Shown here: positions 1-55,272 of the stretch, in pieces
Position numbering within the stretch: the stretch's first letter is position 1
Layout of the letters: each line of letters begins with the position of its first letter
DNA from: Bacteroidota bacterium
Lineage (GTDB): Bacteria; Bacteroidota; Ignavibacteria; Kryptoniales; JAKASW01
Assembly: GCA_021794075.1 (NCBI GenBank)
Contig: JAJYRM010000014.1
Span: forward strand, 1 to 55,272
Direction: 5' to 3'
DNA: 55,272 nucleotides
The notes under the pieces: generated by a model
The model's input: the letters and a program-made list of their open reading frames with translations, nothing else
The model's database searches: none
What the model was told of the DNA's origin: nothing
Program-made: the position numbers and the translations under genes

Positions 1-611
1 TCCGATCTCAGTTCGCGGGTTAGCAACTCGATGTAACCGCTCCTGTCGTTCAAGAACTCAGGCGGTAGTGCGTGTGCGCCAAGGAACGTGACTATGATCT
101 CGGAAATAGACTCCTCTCGCAGCTCGTTTGCCGCTTCAAGAATCTTTATCTCGTTTCTGAAATCAAGCCCGTAACCACTCTTAATTTCGATAGTTGTGGT
201 GCCGTATTGAAGGGTTTTGTCGATCCTTTTTCTCGCCTGAGATCGCAATTTCGACTTTAGCATCTCTCTCGTGTTTGAGACCGTACTAAGTATACCGCCG
301 CCGCTCGAAGCTATCTCAGAGTAGCTCATCCCTTTCGCCCGAAGCGCGAATTCATGCTCCCTCGTCCCGGCGAAAATCGCGTGAGTGTGCGCGTCGATGA
401 AACCCGGCACGATGGTTTTGCCTGACGCGTCAAATGTTTCGGCATCAGGTATGACGCCGGCAGTTCCTATCTTTCTGATAATCCCATCTTCGATTACGAC
501 ATCGGCGTTCTCGACCACGCCTGCGTCTTGCATCTCTTCGCCTCGCTTGCACCTCTTTCCGGCAGCGGAGCAGGTTGCTATCGTCGCGGCATTTCTTAGA
601 ATGAGCTTCAC
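1..611 (-). CDS. hutI: Imidazolonepropionase, N-terminal part (cut by window edge)
   Basis: Third enzyme of histidine degradation: a cytoplasmic metal-dependent amidohydrolase that opens imidazolonepropionate to formiminoglutamate. About 203 N-terminal residues are present; the C-terminus lies left of base 1. Seen: the amidohydrolase metal motif PGFIDAHTHAIF near residue 65-76, followed by TTTIEIKSGYGLD and FLGAHALPPEF, which are characteristic of HutI rather than other amidohydrolases. The start is a GTG at 611-609 that overlaps the TGA of the upstream SIMPL gene (GTGA overlap), so the two genes are translationally coupled. No other hut gene is visible. The family call is firm; the remaining active-site residues cannot be checked here. 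Confidence 0.9.
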   Translation of the reverse strand, partial: MKLILRNAATIATCSAAGKRCKRGEEMQDAGVVENADVVIEDGIIRKIGTAGVIPDAETFDASGKTIVPGFIDAHTHAIFAGTREHEFALRAKGMSYSEIASSGGGILSTVSNTREMLKSKLRSQARKRIDKTLQYGTTTIEIKSGYGLDFRNEIKILEAANELREESISEIIVTFLGAHALPPEFLNDRSGYIELLTRELRS

Positions 612-1297
612 TTAGATTCCGCCGTGTACGTCACGTTGACTGTCGCGGAGACAGAGACGGAAGAGGCGTTCACGGATGGGGCGGCGGCGTCCACAGACAT
701 GGCAGCGTACATTGGCATGATCGGCGGCCGGGAAGTCGTGGTGTTCATGGACTTCACCCTGAGATCGGTCATCCCCTCGAGTCTCGAAATCGATTCAGCC
801 TTCTCTCTCGCCTGTTTTACCGCCTGGTCGAGCGCTTTGAGCTCGAGTTTCTCAGGGTACTTCGCCCTGAACTGAATGCCGTCTATCGTGACTCCCTCGA
901 CCGATGTGATGCTTCCGAGAGCTTTGTTCAAATCAGGAATGGGAACTGAGAGAGACATGGATGCCCTAACCTGGTAGTACTCCGGCGTCACACGGTCCGG
1001 TTTCTTGTAATCGAAGAAAGGGGTTACAAGAAGATTGTCGGTCATGAGCTTTGTGGAATCGACAACACTCCTTAGCGACGCCTGCAGTGCATTGCACGTC
1101 TTGACGTAAGACTTGAATGCCATGGTGGCCTGTTGTTGCCTTGCGATTATACTGATCCGAAACTCCGCAATGTCCGGCTCCGCGGTCACGCTCGATGTCG
1201 CGCTCACCGTAATCTCAGATCGGCCCTGATCTTTTGTCTGCGCGATCGAGGGGGTGATGATTGCCATGCTTACGATAAGGAAAACTAGCCGCCTCAT
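608..1297 (-). CDS. SIMPL-domain (DUF541) exported protein
   Basis: About 229 residues. The chosen ATG at 1297 is preceded by GGAG and opens a clear signal peptide (RRLVFLIVSMAIITPSIAQ), whereas the longer open frame to 1345 would add a charged leader before it. After cleavage comes the SIMPL pattern: a strand with ITVSATSSVTAEPDIAEF, helical middle, and a C-terminal strand ending SVSVSATVNVTYTAES. Family members (YggE, BP26) are periplasmic or outer-membrane associated and form ring oligomers; the molecular role is not settled. It shares a GTGA overlap with hutI downstream, so the two are co-transcribed, although no functional link is evident. Confidence 0.85.
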   Translation of the reverse strand: MRRLVFLIVSMAIITPSIAQTKDQGRSEITVSATSSVTAEPDIAEFRISIIARQQQATMAFKSYVKTCNALQASLRSVVDSTKLMTDNLLVTPFFDYKKPDRVTPEYYQVRASMSLSVPIPDLNKALGSITSVEGVTIDGIQFRAKYPEKLELKALDQAVKQAREKAESISRLEGMTDLRVKSMNTTTSRPPIMPMYAAMSVDAAAPSVNASSVSVSATVNVTYTAESK

Positions 1298-1658
1298 TTT
1301 CTTCTCCATTTCTTGATATTTATCAAACATGGCCTGAAAATTCAAATCTTCGTTTGGCAGAATCTGCTAGATGGTGCTTCTGTGGCGCAGATAATGCACT
1401 GAAACGCAGCATATCCCGCCGGATATAGATTCTTTGTTCGGGTATGTCAGTGGCTACCCAGGTATCTTGTTTAATGTCCTGATGTACTGCGATCACGAGC
1501 CGGCCGTTGGACGATTGCTATTCTTCTTGAGTATTCACGAGCGAACATTTAATTTCATTACATTGCTTCGTGTTAAAACATGTGCCAGAGGAGTCGATTC
1601 TACTTGTCCGGAAATCCGGCATCTGTCTAAAGCGCCTTCAACAAGAATAGGTGGTGGG
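1298..1658. other. Divergent spacer between SIMPL gene and DPP-IV gene
   Basis: Gene-free stretch of about 360 bp that must hold promoters for both flanking genes. A perfect 6-bp-stem palindrome (ATATCC-cgcc-GGATAT) lies at 1411-1426; it has no T-tract and could be an operator. The reading frame of the downstream peptidase stays open through most of this stretch, but the translated leader has no family resemblance and precedes a clean signal peptide, so it is treated as non-coding. No convincing -35/-10 pair could be picked by eye. Confidence 0.4.
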
Positions 1659-3920
1659 ATGAACAATTTTCGTGTGCGAATTCTTATTGCGTTTTCCATC
1701 GTGTTCGTCTTTTCTGCGACGCTCCGCGCTCAGGAGAAAGAGAACTTCAGAAATGTTAGCGATGCGATTGCCGCGTCTCAGAAATTTCAGGGAAAGTCGG
1801 GTCCGAAAAGCCTTAATTGGATCGACGGTGGGGATCGCTATTCATACATCACAACGAACGACTCGACCCACAGGGAGGAAATACGCTCATTCGATCCCGC
1901 CAATGGAAAGGACCGGCTGATCTTCGATGCGAAGGGAGTGACTTTCCCTGATACGGCGACGCCGTTCAACTACAGATCTTTTCAATGGGCACACGATTCA
2001 AGGCATATCCTTTTCGAGACAAACTTCCGGAAGATTTACCGGAAGTCCGGCGAATCCGATTACTACGTCTATTCCCTCGCCGATAAATCTCTCAAGGCTG
2101 CGGCCATGAACGCGCGCACGGCCGAGCTTTCTCCCGACGGCTCCATGGTCGGCTATGAAAGGGGAGGTAATATGTTCGTCTACGAATTCGCGACGAAAAG
2201 CGAAACGCAATTGACAAACGACGCGACGAGAGAGATTTTCAACGGCCACTTTGATTGGGTGTACGAGGAGGAGTTCGGGCAGCCACAGGCATGGAACTGG
2301 TCTCCGGACAGCAAGTACCTCGCTTACTGGCATTTTGACGAGAGCCCAGTCCCGATTATCCAGATAACAAATTATGAAGGCCTCCATAACAAGTGGGTCA
2401 AGATTCCGATTCCGCAGGTCGGCGATCCGAACCCGATCGTCAAGGTTGGAGTCCTGGACGTTATGACTCACAAGAACATCTGGCTTGACACCGGCCTGAA
2501 AGGTGACTACTACATTCCGCGCCTCTACTGGACAAGTGAACCGAACATACTAGCCATGATGACGTTGAACAGAGCGCAGGACGATATGAAGCTTTTCTTT
2601 TTCAACGTCAAGACGGGGGAGCGCAGACTGGTGATGGAAGAGAAGAGCAAGACATGGATTTCGATCTTCAATTTCTATACGAACGTCAACGACATGATCT
2701 TCTTCCCTCGGGGAATCCGTCAGTTCTTTTGGGTTTCGGACACGAGCGGGTATTATCAGATTTACAGATACGATTATGACGGTAAGCTGGTCAACAGGGT
2801 GACAGACGGCGACTGGGACGTCATAAAGGTCGACGGGATCGATCCGAAAAAGAAAATCATCTACTACACGTCAGCACAGGCCTCGCCACTCGAGGTGCAA
2901 CTCTACTCTGTGAGGTTCGACGGGACACATGAAAAGCGCCTGTCTCAAGTCCCTGGATTTCATCACTTCAATATGTCGCCGAATTGCAAATACTATGTCG
3001 ATTCGTATTCCAACATTTCGCTGCCGATGCAAGTCGAGCTCTGGAAGACCGGCGACAAAATGGTGAAGAAGCTTGAGGCGAATGCTTCGGTTGAAAAATA
3101 TATCGCGACTCACGAATACTCTCCGAAAGAGTTGTTCAGTTTTGTCACTCCCGATTCCGTCAGACTCGATTGTTCTATGATAAAGCCCTTCAATTTCGAT
3201 TCGACTCGAAAGTATCCAGTTGTCTTCACTATTTACGGGGGGCCGGAGTCGCATTCAGTCTACAATTCATTCGAGGCGTCCGGATGGGATGAGTGGCTCG
3301 CGCAAAATGGATATATCGTTGTTGATGTCAACAATCGCGGCTCTGCAGATTACGGCAGTGCCTTCATGAAGATTGTCTACGAAAAGCTCGGCTACTGGGA
3401 GAGCCATGATTTCGTCGCGACTGCCCGCTACCTTGCGACGCTTCCTTACGTCGATGCAGATAAGATGGCTATAATGGGAACGAGCTACGGCGGTTACAGC
3501 ACAGTCTACACGATGCTCACTCATCCGGGAGTGTTCAAAGTTGGCATCGCGAATTCTCCCGTCACCGATTGGCGGCTCTACGACGACATATACACGGAAC
3601 GTTATATGGGGTTATTGAGTCAAAACGAAGAGGGGTATATAAAGAGTGATTGTATGACTTACGCCGACAGTCTGCAAGGGAAGCTCCTCCTCGTGCATTC
3701 CGACATGGACGATAATGTTCACCCGATAAACACGATGCAGCTCCTGACCGCTTTGACGAACGCGGGGAAGGACGCGAGCTTGCGTATATTTCCCCCGGGC
3801 GCTCACGGCGCGGTTTACAACGAAGCGAGCAGGCTGCTTCTCTACAGGATTTACACCCAATATCTCAATCTTCACCTGAAGGGGAGCTGTTCCGATCTCA
3901 ATCTGAATCGAAAGCAATGA
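1659..3920 (+). CDS. Exported dipeptidyl-peptidase IV family serine peptidase (S9B)
   Basis: About 753 residues. The ATG at 1659 follows a G-rich GGTGGTGGG and begins a signal peptide (NNFRVRILIAFSIVFVFSATLRAQ), pointing to the periplasm or outer membrane. An N-terminal beta-propeller (about 30-480) is followed by an alpha/beta-hydrolase domain. Catalytic residues visible: Ser609 in GTSYGGYS, Asp684 in HSDMDDNVHP, His716 in PPGAHGAV. The double glutamate in DWVYEEEFGQ (Glu203-Glu204) matches the DPP-IV motif that anchors the free N-terminus of the substrate, so removal of X-Pro/X-Ala dipeptides is the expected activity. It is monocistronic by spacing. Peptide scavenging fits with the exported PepT-like peptidase near 31 kb (inference). 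Confidence 0.93.
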   Translation: MNNFRVRILIAFSIVFVFSATLRAQEKENFRNVSDAIAASQKFQGKSGPKSLNWIDGGDRYSYITTNDSTHREEIRSFDPANGKDRLIFDAKGVTFPDTATPFNYRSFQWAHDSRHILFETNFRKIYRKSGESDYYVYSLADKSLKAAAMNARTAELSPDGSMVGYERGGNMFVYEFATKSETQLTNDATREIFNGHFDWVYEEEFGQPQAWNWSPDSKYLAYWHFDESPVPIIQITNYEGLHNKWVKIPIPQVGDPNPIVKVGVLDVMTHKNIWLDTGLKGDYYIPRLYWTSEPNILAMMTLNRAQDDMKLFFFNVKTGERRLVMEEKSKTWISIFNFYTNVNDMIFFPRGIRQFFWVSDTSGYYQIYRYDYDGKLVNRVTDGDWDVIKVDGIDPKKKIIYYTSAQASPLEVQLYSVRFDGTHEKRLSQVPGFHHFNMSPNCKYYVDSYSNISLPMQVELWKTGDKMVKKLEANASVEKYIATHEYSPKELFSFVTPDSVRLDCSMIKPFNFDSTRKYPVVFTIYGGPESHSVYNSFEASGWDEWLAQNGYIVVDVNNRGSADYGSAFMKIVYEKLGYWESHDFVATARYLATLPYVDADKMAIMGTSYGGYSTVYTMLTHPGVFKVGIANSPVTDWRLYDDIYTERYMGLLSQNEEGYIKSDCMTYADSLQGKLLLVHSDMDDNVHPINTMQLLTALTNAGKDASLRIFPPGAHGAVYNEASRLLLYRIYTQYLNLHLKGSCSDLNLNRKQ

Positions 3921-4005
3921 AGTTGTACGCAATTATTGAAAGCGTCGCTAACCTCGGCGGTTGCCTTTGGAGGGAGGGGTTAGTATATTTTTAGGGAAAT
4001 AAGTG

Positions 4006-4371
4006 ATGAAAAACATCCTTGTCGTTGACGATAATGCCATCAACAGACAGCTTGCGGTGTATCTCCTGAAGAAAGGGGGATATAACGTTTTCGAGGCCGA
4101 ATCGGGCCGGCAGGCGTTTACTTTCCTTAGCGGAACGATTCCGGACGTGATACTTCTTGATATTCAGCTCCCTGAGATGGATGGCGTGGAAATATTGAAA
4201 CGAATTCGTTCGAATTCCCTTACAAAGGACATAACGATTATCGCGCTCACCGCTTACACGATGCGCGGAGACAAAGAGAAGTTCGAGGCGGCGGGATTCG
4301 ACGGCTATCTACCAAAGCCGATTGAGCCCAAAACTTTCGCAAAGCAGATTCTTGACATTTACAATTCTTGA
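4006..4371 (+). CDS. Single-domain CheY-like response regulator
   Basis: About 121 residues, receiver domain only. Acidic pocket Asp8-Asp9, phospho-acceptor Asp52 in VILLDIQLPEMDG, the switch Thr in IALTAYT and Lys in LPKPIE are all present, so it should be phosphorylatable. The opening VDDNAINRQL is typical of receivers that take part in HPt phosphorelays. A GTG lies one codon upstream at 4003 and could serve as start. Its stop overlaps the TTG start of the HPt gene (TTGA). No output domain: it probably acts by protein contact or as a phosphate shuttle. Confidence 0.9.
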   Translation: MKNILVVDDNAINRQLAVYLLKKGGYNVFEAESGRQAFTFLSGTIPDVILLDIQLPEMDGVEILKRIRSNSLTKDITIIALTAYTMRGDKEKFEAAGFDGYLPKPIEPKTFAKQILDIYNS

Positions 4372-4634
4372 CTAGAGACGACGGTTTTGAGGATCTCAGA
4401 ACTCTGTTCACGGCCGACTTGTTGGAGAAGCTGAAAGCACTCGAGGCCGCGGTTAGAGATGCGGACTGGGACGAAGTGAGCGCTATCGCGCACAAGATCA
4501 GAGGAACGGCCAAGTCCTTCGGTTATCCGGAGGTCTCGAGCGTAGCCGCCGACTTGGAACGTTCATCCGAGGAAAAGAGTTTAGAATATTCGGCGTCGCT
4601 TGTAAAGAGAATTTCCGATTTGATAGTTCTTTGA
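4368..4634 (+). CDS. HPt-domain phosphotransfer protein
   Basis: 88 residues, one histidine phosphotransfer domain. His42 lies in the signature AHKIRGTAKSFGYPEV, followed by the helix with VAADLERSSEE, the usual four-helix HPt layout. It starts at TTG 4368, overlapping the stop of the receiver gene, so the two are co-translated and are probably relay partners (inference). No hybrid kinase is nearby, so the upstream phosphate donor must be encoded elsewhere. Confidence 0.85.
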   Translation: MTRDDGFEDLRTLFTADLLEKLKALEAAVRDADWDEVSAIAHKIRGTAKSFGYPEVSSVAADLERSSEEKSLEYSASLVKRISDLIVL

Positions 4635-4705
4635 CAATCTGAGAACAATTCTTCGTCCGCGAAAATGTCGGAATCAGTTGGATCGGTTTTTCATAGTTTG
4701 AATTT

Positions 4706-5066
4706 GGGGATGACATTGGAATCGACGGGGATTTGGGAATTCATGGGTTGCGTGTCGCGGTTGCCGGTGCCGCGTAAAAAAATCGGTAAAAACGTAAATG
4801 CGAACAACAACTACGCATTGGCTGCCTAATTAAAAAAAGGTAACCCGTCCATTCGGAGGTTCTGTCTGTCGGCACCGAAATGGGCGTCGCCCAGGCAGGC
4901 TTTTCGTTAGTCAGCGCCCGGTGGGCTGACGGAAATATTATGCCGGGATTGCCGTTCACAGCTCTGCTTCGCGAGTAGCGCGCGGTGAAATTTTTGGTCG
5001 AAGCTATGCACGTAGAGGCTCATGGAGTCCTATCTTCGGACCGGGGTTCGAGTCCCCGCATCTCCA
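4706..5066 (+). ncRNA. ssrA: Transfer-messenger RNA (tmRNA)
   Basis: About 361 nt. The 5' end GGGGATG pairs with the 3' end CATCTCC (one G-U), forming the seven-pair acceptor stem; discriminator A5066 is followed by CTA, so CCA is not encoded. The T arm GGACCGGGGTTCGAGTCCCCG (5037-5057) is intact, and the 5' section contains the usual tmRNA ATCGACGGGGATT block. The tag frame runs 4800-4829 (GCG to TAA) and encodes ANNNYALAA. The resume codon GCG was chosen because the U and A at -5 and -4 match the determinants known from E. coli. It rescues stalled ribosomes with SmpB. The YALAA ending is the normal degradation signal. Confidence 0.93.
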
Positions 5067-5076
5067 CTATATGAAA

Positions 5077-5129
5077 GTGAAAAGTAGAAAGTAGAAGGTA
5101 AATAGAGAGGCAACCCTTTCGCTTTTCAC
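5077..5129. repeat. Imperfect spacer hairpin built from GTAGAAA-like words
   Basis: Left arm GTGAAAAG-TA-GAAAG at 5077-5091 pairs with CTTTC-G-CTTTTCAC at 5116-5129. The left side iterates a 7-8 bp purine word (AAAGTGAAAAGTAGAAAGTA). It lies between tmRNA and the trehalose synthase gene, and may act as tmRNA terminator or be one of the variable-word spacer hairpins seen throughout the right part of the window. Confidence 0.5.
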
Positions 5130-5186
5130 ATCTCACCCTTTATCTCTCTTGGTTTTCTCGCCTTAAATTCTATATTGAATTAAACT

Positions 5187-6686
5187 ATGTGGACGAGAGA
5201 CAGGTTATCAGAATTAATAAAATCGAAGCTTGGCGACAGGCTACTCATCGTCGTATCCAACCGTGAGCCTTACGTTCACGTCTTTGACGGCGATGACATC
5301 AAGTATTATGTTCCTCCGGGCGGTCTCGTAACCGCGCTCGAACCTATCATGGAAGCGAGCGGAGGGTACTGGGTCGCTCAGGCATCCGGAGAGGCCGACA
5401 ACCTGGTCGTTGACGAGAAGAATGAAGTCGGCTGTCCTCCCGAGAATCCAAACTTCACTCTCAAAAGAGTTTTCCTCACCAAAGAAGAAATAACCGGATT
5501 CTACTACAACTTCGCCAACGGCGGAATGTGGCCTCTGTGCCACGTTGCGTACATCCGTCCGAGGTTTGAGGCCGCAGACTACGAAATGTACAAGGCGGTC
5601 CAGGAGAAATATGCCGACGCTATCGCGGAAATTGTGGGGGACCGCCCCGCATTTGTCTTCATCCAAGATTACCATTTCGCGAACCTGGCTCGCATACTGA
5701 AATCGAAAGTCAGAAATGTCGTCACGGCCCAGTTCTGGCATATCCCGTGGCCGAACAGTGAAGTTGTGCGGATACTCCCGTTTAAGGAAGAGCTCCTCGA
5801 CGATCTTCTTTACAATGATCTCCTCGCCTTCCAGGTGCAGTATCATGTCATAAATTTTCTCGACACGGTGAACAGGTACATCGAATCGCGCATTGAGTAT
5901 GATATGTCCCGCGTGAACAGGGGCGGTCGTACGACACTACTTCGCGCATTCCCGATTAGCATAGACTTCGATCATGTGTCTAAGCTTTCGGCAAGCCAGG
6001 AAATCCTTGAGATGAGGAAAGAGCTCATCAAAAGATACCGACTCAAGGATAAGGTTGTGGCCGTGGGAGTTGATCGCATCGATTATACCAAAGGCATACT
6101 CGAGCGATTCCGGGCGGTCGATAAATTCCTTGAGAACAATCCGCAATATATCGGGAAATTCGTGTATGTCCAGCTCGGCGCGCTGAGCAGGATGCAGCTT
6201 CCCGCTTACCGCGAGCTGAACGACGACCTGAACCAGCTGATGGTAAGCGTAAACGAAAAGTACCAGTCACAGGGATGGAAGCCCATAATTTTCGCGCGCG
6301 CCAATCATTCGAAGGAGTCCGTGACAGCCTGGAACGGCATCGGAAACGTCTCACTCGTGACGTCGCTTCACGACGGTATGAACCTTGTAGCCAAAGAATT
6401 CGTCGCGTCGAGGAACGACCTCTCCGGTGCGCTGATATTAAGCGAGTTCACAGGTGCTGCGAGAGAACTCGGCGATGCTATAATGGTGAACCCGTACTAC
6501 ATTGACGGGCTTGCCGAGGCTATCAAGACTGCGATCGAGATGCCGATAGAGGAGCAGCGAAGGCGCATGACCAGGATGCGCGACGCCATCGAGCGACAGA
6601 ACGTTTACAGGTGGGCGGCAAAGATCCTCAGCGAGATATTTAATTTTGAGTTTGTGGAGTATGATTCCGAAGTCGGCGTTAGTTGA
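5187..6686 (+). CDS. otsA: Trehalose-6-phosphate synthase (GT20)
   Basis: 499 residues, close to the family's usual 450-500. It transfers glucose from a nucleotide sugar to glucose-6-phosphate, giving trehalose-6-phosphate in the cytoplasm. Family motifs in order: VSNREPYV and [11 protein letters not shown] near the N-terminus, [18 protein letters not shown] (usual form HDYHL), [20 protein letters not shown] near residues 294-303 (phosphate-binding Arg and Lys), and [14 protein letters not shown] with the nucleotide-binding acidic residues. First gene of a five-gene operon; its end overlaps the MscS gene. Nucleotide-sugar preference cannot be read from sequence. Confidence 0.93.
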
Positions 6687-7701
6687 ACAGTTGATTACCC
6701 CGGTGGGAATACTCGTCGGGTCGCTTTTGCTGGGCGTGTTCTTTAAGAAATTTGTGATGAATTATCTGGCCAAGCTGGCTGCGCGGACGAAGTGGCGGTT
6801 TGATGACATCGTCATCGAATCGGTTCGGAGTTCGGTCATATTCTGGGCTCTCGCGCTCGGGCTCGACATTATCGTCGAAACACAGGGATTGTCAAGGGCG
6901 GTCACCGATTTGTCATCAAAGGCGTTGGGCGTTCTCGTGATCTTTTCCGTCACCGTGGTTATCTCGAATATCGGGACAGGGATAATCGAATACTACAAGT
7001 CTGTCATATCGGGACTCGCGTCTGCCACCAGCCTTCTCAAGAACATCATAAGGGGCACGGTATATTCGGTGGGAATCCTCATAATCCTGGACGATCTGCA
7101 TATTTCCATCGCCCCGCTTCTTACGGCGTTGGGCGTGGGTGGACTCGCCATCGGGCTCGGACTTCAGGAGACGCTGTCCAACTTTTTCTCGGGACTCCAG
7201 ATACTTGCGGCCAGGCAGATACAGGTTGGCCATTACATACGTCTCAGCAGCGGCGACGAGGGGTACGTGGAAGATCTGAATTGGAGAGCCACTGTGATAC
7301 GGACGCTCTCGGGAAATCACGTGATAATTCCCAACAAGAATATTGCCAGCCTGATCGTCACTAATTATGAGCGGCCCAGTCGCGATATATCCGTCGTTTT
7401 CAACCTGGGCGTCGACTACGCGAGCGACCTGCAAAAAGTTGAAGATGTGACCGTGGAGGTGGCGCGCAATATTCAGAGAACCGTCGATGGCGCGAAGAAG
7501 GATCATGAGCCGTTTGTGAGGTTCAACCAGTTCGGCGATTCTTCAATAAATTTCTCCGTCATACTGAGGGGAAATTCTTTCGTGGATCAGTACCTCATTA
7601 AGCATGAGTTTATAAAAAGATTGAAAGAACGATACGACAGGGAAGGAATAAACATCCCGTTCCCAGTTCGTACAATAGTCATGAACAAAGAGACAGATTA
7701 A
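6661..7701 (+). CDS. MscS-family mechanosensitive channel
   Basis: About 346 residues. N-terminal membrane helices (about 15-35, 60-80, 90-110), then the pore-lining helix with GVGGLAIGLGLQETLSNFFSG around residues 155-180 and the cytoplasmic beta domain with GYVEDLNWRATVIRTLSGNHVIIPN, the standard MscS core. It releases solutes on osmotic downshock. The start is uncertain: ATG 6661 was taken, while TTG codons at 6646 and 6652 in the same frame are possible. Either way the gene overlaps the 3' end of the trehalose-6-phosphate synthase gene, so the two are translationally linked. Pairing a compatible-solute synthase with a solute-release valve makes osmotic sense. Confidence 0.92.
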   Translation: MIPKSALVEQLITPVGILVGSLLLGVFFKKFVMNYLAKLAARTKWRFDDIVIESVRSSVIFWALALGLDIIVETQGLSRAVTDLSSKALGVLVIFSVTVVISNIGTGIIEYYKSVISGLASATSLLKNIIRGTVYSVGILIILDDLHISIAPLLTALGVGGLAIGLGLQETLSNFFSGLQILAARQIQVGHYIRLSSGDEGYVEDLNWRATVIRTLSGNHVIIPNKNIASLIVTNYERPSRDISVVFNLGVDYASDLQKVEDVTVEVARNIQRTVDGAKKDHEPFVRFNQFGDSSINFSVILRGNSFVDQYLIKHEFIKRLKERYDREGINIPFPVRTIVMNKETD

Positions 7702-7702
7702 A

Positions 7703-8350
7703 TTGGACTTCACTCCATTTGAATTTAAGTCTAGATTGATATTGACCGAGCTGTTGGGCAGGAGGGCGGCCACGCTTCCTGAACTGACTGACGGCATCAG
7801 GAACGTGCCGTTATCGTCGATCTATCATCATACCCATCGCTTTCTACAGCAGCATCACTTTCTATCTCCGGAGCCGCCCAACGATTTCGCCTATTGGGTT
7901 ACTAATATGCTGAACGAAGATGTGGCCGGAGAGATGCTGGCGAGCATTGATGTGATGCAATTCGTCAGGCTCTCTGACCTGAGGAACAGGTTCCTGGAAC
8001 TTCTCGAAGGTTACCTGAAATCGGTGAGTCACAAGGTGAGCGGGAAATGCCCTGAGGGCGAGGAGTTCCATTTCATGAGCTCGCGGATCTTTATTATCCC
8101 GACCGGACACGTGGCGGGAAGCGTCAATGAGTTCAGAGAGCTGCTGAAAACGGTCAGCATACACTCAATATATTTCCACGTGTTCGAGGCAAAGTTGCGC
8201 TTGGAGAAGGGTGATAACGACTTTTCCATTTGGCTCCGGTCGGCGGGAAGGGAAAAGGAAGCGGAAGAGATTTCTCGGCTCGATCCATATACTTTCACGC
8301 TTGAAGGATTACGGGACAAAATTTTAACAATCGTCGGGAATTCGAAATAG
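7703..8350 (+). CDS. DUF5752-like protein in trehalose operon
   Basis: 215 residues, soluble, no signal peptide. It starts at TTG 7703, one base after the MscS stop. The N-terminal half (SSIYHHTHRFLQQHHFLSPEPPNDFAYW) and the middle segment (VSIHSIYFHVFEAKLRLEKGDNDFSIWL) resemble the DUF5752 family as I know it; its function is not established. The conserved histidines and the position between a channel gene and treT suggest a role in trehalose or sugar-phosphate metabolism, but that is inference from context only. Confidence 0.75.
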   Translation: MDFTPFEFKSRLILTELLGRRAATLPELTDGIRNVPLSSIYHHTHRFLQQHHFLSPEPPNDFAYWVTNMLNEDVAGEMLASIDVMQFVRLSDLRNRFLELLEGYLKSVSHKVSGKCPEGEEFHFMSSRIFIIPTGHVAGSVNEFRELLKTVSIHSIYFHVFEAKLRLEKGDNDFSIWLRSAGREKEAEEISRLDPYTFTLEGLRDKILTIVGNSK

Positions 8351-8464
8351 CGCTCTCTGCCGGACCTCTCCCTGGAGAAGGTTCAATGCTGGAGTTAAAG
8401 AGCGCGAAGGTTAATAGGAGGGACGGTCCCTTTGACATGCATCCTTATGAATTAGGATTTTCTT

Positions 8465-9685
8465 ATGGCACAAGTAAAAGATTACACTGAAATAGTCGGA
8501 AAGTCGGTAATCGATGAGCTCTTCGAAATCGGCGAAAAAGCCGGATCGATGAAGATACAACACGTGAATTCAACCGCGGTGGGGGGCGGCGTCGCCGAAA
8601 TTTTAACGCGCCTCGTACCGATGATGAACGAGCTGGGCGTCCAGGCGCGATGGGATGTCATAAAAGGGGGAGAGAAGTTCTTCGCGATAACCAAGAAGAT
8701 GCACAACGCTCTCCACGGTGTCCCCGAGACTTTTAACGATGAAGATTGGGCGCATTTCATGGAAGTCGATCGTGAGAACGCCAGGTCTATGAATTTCGAA
8801 AACGACGTTGTCTTCATTCATGATCCACAGCCGATCGGGCTCGTCGAAGAGAGAGTTCACTTAAACAACAAGTGGATCTGGCGGTGTCACATAGATTTCT
8901 CGGAGCCCCGCGAGAATGTCTGGTTGTTCCTGAAAGATTTTATCGAACGCTACGACGGCGCCATATTTTCGGCTCCTGCCTTCAGTCGTCCGCTTAATAC
9001 CCGGCAATTCCTGATCTCGCCTTCGATTGATCCGTTGAGCGACAAGAACAAGGAGCTCGACGACGAATATGTTCGGAGTGTTTTTGAGAAATTCGGGATC
9101 GATCGCAAGCGTCCGGTGATCACGCAAATCTCAAGGTTTGATTATCTGAAAGACCCAGTCGGCGTCATAAAGGCATACAAGCTTATGAAGCGTTACATCG
9201 ACTGTCAGCTGGTGCTAGCCGGTGGAGGCGCGACGGATGATCCTGAAGGCGAGAAGGTGCTTGCCGAGGTACGGAACGCGGCCGACGGAGACAAAGATAT
9301 ATTCGTCCTCCTCTTGCCGCCGTCTAGTGACCTGGAGATAAACGCGTTGCAAAGAGGTTCTAGCGTGGTTCTTCAGAAATCTTTGAGAGAAGGATTCGGA
9401 CTGACGGTCGCGGAAGCGCTCTGGAAGGGAAAGCCGGTGATAGCTTCTGCGGTGGGGGGAATCCCGCTACAGATAAAACATAAATACAGCGGAATACTGA
9501 CGCACAGCATCGAGGGAACTGCGTACTGGATGAAACAGCTCGTGAACGAACCGGCATTTGCCCGCGAACTGGGGAAAAACGGCAAGGAACATATACGGCA
9601 AAGCTTTCTAATCACCCGTCATCTGCGGGACTACCTTCTCCTCTCGCTTTCGCTGTACCACGATAAAGACATAGTTTATCTCTGA
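8465..9685 (+). CDS. treT: TreT-like trehalose synthase (GT4)
   Basis: 406 residues. TreT joins NDP-glucose and free glucose to make trehalose in one step. N-terminal Rossmann half carries HVNSTAVGGGVAEIL near residues 34-48 and VIKGGEKFFAITKKMHNALHG; the C-terminal half has ITQISRFDYLKDP and the GT4 donor motif SLREGFGLTVAEALWKGKPV with the two glutamates. An RBS-like GGAGGG lies well upstream, and ATG 8465 is the first in-frame codon with the family N-terminus. It sits between the DUF5752 gene and the phosphatase gene, so this operon carries two independent routes to trehalose. Confidence 0.88.
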   Translation: MAQVKDYTEIVGKSVIDELFEIGEKAGSMKIQHVNSTAVGGGVAEILTRLVPMMNELGVQARWDVIKGGEKFFAITKKMHNALHGVPETFNDEDWAHFMEVDRENARSMNFENDVVFIHDPQPIGLVEERVHLNNKWIWRCHIDFSEPRENVWLFLKDFIERYDGAIFSAPAFSRPLNTRQFLISPSIDPLSDKNKELDDEYVRSVFEKFGIDRKRPVITQISRFDYLKDPVGVIKAYKLMKRYIDCQLVLAGGGATDDPEGEKVLAEVRNAADGDKDIFVLLLPPSSDLEINALQRGSSVVLQKSLREGFGLTVAEALWKGKPVIASAVGGIPLQIKHKYSGILTHSIEGTAYWMKQLVNEPAFARELGKNGKEHIRQSFLITRHLRDYLLLSLSLYHDKDIVYL

Positions 9686-9686
9686 A

Positions 9687-10466
9687 TTGACAGCCACACC
9701 TTCCAGACTGAGAAGCGAGCTCCTGGCCCGCGAGAAGGGGAAAAGCCCGCTGTTCTTCTTCGACTTTGACGGCACGCTCACTGAAATCGAACGGACTCCT
9801 GACGGGGTAAAATTCAAACCGATAGCGAGATTCATCGTTGAGGAACTCTCAAGACACTTTTCGGTCGGCATAATAACCGGACGCGCCCTCCCGGACATCA
9901 AGAAGCTTATAGGTATTAAGGGAATATATTATTCCGGTAATCATGGCGTTGAGATCGAGGGACCTCGATTGAGATTCGTCGAGAAGAATTCTGCAAAGTC
10001 GGTCGCGTATTTGAACACCCTCATCCCGAAATTGAAGAGGAAGCTTAAGCCTTACGGACCGATAATCCAACACAAGAAGTACTCTATCGCGGTTCACTAC
10101 AGAACCGTCGAAGCTCGTTTGGTCCGACAGCTTCTCGATGATCTCGATTTGATAACGAGCGAACCTGTGAGGTCGGGAAAGGTAAGGCTTCAGCTTGGGA
10201 AGAAAGTCGTTGAGATTAAGGCCCCGGTCGAATGGGATAAAGGGAAGGCCATCGAAAGAATATTGATGAAGACCGGGCGCACCGGAAAGGTATTTTTCTT
10301 CGGCGACGATATGACTGACGAGTTCGGCTTTGAGATGGTCAACTCGCTCAAGGGGGTGAGCGTCTATGTCGGCGGTCTGGAGAGAGAGACTCACGCAAGA
10401 TATTATTTGGAATCCCCTACCGCCCTGATAGGGGAATTGGCAAAATTCCTTTTTGAACTGGAGTAG
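9687..10466 (+). CDS. otsB: Trehalose-6-phosphate phosphatase
   Basis: 259 residues; HAD-superfamily phosphatase that dephosphorylates trehalose-6-phosphate. Motif I FFFDFDGTLTEIE (nucleophile Asp in DFDGT near residue 27), motif II IITGR, motif III Lys in the KRKLKPYGP/VEWDKGKAIE region, and motif IV FFGDDMTDEFGF. The Cap segment is the small C2b type, as usual in OtsB. It begins at TTG 9687, one base after the treT stop, and ends the trehalose operon. Confidence 0.92.
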   Translation: MTATPSRLRSELLAREKGKSPLFFFDFDGTLTEIERTPDGVKFKPIARFIVEELSRHFSVGIITGRALPDIKKLIGIKGIYYSGNHGVEIEGPRLRFVEKNSAKSVAYLNTLIPKLKRKLKPYGPIIQHKKYSIAVHYRTVEARLVRQLLDDLDLITSEPVRSGKVRLQLGKKVVEIKAPVEWDKGKAIERILMKTGRTGKVFFFGDDMTDEFGFEMVNSLKGVSVYVGGLERETHARYYLESPTALIGELAKFLFELE

Positions 10467-10666
10467 CAAGCTCAGGCTCTGCCGCTGATATCCCACCGTC
10501 GGTTTACTTCATACTGTATTCTCGCAATATCCGTAAAGCGAAGCGGATGTTTCGTGGATGGTAGCTGCACGCTATTTAATTCTTTCTCAAACGAGCCTGT
10601 TGGCTACCTGTAGCAAAACTTACGCGTAGTATAATTGGCTAGGGGATGAGATGAGCCACGTCCGAC

Positions 10667-10696
10667 AAAAAAAGTCCCGCCATCGGCGGGACTTTT
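10667..10696 (-). terminator. Rho-independent terminator after groEL (bidirectional form)
   Basis: Perfect 8-bp stem GTCCCGCC / GGCGGGAC with a 3-nt loop (10674-10692), flanked by seven A on the left (T-tract for the minus strand) and four T on the right. It lies 58 bp beyond the groEL stop and could also stop transcripts of the converging trehalose operon. Confidence 0.85.
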
Positions 10697-10753
10697 CATA
10701 ACTATCTAATATGAATGCGACTCGCGTTTGAAGCAATTCGCAATCTTTGTTGC

Positions 10754-12398
<1,645 letters not shown>

Positions 12399-12401
12399 TA
12401 G

Positions 12402-12686
12402 TTAAATAATTGCAAAAATATCGCTTTCACGCATGATGAGGTATTCGACGCCGTCATAGTTGACCTCTGTGCCCGAATACTTGCCGTAGAGAATCTTGTC
12501 CCCTACTTTCACTTCCATTGGAATGTTCTTGCCATCGTCGCTCACTTTTCCTGTTCCGACGGCAACAACTTCTCCCTGCTGGGGGCGTTCCTTGGCTGTG
12601 TCGGGAACGTAGAGACCGCCTTTTGTCTTTTCTTCGGCCTCAAGTGGCTTCACTACTACTCGATCTGCCAACGGCTTAATCTTCAT
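12402..12686 (-). CDS. groES: Co-chaperonin GroES (10 kDa)
   Basis: 94 residues, full length. Begins [16 protein letters not shown] and carries the mobile-loop segment [19 protein letters not shown] and the roof region; ends in [13 protein letters not shown]. Strong RBS AAGGAGG ahead of ATG 12686. First gene of the groESL operon; the leader upstream contains a GC-rich hairpin (GGGGC-ttt-GCCCC at 12724-12736) between the operator and the RBS. Confidence 0.97.
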
Positions 12687-12754
12687 TTTGCCTAACCTCC
12701 TTTTCTATTTACTTTTTCAACCCGGGGCTTTGCCCCGAAAGAACTCGTGGATTC

Positions 12755-12781
12755 TTAGCACTTTTGTAAGTCGAGTGCTAA
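12755..12781 (-). promoter_or_regulatory. CIRCE operator 1 (HrcA site)
   Basis: TTAGCACTT-N9-GAGTGCTAA at 12755-12781, one mismatch from the consensus TTAGCACTC-N9-GAGTGCTAA. It overlaps the end of the -10 hexamer and the expected transcription start of groESL, a position from which HrcA blocks initiation. Confidence 0.95.
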
Positions 12782-12808
12782 TTTAAAAACCTGAAAATGC
12801 AAAGTCAA
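12780..12808 (-). promoter_or_regulatory. Sigma-70-like groESL promoter
   Basis: On the minus strand, TTGACT (12808-12803), a 17-bp spacer, then TAAATT (12785-12780). It lies exactly between the two CIRCE elements, which supports it as the real promoter. Confidence 0.7.
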
Positions 12809-12832
12809 GCACTCACAGTATTTGAGTGCCAA
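12806..12832 (-). promoter_or_regulatory. CIRCE operator 2 (degenerate)
   Basis: CAAGCACTC-N9-GAGTGCCAA at 12806-12832, three mismatches in all from the consensus CIRCE arms, with the N9 spacing kept. It overlaps the upstream edge of the -35 hexamer, so a second HrcA dimer could close the promoter from that side. Confidence 0.8.
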
Positions 12833-13330
12833 CCATTATCTGATTCCTCACGCTTTGAGTCCATTTTGAGTGATATTGTGAGCACTTCTTCCACCTGGTA
12901 GCCAAAATTATCTTAAATTGTAAAAGTGGGATTCTGACGGCAAATTCCCGATGGGAGGCGATTCATCGGCGAAGGGGAGTTGTCACTGCTTGAAACGCGA
13001 CTTTTCAAGGCATCTTGCCTCTGAATTTGCGGAGAATTGACCTGATGGTTGAAACTACACCCAAGAATATAAGATTATCGCCGTTACAATGTTGGCACAC
13101 TCATTGCCGCATTTATCCTCGAGGTCGCCAAAAGCACCCCGTGATTTGTGCAATTGCAACGGTTGTAGTAGAGACCATGGTATGTTTGTTCGGAAAAAAA
13201 TCCGAGCAGTCGGTTTACCCCGACGCACCGAAATGCATGTTCTGAAAAAGCCCAGGGCAAGGCAGCTCGGCGTCCCGGCGATTCTCAGGGTCGATTGAAT
13301 CACAAGCCTCGCTTAAGGAGGATACAAGCC
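12833..13330. other. Divergent spacer groESL / ferredoxin-nfnAB
   Basis: About 500 bp without a supportable gene. Short open frames (for example 13015-13245) have no signal, family likeness or RBS. A 10-bp palindrome TGCAATTGCA at 13148-13157 sits about 175 bp upstream of the ferredoxin ATG and might be an operator; no confident promoter was identified. The stretch immediately before the ferredoxin carries AAGGAGGATAC, its RBS. Confidence 0.4.
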
Positions 13331-13567
13331 ATGCCAAAAACTTCGATGCCAAACGAAGCTGTATCCGTCGAGTTCTATATCACCGAAGAATGCAACGGGT
13401 GCGGGCTATGCAAGAACATCGCTCCAGATTTCTTTGATTGTGTGGATTACGCCTACTCTTATTTCCTCACGCGACAACCTTCAAACGAGTTTGAGGTGTT
13501 GCTCCTCAGAGACGCAGCTGCTGTCTGTACGGTCGACGCGATCCGTGAGACCGTCAAATCAAGTTGA
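13331..13567 (+). CDS. Single-cluster [4Fe-4S] ferredoxin
   Basis: 78 residues. Start ATG 13331 follows AAGGAGG. Three cluster cysteines lie in ECNGCGLCKNIAPDFF, where the usual fourth CP of a two-cluster ferredoxin is AP; the fourth ligand is the Cys of AAAVCTVDAI near the C-terminus, the single-[4Fe-4S] arrangement. It is 15 bp upstream of nfnA and is the obvious candidate electron partner of NfnAB (inference). Confidence 0.85.
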   Translation: MPKTSMPNEAVSVEFYITEECNGCGLCKNIAPDFFDCVDYAYSYFLTRQPSNEFEVLLLRDAAAVCTVDAIRETVKSS

Positions 13568-13582
13568 TGAAAGGACTATTTC

Positions 13583-14455
13583 ATGTTCGAGATTCTAAGC
13601 AAGGAAAACCTTGCCCAATCTGTCACGAAGTTCGTCGTTCATGCTCCGTATGTAGCCAGAAAGCACAAGGCGGGCAACTTTGTAATCATCCGGGTTAACG
13701 ATCACGGCGAAAGGATCCCTCTTACCATCTGCGACTCGGACGCCGAGGCGGGAACTATTACAATAATTGCCCAGACCATCGGAAAGACGACCAAGCTCCT
13801 AAGTTTGCAGAACGCCGGCGATTCTCTACTCGATGTCGCCGGACCGCTCGGTAACCCGACCCCGATACACAACTTCGGGACGGTCGTCTGCATCGGCGGC
13901 GGAGTTGGAACGGCAGAAGTCTTTCCGATTGCCACGGCGCTGAAGAATGCGGGGAACAAGCTCGTCACAATCGTCGGCGCGCGGACCAAGGATCTCGTGA
14001 TTCTCGAAAAGGAGTTGAGAGGCATATCCGACGAATACTTTATTACTACTGACGACGGTTCGTATGGAATGAAAGGGCTTGTCACGAACGCGCTCGATAA
14101 TTACCTCAAGAAAGATCCGAACGTGAAGGGTGTCTACGCGATCGGGCCGATCATAATGATGAAGGCGGTATCCGATTTTACAAAACCGCTGGGAATCTCT
14201 ACTTACGTAAGCCTGAATCCGATAATGATGGACGGGACGGGGATGTGCGGGGCGTGCAGAGTCTCGGTCGGAGGAGAAACAAAGTTCGCCTGTGTCGACG
14301 GGCCTGAGTTCGACGGTCATAAGGTGGACTTTGAGGAACTGATGACGAGGAACAGATCGTACATGGATCTTGAGAAGGCTTCGTTTGATAGGTTCAACGA
14401 AGAATTAGAGGGACATTCATGCGGGAGCGTCGCGAAGGAGGCAGCCAATGCCTAA
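13583..14455 (+). CDS. nfnA: NfnA: NAD(H)-binding small subunit of bifurcating ferredoxin:NADP oxidoreductase
   Basis: 290 residues. Ferredoxin-reductase-like FAD domain (RIPLTICDSDAEAGTITII near residues 46-64), an NAD-binding domain (GGGVGTAEVFPI near 105-116), and a C-terminal [2Fe-2S] segment (GTGMCGACRVSVGG ... FACVDGPEFDGH). These are the features of NfnA/SudB, which with NfnB couples NADH and reduced ferredoxin to NADP+ reduction by flavin-based electron bifurcation, or runs in reverse. Overlaps nfnB by 8 bp. HydG/PyrK relatives share the fold, but the adjacent NfnB settles the call. Confidence 0.88.
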   Translation: MFEILSKENLAQSVTKFVVHAPYVARKHKAGNFVIIRVNDHGERIPLTICDSDAEAGTITIIAQTIGKTTKLLSLQNAGDSLLDVAGPLGNPTPIHNFGTVVCIGGGVGTAEVFPIATALKNAGNKLVTIVGARTKDLVILEKELRGISDEYFITTDDGSYGMKGLVTNALDNYLKKDPNVKGVYAIGPIIMMKAVSDFTKPLGISTYVSLNPIMMDGTGMCGACRVSVGGETKFACVDGPEFDGHKVDFEELMTRNRSYMDLEKASFDRFNEELEGHSCGSVAKEAANA

Positions 14456-15872
14456 TACGCTGAAACCTTCCGAGAGGATGAAGATTCCGCGGCAGCATCC
14501 CATTGAACAGGATGCCGAGGTGCGCAGGCGTAATTTCGAGGAAGTCTCTTTCGGATTTGACGAAAGCCTCGTTTCGCAGGAGATGCTACGCTGCATCGAC
14601 TGCAAGGAACCGCAGTGCGTGGAAGGATGCCCGGTCGGAATCGACATACCCGGTTTCATAAAACTTGTAGTCGAGAAAGATTATCTGGGAGCGGCCAGGA
14701 AGATAAAAGAAAAGAATTATCTCCCGGCCATCACCGGTCGGGTGTGCCCGCAGGAGACACAGTGCGAAGCAGTTTGCCCGATAGGGAAGAAGCATCAACC
14801 TGTTGCCATCGGGAAGCTTGAGCGATTTGTCGCCGATTACGAAAGGATGCACGACGCGTTCAACGGTTTCGCAGTCAAGGACAAGAAAAAAGAAAAGGTC
14901 GCGGTAGTGGGTTCTGGACCCGCTGGTCTGACGTGCGCAGCCGAGCTAGCTAAACTCGGGTACAACGTGACCATCTTCGAGGCGCTTCACGCGGCCGGCG
15001 GCGTCTTGAGATACGGGATTCCTGAATTCAGACTCCCGAAATCTATACTCGATTCTGAAATTGAAAACGTGAAGAAGCTTGGCGTAGAAATCATCACGAA
15101 TTTCGTCATAGGGCGAACAGCCACTGTGGACGAGCTGCTGGATGAATTCGGATTCGACGCCGTGTTTCTTGGAACTGGCGCCGGGACGCCGACATTCCTC
15201 GGTATACCGGGCGAAAATCTTCCGGGGGTCTTCTCGGCGAGCGAATTCCTTACGCGAGTGAATTTCATGAGCGGGTACAAGTTCCCGGAGTTCGATACGC
15301 CTGTCAAGATAGGGAAAAGAGTGGCGGTGGTCGGGGGCGGCAACACTGCCATGGATGCGGTCCGCACTGCGAATCGGCTCGGGACCGAGAAGTCATATCT
15401 GGTTTACAGGCGCGGCAGGGACGAGATGCCCGCCCGTGAAGAGGAGGTCCAGCACGCCGAAGAAGAGGGAATCGAATTCCATGTCCTGACGAATCCTGTT
15501 CGCATAATCCCGGGCGACAACAAGTGGGTCAAAGGTATGGAATGCGTGAAGATGGAGCTGGGCGAACCTGACGAATCAGGAAGAAGGCGTCCGGTGGTCA
15601 TTCCGGGCTCCAATTTCATAATGGATGTGGATACTGTCATACTCGCGATCGGCCAGCGTCCTAACCCGATACTTCAGGCGACAACTCCAGGGCTGGACAT
15701 GTCTAAACGTGGCACGGTAGTAGTCGACAAAAGCTGCCGCACAAGCCGCGAAGGCGTCTTTGCCGGCGGCGATCTTTCTCGCGGCGGAGCGACCGTCATC
15801 CTCGCGATGGAGGACGGTCAGCGCTCTGCGGCGGCGATACATGATTATCTGAAAGTTAGAGCTGAGAAGTGA
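14448..15872 (+). CDS. nfnB: NfnB: FAD/[4Fe-4S] large subunit (glutamate-synthase beta-like)
   Basis: 474 residues. The N-terminal domain holds two [4Fe-4S] cysteine sets (CIDCKEPQCVEGCP and CPQETQCEAVCP); the FAD site is VVGSGPAGLTCA near residue 150 and the NADP(H) site is VVGGGNTAMDAVR near 290; the C-terminal GD motif is VFAGGDLSRGGATV. Length and layout match homotetrameric GltA/NfnB; the fused-in-context NfnA makes NfnB much more likely than a glutamate-synthase subunit, and no gltB-type large subunit is nearby. Confidence 0.88.
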   Translation: MPNTLKPSERMKIPRQHPIEQDAEVRRRNFEEVSFGFDESLVSQEMLRCIDCKEPQCVEGCPVGIDIPGFIKLVVEKDYLGAARKIKEKNYLPAITGRVCPQETQCEAVCPIGKKHQPVAIGKLERFVADYERMHDAFNGFAVKDKKKEKVAVVGSGPAGLTCAAELAKLGYNVTIFEALHAAGGVLRYGIPEFRLPKSILDSEIENVKKLGVEIITNFVIGRTATVDELLDEFGFDAVFLGTGAGTPTFLGIPGENLPGVFSASEFLTRVNFMSGYKFPEFDTPVKIGKRVAVVGGGNTAMDAVRTANRLGTEKSYLVYRRGRDEMPAREEEVQHAEEEGIEFHVLTNPVRIIPGDNKWVKGMECVKMELGEPDESGRRRPVVIPGSNFIMDVDTVILAIGQRPNPILQATTPGLDMSKRGTVVVDKSCRTSREGVFAGGDLSRGGATVILAMEDGQRSAAAIHDYLKVRAEK

Positions 15873-16006
15873 CGAGCGAAAAATGAATAGCAAGAAGATG
15901 GTACCCATTCATCTTAGACCCGACCGGCACATGCATCCCAACGCCTCTTTCTCATTCTACTTGTCGCCGTCGGCTTTTTACTTTTTTTCGACATGAAGGA
16001 CAGGTC

Positions 16007-17134
16007 ATGAATATCGGCATACCCAACGAATCGATGAAAAACGAGAACCGTGTCTCGCTCACGCCTTCTGCGGTCGCGAACCTTGTGAGCTTCGGCCACA
16101 CGGCTTACGTGGAGTCTCAGGCGGGAATGGCTGCCCGGTTTTCCGACGAATCGTACAGGAATGCCGGCGCAATAGTGGTTTACTCCAAAGAAGAGGTTTA
16201 TCGGCGATGCGAGCTTGTCTGCGCGGTGGCGCCCCCTTCGCTTGAAGAAATCGGAATGATGGAGGCAGAGCAGACCTCCTTCAGTTTTCTCAACCTCCCC
16301 GTGGCACGGCAGCAATTTGTGGAAGATATAACAGGCAGAAAAATTACGACGGTCGGATATGAGCTTGTGGAGAGTGAGGACGGAGATCGTCCAGTGCTCC
16401 ATTCGATGAGCGAGATAGCCGGTCAGGTTGCCGTTTTTCTTGCGGCGCGATATCTCGAGACGGGAGACCATGGCCGCGGTATTATCCTCGGAGGCATCGC
16501 CGGTGTCGCGCCGGCGGCCATAGTGATAATCGGAGCGGGTGTGGTAGGGACTGAAGCGGCGAGAACTGCGGTCGGCCTGGGTGCGCAAGTCATCGTGCTC
16601 GATACCGATCTTGGACGGCTGAGAGCCGTAGATCGACTTCTTCTAAAGCGGGTCACGACGGCGCTTGCTACACACGTCAACATTAAGAAGAGCGCTGCGT
16701 ATGCCGATGTGCTCATCGGCGCGGTTTTCATAAAAGGCGAGAGAGCCCCACACGTGGTTACCGAGGAAGTGGTAAGGTCTATGAAACCCGGCGCGGTTAT
16801 AATAGACGTTTCAATCGACCAGGGTGGATGTATCGAGACAAGCAGGCCGACCACACTCCAGAACCCGGCGTTTGTGTACCATGATGTGGTTCATTACTGC
16901 GTGCCGAATATCACCGCGACTGTCGCCCGGACGGCGACATACGCCTTGACGAATACAATTCTTCCCTTTGTCGCGGAAATAGCGGCGAAGGGCGCACGGG
17001 GGGCTTTCAAACAAAACAAAGGGCTTGCGCGGGGCGTCTGCAGTTTTGATGGCCATTGCACCCAGGAGATGGCGAAAAATATTTTTGGGAAAGAGTTTGT
17101 GTCGCTCAGAAAGCTGCTGGACGGCGGAAGTTGA
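16007..17134 (+). CDS. ald: Alanine dehydrogenase
   Basis: 375 residues, full length for the family. NAD-dependent interconversion of alanine and pyruvate plus ammonia. N-terminal MNIGIPNESMKNENRVSLTP with the substrate-binding Arg and Lys region, the catalytic-histidine strand (RPVLHSMSEIAGQ), the Rossmann motif VIIGAGVVGTEAAR near residue 175, and IIDVSIDQGGCIETSRPTT with the catalytic Asp. The pyridine-nucleotide transhydrogenase alpha subunit shares the fold but lacks this ending. Lies between nfnB and a CoA-transferase in the same direction. Confidence 0.92.
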   Translation: MNIGIPNESMKNENRVSLTPSAVANLVSFGHTAYVESQAGMAARFSDESYRNAGAIVVYSKEEVYRRCELVCAVAPPSLEEIGMMEAEQTSFSFLNLPVARQQFVEDITGRKITTVGYELVESEDGDRPVLHSMSEIAGQVAVFLAARYLETGDHGRGIILGGIAGVAPAAIVIIGAGVVGTEAARTAVGLGAQVIVLDTDLGRLRAVDRLLLKRVTTALATHVNIKKSAAYADVLIGAVFIKGERAPHVVTEEVVRSMKPGAVIIDVSIDQGGCIETSRPTTLQNPAFVYHDVVHYCVPNITATVARTATYALTNTILPFVAEIAAKGARGAFKQNKGLARGVCSFDGHCTQEMAKNIFGKEFVSLRKLLDGGS

Positions 17135-17287
17135 AACGTGCATATTGGAAAATGAAAAGCGAGGTCAGGAGGCGGCTTGTGCAAATATGCTTGATGGGGC
17201 ATCAGGGAGGAAGACGATTGCGGGAGAACGCATCCGGCGGCCGTCACCGCAGTCCCTATCAGAATATCTTGCAGGGAATGTGAGCTG

Positions 17288-18601
17288 ATGGCCTGGACTG
17301 ATACATACAGAAGCAAGGTGGCCTCGGCGGATGAAGCGGTTGAGGCAATTCGGTCTGGAGACAGGGTGTATATACATCCCGGCTGTGCTGTGCCTGAGGT
17401 ACTGGTCGACGCGATGGTTAGACGGGCGGACGATCTGGAAAATTGCGAGGTGATGCACATTCTTTCGCTCGGAAAGGCGGATTATGTGCGGCCCGGTATG
17501 GAGAAGCATTTCCATCACACGGCCCTCTTCATCGGGAAGAATACGCGGGACGCGGTAAACAGCGGCGTCGCCGACTTTGTCCCGGTCTTTCTCTCGGAGA
17601 TCCCGGGGCTCTTTCTTTCCGGAGAGATGAAGATAGACGTGGCGCTCATCCACGTGTCGCCTCCCGATGAGCATGGCTTCTGCAGTTTTGGCGTGGGCAT
17701 TGAGACCACTAAAGCCGCAACGGAAGTTGCAAGGGTAGTGATCGCGCAGGTCAATTCAAAAATGCCGCGCACACTTGGAGACAGCTTCATCCACATCAGC
17801 AAGATCCATCGTGTTGTTGAAGTCGATGAACCCATAATGGAGCTTCCCCAGGTTGAACCTGATACAACTCAAGAGGAGCTGGATACGTTCAGGAAAATAG
17901 GTGAGAATATCTCAGGGCTGATAGATAACGGCTCTACTCTTCAGCTGGGGATCGGCAGAATACCGGACGCGGTACTAATGTCGCTGCATACAAAGAAGGA
18001 TCTCGGCATTCACTCGGAGATGTTTTCCGACGGCGTCATCGGCCTTGTTGAATCGGGAGTCATAACCAATGAGAAGAAATCGCTCCACCCAGGAAAAATG
18101 GTGGCAAGCTTTGTGTTAGGTAGTAAGAAGCTTTTTGATTTCATTCACAACAATCCGATAGCGGAATTTCATCCCTCGCACTACGTTAACGACCCATTCA
18201 TCATTAGCCAGAATAAGAAGATGGTCGCGATCAACTCGGCGCTTCAGATCGATTTGACGGGGCAGGTGTGTGCCGATTCGATCGGATATCACTTTTACAG
18301 CGGCTTCGGAGGCCAGGTCGATTTCATAAGAGGCGCCGCGAGGGCTGAGGGTGGTAAGCCTGTCATGGCGCTTCCTTCGACCGCGAAAGGCGGAACGGTC
18401 TCGAGGATCACTGGGCATCTTGCCGAAGGGTCAGGTGTGACGACATCTCGCGGAGATGTTCATTACGTCGCAACCGAATACGGAGTTGTTAATCTCCATG
18501 GGAAATCCATTAGCGAAAGAGTCAAGCTTCTTGTCAGCATTGCTCATCCGAATTTCCGAGACGAACTGACCGGCTTTGCGAAGAAGAGGAGATGGATTTG
18601 A
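17288..18601 (+). CDS. Acetyl-CoA hydrolase/transferase family CoA-transferase (4-hydroxybutyrate CoA-transferase-like)
   Basis: 437 residues. Two-domain family I CoA-transferase. Visible: GDRVYIHPGCAVPE near residue 25, the putative catalytic Glu in LGIHSEMFSDGVIGLVE near residue 240, and the CoA-binding loop SGFGGQVDFIRGAARAEGGKPV near residue 340. These match 4-hydroxybutyrate/butyrate:acetate CoA-transferases; the exact acyl group cannot be read from sequence. Placement after alanine dehydrogenase and NfnAB suggests organic-acid or amino-acid fermentation (inference). Confidence 0.85.
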   Translation: MAWTDTYRSKVASADEAVEAIRSGDRVYIHPGCAVPEVLVDAMVRRADDLENCEVMHILSLGKADYVRPGMEKHFHHTALFIGKNTRDAVNSGVADFVPVFLSEIPGLFLSGEMKIDVALIHVSPPDEHGFCSFGVGIETTKAATEVARVVIAQVNSKMPRTLGDSFIHISKIHRVVEVDEPIMELPQVEPDTTQEELDTFRKIGENISGLIDNGSTLQLGIGRIPDAVLMSLHTKKDLGIHSEMFSDGVIGLVESGVITNEKKSLHPGKMVASFVLGSKKLFDFIHNNPIAEFHPSHYVNDPFIISQNKKMVAINSALQIDLTGQVCADSIGYHFYSGFGGQVDFIRGAARAEGGKPVMALPSTAKGGTVSRITGHLAEGSGVTTSRGDVHYVATEYGVVNLHGKSISERVKLLVSIAHPNFRDELTGFAKKRRWI

Positions 18602-18918
18602 AACAATCTCTATATTCTGAAGCGAGAAATCCGGGAAAATTCAGAACCCACGTGCCTGGCGCGACACGTTGTCGAGATTTGAATTAGGACTTTGGCAAGA
18701 TTGTCTAAAGTAATCGCGTTCGTTGCAAACTTATGTCAGTGTAAAAAAAGTGAAAATGTTTCCGAGCCTGACTCCGGCGGTCGGGCAATGCTCTTTACGG
18801 TTCACGTTTATGTTTGTCACGCTGGTTCGCAGGTTGAGAGACCTCTGGTCCATTTGGCCTCGCTCTCTCTGAATTCGTTGAGTGTTAGCATTGGTTGGTT
18901 CTGTATTGGAGGAACGTT
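18602..18918. other. Spacer before the MerR-type regulator
   Basis: About 315 bp. No gene, RNA or strong repeat was recognised. A short palindrome-like CGAC-acgtt-GTCG occurs near 18662-18674. The region ends in GGAGG, the RBS of the regulator. A promoter must lie here but could not be fixed by eye. Confidence 0.35.
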
Positions 18919-19353
18919 ATGACAGCAGGTAAATTGATGAAAATAGGCGAAGTTGCCAATAAGCTTGGCGTCGCGGTTTCGACGGTGAGGAAATACGAAG
19001 CGGCTGGAGTAGTCCTTCCGGTCAGAACGATAGGTAAACACAGGCTTTTCTCGGAAGACGATTTGTTTTGGCTTGGCTGCGTCAGGGATATGATTACGCA
19101 TAAAGGGATGACGCTTGAGGCGATCAAGCGGATGGTCGCGCTGATGCCGTGTTGGGAGATGAGAAAGTGTCCAACGGATGAGAGGGCCAAGTGCCCGGCA
19201 TATACGGAAGACGCCCAGCCGTGCTGGCTTCTCACGGGTACGCGGTTCGATTGCAATTCCACCGACTGTCGCACCTGCATCGTTTACAAGAGCGTCACGC
19301 ATTGTGAGAACCTTAAAGTACTTCTGACGGAAATAGTCTACTCGAAGGGATAG
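18919..19353 (+). CDS. MerR-family regulator with cysteine-rich two-CW C-terminal domain
   Basis: 144 residues. ATG 18919 has GGAGG eight bases upstream. N-terminal winged-helix MerR domain (about 7-75: KIGEVANKLGVAVSTVRKYEAAG, then KHRLFSEDDLFWLGCVRDM). The tail carries eight cysteines: Cys78-Trp, 84, 92 (CPAY), 102-Trp, 112, 117, 120 and 129. The paired CW motifs and CPAY match what I know as the two-CW domain found in some sensors, likely a metal or Fe-S site. This points to redox, iron or metal sensing, with the ligand unknown. The neighbouring lgt is convergent, so the target is not obvious. Confidence 0.8.
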   Translation: MTAGKLMKIGEVANKLGVAVSTVRKYEAAGVVLPVRTIGKHRLFSEDDLFWLGCVRDMITHKGMTLEAIKRMVALMPCWEMRKCPTDERAKCPAYTEDAQPCWLLTGTRFDCNSTDCRTCIVYKSVTHCENLKVLLTEIVYSKG

Positions 19354-19368
19354 GGAGATCACCCTATC
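19349..19368. terminator. Palindrome overlapping the MerR stop codon
   Basis: Perfect 7-bp stem GATAGGG / CCCTATC with a 6-nt loop, overlapping the TAG stop of the regulator. There is no T-tract, so it is a weak terminator candidate or an RNA-stability hairpin between two convergent genes. Confidence 0.45.
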
Positions 19369-19440
19369 GGTTCGACTTAAATCCTTGAAGGTAAGCTCTT
19401 CATGGCGCGCACCTTGGCGCATCGGTCAGGCGACCGAAGT

Positions 19441-20298
19441 CTACTCACTCAACGTGGAAGCTGCCGGTGTCCTCGAACGAAGAAAGAAGAATCCTGCCAA
19501 TCCTATTATCATCAGGGGTATCGATATGAGCTGCGCTTCGCTTAATCCGAAAAGGAGTCTGGGATTCAAGCGGATGAATTCCACTATGAATCTTTCAGCG
19601 CCGGCGAGCACGAGATAAAGCATGAACAGTGCGCCCGACGGCTTAAGCTTGTCGCGAAGTCGCCAGAGGATGAAGAATATTCCGAGACAGGCGATGAACT
19701 CGTAAAGAGGTGTGGGCTGACAAAGCGTGTTGTTCGGCACTATGCCGCCGGGGTAGCGGGCCTCGATGCTCGGGAGGTACCTGAATGCTATGGACGGTGG
19801 CGCCACGCCGTGAGCGTAATCGACGCCCCACGGAAGTTTCGTGGGAATTCCGTAGTCCCCGTCCCCTGAGACGTGGCAGGCGATCCTTCCGATGCCGTAA
19901 CCGAGAATGAGCTCGGGCGCGAGCGCGTCCGCAACGTCTAGGAATTTGAATCCCTTCTTCTTCACCATCCAGGCGATCACTACGCCTGCGAGTATGAAAC
20001 CGCCGTACCATGTCAATCCACCGGTGGCAAACGCCATCCCGATCGGATCTTTGAGGAAGTCTCCCCAATTCTCGATCAGCGAGAGGATCCTCGATCCGGC
20101 GAGGCCAAGCACGACCGCGGCGATAGTTACCTGGTTAGCGAAGTCCGCGCCGAAACCTCTTCGCTTGAATTCTTTTATGATGAAATAATTTGAGATGAGA
20201 AAGGCGATTCCCATCGTCAGCCCGTAGCTGTAAACGCTTACCGGTCCGATCTTGAAAAGAACGGGTACTACGGTGTCACTGAGAAGTTTGCTTAACAT
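19441..20298 (-). CDS. lgt: Prolipoprotein diacylglyceryl transferase
   Basis: 285 residues, polytopic inner-membrane enzyme that adds diacylglycerol to the lipobox cysteine of prolipoproteins. Membrane helices at about 15-38, 55-72, 90-108, 125-145, 215-232 and 250-275. The Lgt signature is GIGRIACHVSGDGDYGIPT, carrying the essential Arg in GRI; the canonical HGG motif appears as WYGGF, a variation common in Bacteroidota-type Lgt as far as I know. Monocistronic. Confidence 0.9.
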   Translation of the reverse strand: MLSKLLSDTVVPVLFKIGPVSVYSYGLTMGIAFLISNYFIIKEFKRRGFGADFANQVTIAAVVLGLAGSRILSLIENWGDFLKDPIGMAFATGGLTWYGGFILAGVVIAWMVKKKGFKFLDVADALAPELILGYGIGRIACHVSGDGDYGIPTKLPWGVDYAHGVAPPSIAFRYLPSIEARYPGGIVPNNTLCQPTPLYEFIACLGIFFILWRLRDKLKPSGALFMLYLVLAGAERFIVEFIRLNPRLLFGLSEAQLISIPLMIIGLAGFFFLRSRTPAASTLSE

Positions 20299-20463
20299 CT
20301 TATGGTCCTTAGGTTACACAGTATCATTTTCGCGCCAGAGGAAAACCGAGCGAAGCCTCTCGGCCGTCGCCCGATATACCAATATATATCTACTAAGCGC
20401 GAACGGGTCAAGGGGGATCGGGTAGAGTGAAGAAATAGATTCTCCCCACGCTAAAATTGGATT

Positions 20464-22725
20464 TCAGTTCACGCCGATCGCGACCTTGAACAATATCGTG
20501 CGGGGGGCGCCGAAGTTTGCTCCGTTGAAGAACGCGCCGTTCAAAAGGTACTGGTGATTTAGTATGTTTGCCACGTAAAGTTCAGGCTTGATGTAATAGC
20601 TGCCTAGGTAGAAAGACTTCCCGATTGATCCGTCGAAAATCAAATGCGGAGTAACGTGGCCGTTGATCTGGCCGTTGGTCAGGCCGCTTCCGTAGCTTCC
20701 GATCAGGTTGCCAAAATAGCCGCTCTTTTGGTAGTTGAGTCCGAATGAATATGTTATCCTCTGGTCATGATCAAGGTCGAAAGCTGTAGTTGTGGGCACG
20801 GCAGGGAGAAATCCGCCGGTCGTTGGCCCCACGCCTTGAGCATGGCTGATCGCAAGATTGAAATAGCCGCTGAACGGTCCTGTCGGGCTGTAGTTCAGGC
20901 CGAACTGTATCCCGCGCACGTATATCTGCTGGATGTTCACAGCTGTCTGAATGCTTGTTCCGGGTATTGTGCTGTTATCCATTCCCGGATTTTCCTGTGT
21001 GTAATATCCTTCGACCTTTCCGGTCAATGAATGCGAGAATGAATGCGTGATCCCAACCTCGAAATATTCTCCTCTAACGGGGAGCGTAATCTGGGATACC
21101 TGCCCCGGTGTCGCGGTGAGTTCGCGGAGTTGCTCTATCAGAACAGGAACAAATAACCGGCCATAGTACGCGTAAGCCCGCGTTGAGAGCCCTGGTATGT
21201 AAATCAACTTTACCTTCGGCGAGAACTGTGACACCGTGCCAATACCGCCCGCATAGTGCTGATCGTATCTCACGCCGGCGTCGATCTCGAAAATCGGGAG
21301 CGGTTGATAGGCTCCCTGGACGAATGCACCGAGGTCATATCCCTGAAGAGCCTGGATGGATTGCGGTCCACTCAGGTTGCCGTTGAACATGCTGAAATTT
21401 TCGTTGCCCTTCGTGTAGAAATAGGATGCTCCTCCCTTGAAGGAGAATTGATCTCCTTCAGGAAATGAGATCGACGAAAGCGCGCCGTAGACGTTAAATA
21501 GTCTGCTGTCTCTGACGTTGTAGGGGATCGAGTCGCCGGCGAAGAAAAAGGAGGCGACGTCGGTCGCGCCGGGCGTGTAAGCCGTGGTCCCTTGTCTGTG
21601 GGAAAGCGCGAAATAGAACTGGCCGCTTCCGCCGTCCGAGCCGAAGCCATGCCGATAAATCAGATTCTGGAATCCGTCGGTAAACTGTTCGTTGTCATGC
21701 TTTGTGATGCCACCGGTCGAATCATACGGGACCTGGAAGTTGGAGCCGCTTTGATCGATGTCGAGTGAAAGGATGTCGTTCGGTGACATTATGTACTGAA
21801 CCTTTCCGAAGCCGAAAAGGTCCGTTCCATGATCGTGGAAGACAGCGGGCAGGGGCGTGTCGATTCTACGGTCGGTGACTTTCCGTGACCCGGCGAAGAA
21901 GTATGAAAAGTCCCCGGTATGCGCGGCGAGCGAAAGGCTTTGACCTGTCGAATTGAAACTTCCCACGTACTGCGAGGCGTGCGCGCTGAACTTCTGCGAC
22001 GGGATTTTTGTCCGCACATCTATTACCGATAGCGCGTCGGAATACTCCGCAGGGAGATCTCCCACGAGGAACGTGATGCGGTCTACGGTTCGAGGATCAA
22101 ACAATTCGGTCATCCCTTCGCTCATCGTCTCGGGAATCGGCACGCCGTCGACGTAATACGAATATTCGGAATGCTGTCCCTGGATATGTACCTCGCCTGT
22201 CGGTGCCTGTACCGCGCCGGGCACGTTTTGTTGAATGATCGACGATGGGGTGCTCATCGGCGAAATGTGAACCGTGCTTGTCTGAAAAACCGGAGCTGTC
22301 AGTATCATCCGAAGAGTGTGATCGGGTGCATTAAGGTTGTGACTGCGGTGATTGGCGGTTACGGTGACTCCTTCCATCTGAATGTCGTTCGCTGTGAGCG
22401 CGAAATTGATTTTGTGATCCCCGCTGCTGAGCAGTGTGTCGATTTCCGACTTCTCATAGCCTAGTATATAGGCTACAAGTTTGTAGCGGCCGGGATAGAT
22501 GTTTTGTATCTGAAAGTCGCCGAGTTCGTTCGCAATCGTGCCTGTGACAACCGAGTTACCTTTCATCACGGCTACCTCGGCATAGGCGAGAGGATGACCG
22601 TCTTTTTTTTCTGTGATTTTACCGTGAATGTTTGCCCGGCCAAATGAGGCGGGCGGTGCCTGGGCATACGAGATAGTGTACGTACAGCCCAGCGTAAACA
22701 GGGATATAAACATATACCTGAGCAT
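20464..22725 (-). CDS. TonB-dependent outer-membrane receptor with carboxypeptidase-regulatory-like N-domain
   Basis: 753 residues. Signal peptide LRYMFISLFTLGCTYTISYAQ; then a CarboxypepD_reg-like beta-sandwich (about 30-118, HGKITEKKDGHPLAYAEVAV ... YIYPGRYKLV-type strands); a plug domain (about 140-245, GAVQAPTGEVHIQGQHSEYSYYVDGVPIPE); and an alternating beta-barrel. The last residue is Asn (FKVAIGVN), not the usual aromatic. Substrate is unknown. The gene 58 bp upstream encodes a small His/Cys-bearing exported protein, which hints at a metal or metal complex (inference). Confidence 0.9.
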   Translation of the reverse strand: MLRYMFISLFTLGCTYTISYAQAPPASFGRANIHGKITEKKDGHPLAYAEVAVMKGNSVVTGTIANELGDFQIQNIYPGRYKLVAYILGYEKSEIDTLLSSGDHKINFALTANDIQMEGVTVTANHRSHNLNAPDHTLRMILTAPVFQTSTVHISPMSTPSSIIQQNVPGAVQAPTGEVHIQGQHSEYSYYVDGVPIPETMSEGMTELFDPRTVDRITFLVGDLPAEYSDALSVIDVRTKIPSQKFSAHASQYVGSFNSTGQSLSLAAHTGDFSYFFAGSRKVTDRRIDTPLPAVFHDHGTDLFGFGKVQYIMSPNDILSLDIDQSGSNFQVPYDSTGGITKHDNEQFTDGFQNLIYRHGFGSDGGSGQFYFALSHRQGTTAYTPGATDVASFFFAGDSIPYNVRDSRLFNVYGALSSISFPEGDQFSFKGGASYFYTKGNENFSMFNGNLSGPQSIQALQGYDLGAFVQGAYQPLPIFEIDAGVRYDQHYAGGIGTVSQFSPKVKLIYIPGLSTRAYAYYGRLFVPVLIEQLRELTATPGQVSQITLPVRGEYFEVGITHSFSHSLTGKVEGYYTQENPGMDNSTIPGTSIQTAVNIQQIYVRGIQFGLNYSPTGPFSGYFNLAISHAQGVGPTTGGFLPAVPTTTAFDLDHDQRITYSFGLNYQKSGYFGNLIGSYGSGLTNGQINGHVTPHLIFDGSIGKSFYLGSYYIKPELYVANILNHQYLLNGAFFNGANFGAPRTILFKVAIGVN

Positions 22726-22783
22726 AGATATACTCCTAGCGATGTGTTTCGATCGTGTTTGTTAATATCAGTGTAGGGGGAAT

Positions 22784-23119
22784 CTATGCTGCTGGAGGGG
22801 CACGACTCGACGCGGTAAGCTGGGGCCTGGCGAGGTACTGCGGCCTGTCGAGTATTCGAAGAAATGAGAAATGTTGCGGAGAGGAGAAATCGCGCGAATG
22901 AAGATCTGTCGCGGTCGTGGATTGCCCGAACAGATGAGCCGGACACACGAACTGTCCGCCGTCGGTATCGAGATAGTGGTCAAGAGTGTGGGCGCGGGAA
23001 ATTACGCGGGCGCTCTCCAAGGGAACATAGTCCCTGTGAGAGAAGTTGAAAGTCGCCGAAATAAAGACGTATAAGAATAGGGTCGCTTTTCCGACGGCCC
23101 TGCGCCTGCGTGATATCAT
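22784..23119 (-). CDS. Small exported protein with His/Asp/Cys motif, DUF2946-like
   Basis: 111 residues. It starts with a basic, hydrophobic leader (RRRRAVGKATLFLYVFISATF) that reads as a signal peptide or anchor. The mature part carries AHTLDHYLDTDGGQFVCPAHLFG and ends SRAPPAA; a His-Asp-Cys-His patch and an R(G/A)PPA-type end recall small periplasmic proteins encoded next to metal-related TonB receptors (DUF2946-like). It is directly upstream of the TonB receptor in the same direction. The family assignment rests on pattern memory and needs a profile search; a chance ORF is not excluded. Confidence 0.5.
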   Translation of the reverse strand: MISRRRRAVGKATLFLYVFISATFNFSHRDYVPLESARVISRAHTLDHYLDTDGGQFVCPAHLFGQSTTATDLHSRDFSSPQHFSFLRILDRPQYLARPQLTASSRAPPAA

Positions 23120-23226
23120 CTATCTCTGTTTCTTGCTAGTCATCCAAAAACAAAGATAAAGCCCGATCTTCGACGGTTCCACTATTTTACGTTAATATTC
23201 TTTCATACCTGCACCTCAATCGCCTT

Positions 23227-24372
23227 TCAAATTTTTTCAAGCGCCTGCTTCAGATCATCAATCAGATCGTCCGCGTCCTCAACGCCGACTGAAAGTCTTA
23301 TGAGCGTATCCTCAAGACCGGATTGCAGTCTGACTTCCCGTGGAAGCGAGGAATGCGTCATGGAGGCAGGATGCTCGATAAGAGACTCGACCCCTCCAAG
23401 GCTTTCTGCAAGCGTGAAGACACGCGTGCAAGTTGTCAGCCTCTTCGCGGCTTCAATGTCTTCGTTCTTAAGCGTGAAGGATACCATCCCGCCGTACCCT
23501 TTCATCTGTTTCTGTGCGATATGATGGTTGGGATGAAACGCGAATCCCGGATAGTTGACGTGTCTGACCTTCGGGTGCGCCGCGAGGAAATCGGCGACAA
23601 GCCTCGCGTTTTCACAGTGACGTTCCATTCTCAGGTGCAACGTCTTGGTGCCTCGCAGCGCGAGGAAGCAGTCGAAAGGTCCAGGCACGGCGCCGCTGGA
23701 CTTCTGAATGAAGTGAAGTCTTTCCGCGAGTTCGTCGTCGTTCGTTATGGCCGCGCCGAGGATTACATCTGAATGTCCGCCTATATATTTCGTGGCGCTG
23801 TGTACCACGATGTCTGCGCCGAGAGAGAGAGGTCTTTGAAGGTATGGCGTAGCGAATGTGTTGTCGACAACCGATAACGCTCCTGCTTCCTTCGCGATTG
23901 CGGTAACGGCTTCGATATCAACTATGCCGAGGAGTGGATTAGTGGGGGTCTCGATCCAAATCATCCTGGTATTGTTCTTCATCGCCTTTGTGAGGTTTTC
24001 CTTCTTGCCCATGTCGATGAAGGTGCATGTAAGGCCGAACTGCTTGAATACTTTGTCGAATATCCTATACGTGCCGCCGTATAGGTCGTTGCCGGCGACG
24101 ATGTGGTCGCCCGATTTCAGCAACTTGATAACCGCATCGATTGCTCCCATGCCGGAGGAGAACGCTGCGCAGTGCTTTCCTCCTTCGAGTGCCGCGAGAT
24201 TGGCCTCGAGAGCCGACCGAGTGGGGTTTCCGGCCCGCGAATAGTCATAGCCCTTATGAACTGTAGGCTCGGATTGGACGAAAGTTGAAGTCTGGTAAAT
24301 TGGAGTCATTATGGCGCCGGTCGCACTATCAGGCTCCTGACCGCCGTGTATCGCCGTGGTGCCAAATTTCAT
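23227..24372 (-). CDS. Cystathionine gamma-lyase / gamma-synthase family PLP enzyme
   Basis: 381 residues, full length. Fold-type I PLP enzyme; the PLP lysine is Lys195 in VVHSATKYIGGHSD, the PLP phosphate loop is FSSGMGAIDAV near residue 75, and the C-terminal ESLGGVESLIEHPASMTH motif is typical of the family. Its start is three bases after the stop of the CBS gene, so the two form an operon. With CBS this pair implies reverse transsulfuration (cystathionine to cysteine); a synthase role cannot be excluded by sequence alone. Confidence 0.9.
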   Translation of the reverse strand: MKFGTTAIHGGQEPDSATGAIMTPIYQTSTFVQSEPTVHKGYDYSRAGNPTRSALEANLAALEGGKHCAAFSSGMGAIDAVIKLLKSGDHIVAGNDLYGGTYRIFDKVFKQFGLTCTFIDMGKKENLTKAMKNNTRMIWIETPTNPLLGIVDIEAVTAIAKEAGALSVVDNTFATPYLQRPLSLGADIVVHSATKYIGGHSDVILGAAITNDDELAERLHFIQKSSGAVPGPFDCFLALRGTKTLHLRMERHCENARLVADFLAAHPKVRHVNYPGFAFHPNHHIAQKQMKGYGGMVSFTLKNEDIEAAKRLTTCTRVFTLAESLGGVESLIEHPASMTHSSLPREVRLQSGLEDTLIRLSVGVEDADDLIDDLKQALEKI

Positions 24373-24375
24373 GTG

Positions 24376-25779
24376 TTATCTCTCCGTGATTTGTTTGGGG
24401 TTCTCCGTAATTGCCAAGATTAAGTCCGATTTCGTGATTATGCTGAAACTTCCGCTCTTTGCCGAGGCTCCATTGGCCGATCGTACGATGACTGCGGAAG
24501 TTTCGCTGTCGAGAAGCCGGTAGAGGTTCTCAACCGACATCTTCTCATCTACCACAGGGAAAGGCTTTCCGATGAATTCCATGACGTTATGCTCGCGCAG
24601 GGTTGGATCTTTCAAGAGCATGGACAGAACCTTCGTTTCTGTAAGGCTGCCGAGGATCTCGGAGCCTCGCAGGACCGGCAACTGTGAGATATCGTTTTCC
24701 TGCATAAGGCTAATCGCTTCTGTCAGAGTTGCCTCCGGACCGACGCTGATAAGTCCACGCTTCCCGTGCTTCGCGTGGCTGACTTCTCCGGCCGATATCT
24801 TTAGCCCGGTATCAAGGTATTGGTTGTCCTTCATCCATGTGTCGTTGTAAAGTTTCGAGAGGTACCTCGAACCGTGGTCGGGAATGATTACAACCATGAT
24901 ATCGGAAGGAGAGAGTGTGCCAGCAACTTTCAGCGCGACATGTATCGCAGACCCCGCGGAGCCGCCGGCAAATATGCCCTCTTTTCTCGCCAACATCCTG
25001 GTTGCAAGGAAAGATTCCTTGTCGGAAACGGTAAACACTTCGTCGATGTTGTTGAACTCCATTATCTTTGGCATCGAGTCCTGTCCGATACCTTCCACTT
25101 TGTAGGGATGGCTCTCGGGAAGTTTGCCGGTCTTGAAATAATCGGCGTAAATGCTCCCTTCAGGGTCGACGCCGATAATACGAATCTCCCGATTCTTCTC
25201 CTTAAGGTACTTCGCGACACCTACTATCGTTCCTCCTGTACCTATTCCGCATACCAGGTGAGTTACCTTTCCATCGGTCTGATTCCATATTTCAGGACCG
25301 GTGGTCTCGTAGTGCGCCTTCGGATTGTTCGGATTATCGTACTGATTTGGAAAGTAAGAGTTCGGTATCTCTTTACTCAGTCGGACGGCCACTGAATGGT
25401 AGCTTCGCGGATCTTCGGGCTCTACCGCTGTTGGTGTGACGATAACGTCTGCGCCAAATGCGCGCAGGAGATCGATCTTCTCCTGACTCATTTTGTCGGG
25501 CATCGTAAAAATGCATTTATACCCTTTCATCGCGGCTACGAGTGCTAAGCCCATTCCGGTGTTACCGGACGTGCCCTCTATGATAGTCCCACCGGGCTTG
25601 AGAATGCCGCGCCGTTCGGCGTCCTCGATCATAGTTATTCCTATCCGGTCCTTGACTGAGCCGCCTGGATTCAGGTGTTCGAGTTTTGCGAGAAGAGTCG
25701 GCTTTATCGCAGGCGCGATGCGCGACAGTTTGAGCATCGGCGTGTTGCCGATTATTTCGAGAATAGAATTATACCACAT
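24376..25779 (-). CDS. Cystathionine beta-synthase (PLP domain plus CBS pair)
   Basis: 467 residues from ATG 25779, preceded by GGAAG; a TTG six codons earlier is possible. Fold-type II PLP domain with Lys43 in NPGGSVKDRIG, TSGNTGMGLA and GIGTGGTIVGVAKYL; then a C-terminal tandem CBS-domain pair (about 335-460: AISLMQENDISQLPVLRG ... GKPFPVVDEKMSVENLYRLL). O-acetylserine sulfhydrylases lack the CBS pair, so CBS is favoured. It condenses homocysteine with serine; homocysteine would come from AhcY. The CBS pair may bind SAM or adenylates. Confidence 0.88.
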   Translation of the reverse strand: MWYNSILEIIGNTPMLKLSRIAPAIKPTLLAKLEHLNPGGSVKDRIGITMIEDAERRGILKPGGTIIEGTSGNTGMGLALVAAMKGYKCIFTMPDKMSQEKIDLLRAFGADVIVTPTAVEPEDPRSYHSVAVRLSKEIPNSYFPNQYDNPNNPKAHYETTGPEIWNQTDGKVTHLVCGIGTGGTIVGVAKYLKEKNREIRIIGVDPEGSIYADYFKTGKLPESHPYKVEGIGQDSMPKIMEFNNIDEVFTVSDKESFLATRMLARKEGIFAGGSAGSAIHVALKVAGTLSPSDIMVVIIPDHGSRYLSKLYNDTWMKDNQYLDTGLKISAGEVSHAKHGKRGLISVGPEATLTEAISLMQENDISQLPVLRGSEILGSLTETKVLSMLLKDPTLREHNVMEFIGKPFPVVDEKMSVENLYRLLDSETSAVIVRSANGASAKSGSFSIITKSDLILAITENPKQITER

Positions 25780-25926
25780 GCTTCTTCCGGGATTCAATTG
25801 GAGGTTGAGTATTTGGGATCAGCGCCGTGGTCGACACTGAATGACAATAACAAAGAGTCATGATGTAGAAGGGAAGATTGAAACTGAATCGACCATCCCT
25901 CCTGCCCGCCATCTTGCCCCCTTTTT

Positions 25927-26991
25927 TCAGACGTATCGTTGTACCGGTTCGTAGCCTGCGCTCTTAATCGCGCGGGTTATATGACTCAGACTGAAGCCGG
26001 AAAAGTGTTTTGTCCCCGCGGCGCTCACGACGTTTTCCTCTATCATGAGGCTCCCGAAATCGTCGGCACCGAAAGTCAGCGCGATCTGGGCGATCTTCAG
26101 TCCCTGGGTCACCCAGCTTACCTGTATCGAGTCGATGTTATCGACCATTAACCTCGAGATCGCAAGTGTCTTGAGGTAGTCAAAGGCAGACGACTTCTCG
26201 CGAAGGTTATCATGATTCTCCGCGAGCTCCGTGTTTCTCGGCTGAAAGGTCCAGGGTATGAAGGCTGTGAATCCTCCCGTACGGTCCTGAAGCTCGCGCA
26301 CGACCATCATGTGCTGTAAACGATCTTCGTACGTCTCGACGTGCCCGAACATCATCGTCGCAGTGGTCCTTAAACCGAGCCTGTGCGCCTCGTTCATAAC
26401 TCCGAGCCATTCGTCTGAAGTGCATTTTTTGGGGGCGATCCGGTCTCTGACGGAGTCCACCAGTATTTCCGCCCCTCCGCCCGGAATCGAATCGAGTCCG
26501 GCCTCAACAAGTCTCTTGATCACATCTCTCGTCTTCAGCCCGCTTTGTCTGGAGATGAACACGACCTCTTCCGGAGACAAAGCATGCAGCCAGATCTTGT
26601 AGTTCGACTTGATGAACCTGAACGTGTCTTCGTAGTAATCGAGGCCGAGGTCCGGGTTGAGGCCCCCCTGGAGGAGAATTCTCGAGCCGCCAAGATCGAT
26701 GGTCTCCTGGATTTTATTCCCAAGCTCCTCGTTCGTCAAAGTGTAGCTTTTGTTTTCGTCACCAACTTTCGCGTAGAACGCGCAAAATGTACATTCCGTG
26801 ACGCAAACATTTGTGTAGTTAATGTTCCTGTCGATGATGTAAGTTACGACCGGCTCAGGGTGTTTCTTTCGGCGAACGCTATCGGCCAGCATACCTATGG
26901 TGATGAGGTCGTCGGACCCGAAGAGTTCCATGCCATCGTCAAACGAAAGGCGCTCACCTTCGCGTATCTTATCTATAATGTGTTTCAACAT
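25927..26991 (-). CDS. mqnC: Cyclic dehypoxanthine futalosine synthase, radical SAM
   Basis: 354 residues from ATG 26991, which follows GGAGAG; the longer frame to 27120 adds an unrelated leader. The radical-SAM cluster is Cys63, Cys67, Cys70 (CVTECTFC). Further motifs: LLQGGLNPDLGLDYYEDTFRF, SIPGGGAEIL and TATMMFGHVET, as in MqnC/MqnE/CofH enzymes; the length and PGGGAEIL favour MqnC. It catalyses the cyclisation step of the futalosine pathway to menaquinone. Other mqn genes are not in the window. Confidence 0.85.
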   Translation of the reverse strand: MLKHIIDKIREGERLSFDDGMELFGSDDLITIGMLADSVRRKKHPEPVVTYIIDRNINYTNVCVTECTFCAFYAKVGDENKSYTLTNEELGNKIQETIDLGGSRILLQGGLNPDLGLDYYEDTFRFIKSNYKIWLHALSPEEVVFISRQSGLKTRDVIKRLVEAGLDSIPGGGAEILVDSVRDRIAPKKCTSDEWLGVMNEAHRLGLRTTATMMFGHVETYEDRLQHMMVVRELQDRTGGFTAFIPWTFQPRNTELAENHDNLREKSSAFDYLKTLAISRLMVDNIDSIQVSWVTQGLKIAQIALTFGADDFGSLMIEENVVSAAGTKHFSGFSLSHITRAIKSAGYEPVQRYV

Positions 26992-27393
26992 CTCTCCGTC
27001 TCTTCTTAAAAACTTCGTAAAATTGGGGTAAAGAAACAATGGAACCGCCACAAGGGCTTGGCGTGTTAACGGGGGAATGATGAGCTTCGTCGCCCGACCC
27101 TGTGACATGATAGGTAACATATTGAATGGCAGTTAAGTTCAGCGGCGACGGGCTAGCGGACAGGCCGACCAAGACTAATCGGCCGACTGCGGGCATAATA
27201 AACTTGACCGACGAGGGTAGGAAAGAATCGGCATCGCTTCTCGAACCGGGCTGTCGGTATCTTATGCGTCTCGCCGGATGCTCTCTCCGATTTTGGAAAA
27301 AACGATCTGAGCCGCATGTCGTCGAATCACGTCATTCTTTGCATGTTCCGCCGCTGAGTGTTAACTTTTTTCACCAATAACAATCTTGAGAAC
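26992..27393. other. Divergent spacer mqnC / nucleotidyltransferase
   Basis: About 400 bp. It should contain the promoters of mqnC and of the nucleotidyltransferase-metK-ahcY group. Short frames here (for example 27126-27380) look like chance translation. A TTGACC at 27203-27208 could be a -35 hexamer, but no matching -10 was convincing. No S-adenosylmethionine riboswitch pattern was recognised upstream of metK's group. Confidence 0.35.
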
Positions 27394-28374
27394 ATGAGAG
27401 CATTAATTCCAGTTGCGGGGGTGGGCACACGTTTGCGTCCCCATACTTACACGCTTCCGAAAGTGTTGCTGAATGTCGGAGGCAAGCCTATTGTCGGCCA
27501 CATTGTTGACAATCTGAGCGAAATAGGAATCAAAGACATCATCGTGGTGGTCGGGTACATGGGCGAGATGGTTGAAGAGTATCTTCGCTCGAATTACAAG
27601 AAAGTGAATTTCAAGTTCGTTTATCAGGAAGAGAGACTTGGGCTTGGGCACGCGACCCATGTCGGGCTGAACGGCGACAAGAGCGACGAGCCGCTCCTGA
27701 TTATTCTCGGCGACACAGTATTCGACGTCGACTTGAAGCCGCTGTTGAACAGCGAGCACTCCAGCATAGGAGTGAAGCAAGTCGAGGACCCGAGAAGATT
27801 CGGTGTTGCCGAGATCAGCGGCGACAGGGTGATTAAACTGATTGAGAAGCCCGATAAACCGACTTCGAACCTTGCGGTGGTCGGCCTGTACTATATCAAG
27901 TCTCCCCTTGTCCTTGAAGCAGCGATACAAGAGACGATGGAAAAGGACATCAAGACCAAGAACGAGTACCAGCTTACCGACGCGCTGCAGATAATGCTGG
28001 ACCGCGGAGAGGTGATCAACTATTTTGAAATCGACGGCTGGTACGATTGCGGAAAGCCGGAGACGCTCCTCTCCACGAATCGTCACCTTCTCAAGAAGAC
28101 GAGGCATTTCAAGAAGCGGGATAACGTCGTAATAATCCCGCCGGTTTACATCGCGGACAGCGCGAAAATATCAAATTCCGTCATTGGCCCGAACGCCACG
28201 ATCGATAGCGAGGTAGAAGTAGTTGATTCCTTGATTCGTGATTCGATCATCGGCTCAGGGGCGTCGATCCAGAATTCGCTTCTCGACGGCTCCATTGTAG
28301 GGCAGAACGCTCAACTTAAGGGGAGTTTCAAACGCGTCAACGCGGGCGATTCGACCGAGATAGATTTCTTATAA
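27394..28374 (+). CDS. Sugar-phosphate nucleotidyltransferase
   Basis: 326 residues. Start MRALIPVAGVGTRLRPHTYT with the activating signature GVGTRLRP...PKVLLNVGGKPI; EKPDKPTSNLAVVGLYY in the sugar-binding half. The C-terminal part (about 245-326) has hexapeptide-like left-handed beta-helix repeats (ISNSVIGPNATIDSEVEV, LIRDSIIGSGASIQNS). Closest in style to glucose-1-phosphate thymidylyl/uridylyl transferases. It could provide the NDP-glucose used for trehalose, but it is not linked to that operon, so that is only a possibility. Confidence 0.85.
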   Translation: MRALIPVAGVGTRLRPHTYTLPKVLLNVGGKPIVGHIVDNLSEIGIKDIIVVVGYMGEMVEEYLRSNYKKVNFKFVYQEERLGLGHATHVGLNGDKSDEPLLIILGDTVFDVDLKPLLNSEHSSIGVKQVEDPRRFGVAEISGDRVIKLIEKPDKPTSNLAVVGLYYIKSPLVLEAAIQETMEKDIKTKNEYQLTDALQIMLDRGEVINYFEIDGWYDCGKPETLLSTNRHLLKKTRHFKKRDNVVIIPPVYIADSAKISNSVIGPNATIDSEVEVVDSLIRDSIIGSGASIQNSLLDGSIVGQNAQLKGSFKRVNAGDSTEIDFL

Positions 28375-28392
28375 CAAACAACTGGAGATACA

Positions 28393-29574
28393 ATGTACAA
28401 ACTGTTCACATCGGAATCAGTCACTGAAGGGCATCCTGATAAGATCTGCGATCAGATTTCCGATGCAGTTCTAGATGCACATCTGGCGATCGAACCTAAT
28501 TCCAGGGTCGCCTGCGAGACCTACGCGACGACCGGACTGGTAGTAATCGGCGGAGAGGTCACGACGACTGAAAAAGCGAAATCAAAGATTGACGTGGCCG
28601 ACATAGCGCGGAAAGTTATAAGCGAGATAGGCTACAACGATATTCGGTACAAGTTTGACGCGGAGTCTTGCGGAGTCGTAAACGTCATGCATTCCCAGTC
28701 AGCGGACATCAGTCGCGGTGTCGTGACGGGCGGCGCTGGCGACCAGGGTATGATGTTCGGATACGCCTGCGACCAGACCGAAGAGTATATGCCTTTGCCG
28801 ATAGCTCTGGCGCACAGGCTTACGATGCGTCTTGCGGAAGTAAGGAAGCTTAAAGAGAAATCTCCGATGCGCTATCTGCGTCCCGACGGCAAGAGCCAGG
28901 TGACGGTGGCGTACCACGAAGGTGGAAGGATAACGGTCGACACGATCGTCATTTCGACTCAGCACGACCCCGAGCCGAAGGGAGTAAGCGAATCGAAGTG
29001 GCAGAAGAAGATAGCCGAAGATGTGAAAAGAAACATCATCGGAAAAGTCATTCCTCAGAAGTATCTCACGAAGGACACTCGATATCACATAAATCCGACC
29101 GGCCGGTTCGTAACCGGCGGTCCTCACGGCGACACCGGCCTCACCGGCAGGAAGATTATCGTCGATACTTACGGCGGATACGCCCCTCACGGCGGCGGCG
29201 CCTTTTCCGGTAAGGATCCCTCGAAAGTGGATCGCAGCGCCGCCTATGCCGCTCGTTACCTTGCCAAGAACATTGTCGCGGCGGGACTCGCGCACGAGTG
29301 TATGATTCAGCTTGCGTATGCTATCGGAGTGGCGAAACCGGTGTCCGTACTCGTCGACACAAACGGTACGGGGAAAAGCGTCTCGGATGCCGAGCTCGCA
29401 AAAATAGTTGGGAAAGTCATGGACCTAACTCCTTCCGGAATAACGAAGCACCTCAATCTCCGCCGCCCGATATTCCAGAAGACGGCTGCCTACGGTCATT
29501 TCGGCAGATCGGAGAAGGAGTTCACATGGGAGAAGCTGGACCTTGTGAATAAGCTTCGTGCCGCGGTCAGGTAA
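28393..29574 (+). CDS. metK: S-adenosylmethionine synthetase
   Basis: 393 residues. Makes SAM from methionine and ATP. Signatures [19 protein letters not shown] at the N-terminus, [16 protein letters not shown] near residue 115, and [23 protein letters not shown] near 265, with all metal- and phosphate-binding residues in place. Begins 18 bp after the nucleotidyltransferase with GGAGAT upstream; ahcY follows 43 bp later. Confidence 0.97.
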
Positions 29575-29617
29575 TCAACCGAATAATCCGAAATCAAAAG
29601 TTTGGAGAAAATTTTAG

Positions 29618-30898
29618 ATGAATGAAGTAAAAGGGCTTTATAAAGTTCGCGATATGTCCCTTGCCGACGAAGGTAAGCGGAGAATAGCCTGGGCGGAATC
29701 GAGGATGCCGGTGCTCATGGCTTTGAAGGAAAAGTACAGCAAGACGAAACCTTTCAAGGGATACAAGATTGCAGGGTGTCTCCACGTCACGAAGGAAACT
29801 GCCGTATTAGTGAAGACCTTCGCGGCCTGTGGAGCGGATGTGAGCTGGAGCGGATGTAACCCGCTTTCCACAAACGATTCGGTAGCGGCCGCTCTTGCCT
29901 CGGAGAAGATTTCGATCTTCGCGTGGCACGGGATGTCCGTGAAGGAGTTTTACTGGGCAATAGATGAGACGATCAAGATGAAGCCGAATCTCACGCTCGA
30001 TGACGGCGCCGATCTCATCTTCACCGTTCATAATAAATATCCTGAACTGGCGGAGACCTCAATACTCGGCGGCACCGAAGAGACTACAACTGGCGTTCAC
30101 AGGCTGCGCGCCATGGCGGACGACGGAGCCTTGCGTTACCCGGTCATCGCCGTAAATGACGCAGAGACTAAGTGGGATTTCGATAACGTCTACGGCACAG
30201 GCCAGTCGACGCTCGACGGCATAATAAGGGCCACGAGTGTCCTCCTTGCCGGGAAGAATATCGTGGTCGCCGGCTACGGACATTGCGGCAAAGGCGTGGC
30301 GACGCGAGCTAAGGGAATGGGCGCTAACGTCATCGTTACCGAAGTGAAGCCGACAGCAGCCCTGAAGGCCACTCTTGAGGGAATGCGGGTTATGACAATG
30401 GATGAAGCCGCGAAAATCGGCGACGTGTTCATTACCGCTACCGGCGTCAAGGATATTGTGGTGAAAAGACATTTCGAAAAAATGAAAGACGGCGCCATCG
30501 TTTGTAATACCGGCCACTATGACTGCGAGCTCAACCTAACGGATCTCAAGAAAGTGACGAAGAAGGTCCGCGAGATCCGCGCGAACAACGAGGAGTACAC
30601 GACGAAAGACAACCGCAGGATCTATGTCCTGGCACAGGGAAGGCTTGTCAACCTCGCCGCCGCGGAGGGCCATCCATCCGAAGTCATGGACATGTCTTTT
30701 GCCAACCAGTTCATGTCACAGCTCAGGATTGTCGAGCTGCATAAGAAGGGAAAGAGGCTCGAGAACAAGGTCCACGACATCCCGGCAGAACAGGATCAGG
30801 AAATCGCGATGGTGAAGCTTCGCACAATGGGCATCAAGATAGACAAGCTGACGCCGGAACAGGTCAAGTACCAGACAGATTACAGTTCTGGAACGTAA
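29618..30898 (+). CDS. ahcY: S-adenosylhomocysteine hydrolase
   Basis: 426 residues. NAD-containing enzyme that splits SAH into adenosine and homocysteine, relieving product inhibition of methyltransferases. HVTKETAVLVKTFAACGADV and WSGCNPLSTND (substrate domain), and the NAD site GYGHCGKGVATRAKGMGANV near residue 215. The short length and the C-terminal ending LTPEQVKYQTDYSSGT, rather than the usual YRY end, match the archaeal/Thermotoga-type enzyme. Together with metK, CBS and CGL this supplies a methyl cycle joined to cysteine formation. Confidence 0.95.
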   Translation: MNEVKGLYKVRDMSLADEGKRRIAWAESRMPVLMALKEKYSKTKPFKGYKIAGCLHVTKETAVLVKTFAACGADVSWSGCNPLSTNDSVAAALASEKISIFAWHGMSVKEFYWAIDETIKMKPNLTLDDGADLIFTVHNKYPELAETSILGGTEETTTGVHRLRAMADDGALRYPVIAVNDAETKWDFDNVYGTGQSTLDGIIRATSVLLAGKNIVVAGYGHCGKGVATRAKGMGANVIVTEVKPTAALKATLEGMRVMTMDEAAKIGDVFITATGVKDIVVKRHFEKMKDGAIVCNTGHYDCELNLTDLKKVTKKVREIRANNEEYTTKDNRRIYVLAQGRLVNLAAAEGHPSEVMDMSFANQFMSQLRIVELHKKGKRLENKVHDIPAEQDQEIAMVKLRTMGIKIDKLTPEQVKYQTDYSSGT

Positions 30899-30995
30899 GT
30901 TGGCATCGATCCAGGTCGGAGTTAACAACTTCGGCCTGGTTAGTCACCTTCGGAACAACTCTCGATGGTGGCGGCCATCTCGCTAGATTATCTGG

Positions 30996-31025
30996 GGCTG
31001 TCCGGTATGCAGGACAGCCTTTTTT
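30996..31025 (+). terminator. Rho-independent terminator after ahcY
   Basis: Perfect 8-bp stem GGCTGTCC / GGACAGCC (30996-31003 and 31012-31019), 8-nt loop, followed by six T (31020-31025). It ends the nucleotidyltransferase-metK-ahcY transcript about 100 bp beyond the ahcY stop. Confidence 0.92.
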
Positions 31026-31085
31026 ATATTGAGCTGTAAGTCGTGGGAAAACAAACGTGTCATTCAGTATGTCAGGAGGCGAGTT

Positions 31086-32417
31086 ATGAAAGTGTTAATA
31101 GTTCTACTGTCGTCACTTTTCCTTGCGGAGGTATCATTCGGACAGGTGGACGATGAATGGATCAAGAAAGCAGCCGTCGATAGGCTGGTCAGATACACGA
31201 AGATCGACACACATTCGAAGGAAGATGTGGAGCAGGTGCCGAGCACTCCGAACCAGTTTGATCTCGCTAGAGTGCTGTTGAAGGAGCTTCAGGGGCTTGG
31301 GCTTTCTGATGCGAGGCTTGACGCGGAGCATTGCTACGTATACGCGACGCTTCCTTCAAATCTCACGGAGGAGCAAACGGCTCTCGTTCCTGTAATCGGT
31401 TTCATGGCGCACGTCGACGCCTCTTCTTCGGTGTCTGACGCCAACGTCAACCCGATTATCCACAGGGATTACCGTGGAGGCGATATAGTACTTCCTAACG
31501 ACACGACTCGGGTCATTACGGTCGAAAGGAATCCTAACCTGCTGAAGAGCATAGGGGATGATATTATCACCACAGACGGCACCACGCTCCTTGCGGCCGA
31601 TGATAAAGCCGGAATAGCGGAGATAATGACCGCCGTTGAGTTTATGCTTAAGCAACCTGAGATAAAGCACGGGACGATCAAGATCGCCTTCACGCCCGAC
31701 GAAGAAGTAGGCAACGGTCCGAAATACTTCGACATCAAGGGATGGGGCGCAAAGTACGCGTACACTGTTGACGGTGGACAGCTTGGCGAACTGAGCGATG
31801 AAACTTTCAATGCCCAGGCCGCGGTCGTAACGTTCAACGGCAAGAACACACACCCCGGGTACGCAAAAGGCATCATGGTCAACTCTCTCTATGCCGCTTC
31901 CTACTTCATATCCCTATTTCCGGAGGACATGAGGCCTGAGACGACAGACGAAAGGGAGGGTTATCTTCATCCTTACGATTTGACCGGAAATGAGGAACGG
32001 ACGCGACTGAAAGTTCTAATACGAGATTTCGATATGACTGGGATGGAAGAAAAGGGCGAAATACTTCGGGAAATGAAAGAGAAGACCGAGAAAAAATTTC
32101 CGAAGGTAAGAATCGATTTGAGGATCATCGACACTTATCGCAACATGAATTCCATCCTCGAAAAGTATCCGGATGTCGTGAAGTTTGCCGAAGAGGCAAT
32201 GGAAAGAGCGAGGGTGAAGCCGATAAGGTTTCCGGTGCGAGGAGGTACAGACGGCTCGCAGCTAACCTACATGGGACTGCCGACGGCCAATATATTTGCC
32301 GGTGAAGAGAATCCGCACGGAAAGCTTGAGTGGATCCCTGCAAGGTCTATGGTGAAGTCGGTTCATACTATTGTTAATATCTCCAACATCTGGGCCGAGA
32401 AGGGCACAGGCAGCTAA
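31086..32417 (+). CDS. PepT-like M20 tripeptide aminopeptidase with signal peptide
   Basis: 443 residues. ATG 31086 follows AGGAGG. The first 20 residues (KVLIVLLSSLFLAEVSFGQ) form a signal peptide, unusual because PepT is normally cytoplasmic. Zinc and catalytic residues of M20B: His/Asp in GFMAHVDASSS, Asp in TLLAADDKAGIAE, Glu-Glu in FTPDEEVGNG, Asp in YTVDGGQLGEL, His in EENPHGKLEWIP. It would trim N-terminal residues from tripeptides in the periplasm, complementing the exported DPP-IV-type enzyme (inference). Confidence 0.9.
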   Translation: MKVLIVLLSSLFLAEVSFGQVDDEWIKKAAVDRLVRYTKIDTHSKEDVEQVPSTPNQFDLARVLLKELQGLGLSDARLDAEHCYVYATLPSNLTEEQTALVPVIGFMAHVDASSSVSDANVNPIIHRDYRGGDIVLPNDTTRVITVERNPNLLKSIGDDIITTDGTTLLAADDKAGIAEIMTAVEFMLKQPEIKHGTIKIAFTPDEEVGNGPKYFDIKGWGAKYAYTVDGGQLGELSDETFNAQAAVVTFNGKNTHPGYAKGIMVNSLYAASYFISLFPEDMRPETTDEREGYLHPYDLTGNEERTRLKVLIRDFDMTGMEEKGEILREMKEKTEKKFPKVRIDLRIIDTYRNMNSILEKYPDVVKFAEEAMERARVKPIRFPVRGGTDGSQLTYMGLPTANIFAGEENPHGKLEWIPARSMVKSVHTIVNISNIWAEKGTGS

Positions 32418-32488
32418 AAGATTCACGAATGGCTACCATATTAAGTTCCAGACAAGAAGCTTGATGTGGTGGAGCAGCAGGAAAAACA

Positions 32489-33334
32489 TTGGCGAATATA
32501 ACCCGATTGCAATCACTCGACTTACCGGAACTAGAGCCCTACTTGACCATGCGTCGCCCGATTGGGCATCGTGAGAGAGGTATATTCATCGCGGAAGGGG
32601 AGAAAGTAGTAAGAAGGCTTGTAGAAAGTGAACTGAAGATTGTATCGATCCTTCTGACCGAGGAGTGGTTGGTGGAGTATTCGCCACTTCTCGAGAGAAG
32701 AATAGTCGAAGCTGGCATATTCGTGGCCGGGAAGAGACTCCTCGAGGAGATCGTCGGCTATAAGCTTCACCAGGGAATCATGGCGATCGGAAGGGTTCCC
32801 GAAAAGCCAGACCAGTTTGATCTCGAAAAGAAGTCGGATGAACAGTACTTGTTTGTGGCGGTGGATGGCGTGGCTAATTCCGAAAACATGGGAGTCATCG
32901 TCCGGAATTGCGCGGCTTTCGGCGTTGACGCGTTGATAGTAGGCGAAACCTCCTGCGATCCTTATCTCCGGCGCTCCGTGAGAAACTCCATGGGGACAAT
33001 ATTCAGTCTCCCGATAGTTCGCTCCACCAAGCTCGTGACGACGATTGAGTCGATGCGAAGGGAGCACGGTGTGCGCGTCGTCGCGGCTAATCCGAGAGAT
33101 GGCTCCGTCGATGTGGCAAAGGCGGATCTCTCCGGAGATGTCTGCGTGGTATTCGGAAGCGAGGGCGAAGGGATTTCGCCGCAAGTCCTCTCCGTTTGCG
33201 ATACGATGGTTGAGATCCCGATGCAGCGAGGTGTGGATTCGATCAACGTGGGGAGTTCCGTAGGTGTCATATTATACGAGTGCGCCCGTCAACGTTCAAT
33301 AGGGAAGAGGGAACGGAGTCGTGTCATCCATTGA
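32489..33334 (+). CDS. TrmH/SpoU-family RNA 2'-O-methyltransferase
   Basis: 281 residues from TTG 32489. N-terminal substrate-binding (L30-like) domain, then the SPOUT knot: motif 1 NSENMGVIVRNCAAFG, motif 2 FGSEGEGIS, motif 3 IPMQRGVDSINVGSSVGVILYE. Methylates 2'-OH of a tRNA or rRNA nucleotide with SAM; target unassigned. The start is the first codon giving a TrmH-like beginning; the RBS is weak. Confidence 0.88.
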   Translation: MANITRLQSLDLPELEPYLTMRRPIGHRERGIFIAEGEKVVRRLVESELKIVSILLTEEWLVEYSPLLERRIVEAGIFVAGKRLLEEIVGYKLHQGIMAIGRVPEKPDQFDLEKKSDEQYLFVAVDGVANSENMGVIVRNCAAFGVDALIVGETSCDPYLRRSVRNSMGTIFSLPIVRSTKLVTTIESMRREHGVRVVAANPRDGSVDVAKADLSGDVCVVFGSEGEGISPQVLSVCDTMVEIPMQRGVDSINVGSSVGVILYECARQRSIGKRERSRVIH

Positions 33335-33363
33335 ATTGCAAATAGGTGAATTTGAGGTCTGAT

Positions 33364-34023
33364 ATGAGCGTAGTTACTATTGAACGGAAAGTTCTTGAGA
33401 AAAATGACGAGCTGGCGCGGCAGAACAGGGAACTGTTCAATAAGCACGGGATATTCGTAATTAATCTCGTGAGTTCGCCCGGTGCTGGTAAGACGAGCCT
33501 TCTCGAAAAGACACTGGAATATCTAAACGATAAGATTAAGGTATCTGTTATTGAAGGAGACGTTCAGACCGATTTGGACGCGCAGCGCGTGGCGAAGTTT
33601 GGCGTTCCTGTCGTGCAGATCGTAACGAACGGAGGATGTCATCTCGAAGCGAGATTGGTGCAGGATGCTCTTGCGAAGATGGACTTGAAAGGGATTGACC
33701 TTCTTGTGATTGAGAACGTCGGGAATCTAGTGTGCCCGGCAGGATACGATCTTGGCGAGGCGATGAAGGTCGTCATTGCCAGCACGACAGAGGGGGATGA
33801 CAAGCCGTTGAAATACCCCGCGATGTTTCGCAACGCTTCGGTCCTGATTATGAATAAGATAGATCTTGTCCCTTACGTTAATTGCAGACTCTCGGAACTG
33901 AAGAGGAATGCTCTCCAGATCAATCCGAAGCTCATCGATTTCGAGACGTCCTGTACTACGGGTTTCGGCATAAAGGAATGGTCTGACTGGCTGATTACCC
34001 AATCTGGAGCTGCAAAGAAGTAA
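33364..34023 (+). CDS. hypB: Hydrogenase/urease nickel-insertion GTPase HypB
   Basis: 219 residues. ATG 33364 with GAGGT upstream. GTPase motifs: SSPGAGKTSLLEKT (P-loop), GDVQTDLDAQRV, IENVGNLVCPAGYDLGE and NKIDLVPY. The G-domain metal site is visible as the Cys-His of NGGCHLEA and the Cys of LVCPAG. It lacks an N-terminal His-rich nickel store. HypA, HypC-F and hydrogenase genes are absent from the window, so this copy is an orphan here. Confidence 0.93.
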   Translation: MSVVTIERKVLEKNDELARQNRELFNKHGIFVINLVSSPGAGKTSLLEKTLEYLNDKIKVSVIEGDVQTDLDAQRVAKFGVPVVQIVTNGGCHLEARLVQDALAKMDLKGIDLLVIENVGNLVCPAGYDLGEAMKVVIASTTEGDDKPLKYPAMFRNASVLIMNKIDLVPYVNCRLSELKRNALQINPKLIDFETSCTTGFGIKEWSDWLITQSGAAKK

Positions 34024-34120
34024 TCTCCTCCCACTTTCGAGGGGAAATCTGCCGGCCGACAAAGTAATTCAGAGGTTGTGTTCTGCTCAGCGTTGAACAT
34101 ACCGGGTTGCCCACAATTAA

Positions 34121-34155
34121 AATTAGGCGGCAGGACGCTTGCCTGCCGCCTAATT
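34121..34155. terminator. Bidirectional terminator between hypB and hexosaminidase gene
   Basis: Perfect 14-bp stem AATTAGGCGGCAGG / CCTGCCGCCTAATT with a 7-nt loop. It sits three bases from the stop of the minus-strand hexosaminidase and about 100 bp after hypB; AATT at the base gives short U-runs in both directions. Confidence 0.8.
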
Positions 34156-34158
34156 GCA

Positions 34159-36912
34159 TTACTTGACTATCACTTCATCCGAGAACATGAAAGATGGACT
34201 TCCTGCTCCCGGATGTCCGGCGGGCAGGGGACCGGGATATACTCCGATAACCTGAATGTATCTCGTCTTCGCGTCTGTAAAGTGCGCGGCGAATTCGTGT
34301 ATGACCGTGCCGTGTATCTCAGGACTTATCGTGTTCTGTATGTCGGCCACCTGATGGAAGTCTGTACCATTATCGGAAAAGAGTACTCTCACATCTTTTG
34401 GCAGGAGAATCCAACCGTAACTGTTTTGAAAGAAGCGTATCCCGACCTTTCTGATGCTCGTCTCTTTTTTCATATCTAGGATTATGTTCACGTTCTGGCC
34501 CTGGTATCCTTGCCAGCGACCGTCATGGATGTTCATACCACCGAGGACTCCGTCCACGAGTGCGGAATCGCCACCGGCAGCGTAAGCCGGGTCGTATGAG
34601 CTATATCTAGATTCGAGCTTGTACAACTTCCCGATTGCCTTATCGACAAGCACGTAAGCGTGGGCGGTTTCCACAACCTGTCCGTATTCCTCGACGCCTG
34701 CGCGGATGGGAGTAGAGTGGTCGATGGCGAAGGGCCCAGTGTAAATCTTAGCGCCGAGCGTTGGCGATGTATTGTCCGTCGTGTAATAGATCGGTCTGTC
34801 GTTAAATACCGTGCTCAGGGCGATGATTCTCTTTCCGTTCACGACATCGCTTGAAGGCGTGATGATGACCGTCTTATCGAGATTGATGAGGCTCTTGCCC
34901 AATTGGTCATATCTGTGGAGTATTTTATTTAGCCACCATGTACGGTTTTCCTGGCCCCAGAGTCTGACGTATTCCATTTTAAGACTATGCAATCTGTCTA
35001 ATAGAGGATTGATCTCGCTTCTAATCACCGCTAGCGACACTGAATCTCGGTTAATCATCGCCTGCCTTAGCCTTATTCCGAAAATATTCTTTCTCGTCTC
35101 AAACTCCACCCTTCTCGCGGCGAAGATCGTGTAATCCAAAGTGCCGGCATTTCTTTTCGCGGCCTCTTTCTCATTCATAAGCTCTTCGAGGACGCGTTCC
35201 GCGGCAGAACCTGCCGCGAGATTGTTTGTAGCGTTCGAGTCGTTGGCTTCCAGCGCCGTAAAATCGAGAGGCTCTTTCCAAAAACCCGGGTCGCTGAGAA
35301 TATTTCTAACTGGGTAATTGCGAATCGAATCGAGCTGGAAAAATGTCTGGGCAACGGAATCGGCCGGGTTGCCGTAGAAAATCGCGTTGAATGAGTCTTC
35401 GAAACGCGACAACCGCGCTTGCAGATAGCTGTCGGCCGCCGCGCCGCTATCTGGTGGCGCGGGTTTCCACGAGCACTCGGCTCCCCAAATCATGCCGAAC
35501 CAGTTATAGTTGAAGAAATTTTCGCCGTCATCGTCCCATGCCGTGTTGAGCATTCCCATAGCGCCGAACTTCGCGCCGTCCCGGACGAAATTTGAAATGT
35601 TGACGACTGCGCTCTGCATGCTGGGCCATATCTGGCTCCAGCATCCGACTCCGGGTGAAACCATGAATCTGAATCCGTCGTTCACGAAGGGTCTTATCAT
35701 CCCGTCGAAACTCTTCGCGGGGCTGTAATTCCACGGAAGCATGACGATGTCCTTTGGTAGCATTCCGACGATTGAGGTATCCTCGTCGGCGATGTCACCC
35801 CACATCAGTATCGTCTTGTGATAAGGTTTCAGAAGATCGTAAACTTTGTTTATGTGGTCAGCGTAGACGGTTCCGATCCCGAGGCTGTCAACGAGCGCTT
35901 TCGATTTGCCCATACCGAGGTCGAAAGTCTCGTCACAATTAATGTTGAAAAACTTGCTGGAGTAAGCCGGGACGATTTCGGAATAGACTTTCGATAGGAA
36001 CTGATATGTTTGCGGTACGACGGGACAGAGAACGTTTTCCGTCTCACGCATCTTGTAATAGAAAGGGTCGCTTAGGGTATTGTACATGTGGCCGAAGGAT
36101 TGGAGGTTTCCGACGAGCTGTATGTGGTAAGGTGCCGCGTACGCGGTCAGCTCTTTTACCTGGTCCGCTGTCAAACCGTCTTGCGGCGCTAGATCGGGGT
36201 ATGCTTTCAGTTTGAAAATGTTTTCAGTGTAGAGTGTGAAGAAGTTCAGCTTATACTCGGCGAGCTTTCTTACCTCCTTTTTGAGGAGCGCCATCGTCGG
36301 GATTGGGCCTCGGCTTATGTCATCCATCCATCCTCGATATTCTAGCGTCGGCCAGTCGGTTATCGTAAGGCAGGGGATCTGGTCGCCCACGCGATTGGCC
36401 CGGATGATTTGTTTTAGTGTCTGAACCCCGTAGAAGATCCCCGTCGACGTGTTAGCCGCGACGAGCACTCTATCCTTGGAGATATTCAGTATATATCCCT
36501 GTTCGCCAAGCGAGTCAGGAATCGCGATACTTAAATCGCGCAGTTCGCGGCCGATCGCAGGGTCATCCTTGATGTCGCCCAGAACAAAACTTTGACCCGC
36601 GAATCTCGCCGCGGTCTCGAGTTTGATGTTAAGATCGGTCTGCACCTCGCTGGCGAGCTGCGCGGCGGAGAACTTGTCCGCGTCATTGGAAGGGCGGGTA
36701 AGCACAATCTTATCCGAAGCTGATATTGTAAATGTCCCCTTGTGAATAGAAACGTACCTGGGAGTGGGGATCAATAACAGCTGCTTTTGCGTCGGTACAG
36801 CCTGACCAGTACTTGTAACATTTGCCGCTGCCGGCTGCATGGCGACGATTATTGAAAAGAGGAGCATTGCAAAGAAGAGTGAGAATCTGGAGAGAAGAGT
36901 ATTGTGGTACAT
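34159..36912 (-). CDS. Exported GH20 beta-N-acetylhexosaminidase with C-terminal discoidin-like module
   Basis: 917 residues from ATG 36912 (GAGG upstream; the frame remains open to 37047 but without a signal sequence at its start). Signal peptide YHNTLLSRFSLFFAMLLFSIIVAMQPAAA. A GH20 N-domain (about 55-190) precedes the TIM barrel with the catalytic pair Asp327-Glu328 in NINCDETFDLG. After the barrel comes a helical region (about 540-700), a chitobiase-C-type fold (RPIYYTTDNTSPT) and a C-terminal F5/8-like module (about 780-917). It removes terminal GlcNAc/GalNAc from glycans outside the cytoplasm. Divergent from the 212-residue gene. Confidence 0.9.
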   Translation of the reverse strand: MYHNTLLSRFSLFFAMLLFSIIVAMQPAAANVTSTGQAVPTQKQLLLIPTPRYVSIHKGTFTISASDKIVLTRPSNDADKFSAAQLASEVQTDLNIKLETAARFAGQSFVLGDIKDDPAIGRELRDLSIAIPDSLGEQGYILNISKDRVLVAANTSTGIFYGVQTLKQIIRANRVGDQIPCLTITDWPTLEYRGWMDDISRGPIPTMALLKKEVRKLAEYKLNFFTLYTENIFKLKAYPDLAPQDGLTADQVKELTAYAAPYHIQLVGNLQSFGHMYNTLSDPFYYKMRETENVLCPVVPQTYQFLSKVYSEIVPAYSSKFFNINCDETFDLGMGKSKALVDSLGIGTVYADHINKVYDLLKPYHKTILMWGDIADEDTSIVGMLPKDIVMLPWNYSPAKSFDGMIRPFVNDGFRFMVSPGVGCWSQIWPSMQSAVVNISNFVRDGAKFGAMGMLNTAWDDDGENFFNYNWFGMIWGAECSWKPAPPDSGAAADSYLQARLSRFEDSFNAIFYGNPADSVAQTFFQLDSIRNYPVRNILSDPGFWKEPLDFTALEANDSNATNNLAAGSAAERVLEELMNEKEAAKRNAGTLDYTIFAARRVEFETRKNIFGIRLRQAMINRDSVSLAVIRSEINPLLDRLHSLKMEYVRLWGQENRTWWLNKILHRYDQLGKSLINLDKTVIITPSSDVVNGKRIIALSTVFNDRPIYYTTDNTSPTLGAKIYTGPFAIDHSTPIRAGVEEYGQVVETAHAYVLVDKAIGKLYKLESRYSSYDPAYAAGGDSALVDGVLGGMNIHDGRWQGYQGQNVNIILDMKKETSIRKVGIRFFQNSYGWILLPKDVRVLFSDNGTDFHQVADIQNTISPEIHGTVIHEFAAHFTDAKTRYIQVIGVYPGPLPAGHPGAGSPSFMFSDEVIVK

Positions 36913-36997
36913 GTCAGAACCTCGAAGATTAAGATGAATTGTCCGTTCAATATAGTAGATTAATCGAAAAGACTGAATAACCGAACGGAACTTTGAT

Positions 36998-37636
36998 ATG
37001 ATGAAGAATGGAAAGACCGGGGGCGACTTTACGAAAGCGGAGCTCAACTTGCTAAGACGGTTCAGAAAACCTCATGACATTCAGAGGTTTCTCAACGGCA
37101 TTAGTTACGATGAAGTGCCTGGCACAAGTTCTCCGAAGATAGTTATGGAAGAGGGGAAGGCGAACTGCTTCGAGGGGGCGCTCTTTGCCGCCGCGGCGTT
37201 GAGGATGCTCGGTCGTCGACCTTTGATAGTCGACATGATCGCGCGTAACGACGATGATCATGTGATAGCGATCTTCAAGGAGGGGAGATGTTACGGCGCC
37301 GTGGCGAAATCAAATACGACAATGCTCAGGTACCGGGACCCGGTGTTCAGGAGCATTAGAGAGCTGGCGATGTCGTATTTCCCGTTCTATTTCAACGTAA
37401 AAGGGGAGATGACGCTCCGGAGTTTTTCAAATCCGGTTGACCTCTCGCGCTTCGACAGGCAGAATTGGGTTACGACAGAGGAAAATCTCGATTACATCGG
37501 GGATTACTTAAACGATGTCAGACATCACGAGGTTTTGGACAACGGAATGAGGAAGCGTCTCGCAAACGCGGACGACGACATAGTAAAAATGTGTTTCAGC
37601 GGAGCGGTCGCCGGGGGGGTATACAAACCGAAATAG
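36998..37636 (+). CDS. Unassigned protein with Cys-His-Asn arrangement (transglutaminase-like?)
   Basis: 212 residues, no signal peptide or membrane segment. An alternative ATG is one codon in. Cys57 in GKANCFEGALFAAAALRMLG, His88 in DDDHVIAIFKEG and Asn106 in AVAKSN are spaced as in the Cys-His-Asp/Asn triad of transglutaminase-like or papain-like folds: Cys at the head of a helix, His at the start of a strand, and a polar residue one strand later. I do not recognise a named family. It is divergent from the hexosaminidase (85-bp spacer) and convergent with the histidine kinase (9 bp apart). Confidence 0.7.
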   Translation: MMKNGKTGGDFTKAELNLLRRFRKPHDIQRFLNGISYDEVPGTSSPKIVMEEGKANCFEGALFAAAALRMLGRRPLIVDMIARNDDDHVIAIFKEGRCYGAVAKSNTTMLRYRDPVFRSIRELAMSYFPFYFNVKGEMTLRSFSNPVDLSRFDRQNWVTTEENLDYIGDYLNDVRHHEVLDNGMRKRLANADDDIVKMCFSGAVAGGVYKPK

Positions 37637-37645
37637 TCGAGGGTG

Positions 37646-39037
37646 TCAGAACCGGAGGGTAAAGGTGGTCTCTTTTTCCGGGCTCGAGATTACCGTTATG
37701 CTCCCCTTGTGCGCGCGCATTATCTGGCGCGAGAGGCTCAACCCTATGCCTGATCCTTCCTTACGCGTCGTGAAAAAGGGAATGAATATCTTGTCATGAA
37801 GTTCTTCGGGGATCCCATGTCCATTATCGATCACCTGTATCAAGGTCCCGCCGCGGTTGTCAGTTTTTGCGACCAGTCGTATTTCCGGTGTAGGGCGGTT
37901 TGCTAGGGCGCCGATCGAGTTCATGATGAGATTTATCACAACCTGTTCAATCAGATCAGGATCTGCGCTGAGCTCGAGTTCCTTCGGACTTACAGTGGCG
38001 GAGAAGCTGATCCCCCTCTTCTCAAAACGATCGGCAAAGAGTTTTTGTATACGCGCGAAGAGATCGTCTATTTTAACTGTCTGGAAATTCGGCGTAGGAA
38101 TTCGCGTAAGATTTCTGTAATCGTCGACGAAATGGAGAAGCCCCTGGCTGCGCTTGGAGATCGTATCAAGGGCGCCTTTAACATCGTTCAGGGGCTCAGC
38201 GGCCTCCTCGGTTCCATCATCCGTATTCGACGCGACGGTATTTGCGATATCTCTGCTGGATTCCTTCATTATCCCTTCGAGGAGAGAGCTGGCCGTTGAC
38301 GACAGAGAAATAATCGGCGTTACTGAGTTCATTATTTCGTGAGTAAGTACTCTGATGAGATTTTGCCATGCCTGCATCTCCCGTTCTTCGAGCTCGTTCT
38401 GAATATTTGCCAAGGATACGAGTTTGTATTGCTTACCCTGCATCTTGAATTCGGTCGCGTAAATAGATATTTGAAACAGCTCGTTGTCGCTGATGTATTT
38501 TGCTAGCAGGCTCTCGCCGGCCTTGATTCCCTCGAGAACGCCAACTAGCTGCGTGCTGGTTCCTCTAAGCTCGGAAATGTTGTGGACGCCGTCTACCCTT
38601 AGCAACTTTTTGGCGGCTGTGTTAATGAGCTCCAGGTTGCCGTCAGGGGTAAAAGCCATTAGACCGATTCCTACGTGTTGTACCACAATTTGCAAGTACC
38701 GGTATTGTTCTTCTTTCTCCCCACGTGTTTTCCTGAATTGCTCGATCACTTTCGAGAAGGCGTTGTTAAGTTCTTCGAAGGAGGATCCTTTGACAGTGGG
38801 ACGGAAACTCTGTGAGAAGTCCGAGTACCTGATGGAGTCAAAGAATCTTGCGATGTCGCGGTTGGTCTTTTGAACGTATTGGACGAGGAGGTAAAATTGC
38901 GCAATGACAAGGAGAGCGACGATGAGCGGGGTAGCCACGAACGATGTGTTGGTAATGAGATATATGAGAAGAAAAACACTCAGGCATAAGATGATGGTCC
39001 GCGTGAAGACCGCTACACTGAAGCGTTTCAATACCAT
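37646..39037 (-). CDS. NtrY/NtrB-type sensor histidine kinase
   Basis: About 463 residues from ATG 39037; an in-frame start at 39088 is possible. Two adjacent N-terminal membrane helices (about 8-30 and 33-53) with almost no periplasmic loop; a HAMP-like linker; a PAS domain (about 115-200, VGIGLMAFTPDGNLELIN); the H box VLTHEIMNSVTPI with phospho-acceptor His233; and an ATPase domain (N box NLIMNSIGAL, G1 DNGHGIPEE, F box IPFFTTRKEGSGIGLSLS). Its partner regulator is immediately upstream on the same strand. The lack of a sizeable periplasmic domain suggests it senses membrane state or an intracellular signal (inference). Confidence 0.9.
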   Translation of the reverse strand: MVLKRFSVAVFTRTIILCLSVFLLIYLITNTSFVATPLIVALLVIAQFYLLVQYVQKTNRDIARFFDSIRYSDFSQSFRPTVKGSSFEELNNAFSKVIEQFRKTRGEKEEQYRYLQIVVQHVGIGLMAFTPDGNLELINTAAKKLLRVDGVHNISELRGTSTQLVGVLEGIKAGESLLAKYISDNELFQISIYATEFKMQGKQYKLVSLANIQNELEEREMQAWQNLIRVLTHEIMNSVTPIISLSSTASSLLEGIMKESSRDIANTVASNTDDGTEEAAEPLNDVKGALDTISKRSQGLLHFVDDYRNLTRIPTPNFQTVKIDDLFARIQKLFADRFEKRGISFSATVSPKELELSADPDLIEQVVINLIMNSIGALANRPTPEIRLVAKTDNRGGTLIQVIDNGHGIPEELHDKIFIPFFTTRKEGSGIGLSLSRQIMRAHKGSITVISSPEKETTFTLRF

Positions 39038-39136
39038 CCGAAATTCGTTTTTCTCTTTAGTGGCTCGGATTGTCGCATGGCAAACCATTTCGGCATTGTT
39101 TGGCGTGTGTCTTTATTTCTGTGCAACTGTTTCCTA

Positions 39137-40513
39137 CTAAAGCCCATACTTTTCAAGCCTTCTGTAGAGCGCTGCGCGCGTTATGCCGAGTTCTTTTGCC
39201 GCCCTTGTCAGGTTCCCATCATGTTTGCTCACTGCCTTAATTATAAGAAGTTTCTCGGCTTCTTCGAGTTGGTAATTGTTGAAGGGGATTATCTCAACTT
39301 GGTTGCTACCGGGGGACAAATGGAGATCGTTTGCGGTAAGTGTCTCAGAGTCGTTGAGTATGATTATCCTCTCAATCAAGTGCTGAAGTTCCCGGACGTT
39401 CCCGGGCCAATGATACCAGCGAAGCTGCTTCGCAGCTTCTTCGTCGAGTCGTTTTACCGGTTTGCCGTATTTCTGTGAGTACATCCGGATGAAATGATCT
39501 GCGAGAAGAGGAATGTCGTCGGCCCGGTTCCTGAGCGGGGGAAGCTGAATTTCGACGGTGTTTATCCGGTAAAGGAGGTCCTGCCTGAACTGGTTTTCCG
39601 ATCTAAGTTCTTCAGAAGGAAGGTTAGTCGCGCAGATGAGCCTGATGTCGATCGGATTCGGCATATTCGCACCTAGTCTGGTGACCTGTCTGTTCTGAAG
39701 CACAGTCAGAAGTTTCACTTGGAGATTTTTCGTGAGATTTCCGATCTCGTCCAGAAAGAGCGTGCCACCTGAAGCAGTCTCGAAACGACCGGCTTTGTCT
39801 TCTTTCGCGTCGGTGAAGGCGCCCTTCACATGCCCGAACAACTCGCTCTCAAAGAGACTTTCGCTGAGCGAGCCGACGTCTACACTGAGGAAAATGTTTT
39901 CGCTGCGTTTGGATTTTCTATGAATGGCCCGGGCCACCAACTCTTTGCCGGTGCCGTTCTCGCCGACGATGAGGACATTGGCGTCTGTGGCAGCAACCTT
40001 CTTTATCGTGCTGAAGACTCTTTGCATCTCATCGGACGCGCCGATGATTTCCTGAAACTGGCTGTCGAGATCGCTTGTGAGTTGCTTCTGCTTTGAGAGG
40101 AGGACTTCAATTTCGCGTTTGGATTCGCTGAGCTTCATTGCCGATGAAATTGTGGCGAGGAGCTTTTCGTTTTGCCACGGCTTCAATACGAAATCCGTCG
40201 CTCCTTCTTTGATGGCCTTTACGGCCATCTCGATATTTCCGTATGCCGTAATGAGTACCACGACAGCAGAGTGGTCTATCTGTAATATTCGTTTTAGCCA
40301 TTCGAATCCCTCCGTCCCGCTCGTCGCGTCTCCGGAGAAATTCATGTCGAGGAGGATGACATCGTACCGCTCATCCCTGAGAATAGATGAAATCTGTTTC
40401 GGATCTTTTTCCGTTCTGACGATTGAGTAGTGTTGCTTCAGAAGAAGCCGCGCCGAGTAGAGTACGTCTTCGTCGTCGTCGATTATAAGAAGCTTGCCGG
40501 TCTGATTGGCCAT
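39137..40513 (-). CDS. Sigma-54-dependent response regulator (NtrC family)
   Basis: 458 residues. Receiver domain (Asp12-Asp13 pocket, phospho-acceptor Asp56 in VILLDMNFSG); AAA+ domain (about 145-380) with Walker A GENGTGKE, the sigma-54 contact loop GAFTDA (consensus GAFTGA, the D form being frequent in this group as far as I know), and Walker B GGTLFLDEIGN; C-terminal Fis-type HTH (NLTRAAKELGITRAALYRRLEKYG). It activates transcription by sigma-54 RNA polymerase. Divergently placed from the efflux gene block, which is its likely target. Confidence 0.93.
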   Translation of the reverse strand: MANQTGKLLIIDDDEDVLYSARLLLKQHYSIVRTEKDPKQISSILRDERYDVILLDMNFSGDATSGTEGFEWLKRILQIDHSAVVVLITAYGNIEMAVKAIKEGATDFVLKPWQNEKLLATISSAMKLSESKREIEVLLSKQKQLTSDLDSQFQEIIGASDEMQRVFSTIKKVAATDANVLIVGENGTGKELVARAIHRKSKRSENIFLSVDVGSLSESLFESELFGHVKGAFTDAKEDKAGRFETASGGTLFLDEIGNLTKNLQVKLLTVLQNRQVTRLGANMPNPIDIRLICATNLPSEELRSENQFRQDLLYRINTVEIQLPPLRNRADDIPLLADHFIRMYSQKYGKPVKRLDEEAAKQLRWYHWPGNVRELQHLIERIIILNDSETLTANDLHLSPGSNQVEIIPFNNYQLEEAEKLLIIKAVSKHDGNLTRAAKELGITRAALYRRLEKYGL

Positions 40514-40684
40514 GAACTTTGGATCTCGGTGTTTTTGTTATTTTAGGTAATCGGGAACAGGGAAAACGGTGGAACGGAGAATGAGTAGACGTGTGCGTAG
40601 CCCATGTTCTGTCCTAAATGTTCTGACGTAAATGCACAGCCCATCTTACGTGTTTTTCGTCTTCCGGACTGGCTCGTCCCTCCG

Positions 40685-41046
40685 TTAGAAGCCGCGTGTT
40701 CTAGTCTCAATCAACTTACATAATACGGAGGATACCTTTCTGCACCGGTCGATCAGCTCTCTTCCTGTTTCTTTCTCAATTATCATTAGTTCCATTGCGA
40801 AGTAAATTTGAGTCGTGGGCTCTCCTGATGATCCCTTCGAAACGTAAAGCAAAAAAAGAACTCCTTGTTGGTTTGCCGTTCGAAACGCTCAGCGATATTG
40901 GAAGGATTCGATACAGACGACCTGCAGATTTGATCTCTCAAAGAAAAGTCCCTGCAGTTTTTGAGACGCTTGTGGATATCCGCCGTTAATCTCATTCCTT
41001 CCTGCCACACTTCCAAGTCCTCGAAGTCTTCGATCTTTCCACCCAT
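40685..41046 (-). pseudogene. Four-helix-bundle protein gene, frameshifted (copy 1)
   Basis: The frame from 41046 reads MGGKIEDFEDLEVWQEGMRL ... PSNIAERFERQTNKEF and then becomes meaningless after a run of seven T (minus strand; 40851-40857 on plus). The +2 frame beyond it resumes the family: LLYVSKGSSGEPTTQIYF ... IDRCRKVSSVLCKLIETR, ending at TAA 40687-40685. One extra T restores about 120 residues matching copy 2 at 42687. The conserved NIAEG is NIAER here. Either real inactivation or a homopolymer sequencing error. The family (S23/23S rRNA intervening-sequence protein) has no known catalytic role. Confidence 0.8.
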
Positions 41047-41255
41047 GGTACAGCCCTCCTGATTTTAACTGGGAGAATAAGGATCGATAATATATTCCGT
41101 TTTTCCGTTCTCGATTTTTCCGTTTTTCGCTCTTTTCCGTTCGTTTCCGGACGCCACTGTCCGATTCCGAACACTCGTAACTTCACATTATTTGACGAAA
41201 CATTCAAATTTATTCAAAAAGACAGGAATCTTCACTGTACCTCCTGACAGTTTGA

Positions 41256-41271
41256 GGGCACACCGGTTGTA
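41256..41271 (+). promoter_or_regulatory. Candidate sigma-54 promoter of the efflux block
   Basis: GGGCAC-accgg-TTGTA: GG at -24 and G at -12 are separated by the required 10 bp, but the -12 element is TTGT instead of TTGC. It lies about 60 bp upstream of the adaptor start, a suitable distance, and an NtrC-type regulator is encoded divergently next door. Imperfect match, so tentative. Confidence 0.4.
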
Positions 41272-41332
41272 CTTCTATTAGCATAATCATAAGTTCATTA
41301 AACTGCCAGCAGTTCAGCGAGAAGGAATTCAC

Positions 41333-42583
41333 TTGGACAGGAAGATCGAAAAGAAGCCATTCTACAAGAGGATGCGATTCTGGATATACGCGAGCGGAGT
41401 CGCTCTGTTCATCGTATTGATAGCGATGATAATCGCGGACAGCGGATCCAAACTGAATGTCGACGCGGATAAGATAACGATCTCAACGGTGAGGGAAGGG
41501 GACTTTCAGGAGTTCATACCGGTAACCGGGACCGTCATGCCAAAGACCTCGTATTACCTTGACGCGATCCAGGGGGGCATCGTGGAGGCGAAATATGTAG
41601 AAGAGGGAGCGATTGTCAGGAAAGGCGAGAAACTCCTGAAACTTTCCAACACCAATGTTCAATTGAACGCACTTCAGCAGGAAACGTTTGCTTATCAGCA
41701 GATAAACGACGCGCGGAACACTCGTTTACAGATTCAGGAGAACAGCATCTCGCTCCAGAATGCTCTCGTAAACGCGGTATATCAGCTGACCAACTATAAA
41801 GAGATCTTCGAGCGCCAGAAGAAGATGTACGAACGGAAACTCATCTCCGTGCAGGACTATGAACTGGCATACAATAATTATCATCAGGCGCTTGAGCAGG
41901 AAGATTTGTCGCGTAGAAACTTCGAGCAGGATTCACTACTCGGTGTATCTCAGATATCGCAAATTGCTTCCTCGATCACTAGGATGGAACAGAATCTGCG
42001 ATTGATAAGAGAGACGATCGACAACCTCACCGTTAAGGCGCCGATCACTGGTCAACTTACTTCTCTGAACGCCGAGATTGGTCAATCGAAAAGTCCGGGA
42101 GACCAGCTCGGGGTAATCGACGCGCTCGATGGGTTCAAGGTGAGAGCCGATATCGATGAGTTCTACATTGCGCGTGTCGTGAGTGGATTGCACGCGACGG
42201 TAACGATAAATGACAGCGACTTCAAACTAATAGTGACGAAAGTCTATCCTGAAGTTACGAGTGGGAAGTTTCAGGTTGACATGAACTTTTCGGGGAGAGT
42301 CCCCGATGGAATAAGAAGAGGGCAGACGCTACAGATAAGGCTTCAGCTAAGCGAACGGACGAAAGCATTGCTGTTGCCACGAGGCGGCTTCTACCAGACG
42401 ACGGGCGGACAGTGGGTGTTTCTCCTCAATAGTTCGGGGGACCTCGCGGTGAAAAGAAACATCAGTATTGGCCGACAGAATCCGGATTACTTCGAGGTCT
42501 TAAGCGGACTGAGGCCAGGCGACAGGGTCGTGACATCGTCGTATGATAACTTCGGAAATGTGAAGGAACTGGTGATAAAGTAA
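41333..42583 (+). CDS. HlyD/MacA-type periplasmic adaptor subunit
   Basis: 416 residues. The start is TTG 41333 behind AAGGA. One N-terminal membrane anchor (RFWIYASGVALFIVLIAMIIA, about residues 14-34), then a barrel-sandwich half (GIVEAKYVEEGAIVRKGEKLLKL), a long coiled-coil hairpin (about 105-225), the returning lipoyl half (NLTVKAPITGQLTSLNAEIGQ), and beta-barrel and membrane-proximal domains. It would couple the inner-membrane MacB-type permeases to an outer-membrane exit; no TolC-like gene is in the window. Confidence 0.9.
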   Translation: MDRKIEKKPFYKRMRFWIYASGVALFIVLIAMIIADSGSKLNVDADKITISTVREGDFQEFIPVTGTVMPKTSYYLDAIQGGIVEAKYVEEGAIVRKGEKLLKLSNTNVQLNALQQETFAYQQINDARNTRLQIQENSISLQNALVNAVYQLTNYKEIFERQKKMYERKLISVQDYELAYNNYHQALEQEDLSRRNFEQDSLLGVSQISQIASSITRMEQNLRLIRETIDNLTVKAPITGQLTSLNAEIGQSKSPGDQLGVIDALDGFKVRADIDEFYIARVVSGLHATVTINDSDFKLIVTKVYPEVTSGKFQVDMNFSGRVPDGIRRGQTLQIRLQLSERTKALLLPRGGFYQTTGGQWVFLLNSSGDLAVKRNISIGRQNPDYFEVLSGLRPGDRVVTSSYDNFGNVKELVIK

Positions 42584-42686
42584 TGAAAAGGAGAACGGAA
42601 CACGGAACAAGGAACACGAACATTATAAAGCCGTCACGGGACATTTGTGAATGGGAAAATGCAACTAGAGAATTCAGAGGCGTAAC
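42584..42686. repeat. Spacer with iterated GGAACAC words
   Basis: Immediately after the adaptor stop there are several near-copies of an 8-bp word (GGAGAACGGAACACGGAACA, then AGGAACACGAAC) at 42590-42622. It is a one-sided version of the spacer pattern seen around the later genes; no clear pairing arm was found. Confidence 0.45.
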
Positions 42687-43049
42687 ATGGGTAAGCATAT
42701 TGGAAGCTTTGAGGATCTTGAAGTCTGGAAAGAAGGAATGGGATTGGCAAAAGAAATTTATGGCCTTCTAAGAAACTGCAAGGACTATTCACTCCGGGAT
42801 CAAATTCATCGCGCCGTTGTATCGGTGCCGTCAAACATCGCGGAAGGATTTGAGCGGCAAACAAATAAGGAGTTTATCCAATTTCTTTACATTGCTAAGG
42901 GTTCGTGCGGCGAGCTTCGAACTCAGCTATATCTGGCCATTAATCTACAAATCATCACCGATGAAACTGGCTCTCTCTTGATTGATAGGTGCAGGAAAAT
43001 TTCATCGATGCTCTTCAACTTGATTAAGACTAGAAAAGACAAATTTTGA
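42687..43049 (+). CDS. Four-helix-bundle protein (S23/IVP family), copy 2
   Basis: 120 residues, all helical. Family landmarks: FEDLEVWKEGMGLAKEIY at the N-terminus, SLRDQIHRAVVSVPSNIAEGFER (invariant NIAEG) in helix 2, then KEFIQFLYIAKGSCGELRTQL and a last helix with RKISSMLFNLI. Intact counterpart of the frameshifted copy at 40685. The family was first seen in 23S rRNA intervening sequences but is widespread as free genes; function unknown. Here it separates the adaptor from the first ATPase gene. Confidence 0.9.
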   Translation: MGKHIGSFEDLEVWKEGMGLAKEIYGLLRNCKDYSLRDQIHRAVVSVPSNIAEGFERQTNKEFIQFLYIAKGSCGELRTQLYLAINLQIITDETGSLLIDRCRKISSMLFNLIKTRKDKF

Positions 43050-43055
43050 GAATAT

Positions 43056-43126
43056 GGGAACACGGGACATCGGAAGCAGCACAAAATTGGGCTGCCGTGG
43101 TCCGATCTGCGTTCTCCGTGTCCCCG
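43056..43126. repeat. Three-tier spacer hairpin (GGAACACGG words)
   Basis: Outer arm GGGAACACGG (43056-43065) pairs with CCGTGTCCCC (43116-43125, one mismatch); middle ATCGGA (43069-43074) with TCCGAT (43101-43106); inner GCAGC (43076-43080) with GCTGC (43091-43095). Lies between four-helix-bundle copy 2 and the first ATPase gene. Confidence 0.6.
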
Positions 43127-43149
43127 CTTAAAGAAAGGACAAAGCCATC

Positions 43150-43839
43150 ATGATTCGGACCGTCAATCTCAAGAAGCTTTACACAACCGAGGAAGTCGAA
43201 ACCACTGCCCTCGATAACGTCAACCTCGATATCAAGGAGAAGGAGTTTGTTGCGATCATGGGGCCGTCAGGTTGCGGAAAGTCGACGCTCCTTAACCTAC
43301 TCGGCATGCTCGACAACCCCAGCGACGGCGAATATTACTTTCTGAATGAGGAGGTATCGAAATACACAGAACGTCAGCGCGCAAACATCAGGAAGCGAAA
43401 CATCGGGTTTGTATTTCAGAGCTTTAACCTGATCGATGAACTGACAGTATTTGAAAATGTCGAGCTGCCGCTTCTCTATCTCGGCATTTCAGCATCGGAG
43501 AGGAAGAAGATGGTGGAAGATGTTCTTGAACGCATGCAGATAATGCATCGCAGGGACCATTTCCCACAGCAGTTGTCCGGTGGTCAGCAGCAGCGCGTCG
43601 CGGTCAGCAGGGCCGTTGTCGCGAAGCCGGCGCTCATACTTGCAGACGAGCCGACTGGTAACCTCGATTCCGCCAACGGGGAGGAGGTCATGAACATACT
43701 TACGCAGCTTAACGATGGCGGCACGACTATCATCATGGTGACACATTCGCCTCATGATTCAGAGTTCGCTCACCGCATTATACATCTTTTCGACGGGCAT
43801 GTGGTGACGGAGAATTATAAAGAGAAGTTTCACGTGTAG
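43150..43839 (+). CDS. MacB/LolD-type ABC transporter ATPase 1
   Basis: 229 residues, one nucleotide-binding domain. Walker A GPSGCGKST, Q-loop VFQSFNLIDELTV, signature LSGGQQQRVAVSRA, Walker B LILADEPTGNLDS and H-loop MVTHSP are all standard. Begins 24 bp past a spacer hairpin, RBS AAAGGAC. Powers the tripartite mechanotransmission-type transporters formed by MacB/FtsX permeases, which move substrates within the periplasm or outward rather than across the inner membrane (family knowledge). Confidence 0.93.
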   Translation: MIRTVNLKKLYTTEEVETTALDNVNLDIKEKEFVAIMGPSGCGKSTLLNLLGMLDNPSDGEYYFLNEEVSKYTERQRANIRKRNIGFVFQSFNLIDELTVFENVELPLLYLGISASERKKMVEDVLERMQIMHRRDHFPQQLSGGQQQRVAVSRAVVAKPALILADEPTGNLDSANGEEVMNILTQLNDGGTTIIMVTHSPHDSEFAHRIIHLFDGHVVTENYKEKFHV

Positions 43840-43855
43840 GCCGCATTGCGCATAG

Positions 43856-43906
43856 CGCATAGAGCAGAGCGCGAAGTAACAGCTGGTTCGCGCTTAATGC
43901 TATGCG
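43856..43906. repeat. Spacer hairpin of GCGCATA words
   Basis: Inner arms GCGCGAA (43869-43875) and TTCGCGC (43887-43893) are perfect; outer arms CGCATAG (43856-43862) and CTATGCG (43900-43906) are perfect; the left side iterates GCGCATA. Lies between ATPase 1 and four-helix-bundle copy 3. Confidence 0.7.
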
Positions 43907-43962
43907 ATTTGTGCGCTTACAGGAAAAGTCGAGTTTATTCACAAGCTTCAAAGGAGGGGGCG

Positions 43963-44313
43963 ATGAAATTCAGATTCCAGGACCTTCAGATCTGGCAATT
44001 CGCGATCGAGCTTTCTGATGACCTTCTGGACATCGCGGATGATTTGGAGAGGAAGAAACTGTTTAGGTTCGCGGAGCAGCTAAGGGGAGCTACTATGAGC
44101 ATGAGCAACAACATCGCAGAGGGATCTGGCTCTTCTTCGCCCAGAGACTTCAGAAACTTTCTGGCAATCGCAAGAAAATCAACTTTCGAGAATGCCAACA
44201 TCCTTATAATCCTGAACCGGCGGAGACACCTGGCGCAGGATAAACTGAACGATCTCCTTGACAAGCTCGATAAGGAATGTAGGATGATTACAAATTTTAA
44301 GAAAACCCTATAG
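43963..44313 (+). CDS. Four-helix-bundle protein (S23/IVP family), copy 3
   Basis: 116 residues from ATG 43963 (AAGGAGG upstream; the longer frame to 43846 runs through a hairpin and is not coding). FQDLQIWQFAIELSDDLLDIA, MSMSNNIAEGSGSSSPRDFRNFLAIARKS and a final Lys-rich helix. Clearly a more distant family member than copies 1 and 2. It lies between the two ATPase genes. Confidence 0.88.
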   Translation: MKFRFQDLQIWQFAIELSDDLLDIADDLERKKLFRFAEQLRGATMSMSNNIAEGSGSSSPRDFRNFLAIARKSTFENANILIILNRRRHLAQDKLNDLLDKLDKECRMITNFKKTL

Positions 44314-44317
44314 TACT

Positions 44318-44374
44318 CAAAGACCGCGGCGCGAAGTGCGGACGAAGCGGGGAACCGCGCCACGCGCTCTTTGG
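44318..44374. repeat. Spacer hairpin CAAAGA...TCTTTG with CGCG words
   Basis: CAAAGA (44318-44323) pairs with TCTTTG (44368-44373); the interior is made of GCGCG-type words on both sides (CCGCGGCGCG against CGCGCCACGCGC). Lies just upstream of ATPase 2. Confidence 0.55.
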
Positions 44375-44406
44375 TCAGCGCCTTGCCAGTAACCTGGAGA
44401 AAGAAA

Positions 44407-45072
44407 ATGATTAAACTCAGTGCCATCGAGAAGTATTTCGCCAACAAGGCCATGAAGACCTACGTTTTGAGAAACATCAGCCTTGAAGTGAAACAGGGCG
44501 AGTTCGTTTCCGTCATGGGTCCGTCAGGATCAGGGAAAACGACGCTTCTGAACATCGTAGGTATGCTGGATGCTCCGTCGAACGGCGAGTATTATTTCCT
44601 TGATGAGCCTGTCCACAAGATGAACGAGAAGAAGCTGACTGAGCTCCACAAGACCTACATAGGCTTCGTATTTCAGAGCTACCACCTCATAGATGAGTTG
44701 ACAGTCTACGAGAATCTTGAGATACCTCTTCTGTATCAGAAGGTGAGCGGGAACGACAGGAAGGGAAGGGTAGCCGAAATCTTGGACAGGTTCAACATAG
44801 TCGCCAAGAAAGACTTGTTTCCGAACCAGCTTTCCGGCGGGCAGCAGCAGCTTGTCGCGATCGCGAGGGCGGTCATCGCTCAACCCAAACTGATACTTGC
44901 CGACGAACCTACGGGCAACCTCCATTCGGAACAGGGCACAGAAATCATGGAGCTGTTGAAGGAGTTGAACAGGCAGGGTACTACGATAATTCAGGTTACT
45001 CACTCCGAGACAAACGCCGCGTATGGAAACAGAATCGTCAGGCTGAAAGATGGATGGATCGAAAAGGAATAA
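44407..45072 (+). CDS. MacB/LolD-type ABC transporter ATPase 2, D-loop variant
   Basis: 221 residues from ATG 44407 (GGAGAAAG upstream). Walker A GPSGSGKTT and Walker B LILADEPTGNLHSEQ are present, but the D-loop Asp (LDS in ATPase 1) is His (LHS), and the signature is LSGGQQQLVAIARA where ATPase 1 has QQQRVA. The H-loop QVTHSE is intact. Such substitutions can reduce hydrolysis or mark an asymmetric partner, so ATPase 1 and 2 could pair or serve different permeases (inference). Confidence 0.92.
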   Translation: MIKLSAIEKYFANKAMKTYVLRNISLEVKQGEFVSVMGPSGSGKTTLLNIVGMLDAPSNGEYYFLDEPVHKMNEKKLTELHKTYIGFVFQSYHLIDELTVYENLEIPLLYQKVSGNDRKGRVAEILDRFNIVAKKDLFPNQLSGGQQQLVAIARAVIAQPKLILADEPTGNLHSEQGTEIMELLKELNRQGTTIIQVTHSETNAAYGNRIVRLKDGWIEKE

Positions 45073-45073
45073 T

Positions 45074-45143
45074 GCAAAGAGCATGGCGTATAGCGCGGAA
45101 CCTCCACTGAGAATTCGTGAGAGGATCGCTCCATGCCTTTTGC
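45074..45143. repeat. Spacer hairpin of GCAAAGAGCATGG words
   Basis: GCATGG (45081-45086) pairs with CCATGC (45131-45136), extended by GCAAA (45074-45078) against TTTTGC (45138-45143). It is followed by the strong RBS (GGGAGGGAGG) of permease 1. Confidence 0.55.
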
Positions 45144-45167
45144 GCAATGCGCAGGGAGGGAGGTCTG

Positions 45168-47594
45168 ATGCTTAGGAATTACCTTCAAGTCGCCCTGAGA
45201 AATCTCAGGAACTCGAAATCATACTCCGTCATCAACGTCGTCGGCCTCGCCGTAGGCATAGCCTGTTTTATAATAATTGCGCTCTTCGTGCGAGATGAGC
45301 TGGGCTATGACAGGTACAGCAAGAACGTGGATCAAGTTTACAGGCCAGGTTTCACAGCGACTTTCCACGGTCGCGAGATCGAGTCAGCCATGAGCCCGGC
45401 CCCGATGGGACCGACGGTCTTTCAGGATTTTCCAGAAGTCGCGACGTATGCCAGGCTCCATTATGAAGGAGGTACTTTAGTCAGGTATGACAACAAAACA
45501 TTCGTGAACCAGCAGCTGATCTGGGCCGACTCTACCGTATTCGGTGTCTTCACGCTGCCATTTGTGGCCGGCAACCCCAGGACAGCTCTTGATCGGCCGA
45601 ATACGCTTGTAATCACCGAGTCTGCCGCCAGGAGGTATTTCGGACAGGATAGCCCAATCGGGAAGATACTGGATGTGGGAAACGGCAGTAAGTATATAGT
45701 CACTGGGGTGATAAAGGACATCCCAAGAAACTCGCATTTCCACGCGGACCTTCTCGGATCGCTTTGCACTTTGAAAGACAGCAGAAATCCGAACTGGATG
45801 AGCAACAACTACTACACTTATTTCCTATTGAAGAAGGGGGCCGACGCGAAAGAATTCAGGCGCAGACTCAACCGGGAACTGGTCGATCATGCCGGTCCAC
45901 AGGTAAAGGCCGTCACCGGAGTATCGATCGAGCAATTCCTCGCCGCTGGCAACAGAGTCGGGTACAACCTGCAGCCGCTGAAATCGATACATCTGTACTC
46001 GCATGTCGATTACGAGCTGGAACAGAACGGAAGCATTTCCACTGTATATGTCTTCTCGACGATAGCCATCGCGATCCTTCTAATCGCTTGCATAAATTTC
46101 GTGAACCTCGCCACTGCGAGATCCGAGAAGCGAGCGAAGGAAGTGGGAATCAGGAAGACGCTCGGGTCGCCTCGTTCTCACCTGATCTGGCAGTTCATAG
46201 CGGAGTCAGTGATGATGAGCGGAGGGTCAGTCATAATTGCTGTGGGTATCGTGGAACTCCTGCTCCCGGTTTTTAACAATGTCGCGGGCAAGCAACTGAG
46301 TCTCGATCTCCTCTCCAATGCGTGGTCGATCCCTCTCCTGGTAGCGCTTGCGGTCGCCGTAGGTGTGGCAGCGGGAACGTATCCGGCACTTTATCTATCA
46401 TCATTTCATCCTATCGATGTGTTTAAATCCAATAAAAGACGAGGGGGAAGTGGCTCGTATCTACGGAATGCGCTTGTGGTATTCCAGTTTACCGTCTCAA
46501 TCGCTCTATTCATCGGGACATTGGTGATCTTCGACCAGCTAAAGTATGTCCGGACGAAAGATCTTGGTTTCGACAAGGAAGAAAGTGTTGTGATTTATCG
46601 GGCTGATGACTTGGGCGCTCAGATACAATCCTTCGAAAACGATCTCAGACAGAACGGAAATATTATTAGCTTGACAAACTCCACCGGTGTTCCGGGAGAC
46701 CAGTACAGTGACAGCGGATTCTGGCTTGAAGGAACCGGTGCGGAAAGGCTTATTGATCTAAGAGTCATAAGGACGGATGTCGACTTCGCGAGGACCTACA
46801 GGCTTCAAATGGCAGGTGGGAGATATTTGTCTGCGCAACACCCTTCTGACAGCGACGCAGTGGTAGTCAACCAGGAAGTTGCAAAAGCTTTCGGAGTGAA
46901 GGACATCGTGGGAAAGTACCTGGTCCTGCCGGGAGAAACGAGGGCGGAGCAGAAGAGACTGCAGGTGGTCGGGGTCATTAAAGATTTCAATTATCATTCT
47001 CTTCATGAGCCGATTCGGCCTTTGGTTATGGGACTTCTGCCCGAAGCAGGTTCTCCCGGGCCATATATTACAGTCCGGCTTGCGCCCGGAAATCATCTGA
47101 GCACGATCTCATATATCGAAAGAGCATGGAAGAAATACGCGGGCAATGAAGAATTCAATTTCAATTTCCTAGACGACAAATTGCAGAAGCTTTACTCGGC
47201 GGATCAGCGAACCAGCAAGATTGCCGGGGCATTTTCAATACTTGCGATCTTCATTGCCTGTCTCGGTCTGCTGGGGCTGGCCGCGTTCGTCACCGAACAA
47301 AGGACAAAGGAAATAGGGATCCGGAAGGCCCTCGGCGCATCCGTGCCGGAAGTAGTGGCACTCCTGTCTGCGCAATTTGCCAAATGGGTATTGATTGCGA
47401 ATGTGATCGCATGGCCCTTGGCTTATCTGATCATGAACAAGTGGCTACAAAACTTTGCATACAGAACTGACCTCACTGTCTGGATCTTTATCTCGTCGGG
47501 CTGTATCGCACTCGCCATAGCAATTCTTACCGTTGGTCTGCATGCTGTGAAAGCGGCAACTGCAAATCCGGTGGAAGCACTTCGATATGAATAA
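45168..47594 (+). CDS. FtsX/MacB-type ABC permease 1
   Basis: 808 residues from ATG 45168. Eight predicted membrane helices: one near 20-42 (VINVVGLAVGIACFIIIALFV), then about 290, 343, 389, 435 and a final set at 687, 738 and 771; large extracytoplasmic (MacB_PCD-like) domains lie at about 45-285 and 460-680. The layout is two FtsX units in one chain. Ends ANPVEALRYE. Most similar to permease 2. It likely works with the upstream ATPases and adaptor; substrate unknown. Confidence 0.9.
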   Translation: MLRNYLQVALRNLRNSKSYSVINVVGLAVGIACFIIIALFVRDELGYDRYSKNVDQVYRPGFTATFHGREIESAMSPAPMGPTVFQDFPEVATYARLHYEGGTLVRYDNKTFVNQQLIWADSTVFGVFTLPFVAGNPRTALDRPNTLVITESAARRYFGQDSPIGKILDVGNGSKYIVTGVIKDIPRNSHFHADLLGSLCTLKDSRNPNWMSNNYYTYFLLKKGADAKEFRRRLNRELVDHAGPQVKAVTGVSIEQFLAAGNRVGYNLQPLKSIHLYSHVDYELEQNGSISTVYVFSTIAIAILLIACINFVNLATARSEKRAKEVGIRKTLGSPRSHLIWQFIAESVMMSGGSVIIAVGIVELLLPVFNNVAGKQLSLDLLSNAWSIPLLVALAVAVGVAAGTYPALYLSSFHPIDVFKSNKRRGGSGSYLRNALVVFQFTVSIALFIGTLVIFDQLKYVRTKDLGFDKEESVVIYRADDLGAQIQSFENDLRQNGNIISLTNSTGVPGDQYSDSGFWLEGTGAERLIDLRVIRTDVDFARTYRLQMAGGRYLSAQHPSDSDAVVVNQEVAKAFGVKDIVGKYLVLPGETRAEQKRLQVVGVIKDFNYHSLHEPIRPLVMGLLPEAGSPGPYITVRLAPGNHLSTISYIERAWKKYAGNEEFNFNFLDDKLQKLYSADQRTSKIAGAFSILAIFIACLGLLGLAAFVTEQRTKEIGIRKALGASVPEVVALLSAQFAKWVLIANVIAWPLAYLIMNKWLQNFAYRTDLTVWIFISSGCIALAIAILTVGLHAVKAATANPVEALRYE

Positions 47595-47603
47595 ACACGT
47601 TTG

Positions 47604-47670
47604 GCGCATAGGGCAAAGGGCAGAGCGCGGACTACAGCATGCTGTGCTCCATGCTCTATGCGCTTTGCGC
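47604..47670. repeat. Spacer hairpin centred on a 12-bp palindrome
   Basis: Perfect palindrome ACAGCATGCTGT at 47634-47645, flanked on the left by GCGCATAGGGCAAAGGGCAG (from 47604) and on the right by GCTCTATGCGCTTTGCGC (47653-47670), which pair imperfectly. The same vocabulary (GCGCATAG, GCAAAG) as the 43856 and 45074 elements. Confidence 0.65.
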
Positions 47671-47690
47671 AAGTCATAGGGAGGCAGGGC

Positions 47691-50114
47691 ATGCTGAGTA
47701 ATTATTTTAAAGTCGCAGTGAGAAACTTGCTGAGGAACAAGCTCTTTTCGATCATCAACATTGCCGGGCTCGCGGTCGGAATCGCCAGCTGTCTCGCCAT
47801 TCTCACTTTTGTTCGAGACGAGTTCAGCTACGACAAGTTCAACAAGAACTCGGATCGGATTTACCGCGCAGCCTTCGCCGTCAGGGTCAACGGCCACGGT
47901 TTCAGCGGGCCGGCAAGCCCTGCGCCTCTCGGACCTCAAGTCGCGCACGATGTGCCGGATGTGGTGGCCTACACGCGCTTGTATCTCGCGGGCTCTCACA
48001 CCGTGGCGTACAACAACAAAGCTTTCAACGAGGAGAAATTCTTCTGGGCTGATTCCACAATCTTCGACGTTTTCACTATCCGGGTAATCGAAGGAGATCC
48101 AAAGACGGCTCTAACGCAACCTAACACGATAGTTATGAATCAGTCGACTGCCCTCAAATACTTCGGCAAGGAAAACCCGCTCGGCAAAGTCGTCACAGTC
48201 GACAGACAGAATGACTATGTGGTAACCGGCGTATTCAAAGACTTCCCCCGGAATTCACATTTCCATCCCGATTTCATCGCATCACTCACAACACTGGCCG
48301 ACAGCCGGAACACAGCCTGGCTGACGAATAATTACTACACATACTTTCTCCTTCGAAGCGGTACGAATCTTGGAAATTTCCAAGGCAAGATTGAGCAGGA
48401 GGTGACAGATCATGTAGCCTCACAACTAAAAGAGTTCACCGGCACTTCTTACAAAGATTTCATGGCGGCCGGGAACAGATATGGGTTCAGACTCCAGCCT
48501 TTGACTTCAATTCACCTTACATCGCCATTCGGTGAAATAGAGCCGGGTGGTTATGCCCCACTGGATTATGTTTTCATTGCAATAGCGATCGCGATATTGC
48601 TGATTGCCACGATCAACTTCGTCAATCTCGCAACTGCGAGGTCGGCGAAACGGGCGAAGGAAGTTGGGGTGAGGAAATCGCTGGGGGCACACCGTTCTCG
48701 TCTCTTAGGGCAATTCCTGGCTGAGTCGATTCTGATGACGGCGATTTCGGTAGTCATGGCGGTTGTAATTATCGAACTCTTCCTTCCACTTTTCAGCGAC
48801 ATCGTCGGCAGGAAGATGGGCTTCGATCTTTTTGCCGATCCGCTCCTGGTACCGGTCCTTGTCGGCTTTATCGTTGTAGTCGGCATAGTTGCCGGTATCT
48901 ATCCCGCTTTTTATTTGTCGTCTTCCGGTTCGTCCATCGCGCTAAGGTCAGGCGCGACTGAGGGCAGACGGAAGTCCAGGTTGCGGAATGCGCTGGTTGT
49001 ATCTCAGTTTGCAGCGTCGATAATCCTGATTATAGCAACACTGGTCATCTATTCTCAGATGGGATATGTCAAGACTGCAAACATCGGATTTCAAAAGGCT
49101 GGCCTTCTCGTCTTGAACGGGGCGGATCATCTCTCGGGACAATTTCAATCGTTCATGCGCGAGCTTGGTGGGAACAAGAATGTCATGAGCCTCAGTAACT
49201 CATCCGCAGTACCAAGTCACCTGAGCGGCAACCATGCCTACCGACTCGAGGGTTCTGGAAGTGAGCAGCCGGAGAACACGTGCGTGTTGGTTTCCGATAA
49301 TGAGTTTGCAAAAACGTATCAGCTGAAAATGGCGGAAGGAAGATTCTTCTCGGCGGAGCATCCTTCGGACACGGGTGCAGTTGTGGTCAACGAAACGTTG
49401 GCGAAATTCTACGGTATAAAAAACATGATTGGAAGACGCATTCTCTTTCCAGGTCCGAGACCGAAAGAATGGGTGCCGTTTAACATTATCGGTGTAGTGA
49501 AGGATTTCAATTATGCCTGGCTGCACGAGCCGATAAGGCCGCTGGCGATAATTCTCCCACGCTATGATGGCTATGTAGGAAGTTGTGTTACGGCTCGACT
49601 GGCGCCCGACAATCAGCCAAATGGAATTGCGGCAATCCAGAGCGCGTGGAAGAAGTATGCAGGCAATGAGCCGCTCAACTATTCGTTTCTAGATGAAGAT
49701 TTGCACCAACTGTACTCTCTCGATTTCAAAACTGAAGAGATTGTCGGCTTGTTTTCGGCGCTGGCAATAATCATAGCATGCCTCGGCCTATTTGGGCTGG
49801 CTGCGTTTACAACAGAGCAGCGGACAAAAGAGATCGGGATCAGAAAAGTTCTGGGAGCTTCGGCGCCGGAAGTGACGAAGTTGCTTTCGCTACAATTTGC
49901 GAAGTGGGTTTTGATAGCGAACATTGCCGCGTGGCCGCTCGCGTACCTGCTCATGAGTAAGTGGCTCAGCCTGTTCGCTTACAGGACGAGCTTGAGTCCG
50001 TGGCTCTTTGTCGCATCCGGTGCGCTTGCGCTAGTCATCGCGCTTGTCACCGTCAGCTCACATGCGATCAAAGCCGCGACGGCAAATCCGGTTGAGGCGC
50101 TACGATATGAGTAG
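47691..50114 (+). CDS. FtsX/MacB-type ABC permease 2
   Basis: 807 residues from ATG 47691 (GGGAGG upstream); the open frame to 47601 crosses a hairpin and is not used. Same eight-helix layout as permease 1, with first helix IINIAGLAVGIASCLAILTFV and the ending ANPVEALRYE. Shares long identical motifs with permease 1 (for example LATARSxKRAKEVGxRKxLG and TTEQRTKEIGIRK), so the two are tandem paralogues. Its final codons lie inside the 156-bp direct repeat. Confidence 0.9.
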   Translation: MLSNYFKVAVRNLLRNKLFSIINIAGLAVGIASCLAILTFVRDEFSYDKFNKNSDRIYRAAFAVRVNGHGFSGPASPAPLGPQVAHDVPDVVAYTRLYLAGSHTVAYNNKAFNEEKFFWADSTIFDVFTIRVIEGDPKTALTQPNTIVMNQSTALKYFGKENPLGKVVTVDRQNDYVVTGVFKDFPRNSHFHPDFIASLTTLADSRNTAWLTNNYYTYFLLRSGTNLGNFQGKIEQEVTDHVASQLKEFTGTSYKDFMAAGNRYGFRLQPLTSIHLTSPFGEIEPGGYAPLDYVFIAIAIAILLIATINFVNLATARSAKRAKEVGVRKSLGAHRSRLLGQFLAESILMTAISVVMAVVIIELFLPLFSDIVGRKMGFDLFADPLLVPVLVGFIVVVGIVAGIYPAFYLSSSGSSIALRSGATEGRRKSRLRNALVVSQFAASIILIIATLVIYSQMGYVKTANIGFQKAGLLVLNGADHLSGQFQSFMRELGGNKNVMSLSNSSAVPSHLSGNHAYRLEGSGSEQPENTCVLVSDNEFAKTYQLKMAEGRFFSAEHPSDTGAVVVNETLAKFYGIKNMIGRRILFPGPRPKEWVPFNIIGVVKDFNYAWLHEPIRPLAIILPRYDGYVGSCVTARLAPDNQPNGIAAIQSAWKKYAGNEPLNYSFLDEDLHQLYSLDFKTEEIVGLFSALAIIIACLGLFGLAAFTTEQRTKEIGIRKVLGASAPEVTKLLSLQFAKWVLIANIAAWPLAYLLMSKWLSLFAYRTSLSPWLFVASGALALVIALVTVSSHAIKAATANPVEALRYE

Positions 50115-50256
50115 CGCCGAAATCCTGCATTGCGGGATCGAATCTCTGAGGTATGAGTGATGACGCAAAGCACAGAGTGTAACGGCAAGAGCGCGCCACG
50201 CTCTTTGCGCTCTGTGAACTAAAACCTGGAGTGAGTGATGCTAAAGAACTACTTCA
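50101..50256. repeat. 156-bp direct repeat, copy A
   Basis: Runs from the last codons of permease 2 through the spacer into the first six codons of permease 3. It matches 55117-55272 with a single difference (A50129 versus C55145); the offset is 5,016 bp. Contents in order: a small hairpin around ATCCTGC-att-GCGGGAT, a 3' permease-end remnant (CTGAGGTATGAGTGA, 50146-50160), a hairpin AGAGCG-cgcca-CGCTCT with GCAAAGCACAGAG words, and the RBS of permease 3. Confidence 0.93.
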
Positions 50257-52583
50257 ATACAGCGTTTAGAAACCTCTACCGAAACAAGTTGTATGCTTCG
50301 GTAAGTGCGCTCGGCCTTGCCATGGGGCTGGCGGCTTGCATCCTGGCGATACGTTACCTGGCTTATGAGCTCAGCTTCGACAAATGGCCTGATTCCAGCA
50401 GAACCTATGAAGTTGTCAGCGTTCAGAACCCTGGTGGTCATGTAACTGAACAAGGCAATACACCGCCTGGACTAGCGACCGCGATGCGAGAGGATATCCC
50501 TGGGATAGAAACTTCCACTGCGTTTTTGATTCGTACTCTCCCTGTCCGCTGGCGCGAACACGATATCTTTCCCGAGAGATTCTGCGTGATCGATTCGAGT
50601 TTCAGGTTTATTTTTCCGATGCAGTATGTCAAAGGAAGTGCCCTGACTTCCCTGAAGGACCACAATTCGGTTGTAATCACTCAAAAACTCGCCGCGAAGC
50701 TCTTTGGCACCGAAGAACCGATAGGGAAAGTAGTTGCCATAAACGGACATGACTGCATTGTGAGAGGCTTAATAAGAAACCTGCCGGAAATTTCAAGCTT
50801 CTCGTTCGACGGTATTCTTTCCAGACAGAACAAAGCTTCCTACCCGTTCGATGACAACCTGAGCTGGATGCGTTTTGCCGACATTCTCACTTTCGTCAAG
50901 CTAATAAGCCCGAGTGATATCGGAAGTGTTTCGGCCAAACTCCCCGGCTTTGTCAAGGCTACCGGAGGATCGCCGGACTTTGAAAGTCTCAAATTACTCC
51001 CTCTCCGGAAAATCCATTTTGCCACATATCTTTCGCCGCTGGTCTCAACGTACGAAATCAAATACCTGTATATCTTCTCTCTCCTGGCATCGCTTGTTCT
51101 TGCTGTATCGGTCTTCAACTTCGTTGGAATAAACATCACGGTGCTCGCCAGGCGAACTAAAGAGATCGGCATTCGCAAGGTCACCGGAGCGACAAGGCGT
51201 GATCTGACTGTGCAATTCCTGGTTGAAAACGTTTTTCTCACGATAATAGCTTTTGCATCAGCCATCTGCATCGCCGAATTAGCTTCTCACTGGTTCGACT
51301 CGATGCTCGGCCTGGCCGGTGGGCCTAACATTTCAATACTGAACTCCACGACCTTCATTCTGCTACTCTGCGTTCTGCTGTTCGATGTAGTCTTGAGTGT
51401 ATATGCGACGAGGATTCTGGCATCAGCGAAAATCAATTTACTCGTGCAGGGGGAGAACGATAGGTTCAGGTTGAAGAGATGGGTCCGCGAAGTTCTGATC
51501 ACGAGCCAGTTCGCGATCGCCGCCTTTCTGATCATTTGTACCCTCGTCGTGGTTTCTCAAATGAATTTCATCAGCCATAAGAATCTTGGATTCGACAAGC
51601 GCGACTTGTTGTTGGTCGATAACGCCGGGACGCAAAGCCACGCGGAGATTCTGAAGAATACTCTTCTGGAAAATCTGGATGTTCTCGACGTATCCGAGAC
51701 AAGGTGGCTGTTGACGACGGGGTACTACCTTGGAGTGTCGATGGAATTCGATAACGGCCATCGGCCGATAACCTTGCATTTCGTTCAGGTCGATCAGAAT
51801 TTCGTCCCGACTCTGGGCCTCGAACTCGTCAGAGGGAGGAATTTCAATCCCCTGGTTCCATCCGATTCGGGGGCGGCCATTGTGAATGAGGAAACACTGC
51901 GAGAGTTGAATATCTCTCATCCGTTCCGTGATTCAATTAGATTTGGCGGCGAGGCTTTCAAAGTTGTCGGGGTCGTCAGGGATTTCAATTACTCGTCGCT
52001 GAGAAATCACGTCGAACCGTTTGTATTTCAATTTGCGAATGCCGATCCTCCATCGCTTGCCGTCAGGATCAGGAAAGGGAAGGCAGAGAACGTTCTGAGT
52101 TATTTGCGGGAGGAGTGGAAAGAGATAAATCCGGATAAAGATCTCAAGTACTCTTTCCTTGACCGGGATTTGAACAAGCTATATGTCAGTGACGACCGGA
52201 TGCTCGATGCGCTGCTTTCCGGCTCACTAGTCGCCATTCTGATTTCATTGATGGGGATATTCGCGCTTTCATCGTTCCTGACCGAAACGAAAACGAAAGA
52301 GATCGCTGTCAGGAAAGTCCTCGGCTCATCTGTACGAGGAATAATCGGTCTACTTTCTTTCGATTTCATGCGTGTAGTGCTGATCGCGAACGTTGTGGCC
52401 TGGCCTGCCGCGTACCTTGTAATGAGAGAATGGCTGCAGGAATTTGCATACAGAATAGGGATTGACTTATGGATTTTCCCGATCGTGAGTCTTTTGATGA
52501 TTACCCTGGCGTTGTTGACGGTCCTGCTCCGTGTACTTAGGACTGCAAGGGCCAATCCCGTGGAGGCGCTGAGGTATGAGTGA
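50238..52583 (+). CDS. FtsX/MacB-type ABC permease 3
   Basis: 781 residues from ATG 50238 (GGAGTGAGTG upstream; an in-frame GTG is one codon earlier). Same two-unit, eight-helix layout, first helix near 20-40 (YASVSALGLAMGLAACILAI), ending RANPVEALRYE. It belongs to a different subgroup from permeases 1 and 2 and is closest to permease 4 (shared TAFRNL and NKLYASVS starts, TKEIAVRKVLGSS late motif). Confidence 0.9.
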   Translation: MLKNYFNTAFRNLYRNKLYASVSALGLAMGLAACILAIRYLAYELSFDKWPDSSRTYEVVSVQNPGGHVTEQGNTPPGLATAMREDIPGIETSTAFLIRTLPVRWREHDIFPERFCVIDSSFRFIFPMQYVKGSALTSLKDHNSVVITQKLAAKLFGTEEPIGKVVAINGHDCIVRGLIRNLPEISSFSFDGILSRQNKASYPFDDNLSWMRFADILTFVKLISPSDIGSVSAKLPGFVKATGGSPDFESLKLLPLRKIHFATYLSPLVSTYEIKYLYIFSLLASLVLAVSVFNFVGINITVLARRTKEIGIRKVTGATRRDLTVQFLVENVFLTIIAFASAICIAELASHWFDSMLGLAGGPNISILNSTTFILLLCVLLFDVVLSVYATRILASAKINLLVQGENDRFRLKRWVREVLITSQFAIAAFLIICTLVVVSQMNFISHKNLGFDKRDLLLVDNAGTQSHAEILKNTLLENLDVLDVSETRWLLTTGYYLGVSMEFDNGHRPITLHFVQVDQNFVPTLGLELVRGRNFNPLVPSDSGAAIVNEETLRELNISHPFRDSIRFGGEAFKVVGVVRDFNYSSLRNHVEPFVFQFANADPPSLAVRIRKGKAENVLSYLREEWKEINPDKDLKYSFLDRDLNKLYVSDDRMLDALLSGSLVAILISLMGIFALSSFLTETKTKEIAVRKVLGSSVRGIIGLLSFDFMRVVLIANVVAWPAAYLVMREWLQEFAYRIGIDLWIFPIVSLLMITLALLTVLLRVLRTARANPVEALRYE

Positions 52584-52587
52584 GAAG

Positions 52588-52690
52588 CAATTATGAATGA
52601 TCAATTATCAGTGCTCAATGAGCAGTCATCAATTACTAGTGAGAGATCTTAGTCGTTCATTGTCCATCGTTTATGGGCAATTGACAATTG
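52588..52690. repeat. AT-rich spacer hairpin of CAATTAT words
   Basis: Left side CAATTATGAATGATCAATTA (from 52588) continues into TCAGTGCTCAATGAG; the right side ends CAATTGACAATTG (52678-52690). Reversed and complemented, the right side resembles the left. It is the AT-rich counterpart of the GC-rich hairpins in neighbouring spacers. Confidence 0.5.
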
Positions 52691-52706
52691 AAACCGGGAG
52701 TCAGTG

Positions 52707-55130
52707 ATGCTAAGGAACTACATGAAGACGGCGTTTAGAAACCTATTCCGGACCAAGTTGTATGCGTCGGTGAGTGTCGCCGGATTGGCTGTAGGGCTTG
52801 CCGTGTGCCTGCTGGCACTTCGGTACCTGATGTATGAGCTGAGTTTCGACAACATTCCCGACAAGAACCGGATATACGAAGTGGTGTTGAATGAGAAATA
52901 CGGGGGAGCGACGCAGAAATTTGCGATCACGCCGCCGTATCTCGACCGCGAAATGAAAAGCTATTTCCCTGAGATAGAGTCCGCGGCATCTTTCAGAATA
53001 ATGCCTGAGTCGATCGAGCAGGATGGCGGTCCGGTTACGCGGCACTCGTTCTGCATCGCCGATTCGAACATCTTCGGCATGCTCGGCATAAAGCTGATTC
53101 AGGGAAATCCGCGGTCATGTCTCACCGACGCGCGGTCAGTCGTCATAAGCAGGAAATTCGCGAGTGAATATTTCGGACCTGTCGATCCCATCGGGAAAAC
53201 GGTCCGCGCTTATCAGTACGACGGCCGGCACAATTTCGTCGTCACCGGAGTTATGAAGAACCTGCCGCGGCGGTCGAGCATTTCCTTTGATGGAATCATT
53301 TCGAGCCGTAGCGACCCAATGATGAACGGCACGCACGCATGGAACTGGAATTCGTTGGCTCCATTCTGTTTCATAAAGTTGAGAGGGGGAGCCGATGCCG
53401 CTGAGATGTCGCGCAATTTCCCATCGTTCATCAGGTCTACAGGCGGAAACCCGCGATCTATCACTTTGATGAAGCTCGTTCCTATCAGCAGCATCCATTT
53501 CATGAGAGATTATAGGACGGGATTCCAAACCGTCGACCCGAAGTACCTGTACTTGATATCCGTCGTCGCTCTACTCGTACTTTCCGTGTCGTTGTTCAAT
53601 TACCTGGGACTGAATATCACGCTCCTCACGAGAAAGGCGAAGGAAATCGGCGTGCGCAAGACGTCCGGTGCTTCTCATGCGGCTATCGCAATGCAATTCC
53701 TGGTTGAAAACGCCATGCTTACTGTCGTTTCGTTCGTGGGCGGCGTCTGCATTTCGGAACTCCTCCTCCCGCTATTCGACTTCACACTCGGTATACGGAA
53801 GGAGGGCCGCTTTATCCGAGAGGACCTCGCGGGAGTTATTCTCTTCGTCTCTGTATTTGTCGTTGACATCGCCGTGAGTTTATACTCCACCCACTTCTTC
53901 GCCAGGATCGGCACCCAGTCACTGATAAAGGGGCGCCTCGCCAACCTCAACCCGAGGAAAAATGTGAGGATGGTTCTGACCGGACTACAGTTCAGCATCG
54001 CCGCGTTTCTGATATGCTGTACAGTGGTCGTCGTGGATCAGCTGAACTTCATCAGGCACAAGGACCTTGGATTCGATCCGGCCGACTTTCTCGTAATAGA
54101 CCGCGCCAGCACGGGGAGCCGGATCGATGTACTGAAAAACGGGATGCGGAAGGACCCCGATGTCACCGATGTGACGGAGGCGGGGGAGTTCCCGACATTG
54201 GGAATCGGCGGAACCATGTCGGGGCTGTATGACAAAGGGAGGAAGTCTCTGACGCTGAACCTTATCGACGTCGACGAGAATTATCTCCCTGCGCTCGGCC
54301 TGCATTTGCTTGACGGTCGGAACTTCAATCCGGGGCTCTCATCTGATTCGGCGTGGTCGAGTGTCAGTCCGCGGAAATTCCATGGAGTTACGTTCAACAT
54401 GAGAGTGTATACAGGCGCAGTCTTGCTCAACCGGGAAGCTTACACGAAATTGAACGCCGCCGGCGATATCTCCGACGGGTTCGTACATTTTGTCGGCAAC
54501 ACCTGGAAGCTGATCGGGATAGTGAAGGATTTCAATTACTCGTCCCTGCGCCACACTGTCGAGCCTGTAGTCCTCCAGTTCAGTACTACCCCTTTCGATT
54601 ATCTCGGAGTGAAGTACCGGGCTGGAAGGACCAAACAGGTTCTGGGTTATATGCGTAAGCTCTGGTCGAAATCCAATCCCGGTCACCTGCTGCAATATTC
54701 TTTTCTCGATGACGATGTTCGAGAAATGTATTCGGGAGAGGACCGGATGTTTGATGCGATCCTCTTCGGATCGGCGACTGCCATCGTAATCGGTCTCATG
54801 GGAATTTTTGCGGTTACCTCATTCATTGCCGAAACGAAGAGGAAGGAGATAGCAATCAGGAGAACGTTGGGTTCGTCCGTGTCGCGGCTCGTCGGTCTCC
54901 TGACCGCCGATTTCCTGAAGCTTGTAATAATTGCCAATGTTATAGCGTGGCCTGTCGCGTATCTTGTGATGAGAGGGTGGCTGCAGAACTTCGCTTACCG
55001 TATAAGTGTAGGTCTCTGGATATTTCCACTTGTAGGCCTGTCCATGCTGGTACTCGCGTTAGCTACGGTATTCGCCCGTGCATCGAAGGCCGCCCGCGCG
55101 AATCCGGTGGAGGCCTTACGATATGAGTAG
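52707..55130 (+). CDS. FtsX/MacB-type ABC permease 4
   Basis: 807 residues from ATG 52707 (GGGAGTCAGTG upstream). Same layout as permease 3, first helix YASVSVAGLAVGLAVCLLAL, ending RANPVEALRYE. Relative to permease 3 it carries an extra segment of about 25 residues in the second periplasmic domain (around SSVSPRKFHGVTFNMRVYTG, residues 545-575). Its last codons lie in copy B of the direct repeat. Confidence 0.9.
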   Translation: MLRNYMKTAFRNLFRTKLYASVSVAGLAVGLAVCLLALRYLMYELSFDNIPDKNRIYEVVLNEKYGGATQKFAITPPYLDREMKSYFPEIESAASFRIMPESIEQDGGPVTRHSFCIADSNIFGMLGIKLIQGNPRSCLTDARSVVISRKFASEYFGPVDPIGKTVRAYQYDGRHNFVVTGVMKNLPRRSSISFDGIISSRSDPMMNGTHAWNWNSLAPFCFIKLRGGADAAEMSRNFPSFIRSTGGNPRSITLMKLVPISSIHFMRDYRTGFQTVDPKYLYLISVVALLVLSVSLFNYLGLNITLLTRKAKEIGVRKTSGASHAAIAMQFLVENAMLTVVSFVGGVCISELLLPLFDFTLGIRKEGRFIREDLAGVILFVSVFVVDIAVSLYSTHFFARIGTQSLIKGRLANLNPRKNVRMVLTGLQFSIAAFLICCTVVVVDQLNFIRHKDLGFDPADFLVIDRASTGSRIDVLKNGMRKDPDVTDVTEAGEFPTLGIGGTMSGLYDKGRKSLTLNLIDVDENYLPALGLHLLDGRNFNPGLSSDSAWSSVSPRKFHGVTFNMRVYTGAVLLNREAYTKLNAAGDISDGFVHFVGNTWKLIGIVKDFNYSSLRHTVEPVVLQFSTTPFDYLGVKYRAGRTKQVLGYMRKLWSKSNPGHLLQYSFLDDDVREMYSGEDRMFDAILFGSATAIVIGLMGIFAVTSFIAETKRKEIAIRRTLGSSVSRLVGLLTADFLKLVIIANVIAWPVAYLVMRGWLQNFAYRISVGLWIFPLVGLSMLVLALATVFARASKAARANPVEALRYE

Positions 55131-55272
55131 CGCCGAAATCCTGCCTTGCGGGATCGAATCTCTGAGGTATGAGTGATGACGCAAAGCACAGAGTGTAACG
55201 GCAAGAGCGCGCCACGCTCTTTGCGCTCTGTGAACTAAAACCTGGAGTGAGTGATGCTAAAGAACTACTTCA
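55117..55272. repeat. 156-bp direct repeat, copy B (continues past window)
   Basis: Matches 50101-50256 with one mismatch. The copy reaches the window edge, so the true repeat is probably longer and continues into permease 5. The last base before the match begins differs (C50100 versus T55116), so the left boundary is sharp. Confidence 0.93.
55254..55272 (+). CDS. FtsX/MacB-type ABC permease 5, first codons only
   Basis: ATG 55254 with the same RBS as permease 3 and the first six codons (MLKNYF), identical to permease 3 over the visible part. Cut by the right edge. Inferred to be a fifth permease because both leader and start codon region are copied intact. Confidence 0.7.

Follow-up and report, generated by a model that had tools for sequence, protein, structure and literature searches.

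Why do two junctions within one array of permease genes carry almost the same DNA, when the permeases ending there are only 32% identical? The window, i.e. the whole stretch of DNA analyzed here, represents the entire contig C216 of 55,272 bp from a 4.53-Mb draft genome in 240 contigs; a plasmid match was not found. In this window, a 156-bp direct repeat with one mismatch and a spacing of 5,016 bp had been predicted. The re-comparison of both copies confirmed the repeat, its single mismatch (A50129 / C55145) and the distance, and with 155 of the 156 bases being equal, chance is excluded as its cause. It was also borne out that the copies run from the end of one permease through the entire spacer to the start codon of the next one (Table 1). 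To the left, the repeat is limited by two mismatches at positions 50099 and 50100 within the last codons of permease P2. Its right limit is the end of the contig and, since the window comprises the entire contig, not a biological boundary. The original prediction of a recent copying event is supported by the difference between the low identity of the P2 and P4 proteins and the 99% identity of their spacers. We consider it rather probable that the repeat is a spacer, which has been copied by homology-driven recombination between the junctions of one permease array and which carries a palindromic element that regenerates the stop codon.

The permease array and its shared junctions

The genes for an HlyD-type protein, two ABC ATPases and the permeases P1 to P4 all point in one direction, and the side-by-side occurrence of MacB_PCD, FtsX, ABC_tran and HlyD domains characterizes the locus as an ABC permease array of the MacB/FtsX type, accompanied by an HlyD partner and ATPases. 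Pfam detected MacB_PCD and FtsX in each of P1 to P5; the assignment to the superfamily relies on Pfam for these five and for four proteins of approximately 410 amino acids, and elsewhere on tail motif and length only. P4 shares 46% identity with P3 and 31-36% with P1, P2 and P5; a search for related loci in genome contigs, made with P4, gave no relative. The array of P1 to P6 and more is spread over the contigs C216, C93 and C237, and related permease arrays are present in the genus.

Table 1. Features of the permease locus; positions refer to the window.
Feature	Position	Strand	Remarks
HlyD-type membrane fusion protein	41333..42583	+	PF13437
ABC ATPase	43150..43839	+	PF00005
Second ABC ATPase	44404..45072	+	PF00005
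Permease P1 (MacB_PCD + FtsX)	45168..47594	+	Pfam
Empty site, tail of P1	47574..47594	+	G012 ortholog bears a 48-nt insert here
Permease P2	47691..50114	+	Pfam
Element copy 1	50094..50141	+	48 nt, counted from the Glu codon's GA through the final CGA; model score 73.5 bits
Stems of element copy 1	stem 1 50096-50103/50111-50118; stem 2 50122-50128/50132-50138	+	stop TAG 50112-50114 within stem 1
Repeat copy 1	50101..50256	+	end of P2, entire spacer, start of P3
Putative displaced old permease tail ATCTCTGAGGTATGAGTGA	50142..50160	+	encodes ..SLRYE-stop, out of frame with P2
Long imperfect hairpin, right half of spacer	50171..50216	+	fold computation
Permease P3	50238..52583	+	Pfam
Tail of P3 without element	52563..52583	+	tail comparison
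Permease P4	52707..55130	+	Pfam
Element copy 2	55110..55157	+	model score 67.8 bits
Repeat copy 2	55117..55272	+	end of P4, spacer, first bases of next permease; truncated by contig end; last ~37 bases disputed by contig C93

Copy 2 ends with the contig, and what follows it can be judged from other contigs of the same draft. A search of the own genome revealed a third instance of the spacer, 98% identical to copy 1, which opens contig C93 (C93:1-139), a contig of 5,391 bp carrying P5 and P6. The first 106 bases of C93 equal positions 55130-55235 without any difference, including the one by which copy 2 differs from copy 1, and in the simplest reading C93 directly continues C216. Past these bases, 4 of the final 37 positions of the window differ in C93. 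Furthermore, between the mismatch and the contig end the two copies agree over exactly 127 bases, a hint at an overlap made by the assembler. This run was not accepted as proof of an assembler k-mer, since the other contig end shows a run of 107 bases. Given the run and the disagreement with C93, the sequence after copy 2 cannot safely be read from the final ~37 bases of the window, and the simplest reading is that these were written from copy 1. One could extend this suspicion to the whole of copy 2 as an assembly artefact, all the more as the left end of C216 overlaps contig C203 by 289 bp at 99% identity with mismatches, i.e. the assembly does leave overlapping, differing contig ends. However, the copy-2 side differs from copy 1 by C55145, a base which is common to C93 and to C237 (10,449 bp, with a related spacer, a partial permease, P7 and P8), and C93 bears the same spacer before P5. 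Hence, at most the last ~37 bases are faulty and not the repeat, which makes an artefact highly improbable. C93 backs the repeat independently, whether or not the last bases of the window are correct.

The same evidence bears on the unit that is copied, for which the original prediction offered a duplication of P3 plus P4 as a block or a homogenization of the spacer. Recombination between the two spacers could duplicate the block in principle, because two direct repeats flank P3 and P4. However, among the matches listed in the P4 search the next-best one of the own genome is P3 itself with 46% identity, no near copy of P3 or P4 was listed, and C93 as the likely continuation holds P5 and P6. 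The C93 spacer adjoins P5, which is different from P3; hence, the repeat represents a spacer shared by different permeases and not a duplicated block. The homogenization of the spacer fits best, and we give hardly any credence to the block duplication. As to a continuation of the identity into the next permease, the likeness of C93 to copy 1 stops 15 bases (five codons) into P5. The right part of the spacer also precedes P6 in the own genome (71%) and its ortholog in G008 (81% over 80 nt).

A double hairpin across the stop codon

Inside the spacer lies an element of 46-48 bp, which consists of two hairpins, the first of them crossing the stop codon of the permease. The unit comprises GA, then stem 1, which has a loop of 7 bases and crosses the stop, then GA[A/C/T], stem 2, GA and a second copy of the tail, and it was found 3' of NPVE[A/S]LRYE-stop at many sampled permease ends of the genus. 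In stem 1, the bases that follow the stop codon pair with the Ala/Ser codon, and its third base pairs with the Leu codon, i.e. CTA goes with TAG and TTA with TAA. Six well-matched arm types of stem 1 were found (GGCGCTAC, GGCATTAC, GAGTTTAC, GTCGCTAC, GTCATTAC and GTCTCTAC). The stop-codon hairpin within the repeat was absent from the original prediction.

All five informative pairs of stem 1 were present in 17 of 68 permease ends, compared to a mean of 2.6 and a maximum of 8 in 5,000 shuffles, in which the downstream sequences were dealt out anew among the ends; these ends belong to loci retrieved with the spacer DNA or the P4 protein, after 2 of 70 ends with another tail had been dropped. 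In a wider set of 99 ends, which adds 13 further loci largely fetched through the covariance model, the number rose to 21 (shuffled mean 2.6, maximum 9 in 2,000), but the permease ends are related to each other and the shuffle counts are therefore not probabilities. An alignment of 28 distinct units with 15 pairs, i.e. 31 instances minus 3 identical rows, contained 95.2% paired cells and had a covariation of 0.319 versus 0.098 in shuffled and at most 0.079 in slid alignments, a score that leans towards structure since the units were picked by a rule of 6 out of 8 stem-1 pairs. A second fold-back register with the loop GAGTA occurred in 3 of the 99 ends (shuffled mean 1.0, maximum 5 in 2,000) and is unproven as a class; all three ends pair 10 out of 10.

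These covarying stems could indicate that spacer and hairpins are a selected RNA element, which, for example, protects the upstream mRNA or couples stop and restart within a polycistronic mRNA, the identity of the copies then being due to constraint. The RNA folding of the spacer in copy 1 (z = -3.9) and the position downstream of the same gene family are consistent with such a role. However, 62 of the 99 sampled ends have fewer than four of the five informative pairs. Most sampled ends thus lack the element, and any function of it is not essential. In copy 2, stem 1 is broken at two pairs just left of the start of identity (5' arm GGCCTTAC versus GTAGCGCC), and this element has no fold signal (z = -0.4). 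Moreover, loops and unpaired stretches are near-identical as well, which goes beyond what structure needs, and the Rfam 15 models gave no match at E values of 1 or below in positions 47400-55272. An intrinsic terminator, i.e. a GC-rich stem followed by a T run, was not found at 50094-50160; 9 were found in 40500-55272 versus 14.4 expected. Altogether, we regard an RNA element as an improbable cause of the near-identity.

Empty and filled sites

Orthologous genes with and without the element permit a view on its insertion. The P1 ortholog in G012, 91.6% identical at the protein level, contains a 48-nt insert that begins behind the second base of the Glu codon and whose flanks are 92.9% identical over 252 nt. 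A second example is a MacB-type gene with the tail DPVDALRYE in the own genome, which is empty at the sites G012_112|452 and G009_3|300 and filled by 46 nt in the own genome (C144|307; 85.4% over 254 nt, with decayed stems); G008_106|503 is filled, too. The inserted 46 or 48 nt encode [A/S]LRYE-stop anew, and the old tail is shifted downstream. By analogy with these filled sites, the sequence directly after element copy 1 is probably such a displaced old tail. In the empty MacB-type gene, the stop codon and the start codon of the next gene overlap; once the site is filled, the displaced tail still supplies that ATG.

Filled and empty ends also differ in codons. The Arg of the tail is encoded by CGN in 12 of 13 filled ends and by AGR in 12 of 21 empty ends, hence the element seems to bring its own tail. 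Furthermore, the third positions of conserved fourfold codons in 34 permeases with mutual identities below 70% had an entropy of 1.22 bits at the 6 sites of the last 16 columns versus 1.79 bits (sd 0.17) at 76 other sites, although Ala -13, one of the six, is not low with 1.85 bits and single sites elsewhere go down to 1.20. The Pro of NPVE shows an entropy of 0.62 bits, with CCG in 30 of the 34 permeases. This bias is equally strong in ends without the element (Pro CCG in 19 of 21), so it may reflect another constraint. The low synonymous variation in the last dozen codons may be a trace of repeated copying among 3' ends, or a constraint.

Distribution of the element

The covariance model of the unit was searched over 41 genomes with stricter filters. 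Among the matches listed, all 46 with at least 37.8 bits are located at permease ends, a limit that was chosen after the list had been seen; the best listed match elsewhere has 34.9 bits. In 38 of these 46, the element sits at the sixth codon from the end, i.e. the stop ends exactly 21 nt after the element start, and the other 8 lie within 131 nt downstream of a permease stop as tandem units. Three of the 46 follow short frames, two of which are cut by the contig start (55 and 65 amino acids), while the third one, of 72 amino acids in G008:C223, gave no Pfam match. The element follows permeases of approximately 800 amino acids as well as MacB-type permeases of approximately 410 amino acids ending with DPIESLRYE, and MacB_PCD and FtsX were found by Pfam in all four full-length proteins of the shorter kind tested.

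Weaker matches are less strictly placed: 14 of 21 inspected places from the model list are permease ends and 7 are not. One of the latter, in G002:C34, sits in a reading frame with the motif LRHQYY..GFTGKERD, presumably of Rhs type, and the DNA at another one, in G009:C24, is closely similar to it. The other five are found in G002:C31, G002:C87, G002:C88, G010:C52 and G034:C1. The core of stem 2 alone is also less specific, with 19 exact matches in 13 genomes (0 in the own genome), 10 of them away from permease ends. A fixed pattern derived from genus sequences was found across 84,980 species at 17 places in 14 stretches, all on contigs of the genus analyzed here, and two weaker model matches, in G023 and G036 from other families of the same class, are again at permease ends. 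The element was seen mainly in one genus.

Such discrete inserts of 46 or 48 nt at a fixed ..GA, with two hairpins and a right end that is also ..GA, could be miniature transposons moved by a Y1 transposase of the IS200/IS605 or RAYT type. Stems 1 and 2 would then correspond to left- and right-end hairpins, inserted after ..GA without target duplication, by comparison with IS200/IS605 elements. Y1_Tnp genes match in 12 of 13 genomes of the genus and a transposase could have acted earlier. However, the own genome, which is 99.8% complete, has no Y1_Tnp match and yet holds the near-identical 156-bp copies. Moreover, the confinement of the 46 best listed matches to permease ends is not expected of a free transposon, and the near-identity extends more than 100 bp past the element. 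A transposon of this kind is therefore unlikely in our view. By eye, no inverted repeat joins the element ends as in a MITE, and the flanks share only ..GA.

Proposed copying between junctions

We favor instead that homology-driven recombination, i.e. gene conversion or template switching, copies the spacer between MacB/FtsX permease junctions. The element would enter the conserved C-terminus NPVE[A/S]LRYE at the Glu codon, supply its own [A/S]LRYE-stop codons inside stem 1 and displace the old tail downstream, by which the end of the protein would be restored. Since its edges resemble any permease tail and the dozen preceding codons are near-equal in DNA, the element could be copied between ends and might pile up in tandem. 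The extent of the identity past the element and the presence of the right spacer part before P6 fit this junction copying better than an element moving alone, and recombination would thus be the carrier of spacer and element as judged from the sequences.

The start of the identity suggests where the copied tract entered. P4 has GCC TTA where P2 has GCG CTA, these two bases unpair stem 1 of P4, and the match to copy 1 sets in at the base that follows. As P4 keeps its own two stem bases and the identity begins right after them, the tract appears to have entered P4 within stem 1. The donor seems to have possessed an intact stem 1, such as that of P2; a P2-like junction would be the donor and P4 the recipient.

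Some points speak against copying. The shared DNA around the site is short in the permeases of approximately 410 amino acids (by eye 10-20 nt), which is little for RecA, and a transposase acting in trans could yield the same pattern.

In a more tentative generalization, for which the odds seem to us a little less than even, this would be an element without genes and with specificity for one codon of one gene superfamily, which enters the 3' ends of MacB/FtsX permeases, rebuilds C-terminus and stop in its own stem, leaves the old tail, and in MacB pairs the start codon of the following gene, usable downstream, travels by homology and makes permease junctions recombine. It would bear on the question how arrays of paralogous permeases retain identical junctions while their proteins diverge.

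Comparison with known repeats

Short palindromic repeats are usually scattered and have no strict preference for genes. A palindrome that is confined to one codon of one superfamily and repairs its gene would represent a clean system to study origin and spread without an own transposase. By the tests made, the element behaves as a short palindromic repeat, yet it is neither a REP element nor a Rickettsia palindromic element. In open-licence PMC text, to which the search was confined with subscription papers and preprints outside its scope, no published description of it was found.

PMC3733652 describes REP elements as GTAG-tagged, short palindromic DNA associated with RAYT transposases, often located 3' of coding regions and able to cluster. 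The element resembles them as a short palindrome downstream of genes that can cluster, and GTAG is present in stem 1 of some copies. However, REP elements consist of a palindrome of 20-40 bp with an unpaired GTAG/CGTC tag and are dispersed through the intergenic space, whereas here two stems lie within 46-48 bp, the GTAG is paired, the stop is held inside, and permease ends of one superfamily are the only sites among the listed matches above the chosen limit. A simple REP identity was rejected because of the two stems, the paired GTAG and the position.

Rickettsia palindromic elements are, according to PMC10969869, palindromic inserts of ~150 bp that lie in frame in unrelated genes. The tolerance of a coding gene for a palindromic insert is common to both, but the present element is shorter, is confined to a single codon in a single gene superfamily and brings the stop codon with it. 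Integrative elements that enter the 3' ends of tRNAs or genes and restore them are kilobases long and carry an integrase. Here, too, the gene end is replaced by a copy on the insert, but the insert comprises 46-48 bp and carries no gene.

The nearest published mechanism found is template switching, a mutation that can create or repair hairpins according to PMC8794818. It would account for both arms of stem 1 changing together and may be the cause of the matching arms. Alone, however, it would leave stem 2, the displaced tail and the spread between genes without an account. The arm variants with matched partners provide a test of template switching versus selection as the cause of the covariation. 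P6 orthologs with 82-90% identity bear different arm types, in which both arms have changed.

Fold-back structures at permease ends and in spacers

Besides the double hairpin whose first stem spans the stop codon, another fold-back register was found at three permease ends, in which the tail sequence recurs directly after the stop as its reverse complement. The loop of this register reads GAGTA or GAATA, and all of the tested pairs match (10/10).

Permease ends carrying the other fold-back register
Contig	End position	Sampled permease locus	Strand
G010_71	8970	L084	reverse strand of the locus
G023_220	2636	L170	
G036_18	6564	L171	

The spacer between the first two permeases of the window (47595-47690; RNA fold z = -4.5) and other spacers hold long imperfect hairpins built of GCAAAG/CATGGAGC-like words, which share a style and differ from one another in sequence.

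Weak matches and Y1 transposases

Similar double hairpins may also exist at other gene ends, because one weak match to the covariance model (below 37.8 bits), with two hairpins, lies across the 3' end of a gene that looks unrelated and has a 261-aa frame (G010:C52:78338-78394). In the relatives G002 (C34) and G009 (C24), weak matches sit within reading frames carrying the motif LRHQYY..GFTGKERD, which we take to be Rhs-type, and a Y1 transposase gene lies near the G002 match. Y1 transposases were matched in 12/12 genus relatives (G001-G012), and the same search gave no match in the window's own genome.

Array integrity and assembly

Judging from internal stop codons in some array permeases (G010:C71, G009:C10), the arrays seem to hold pseudogenes. 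Near-identical strains may be mixed in the window's draft assembly; at the left end, window positions 1-296 overlap another contig of this assembly (G000:C203:1-289), from which they differ at bases 2, 5, 7, 71 and 189 of the window.
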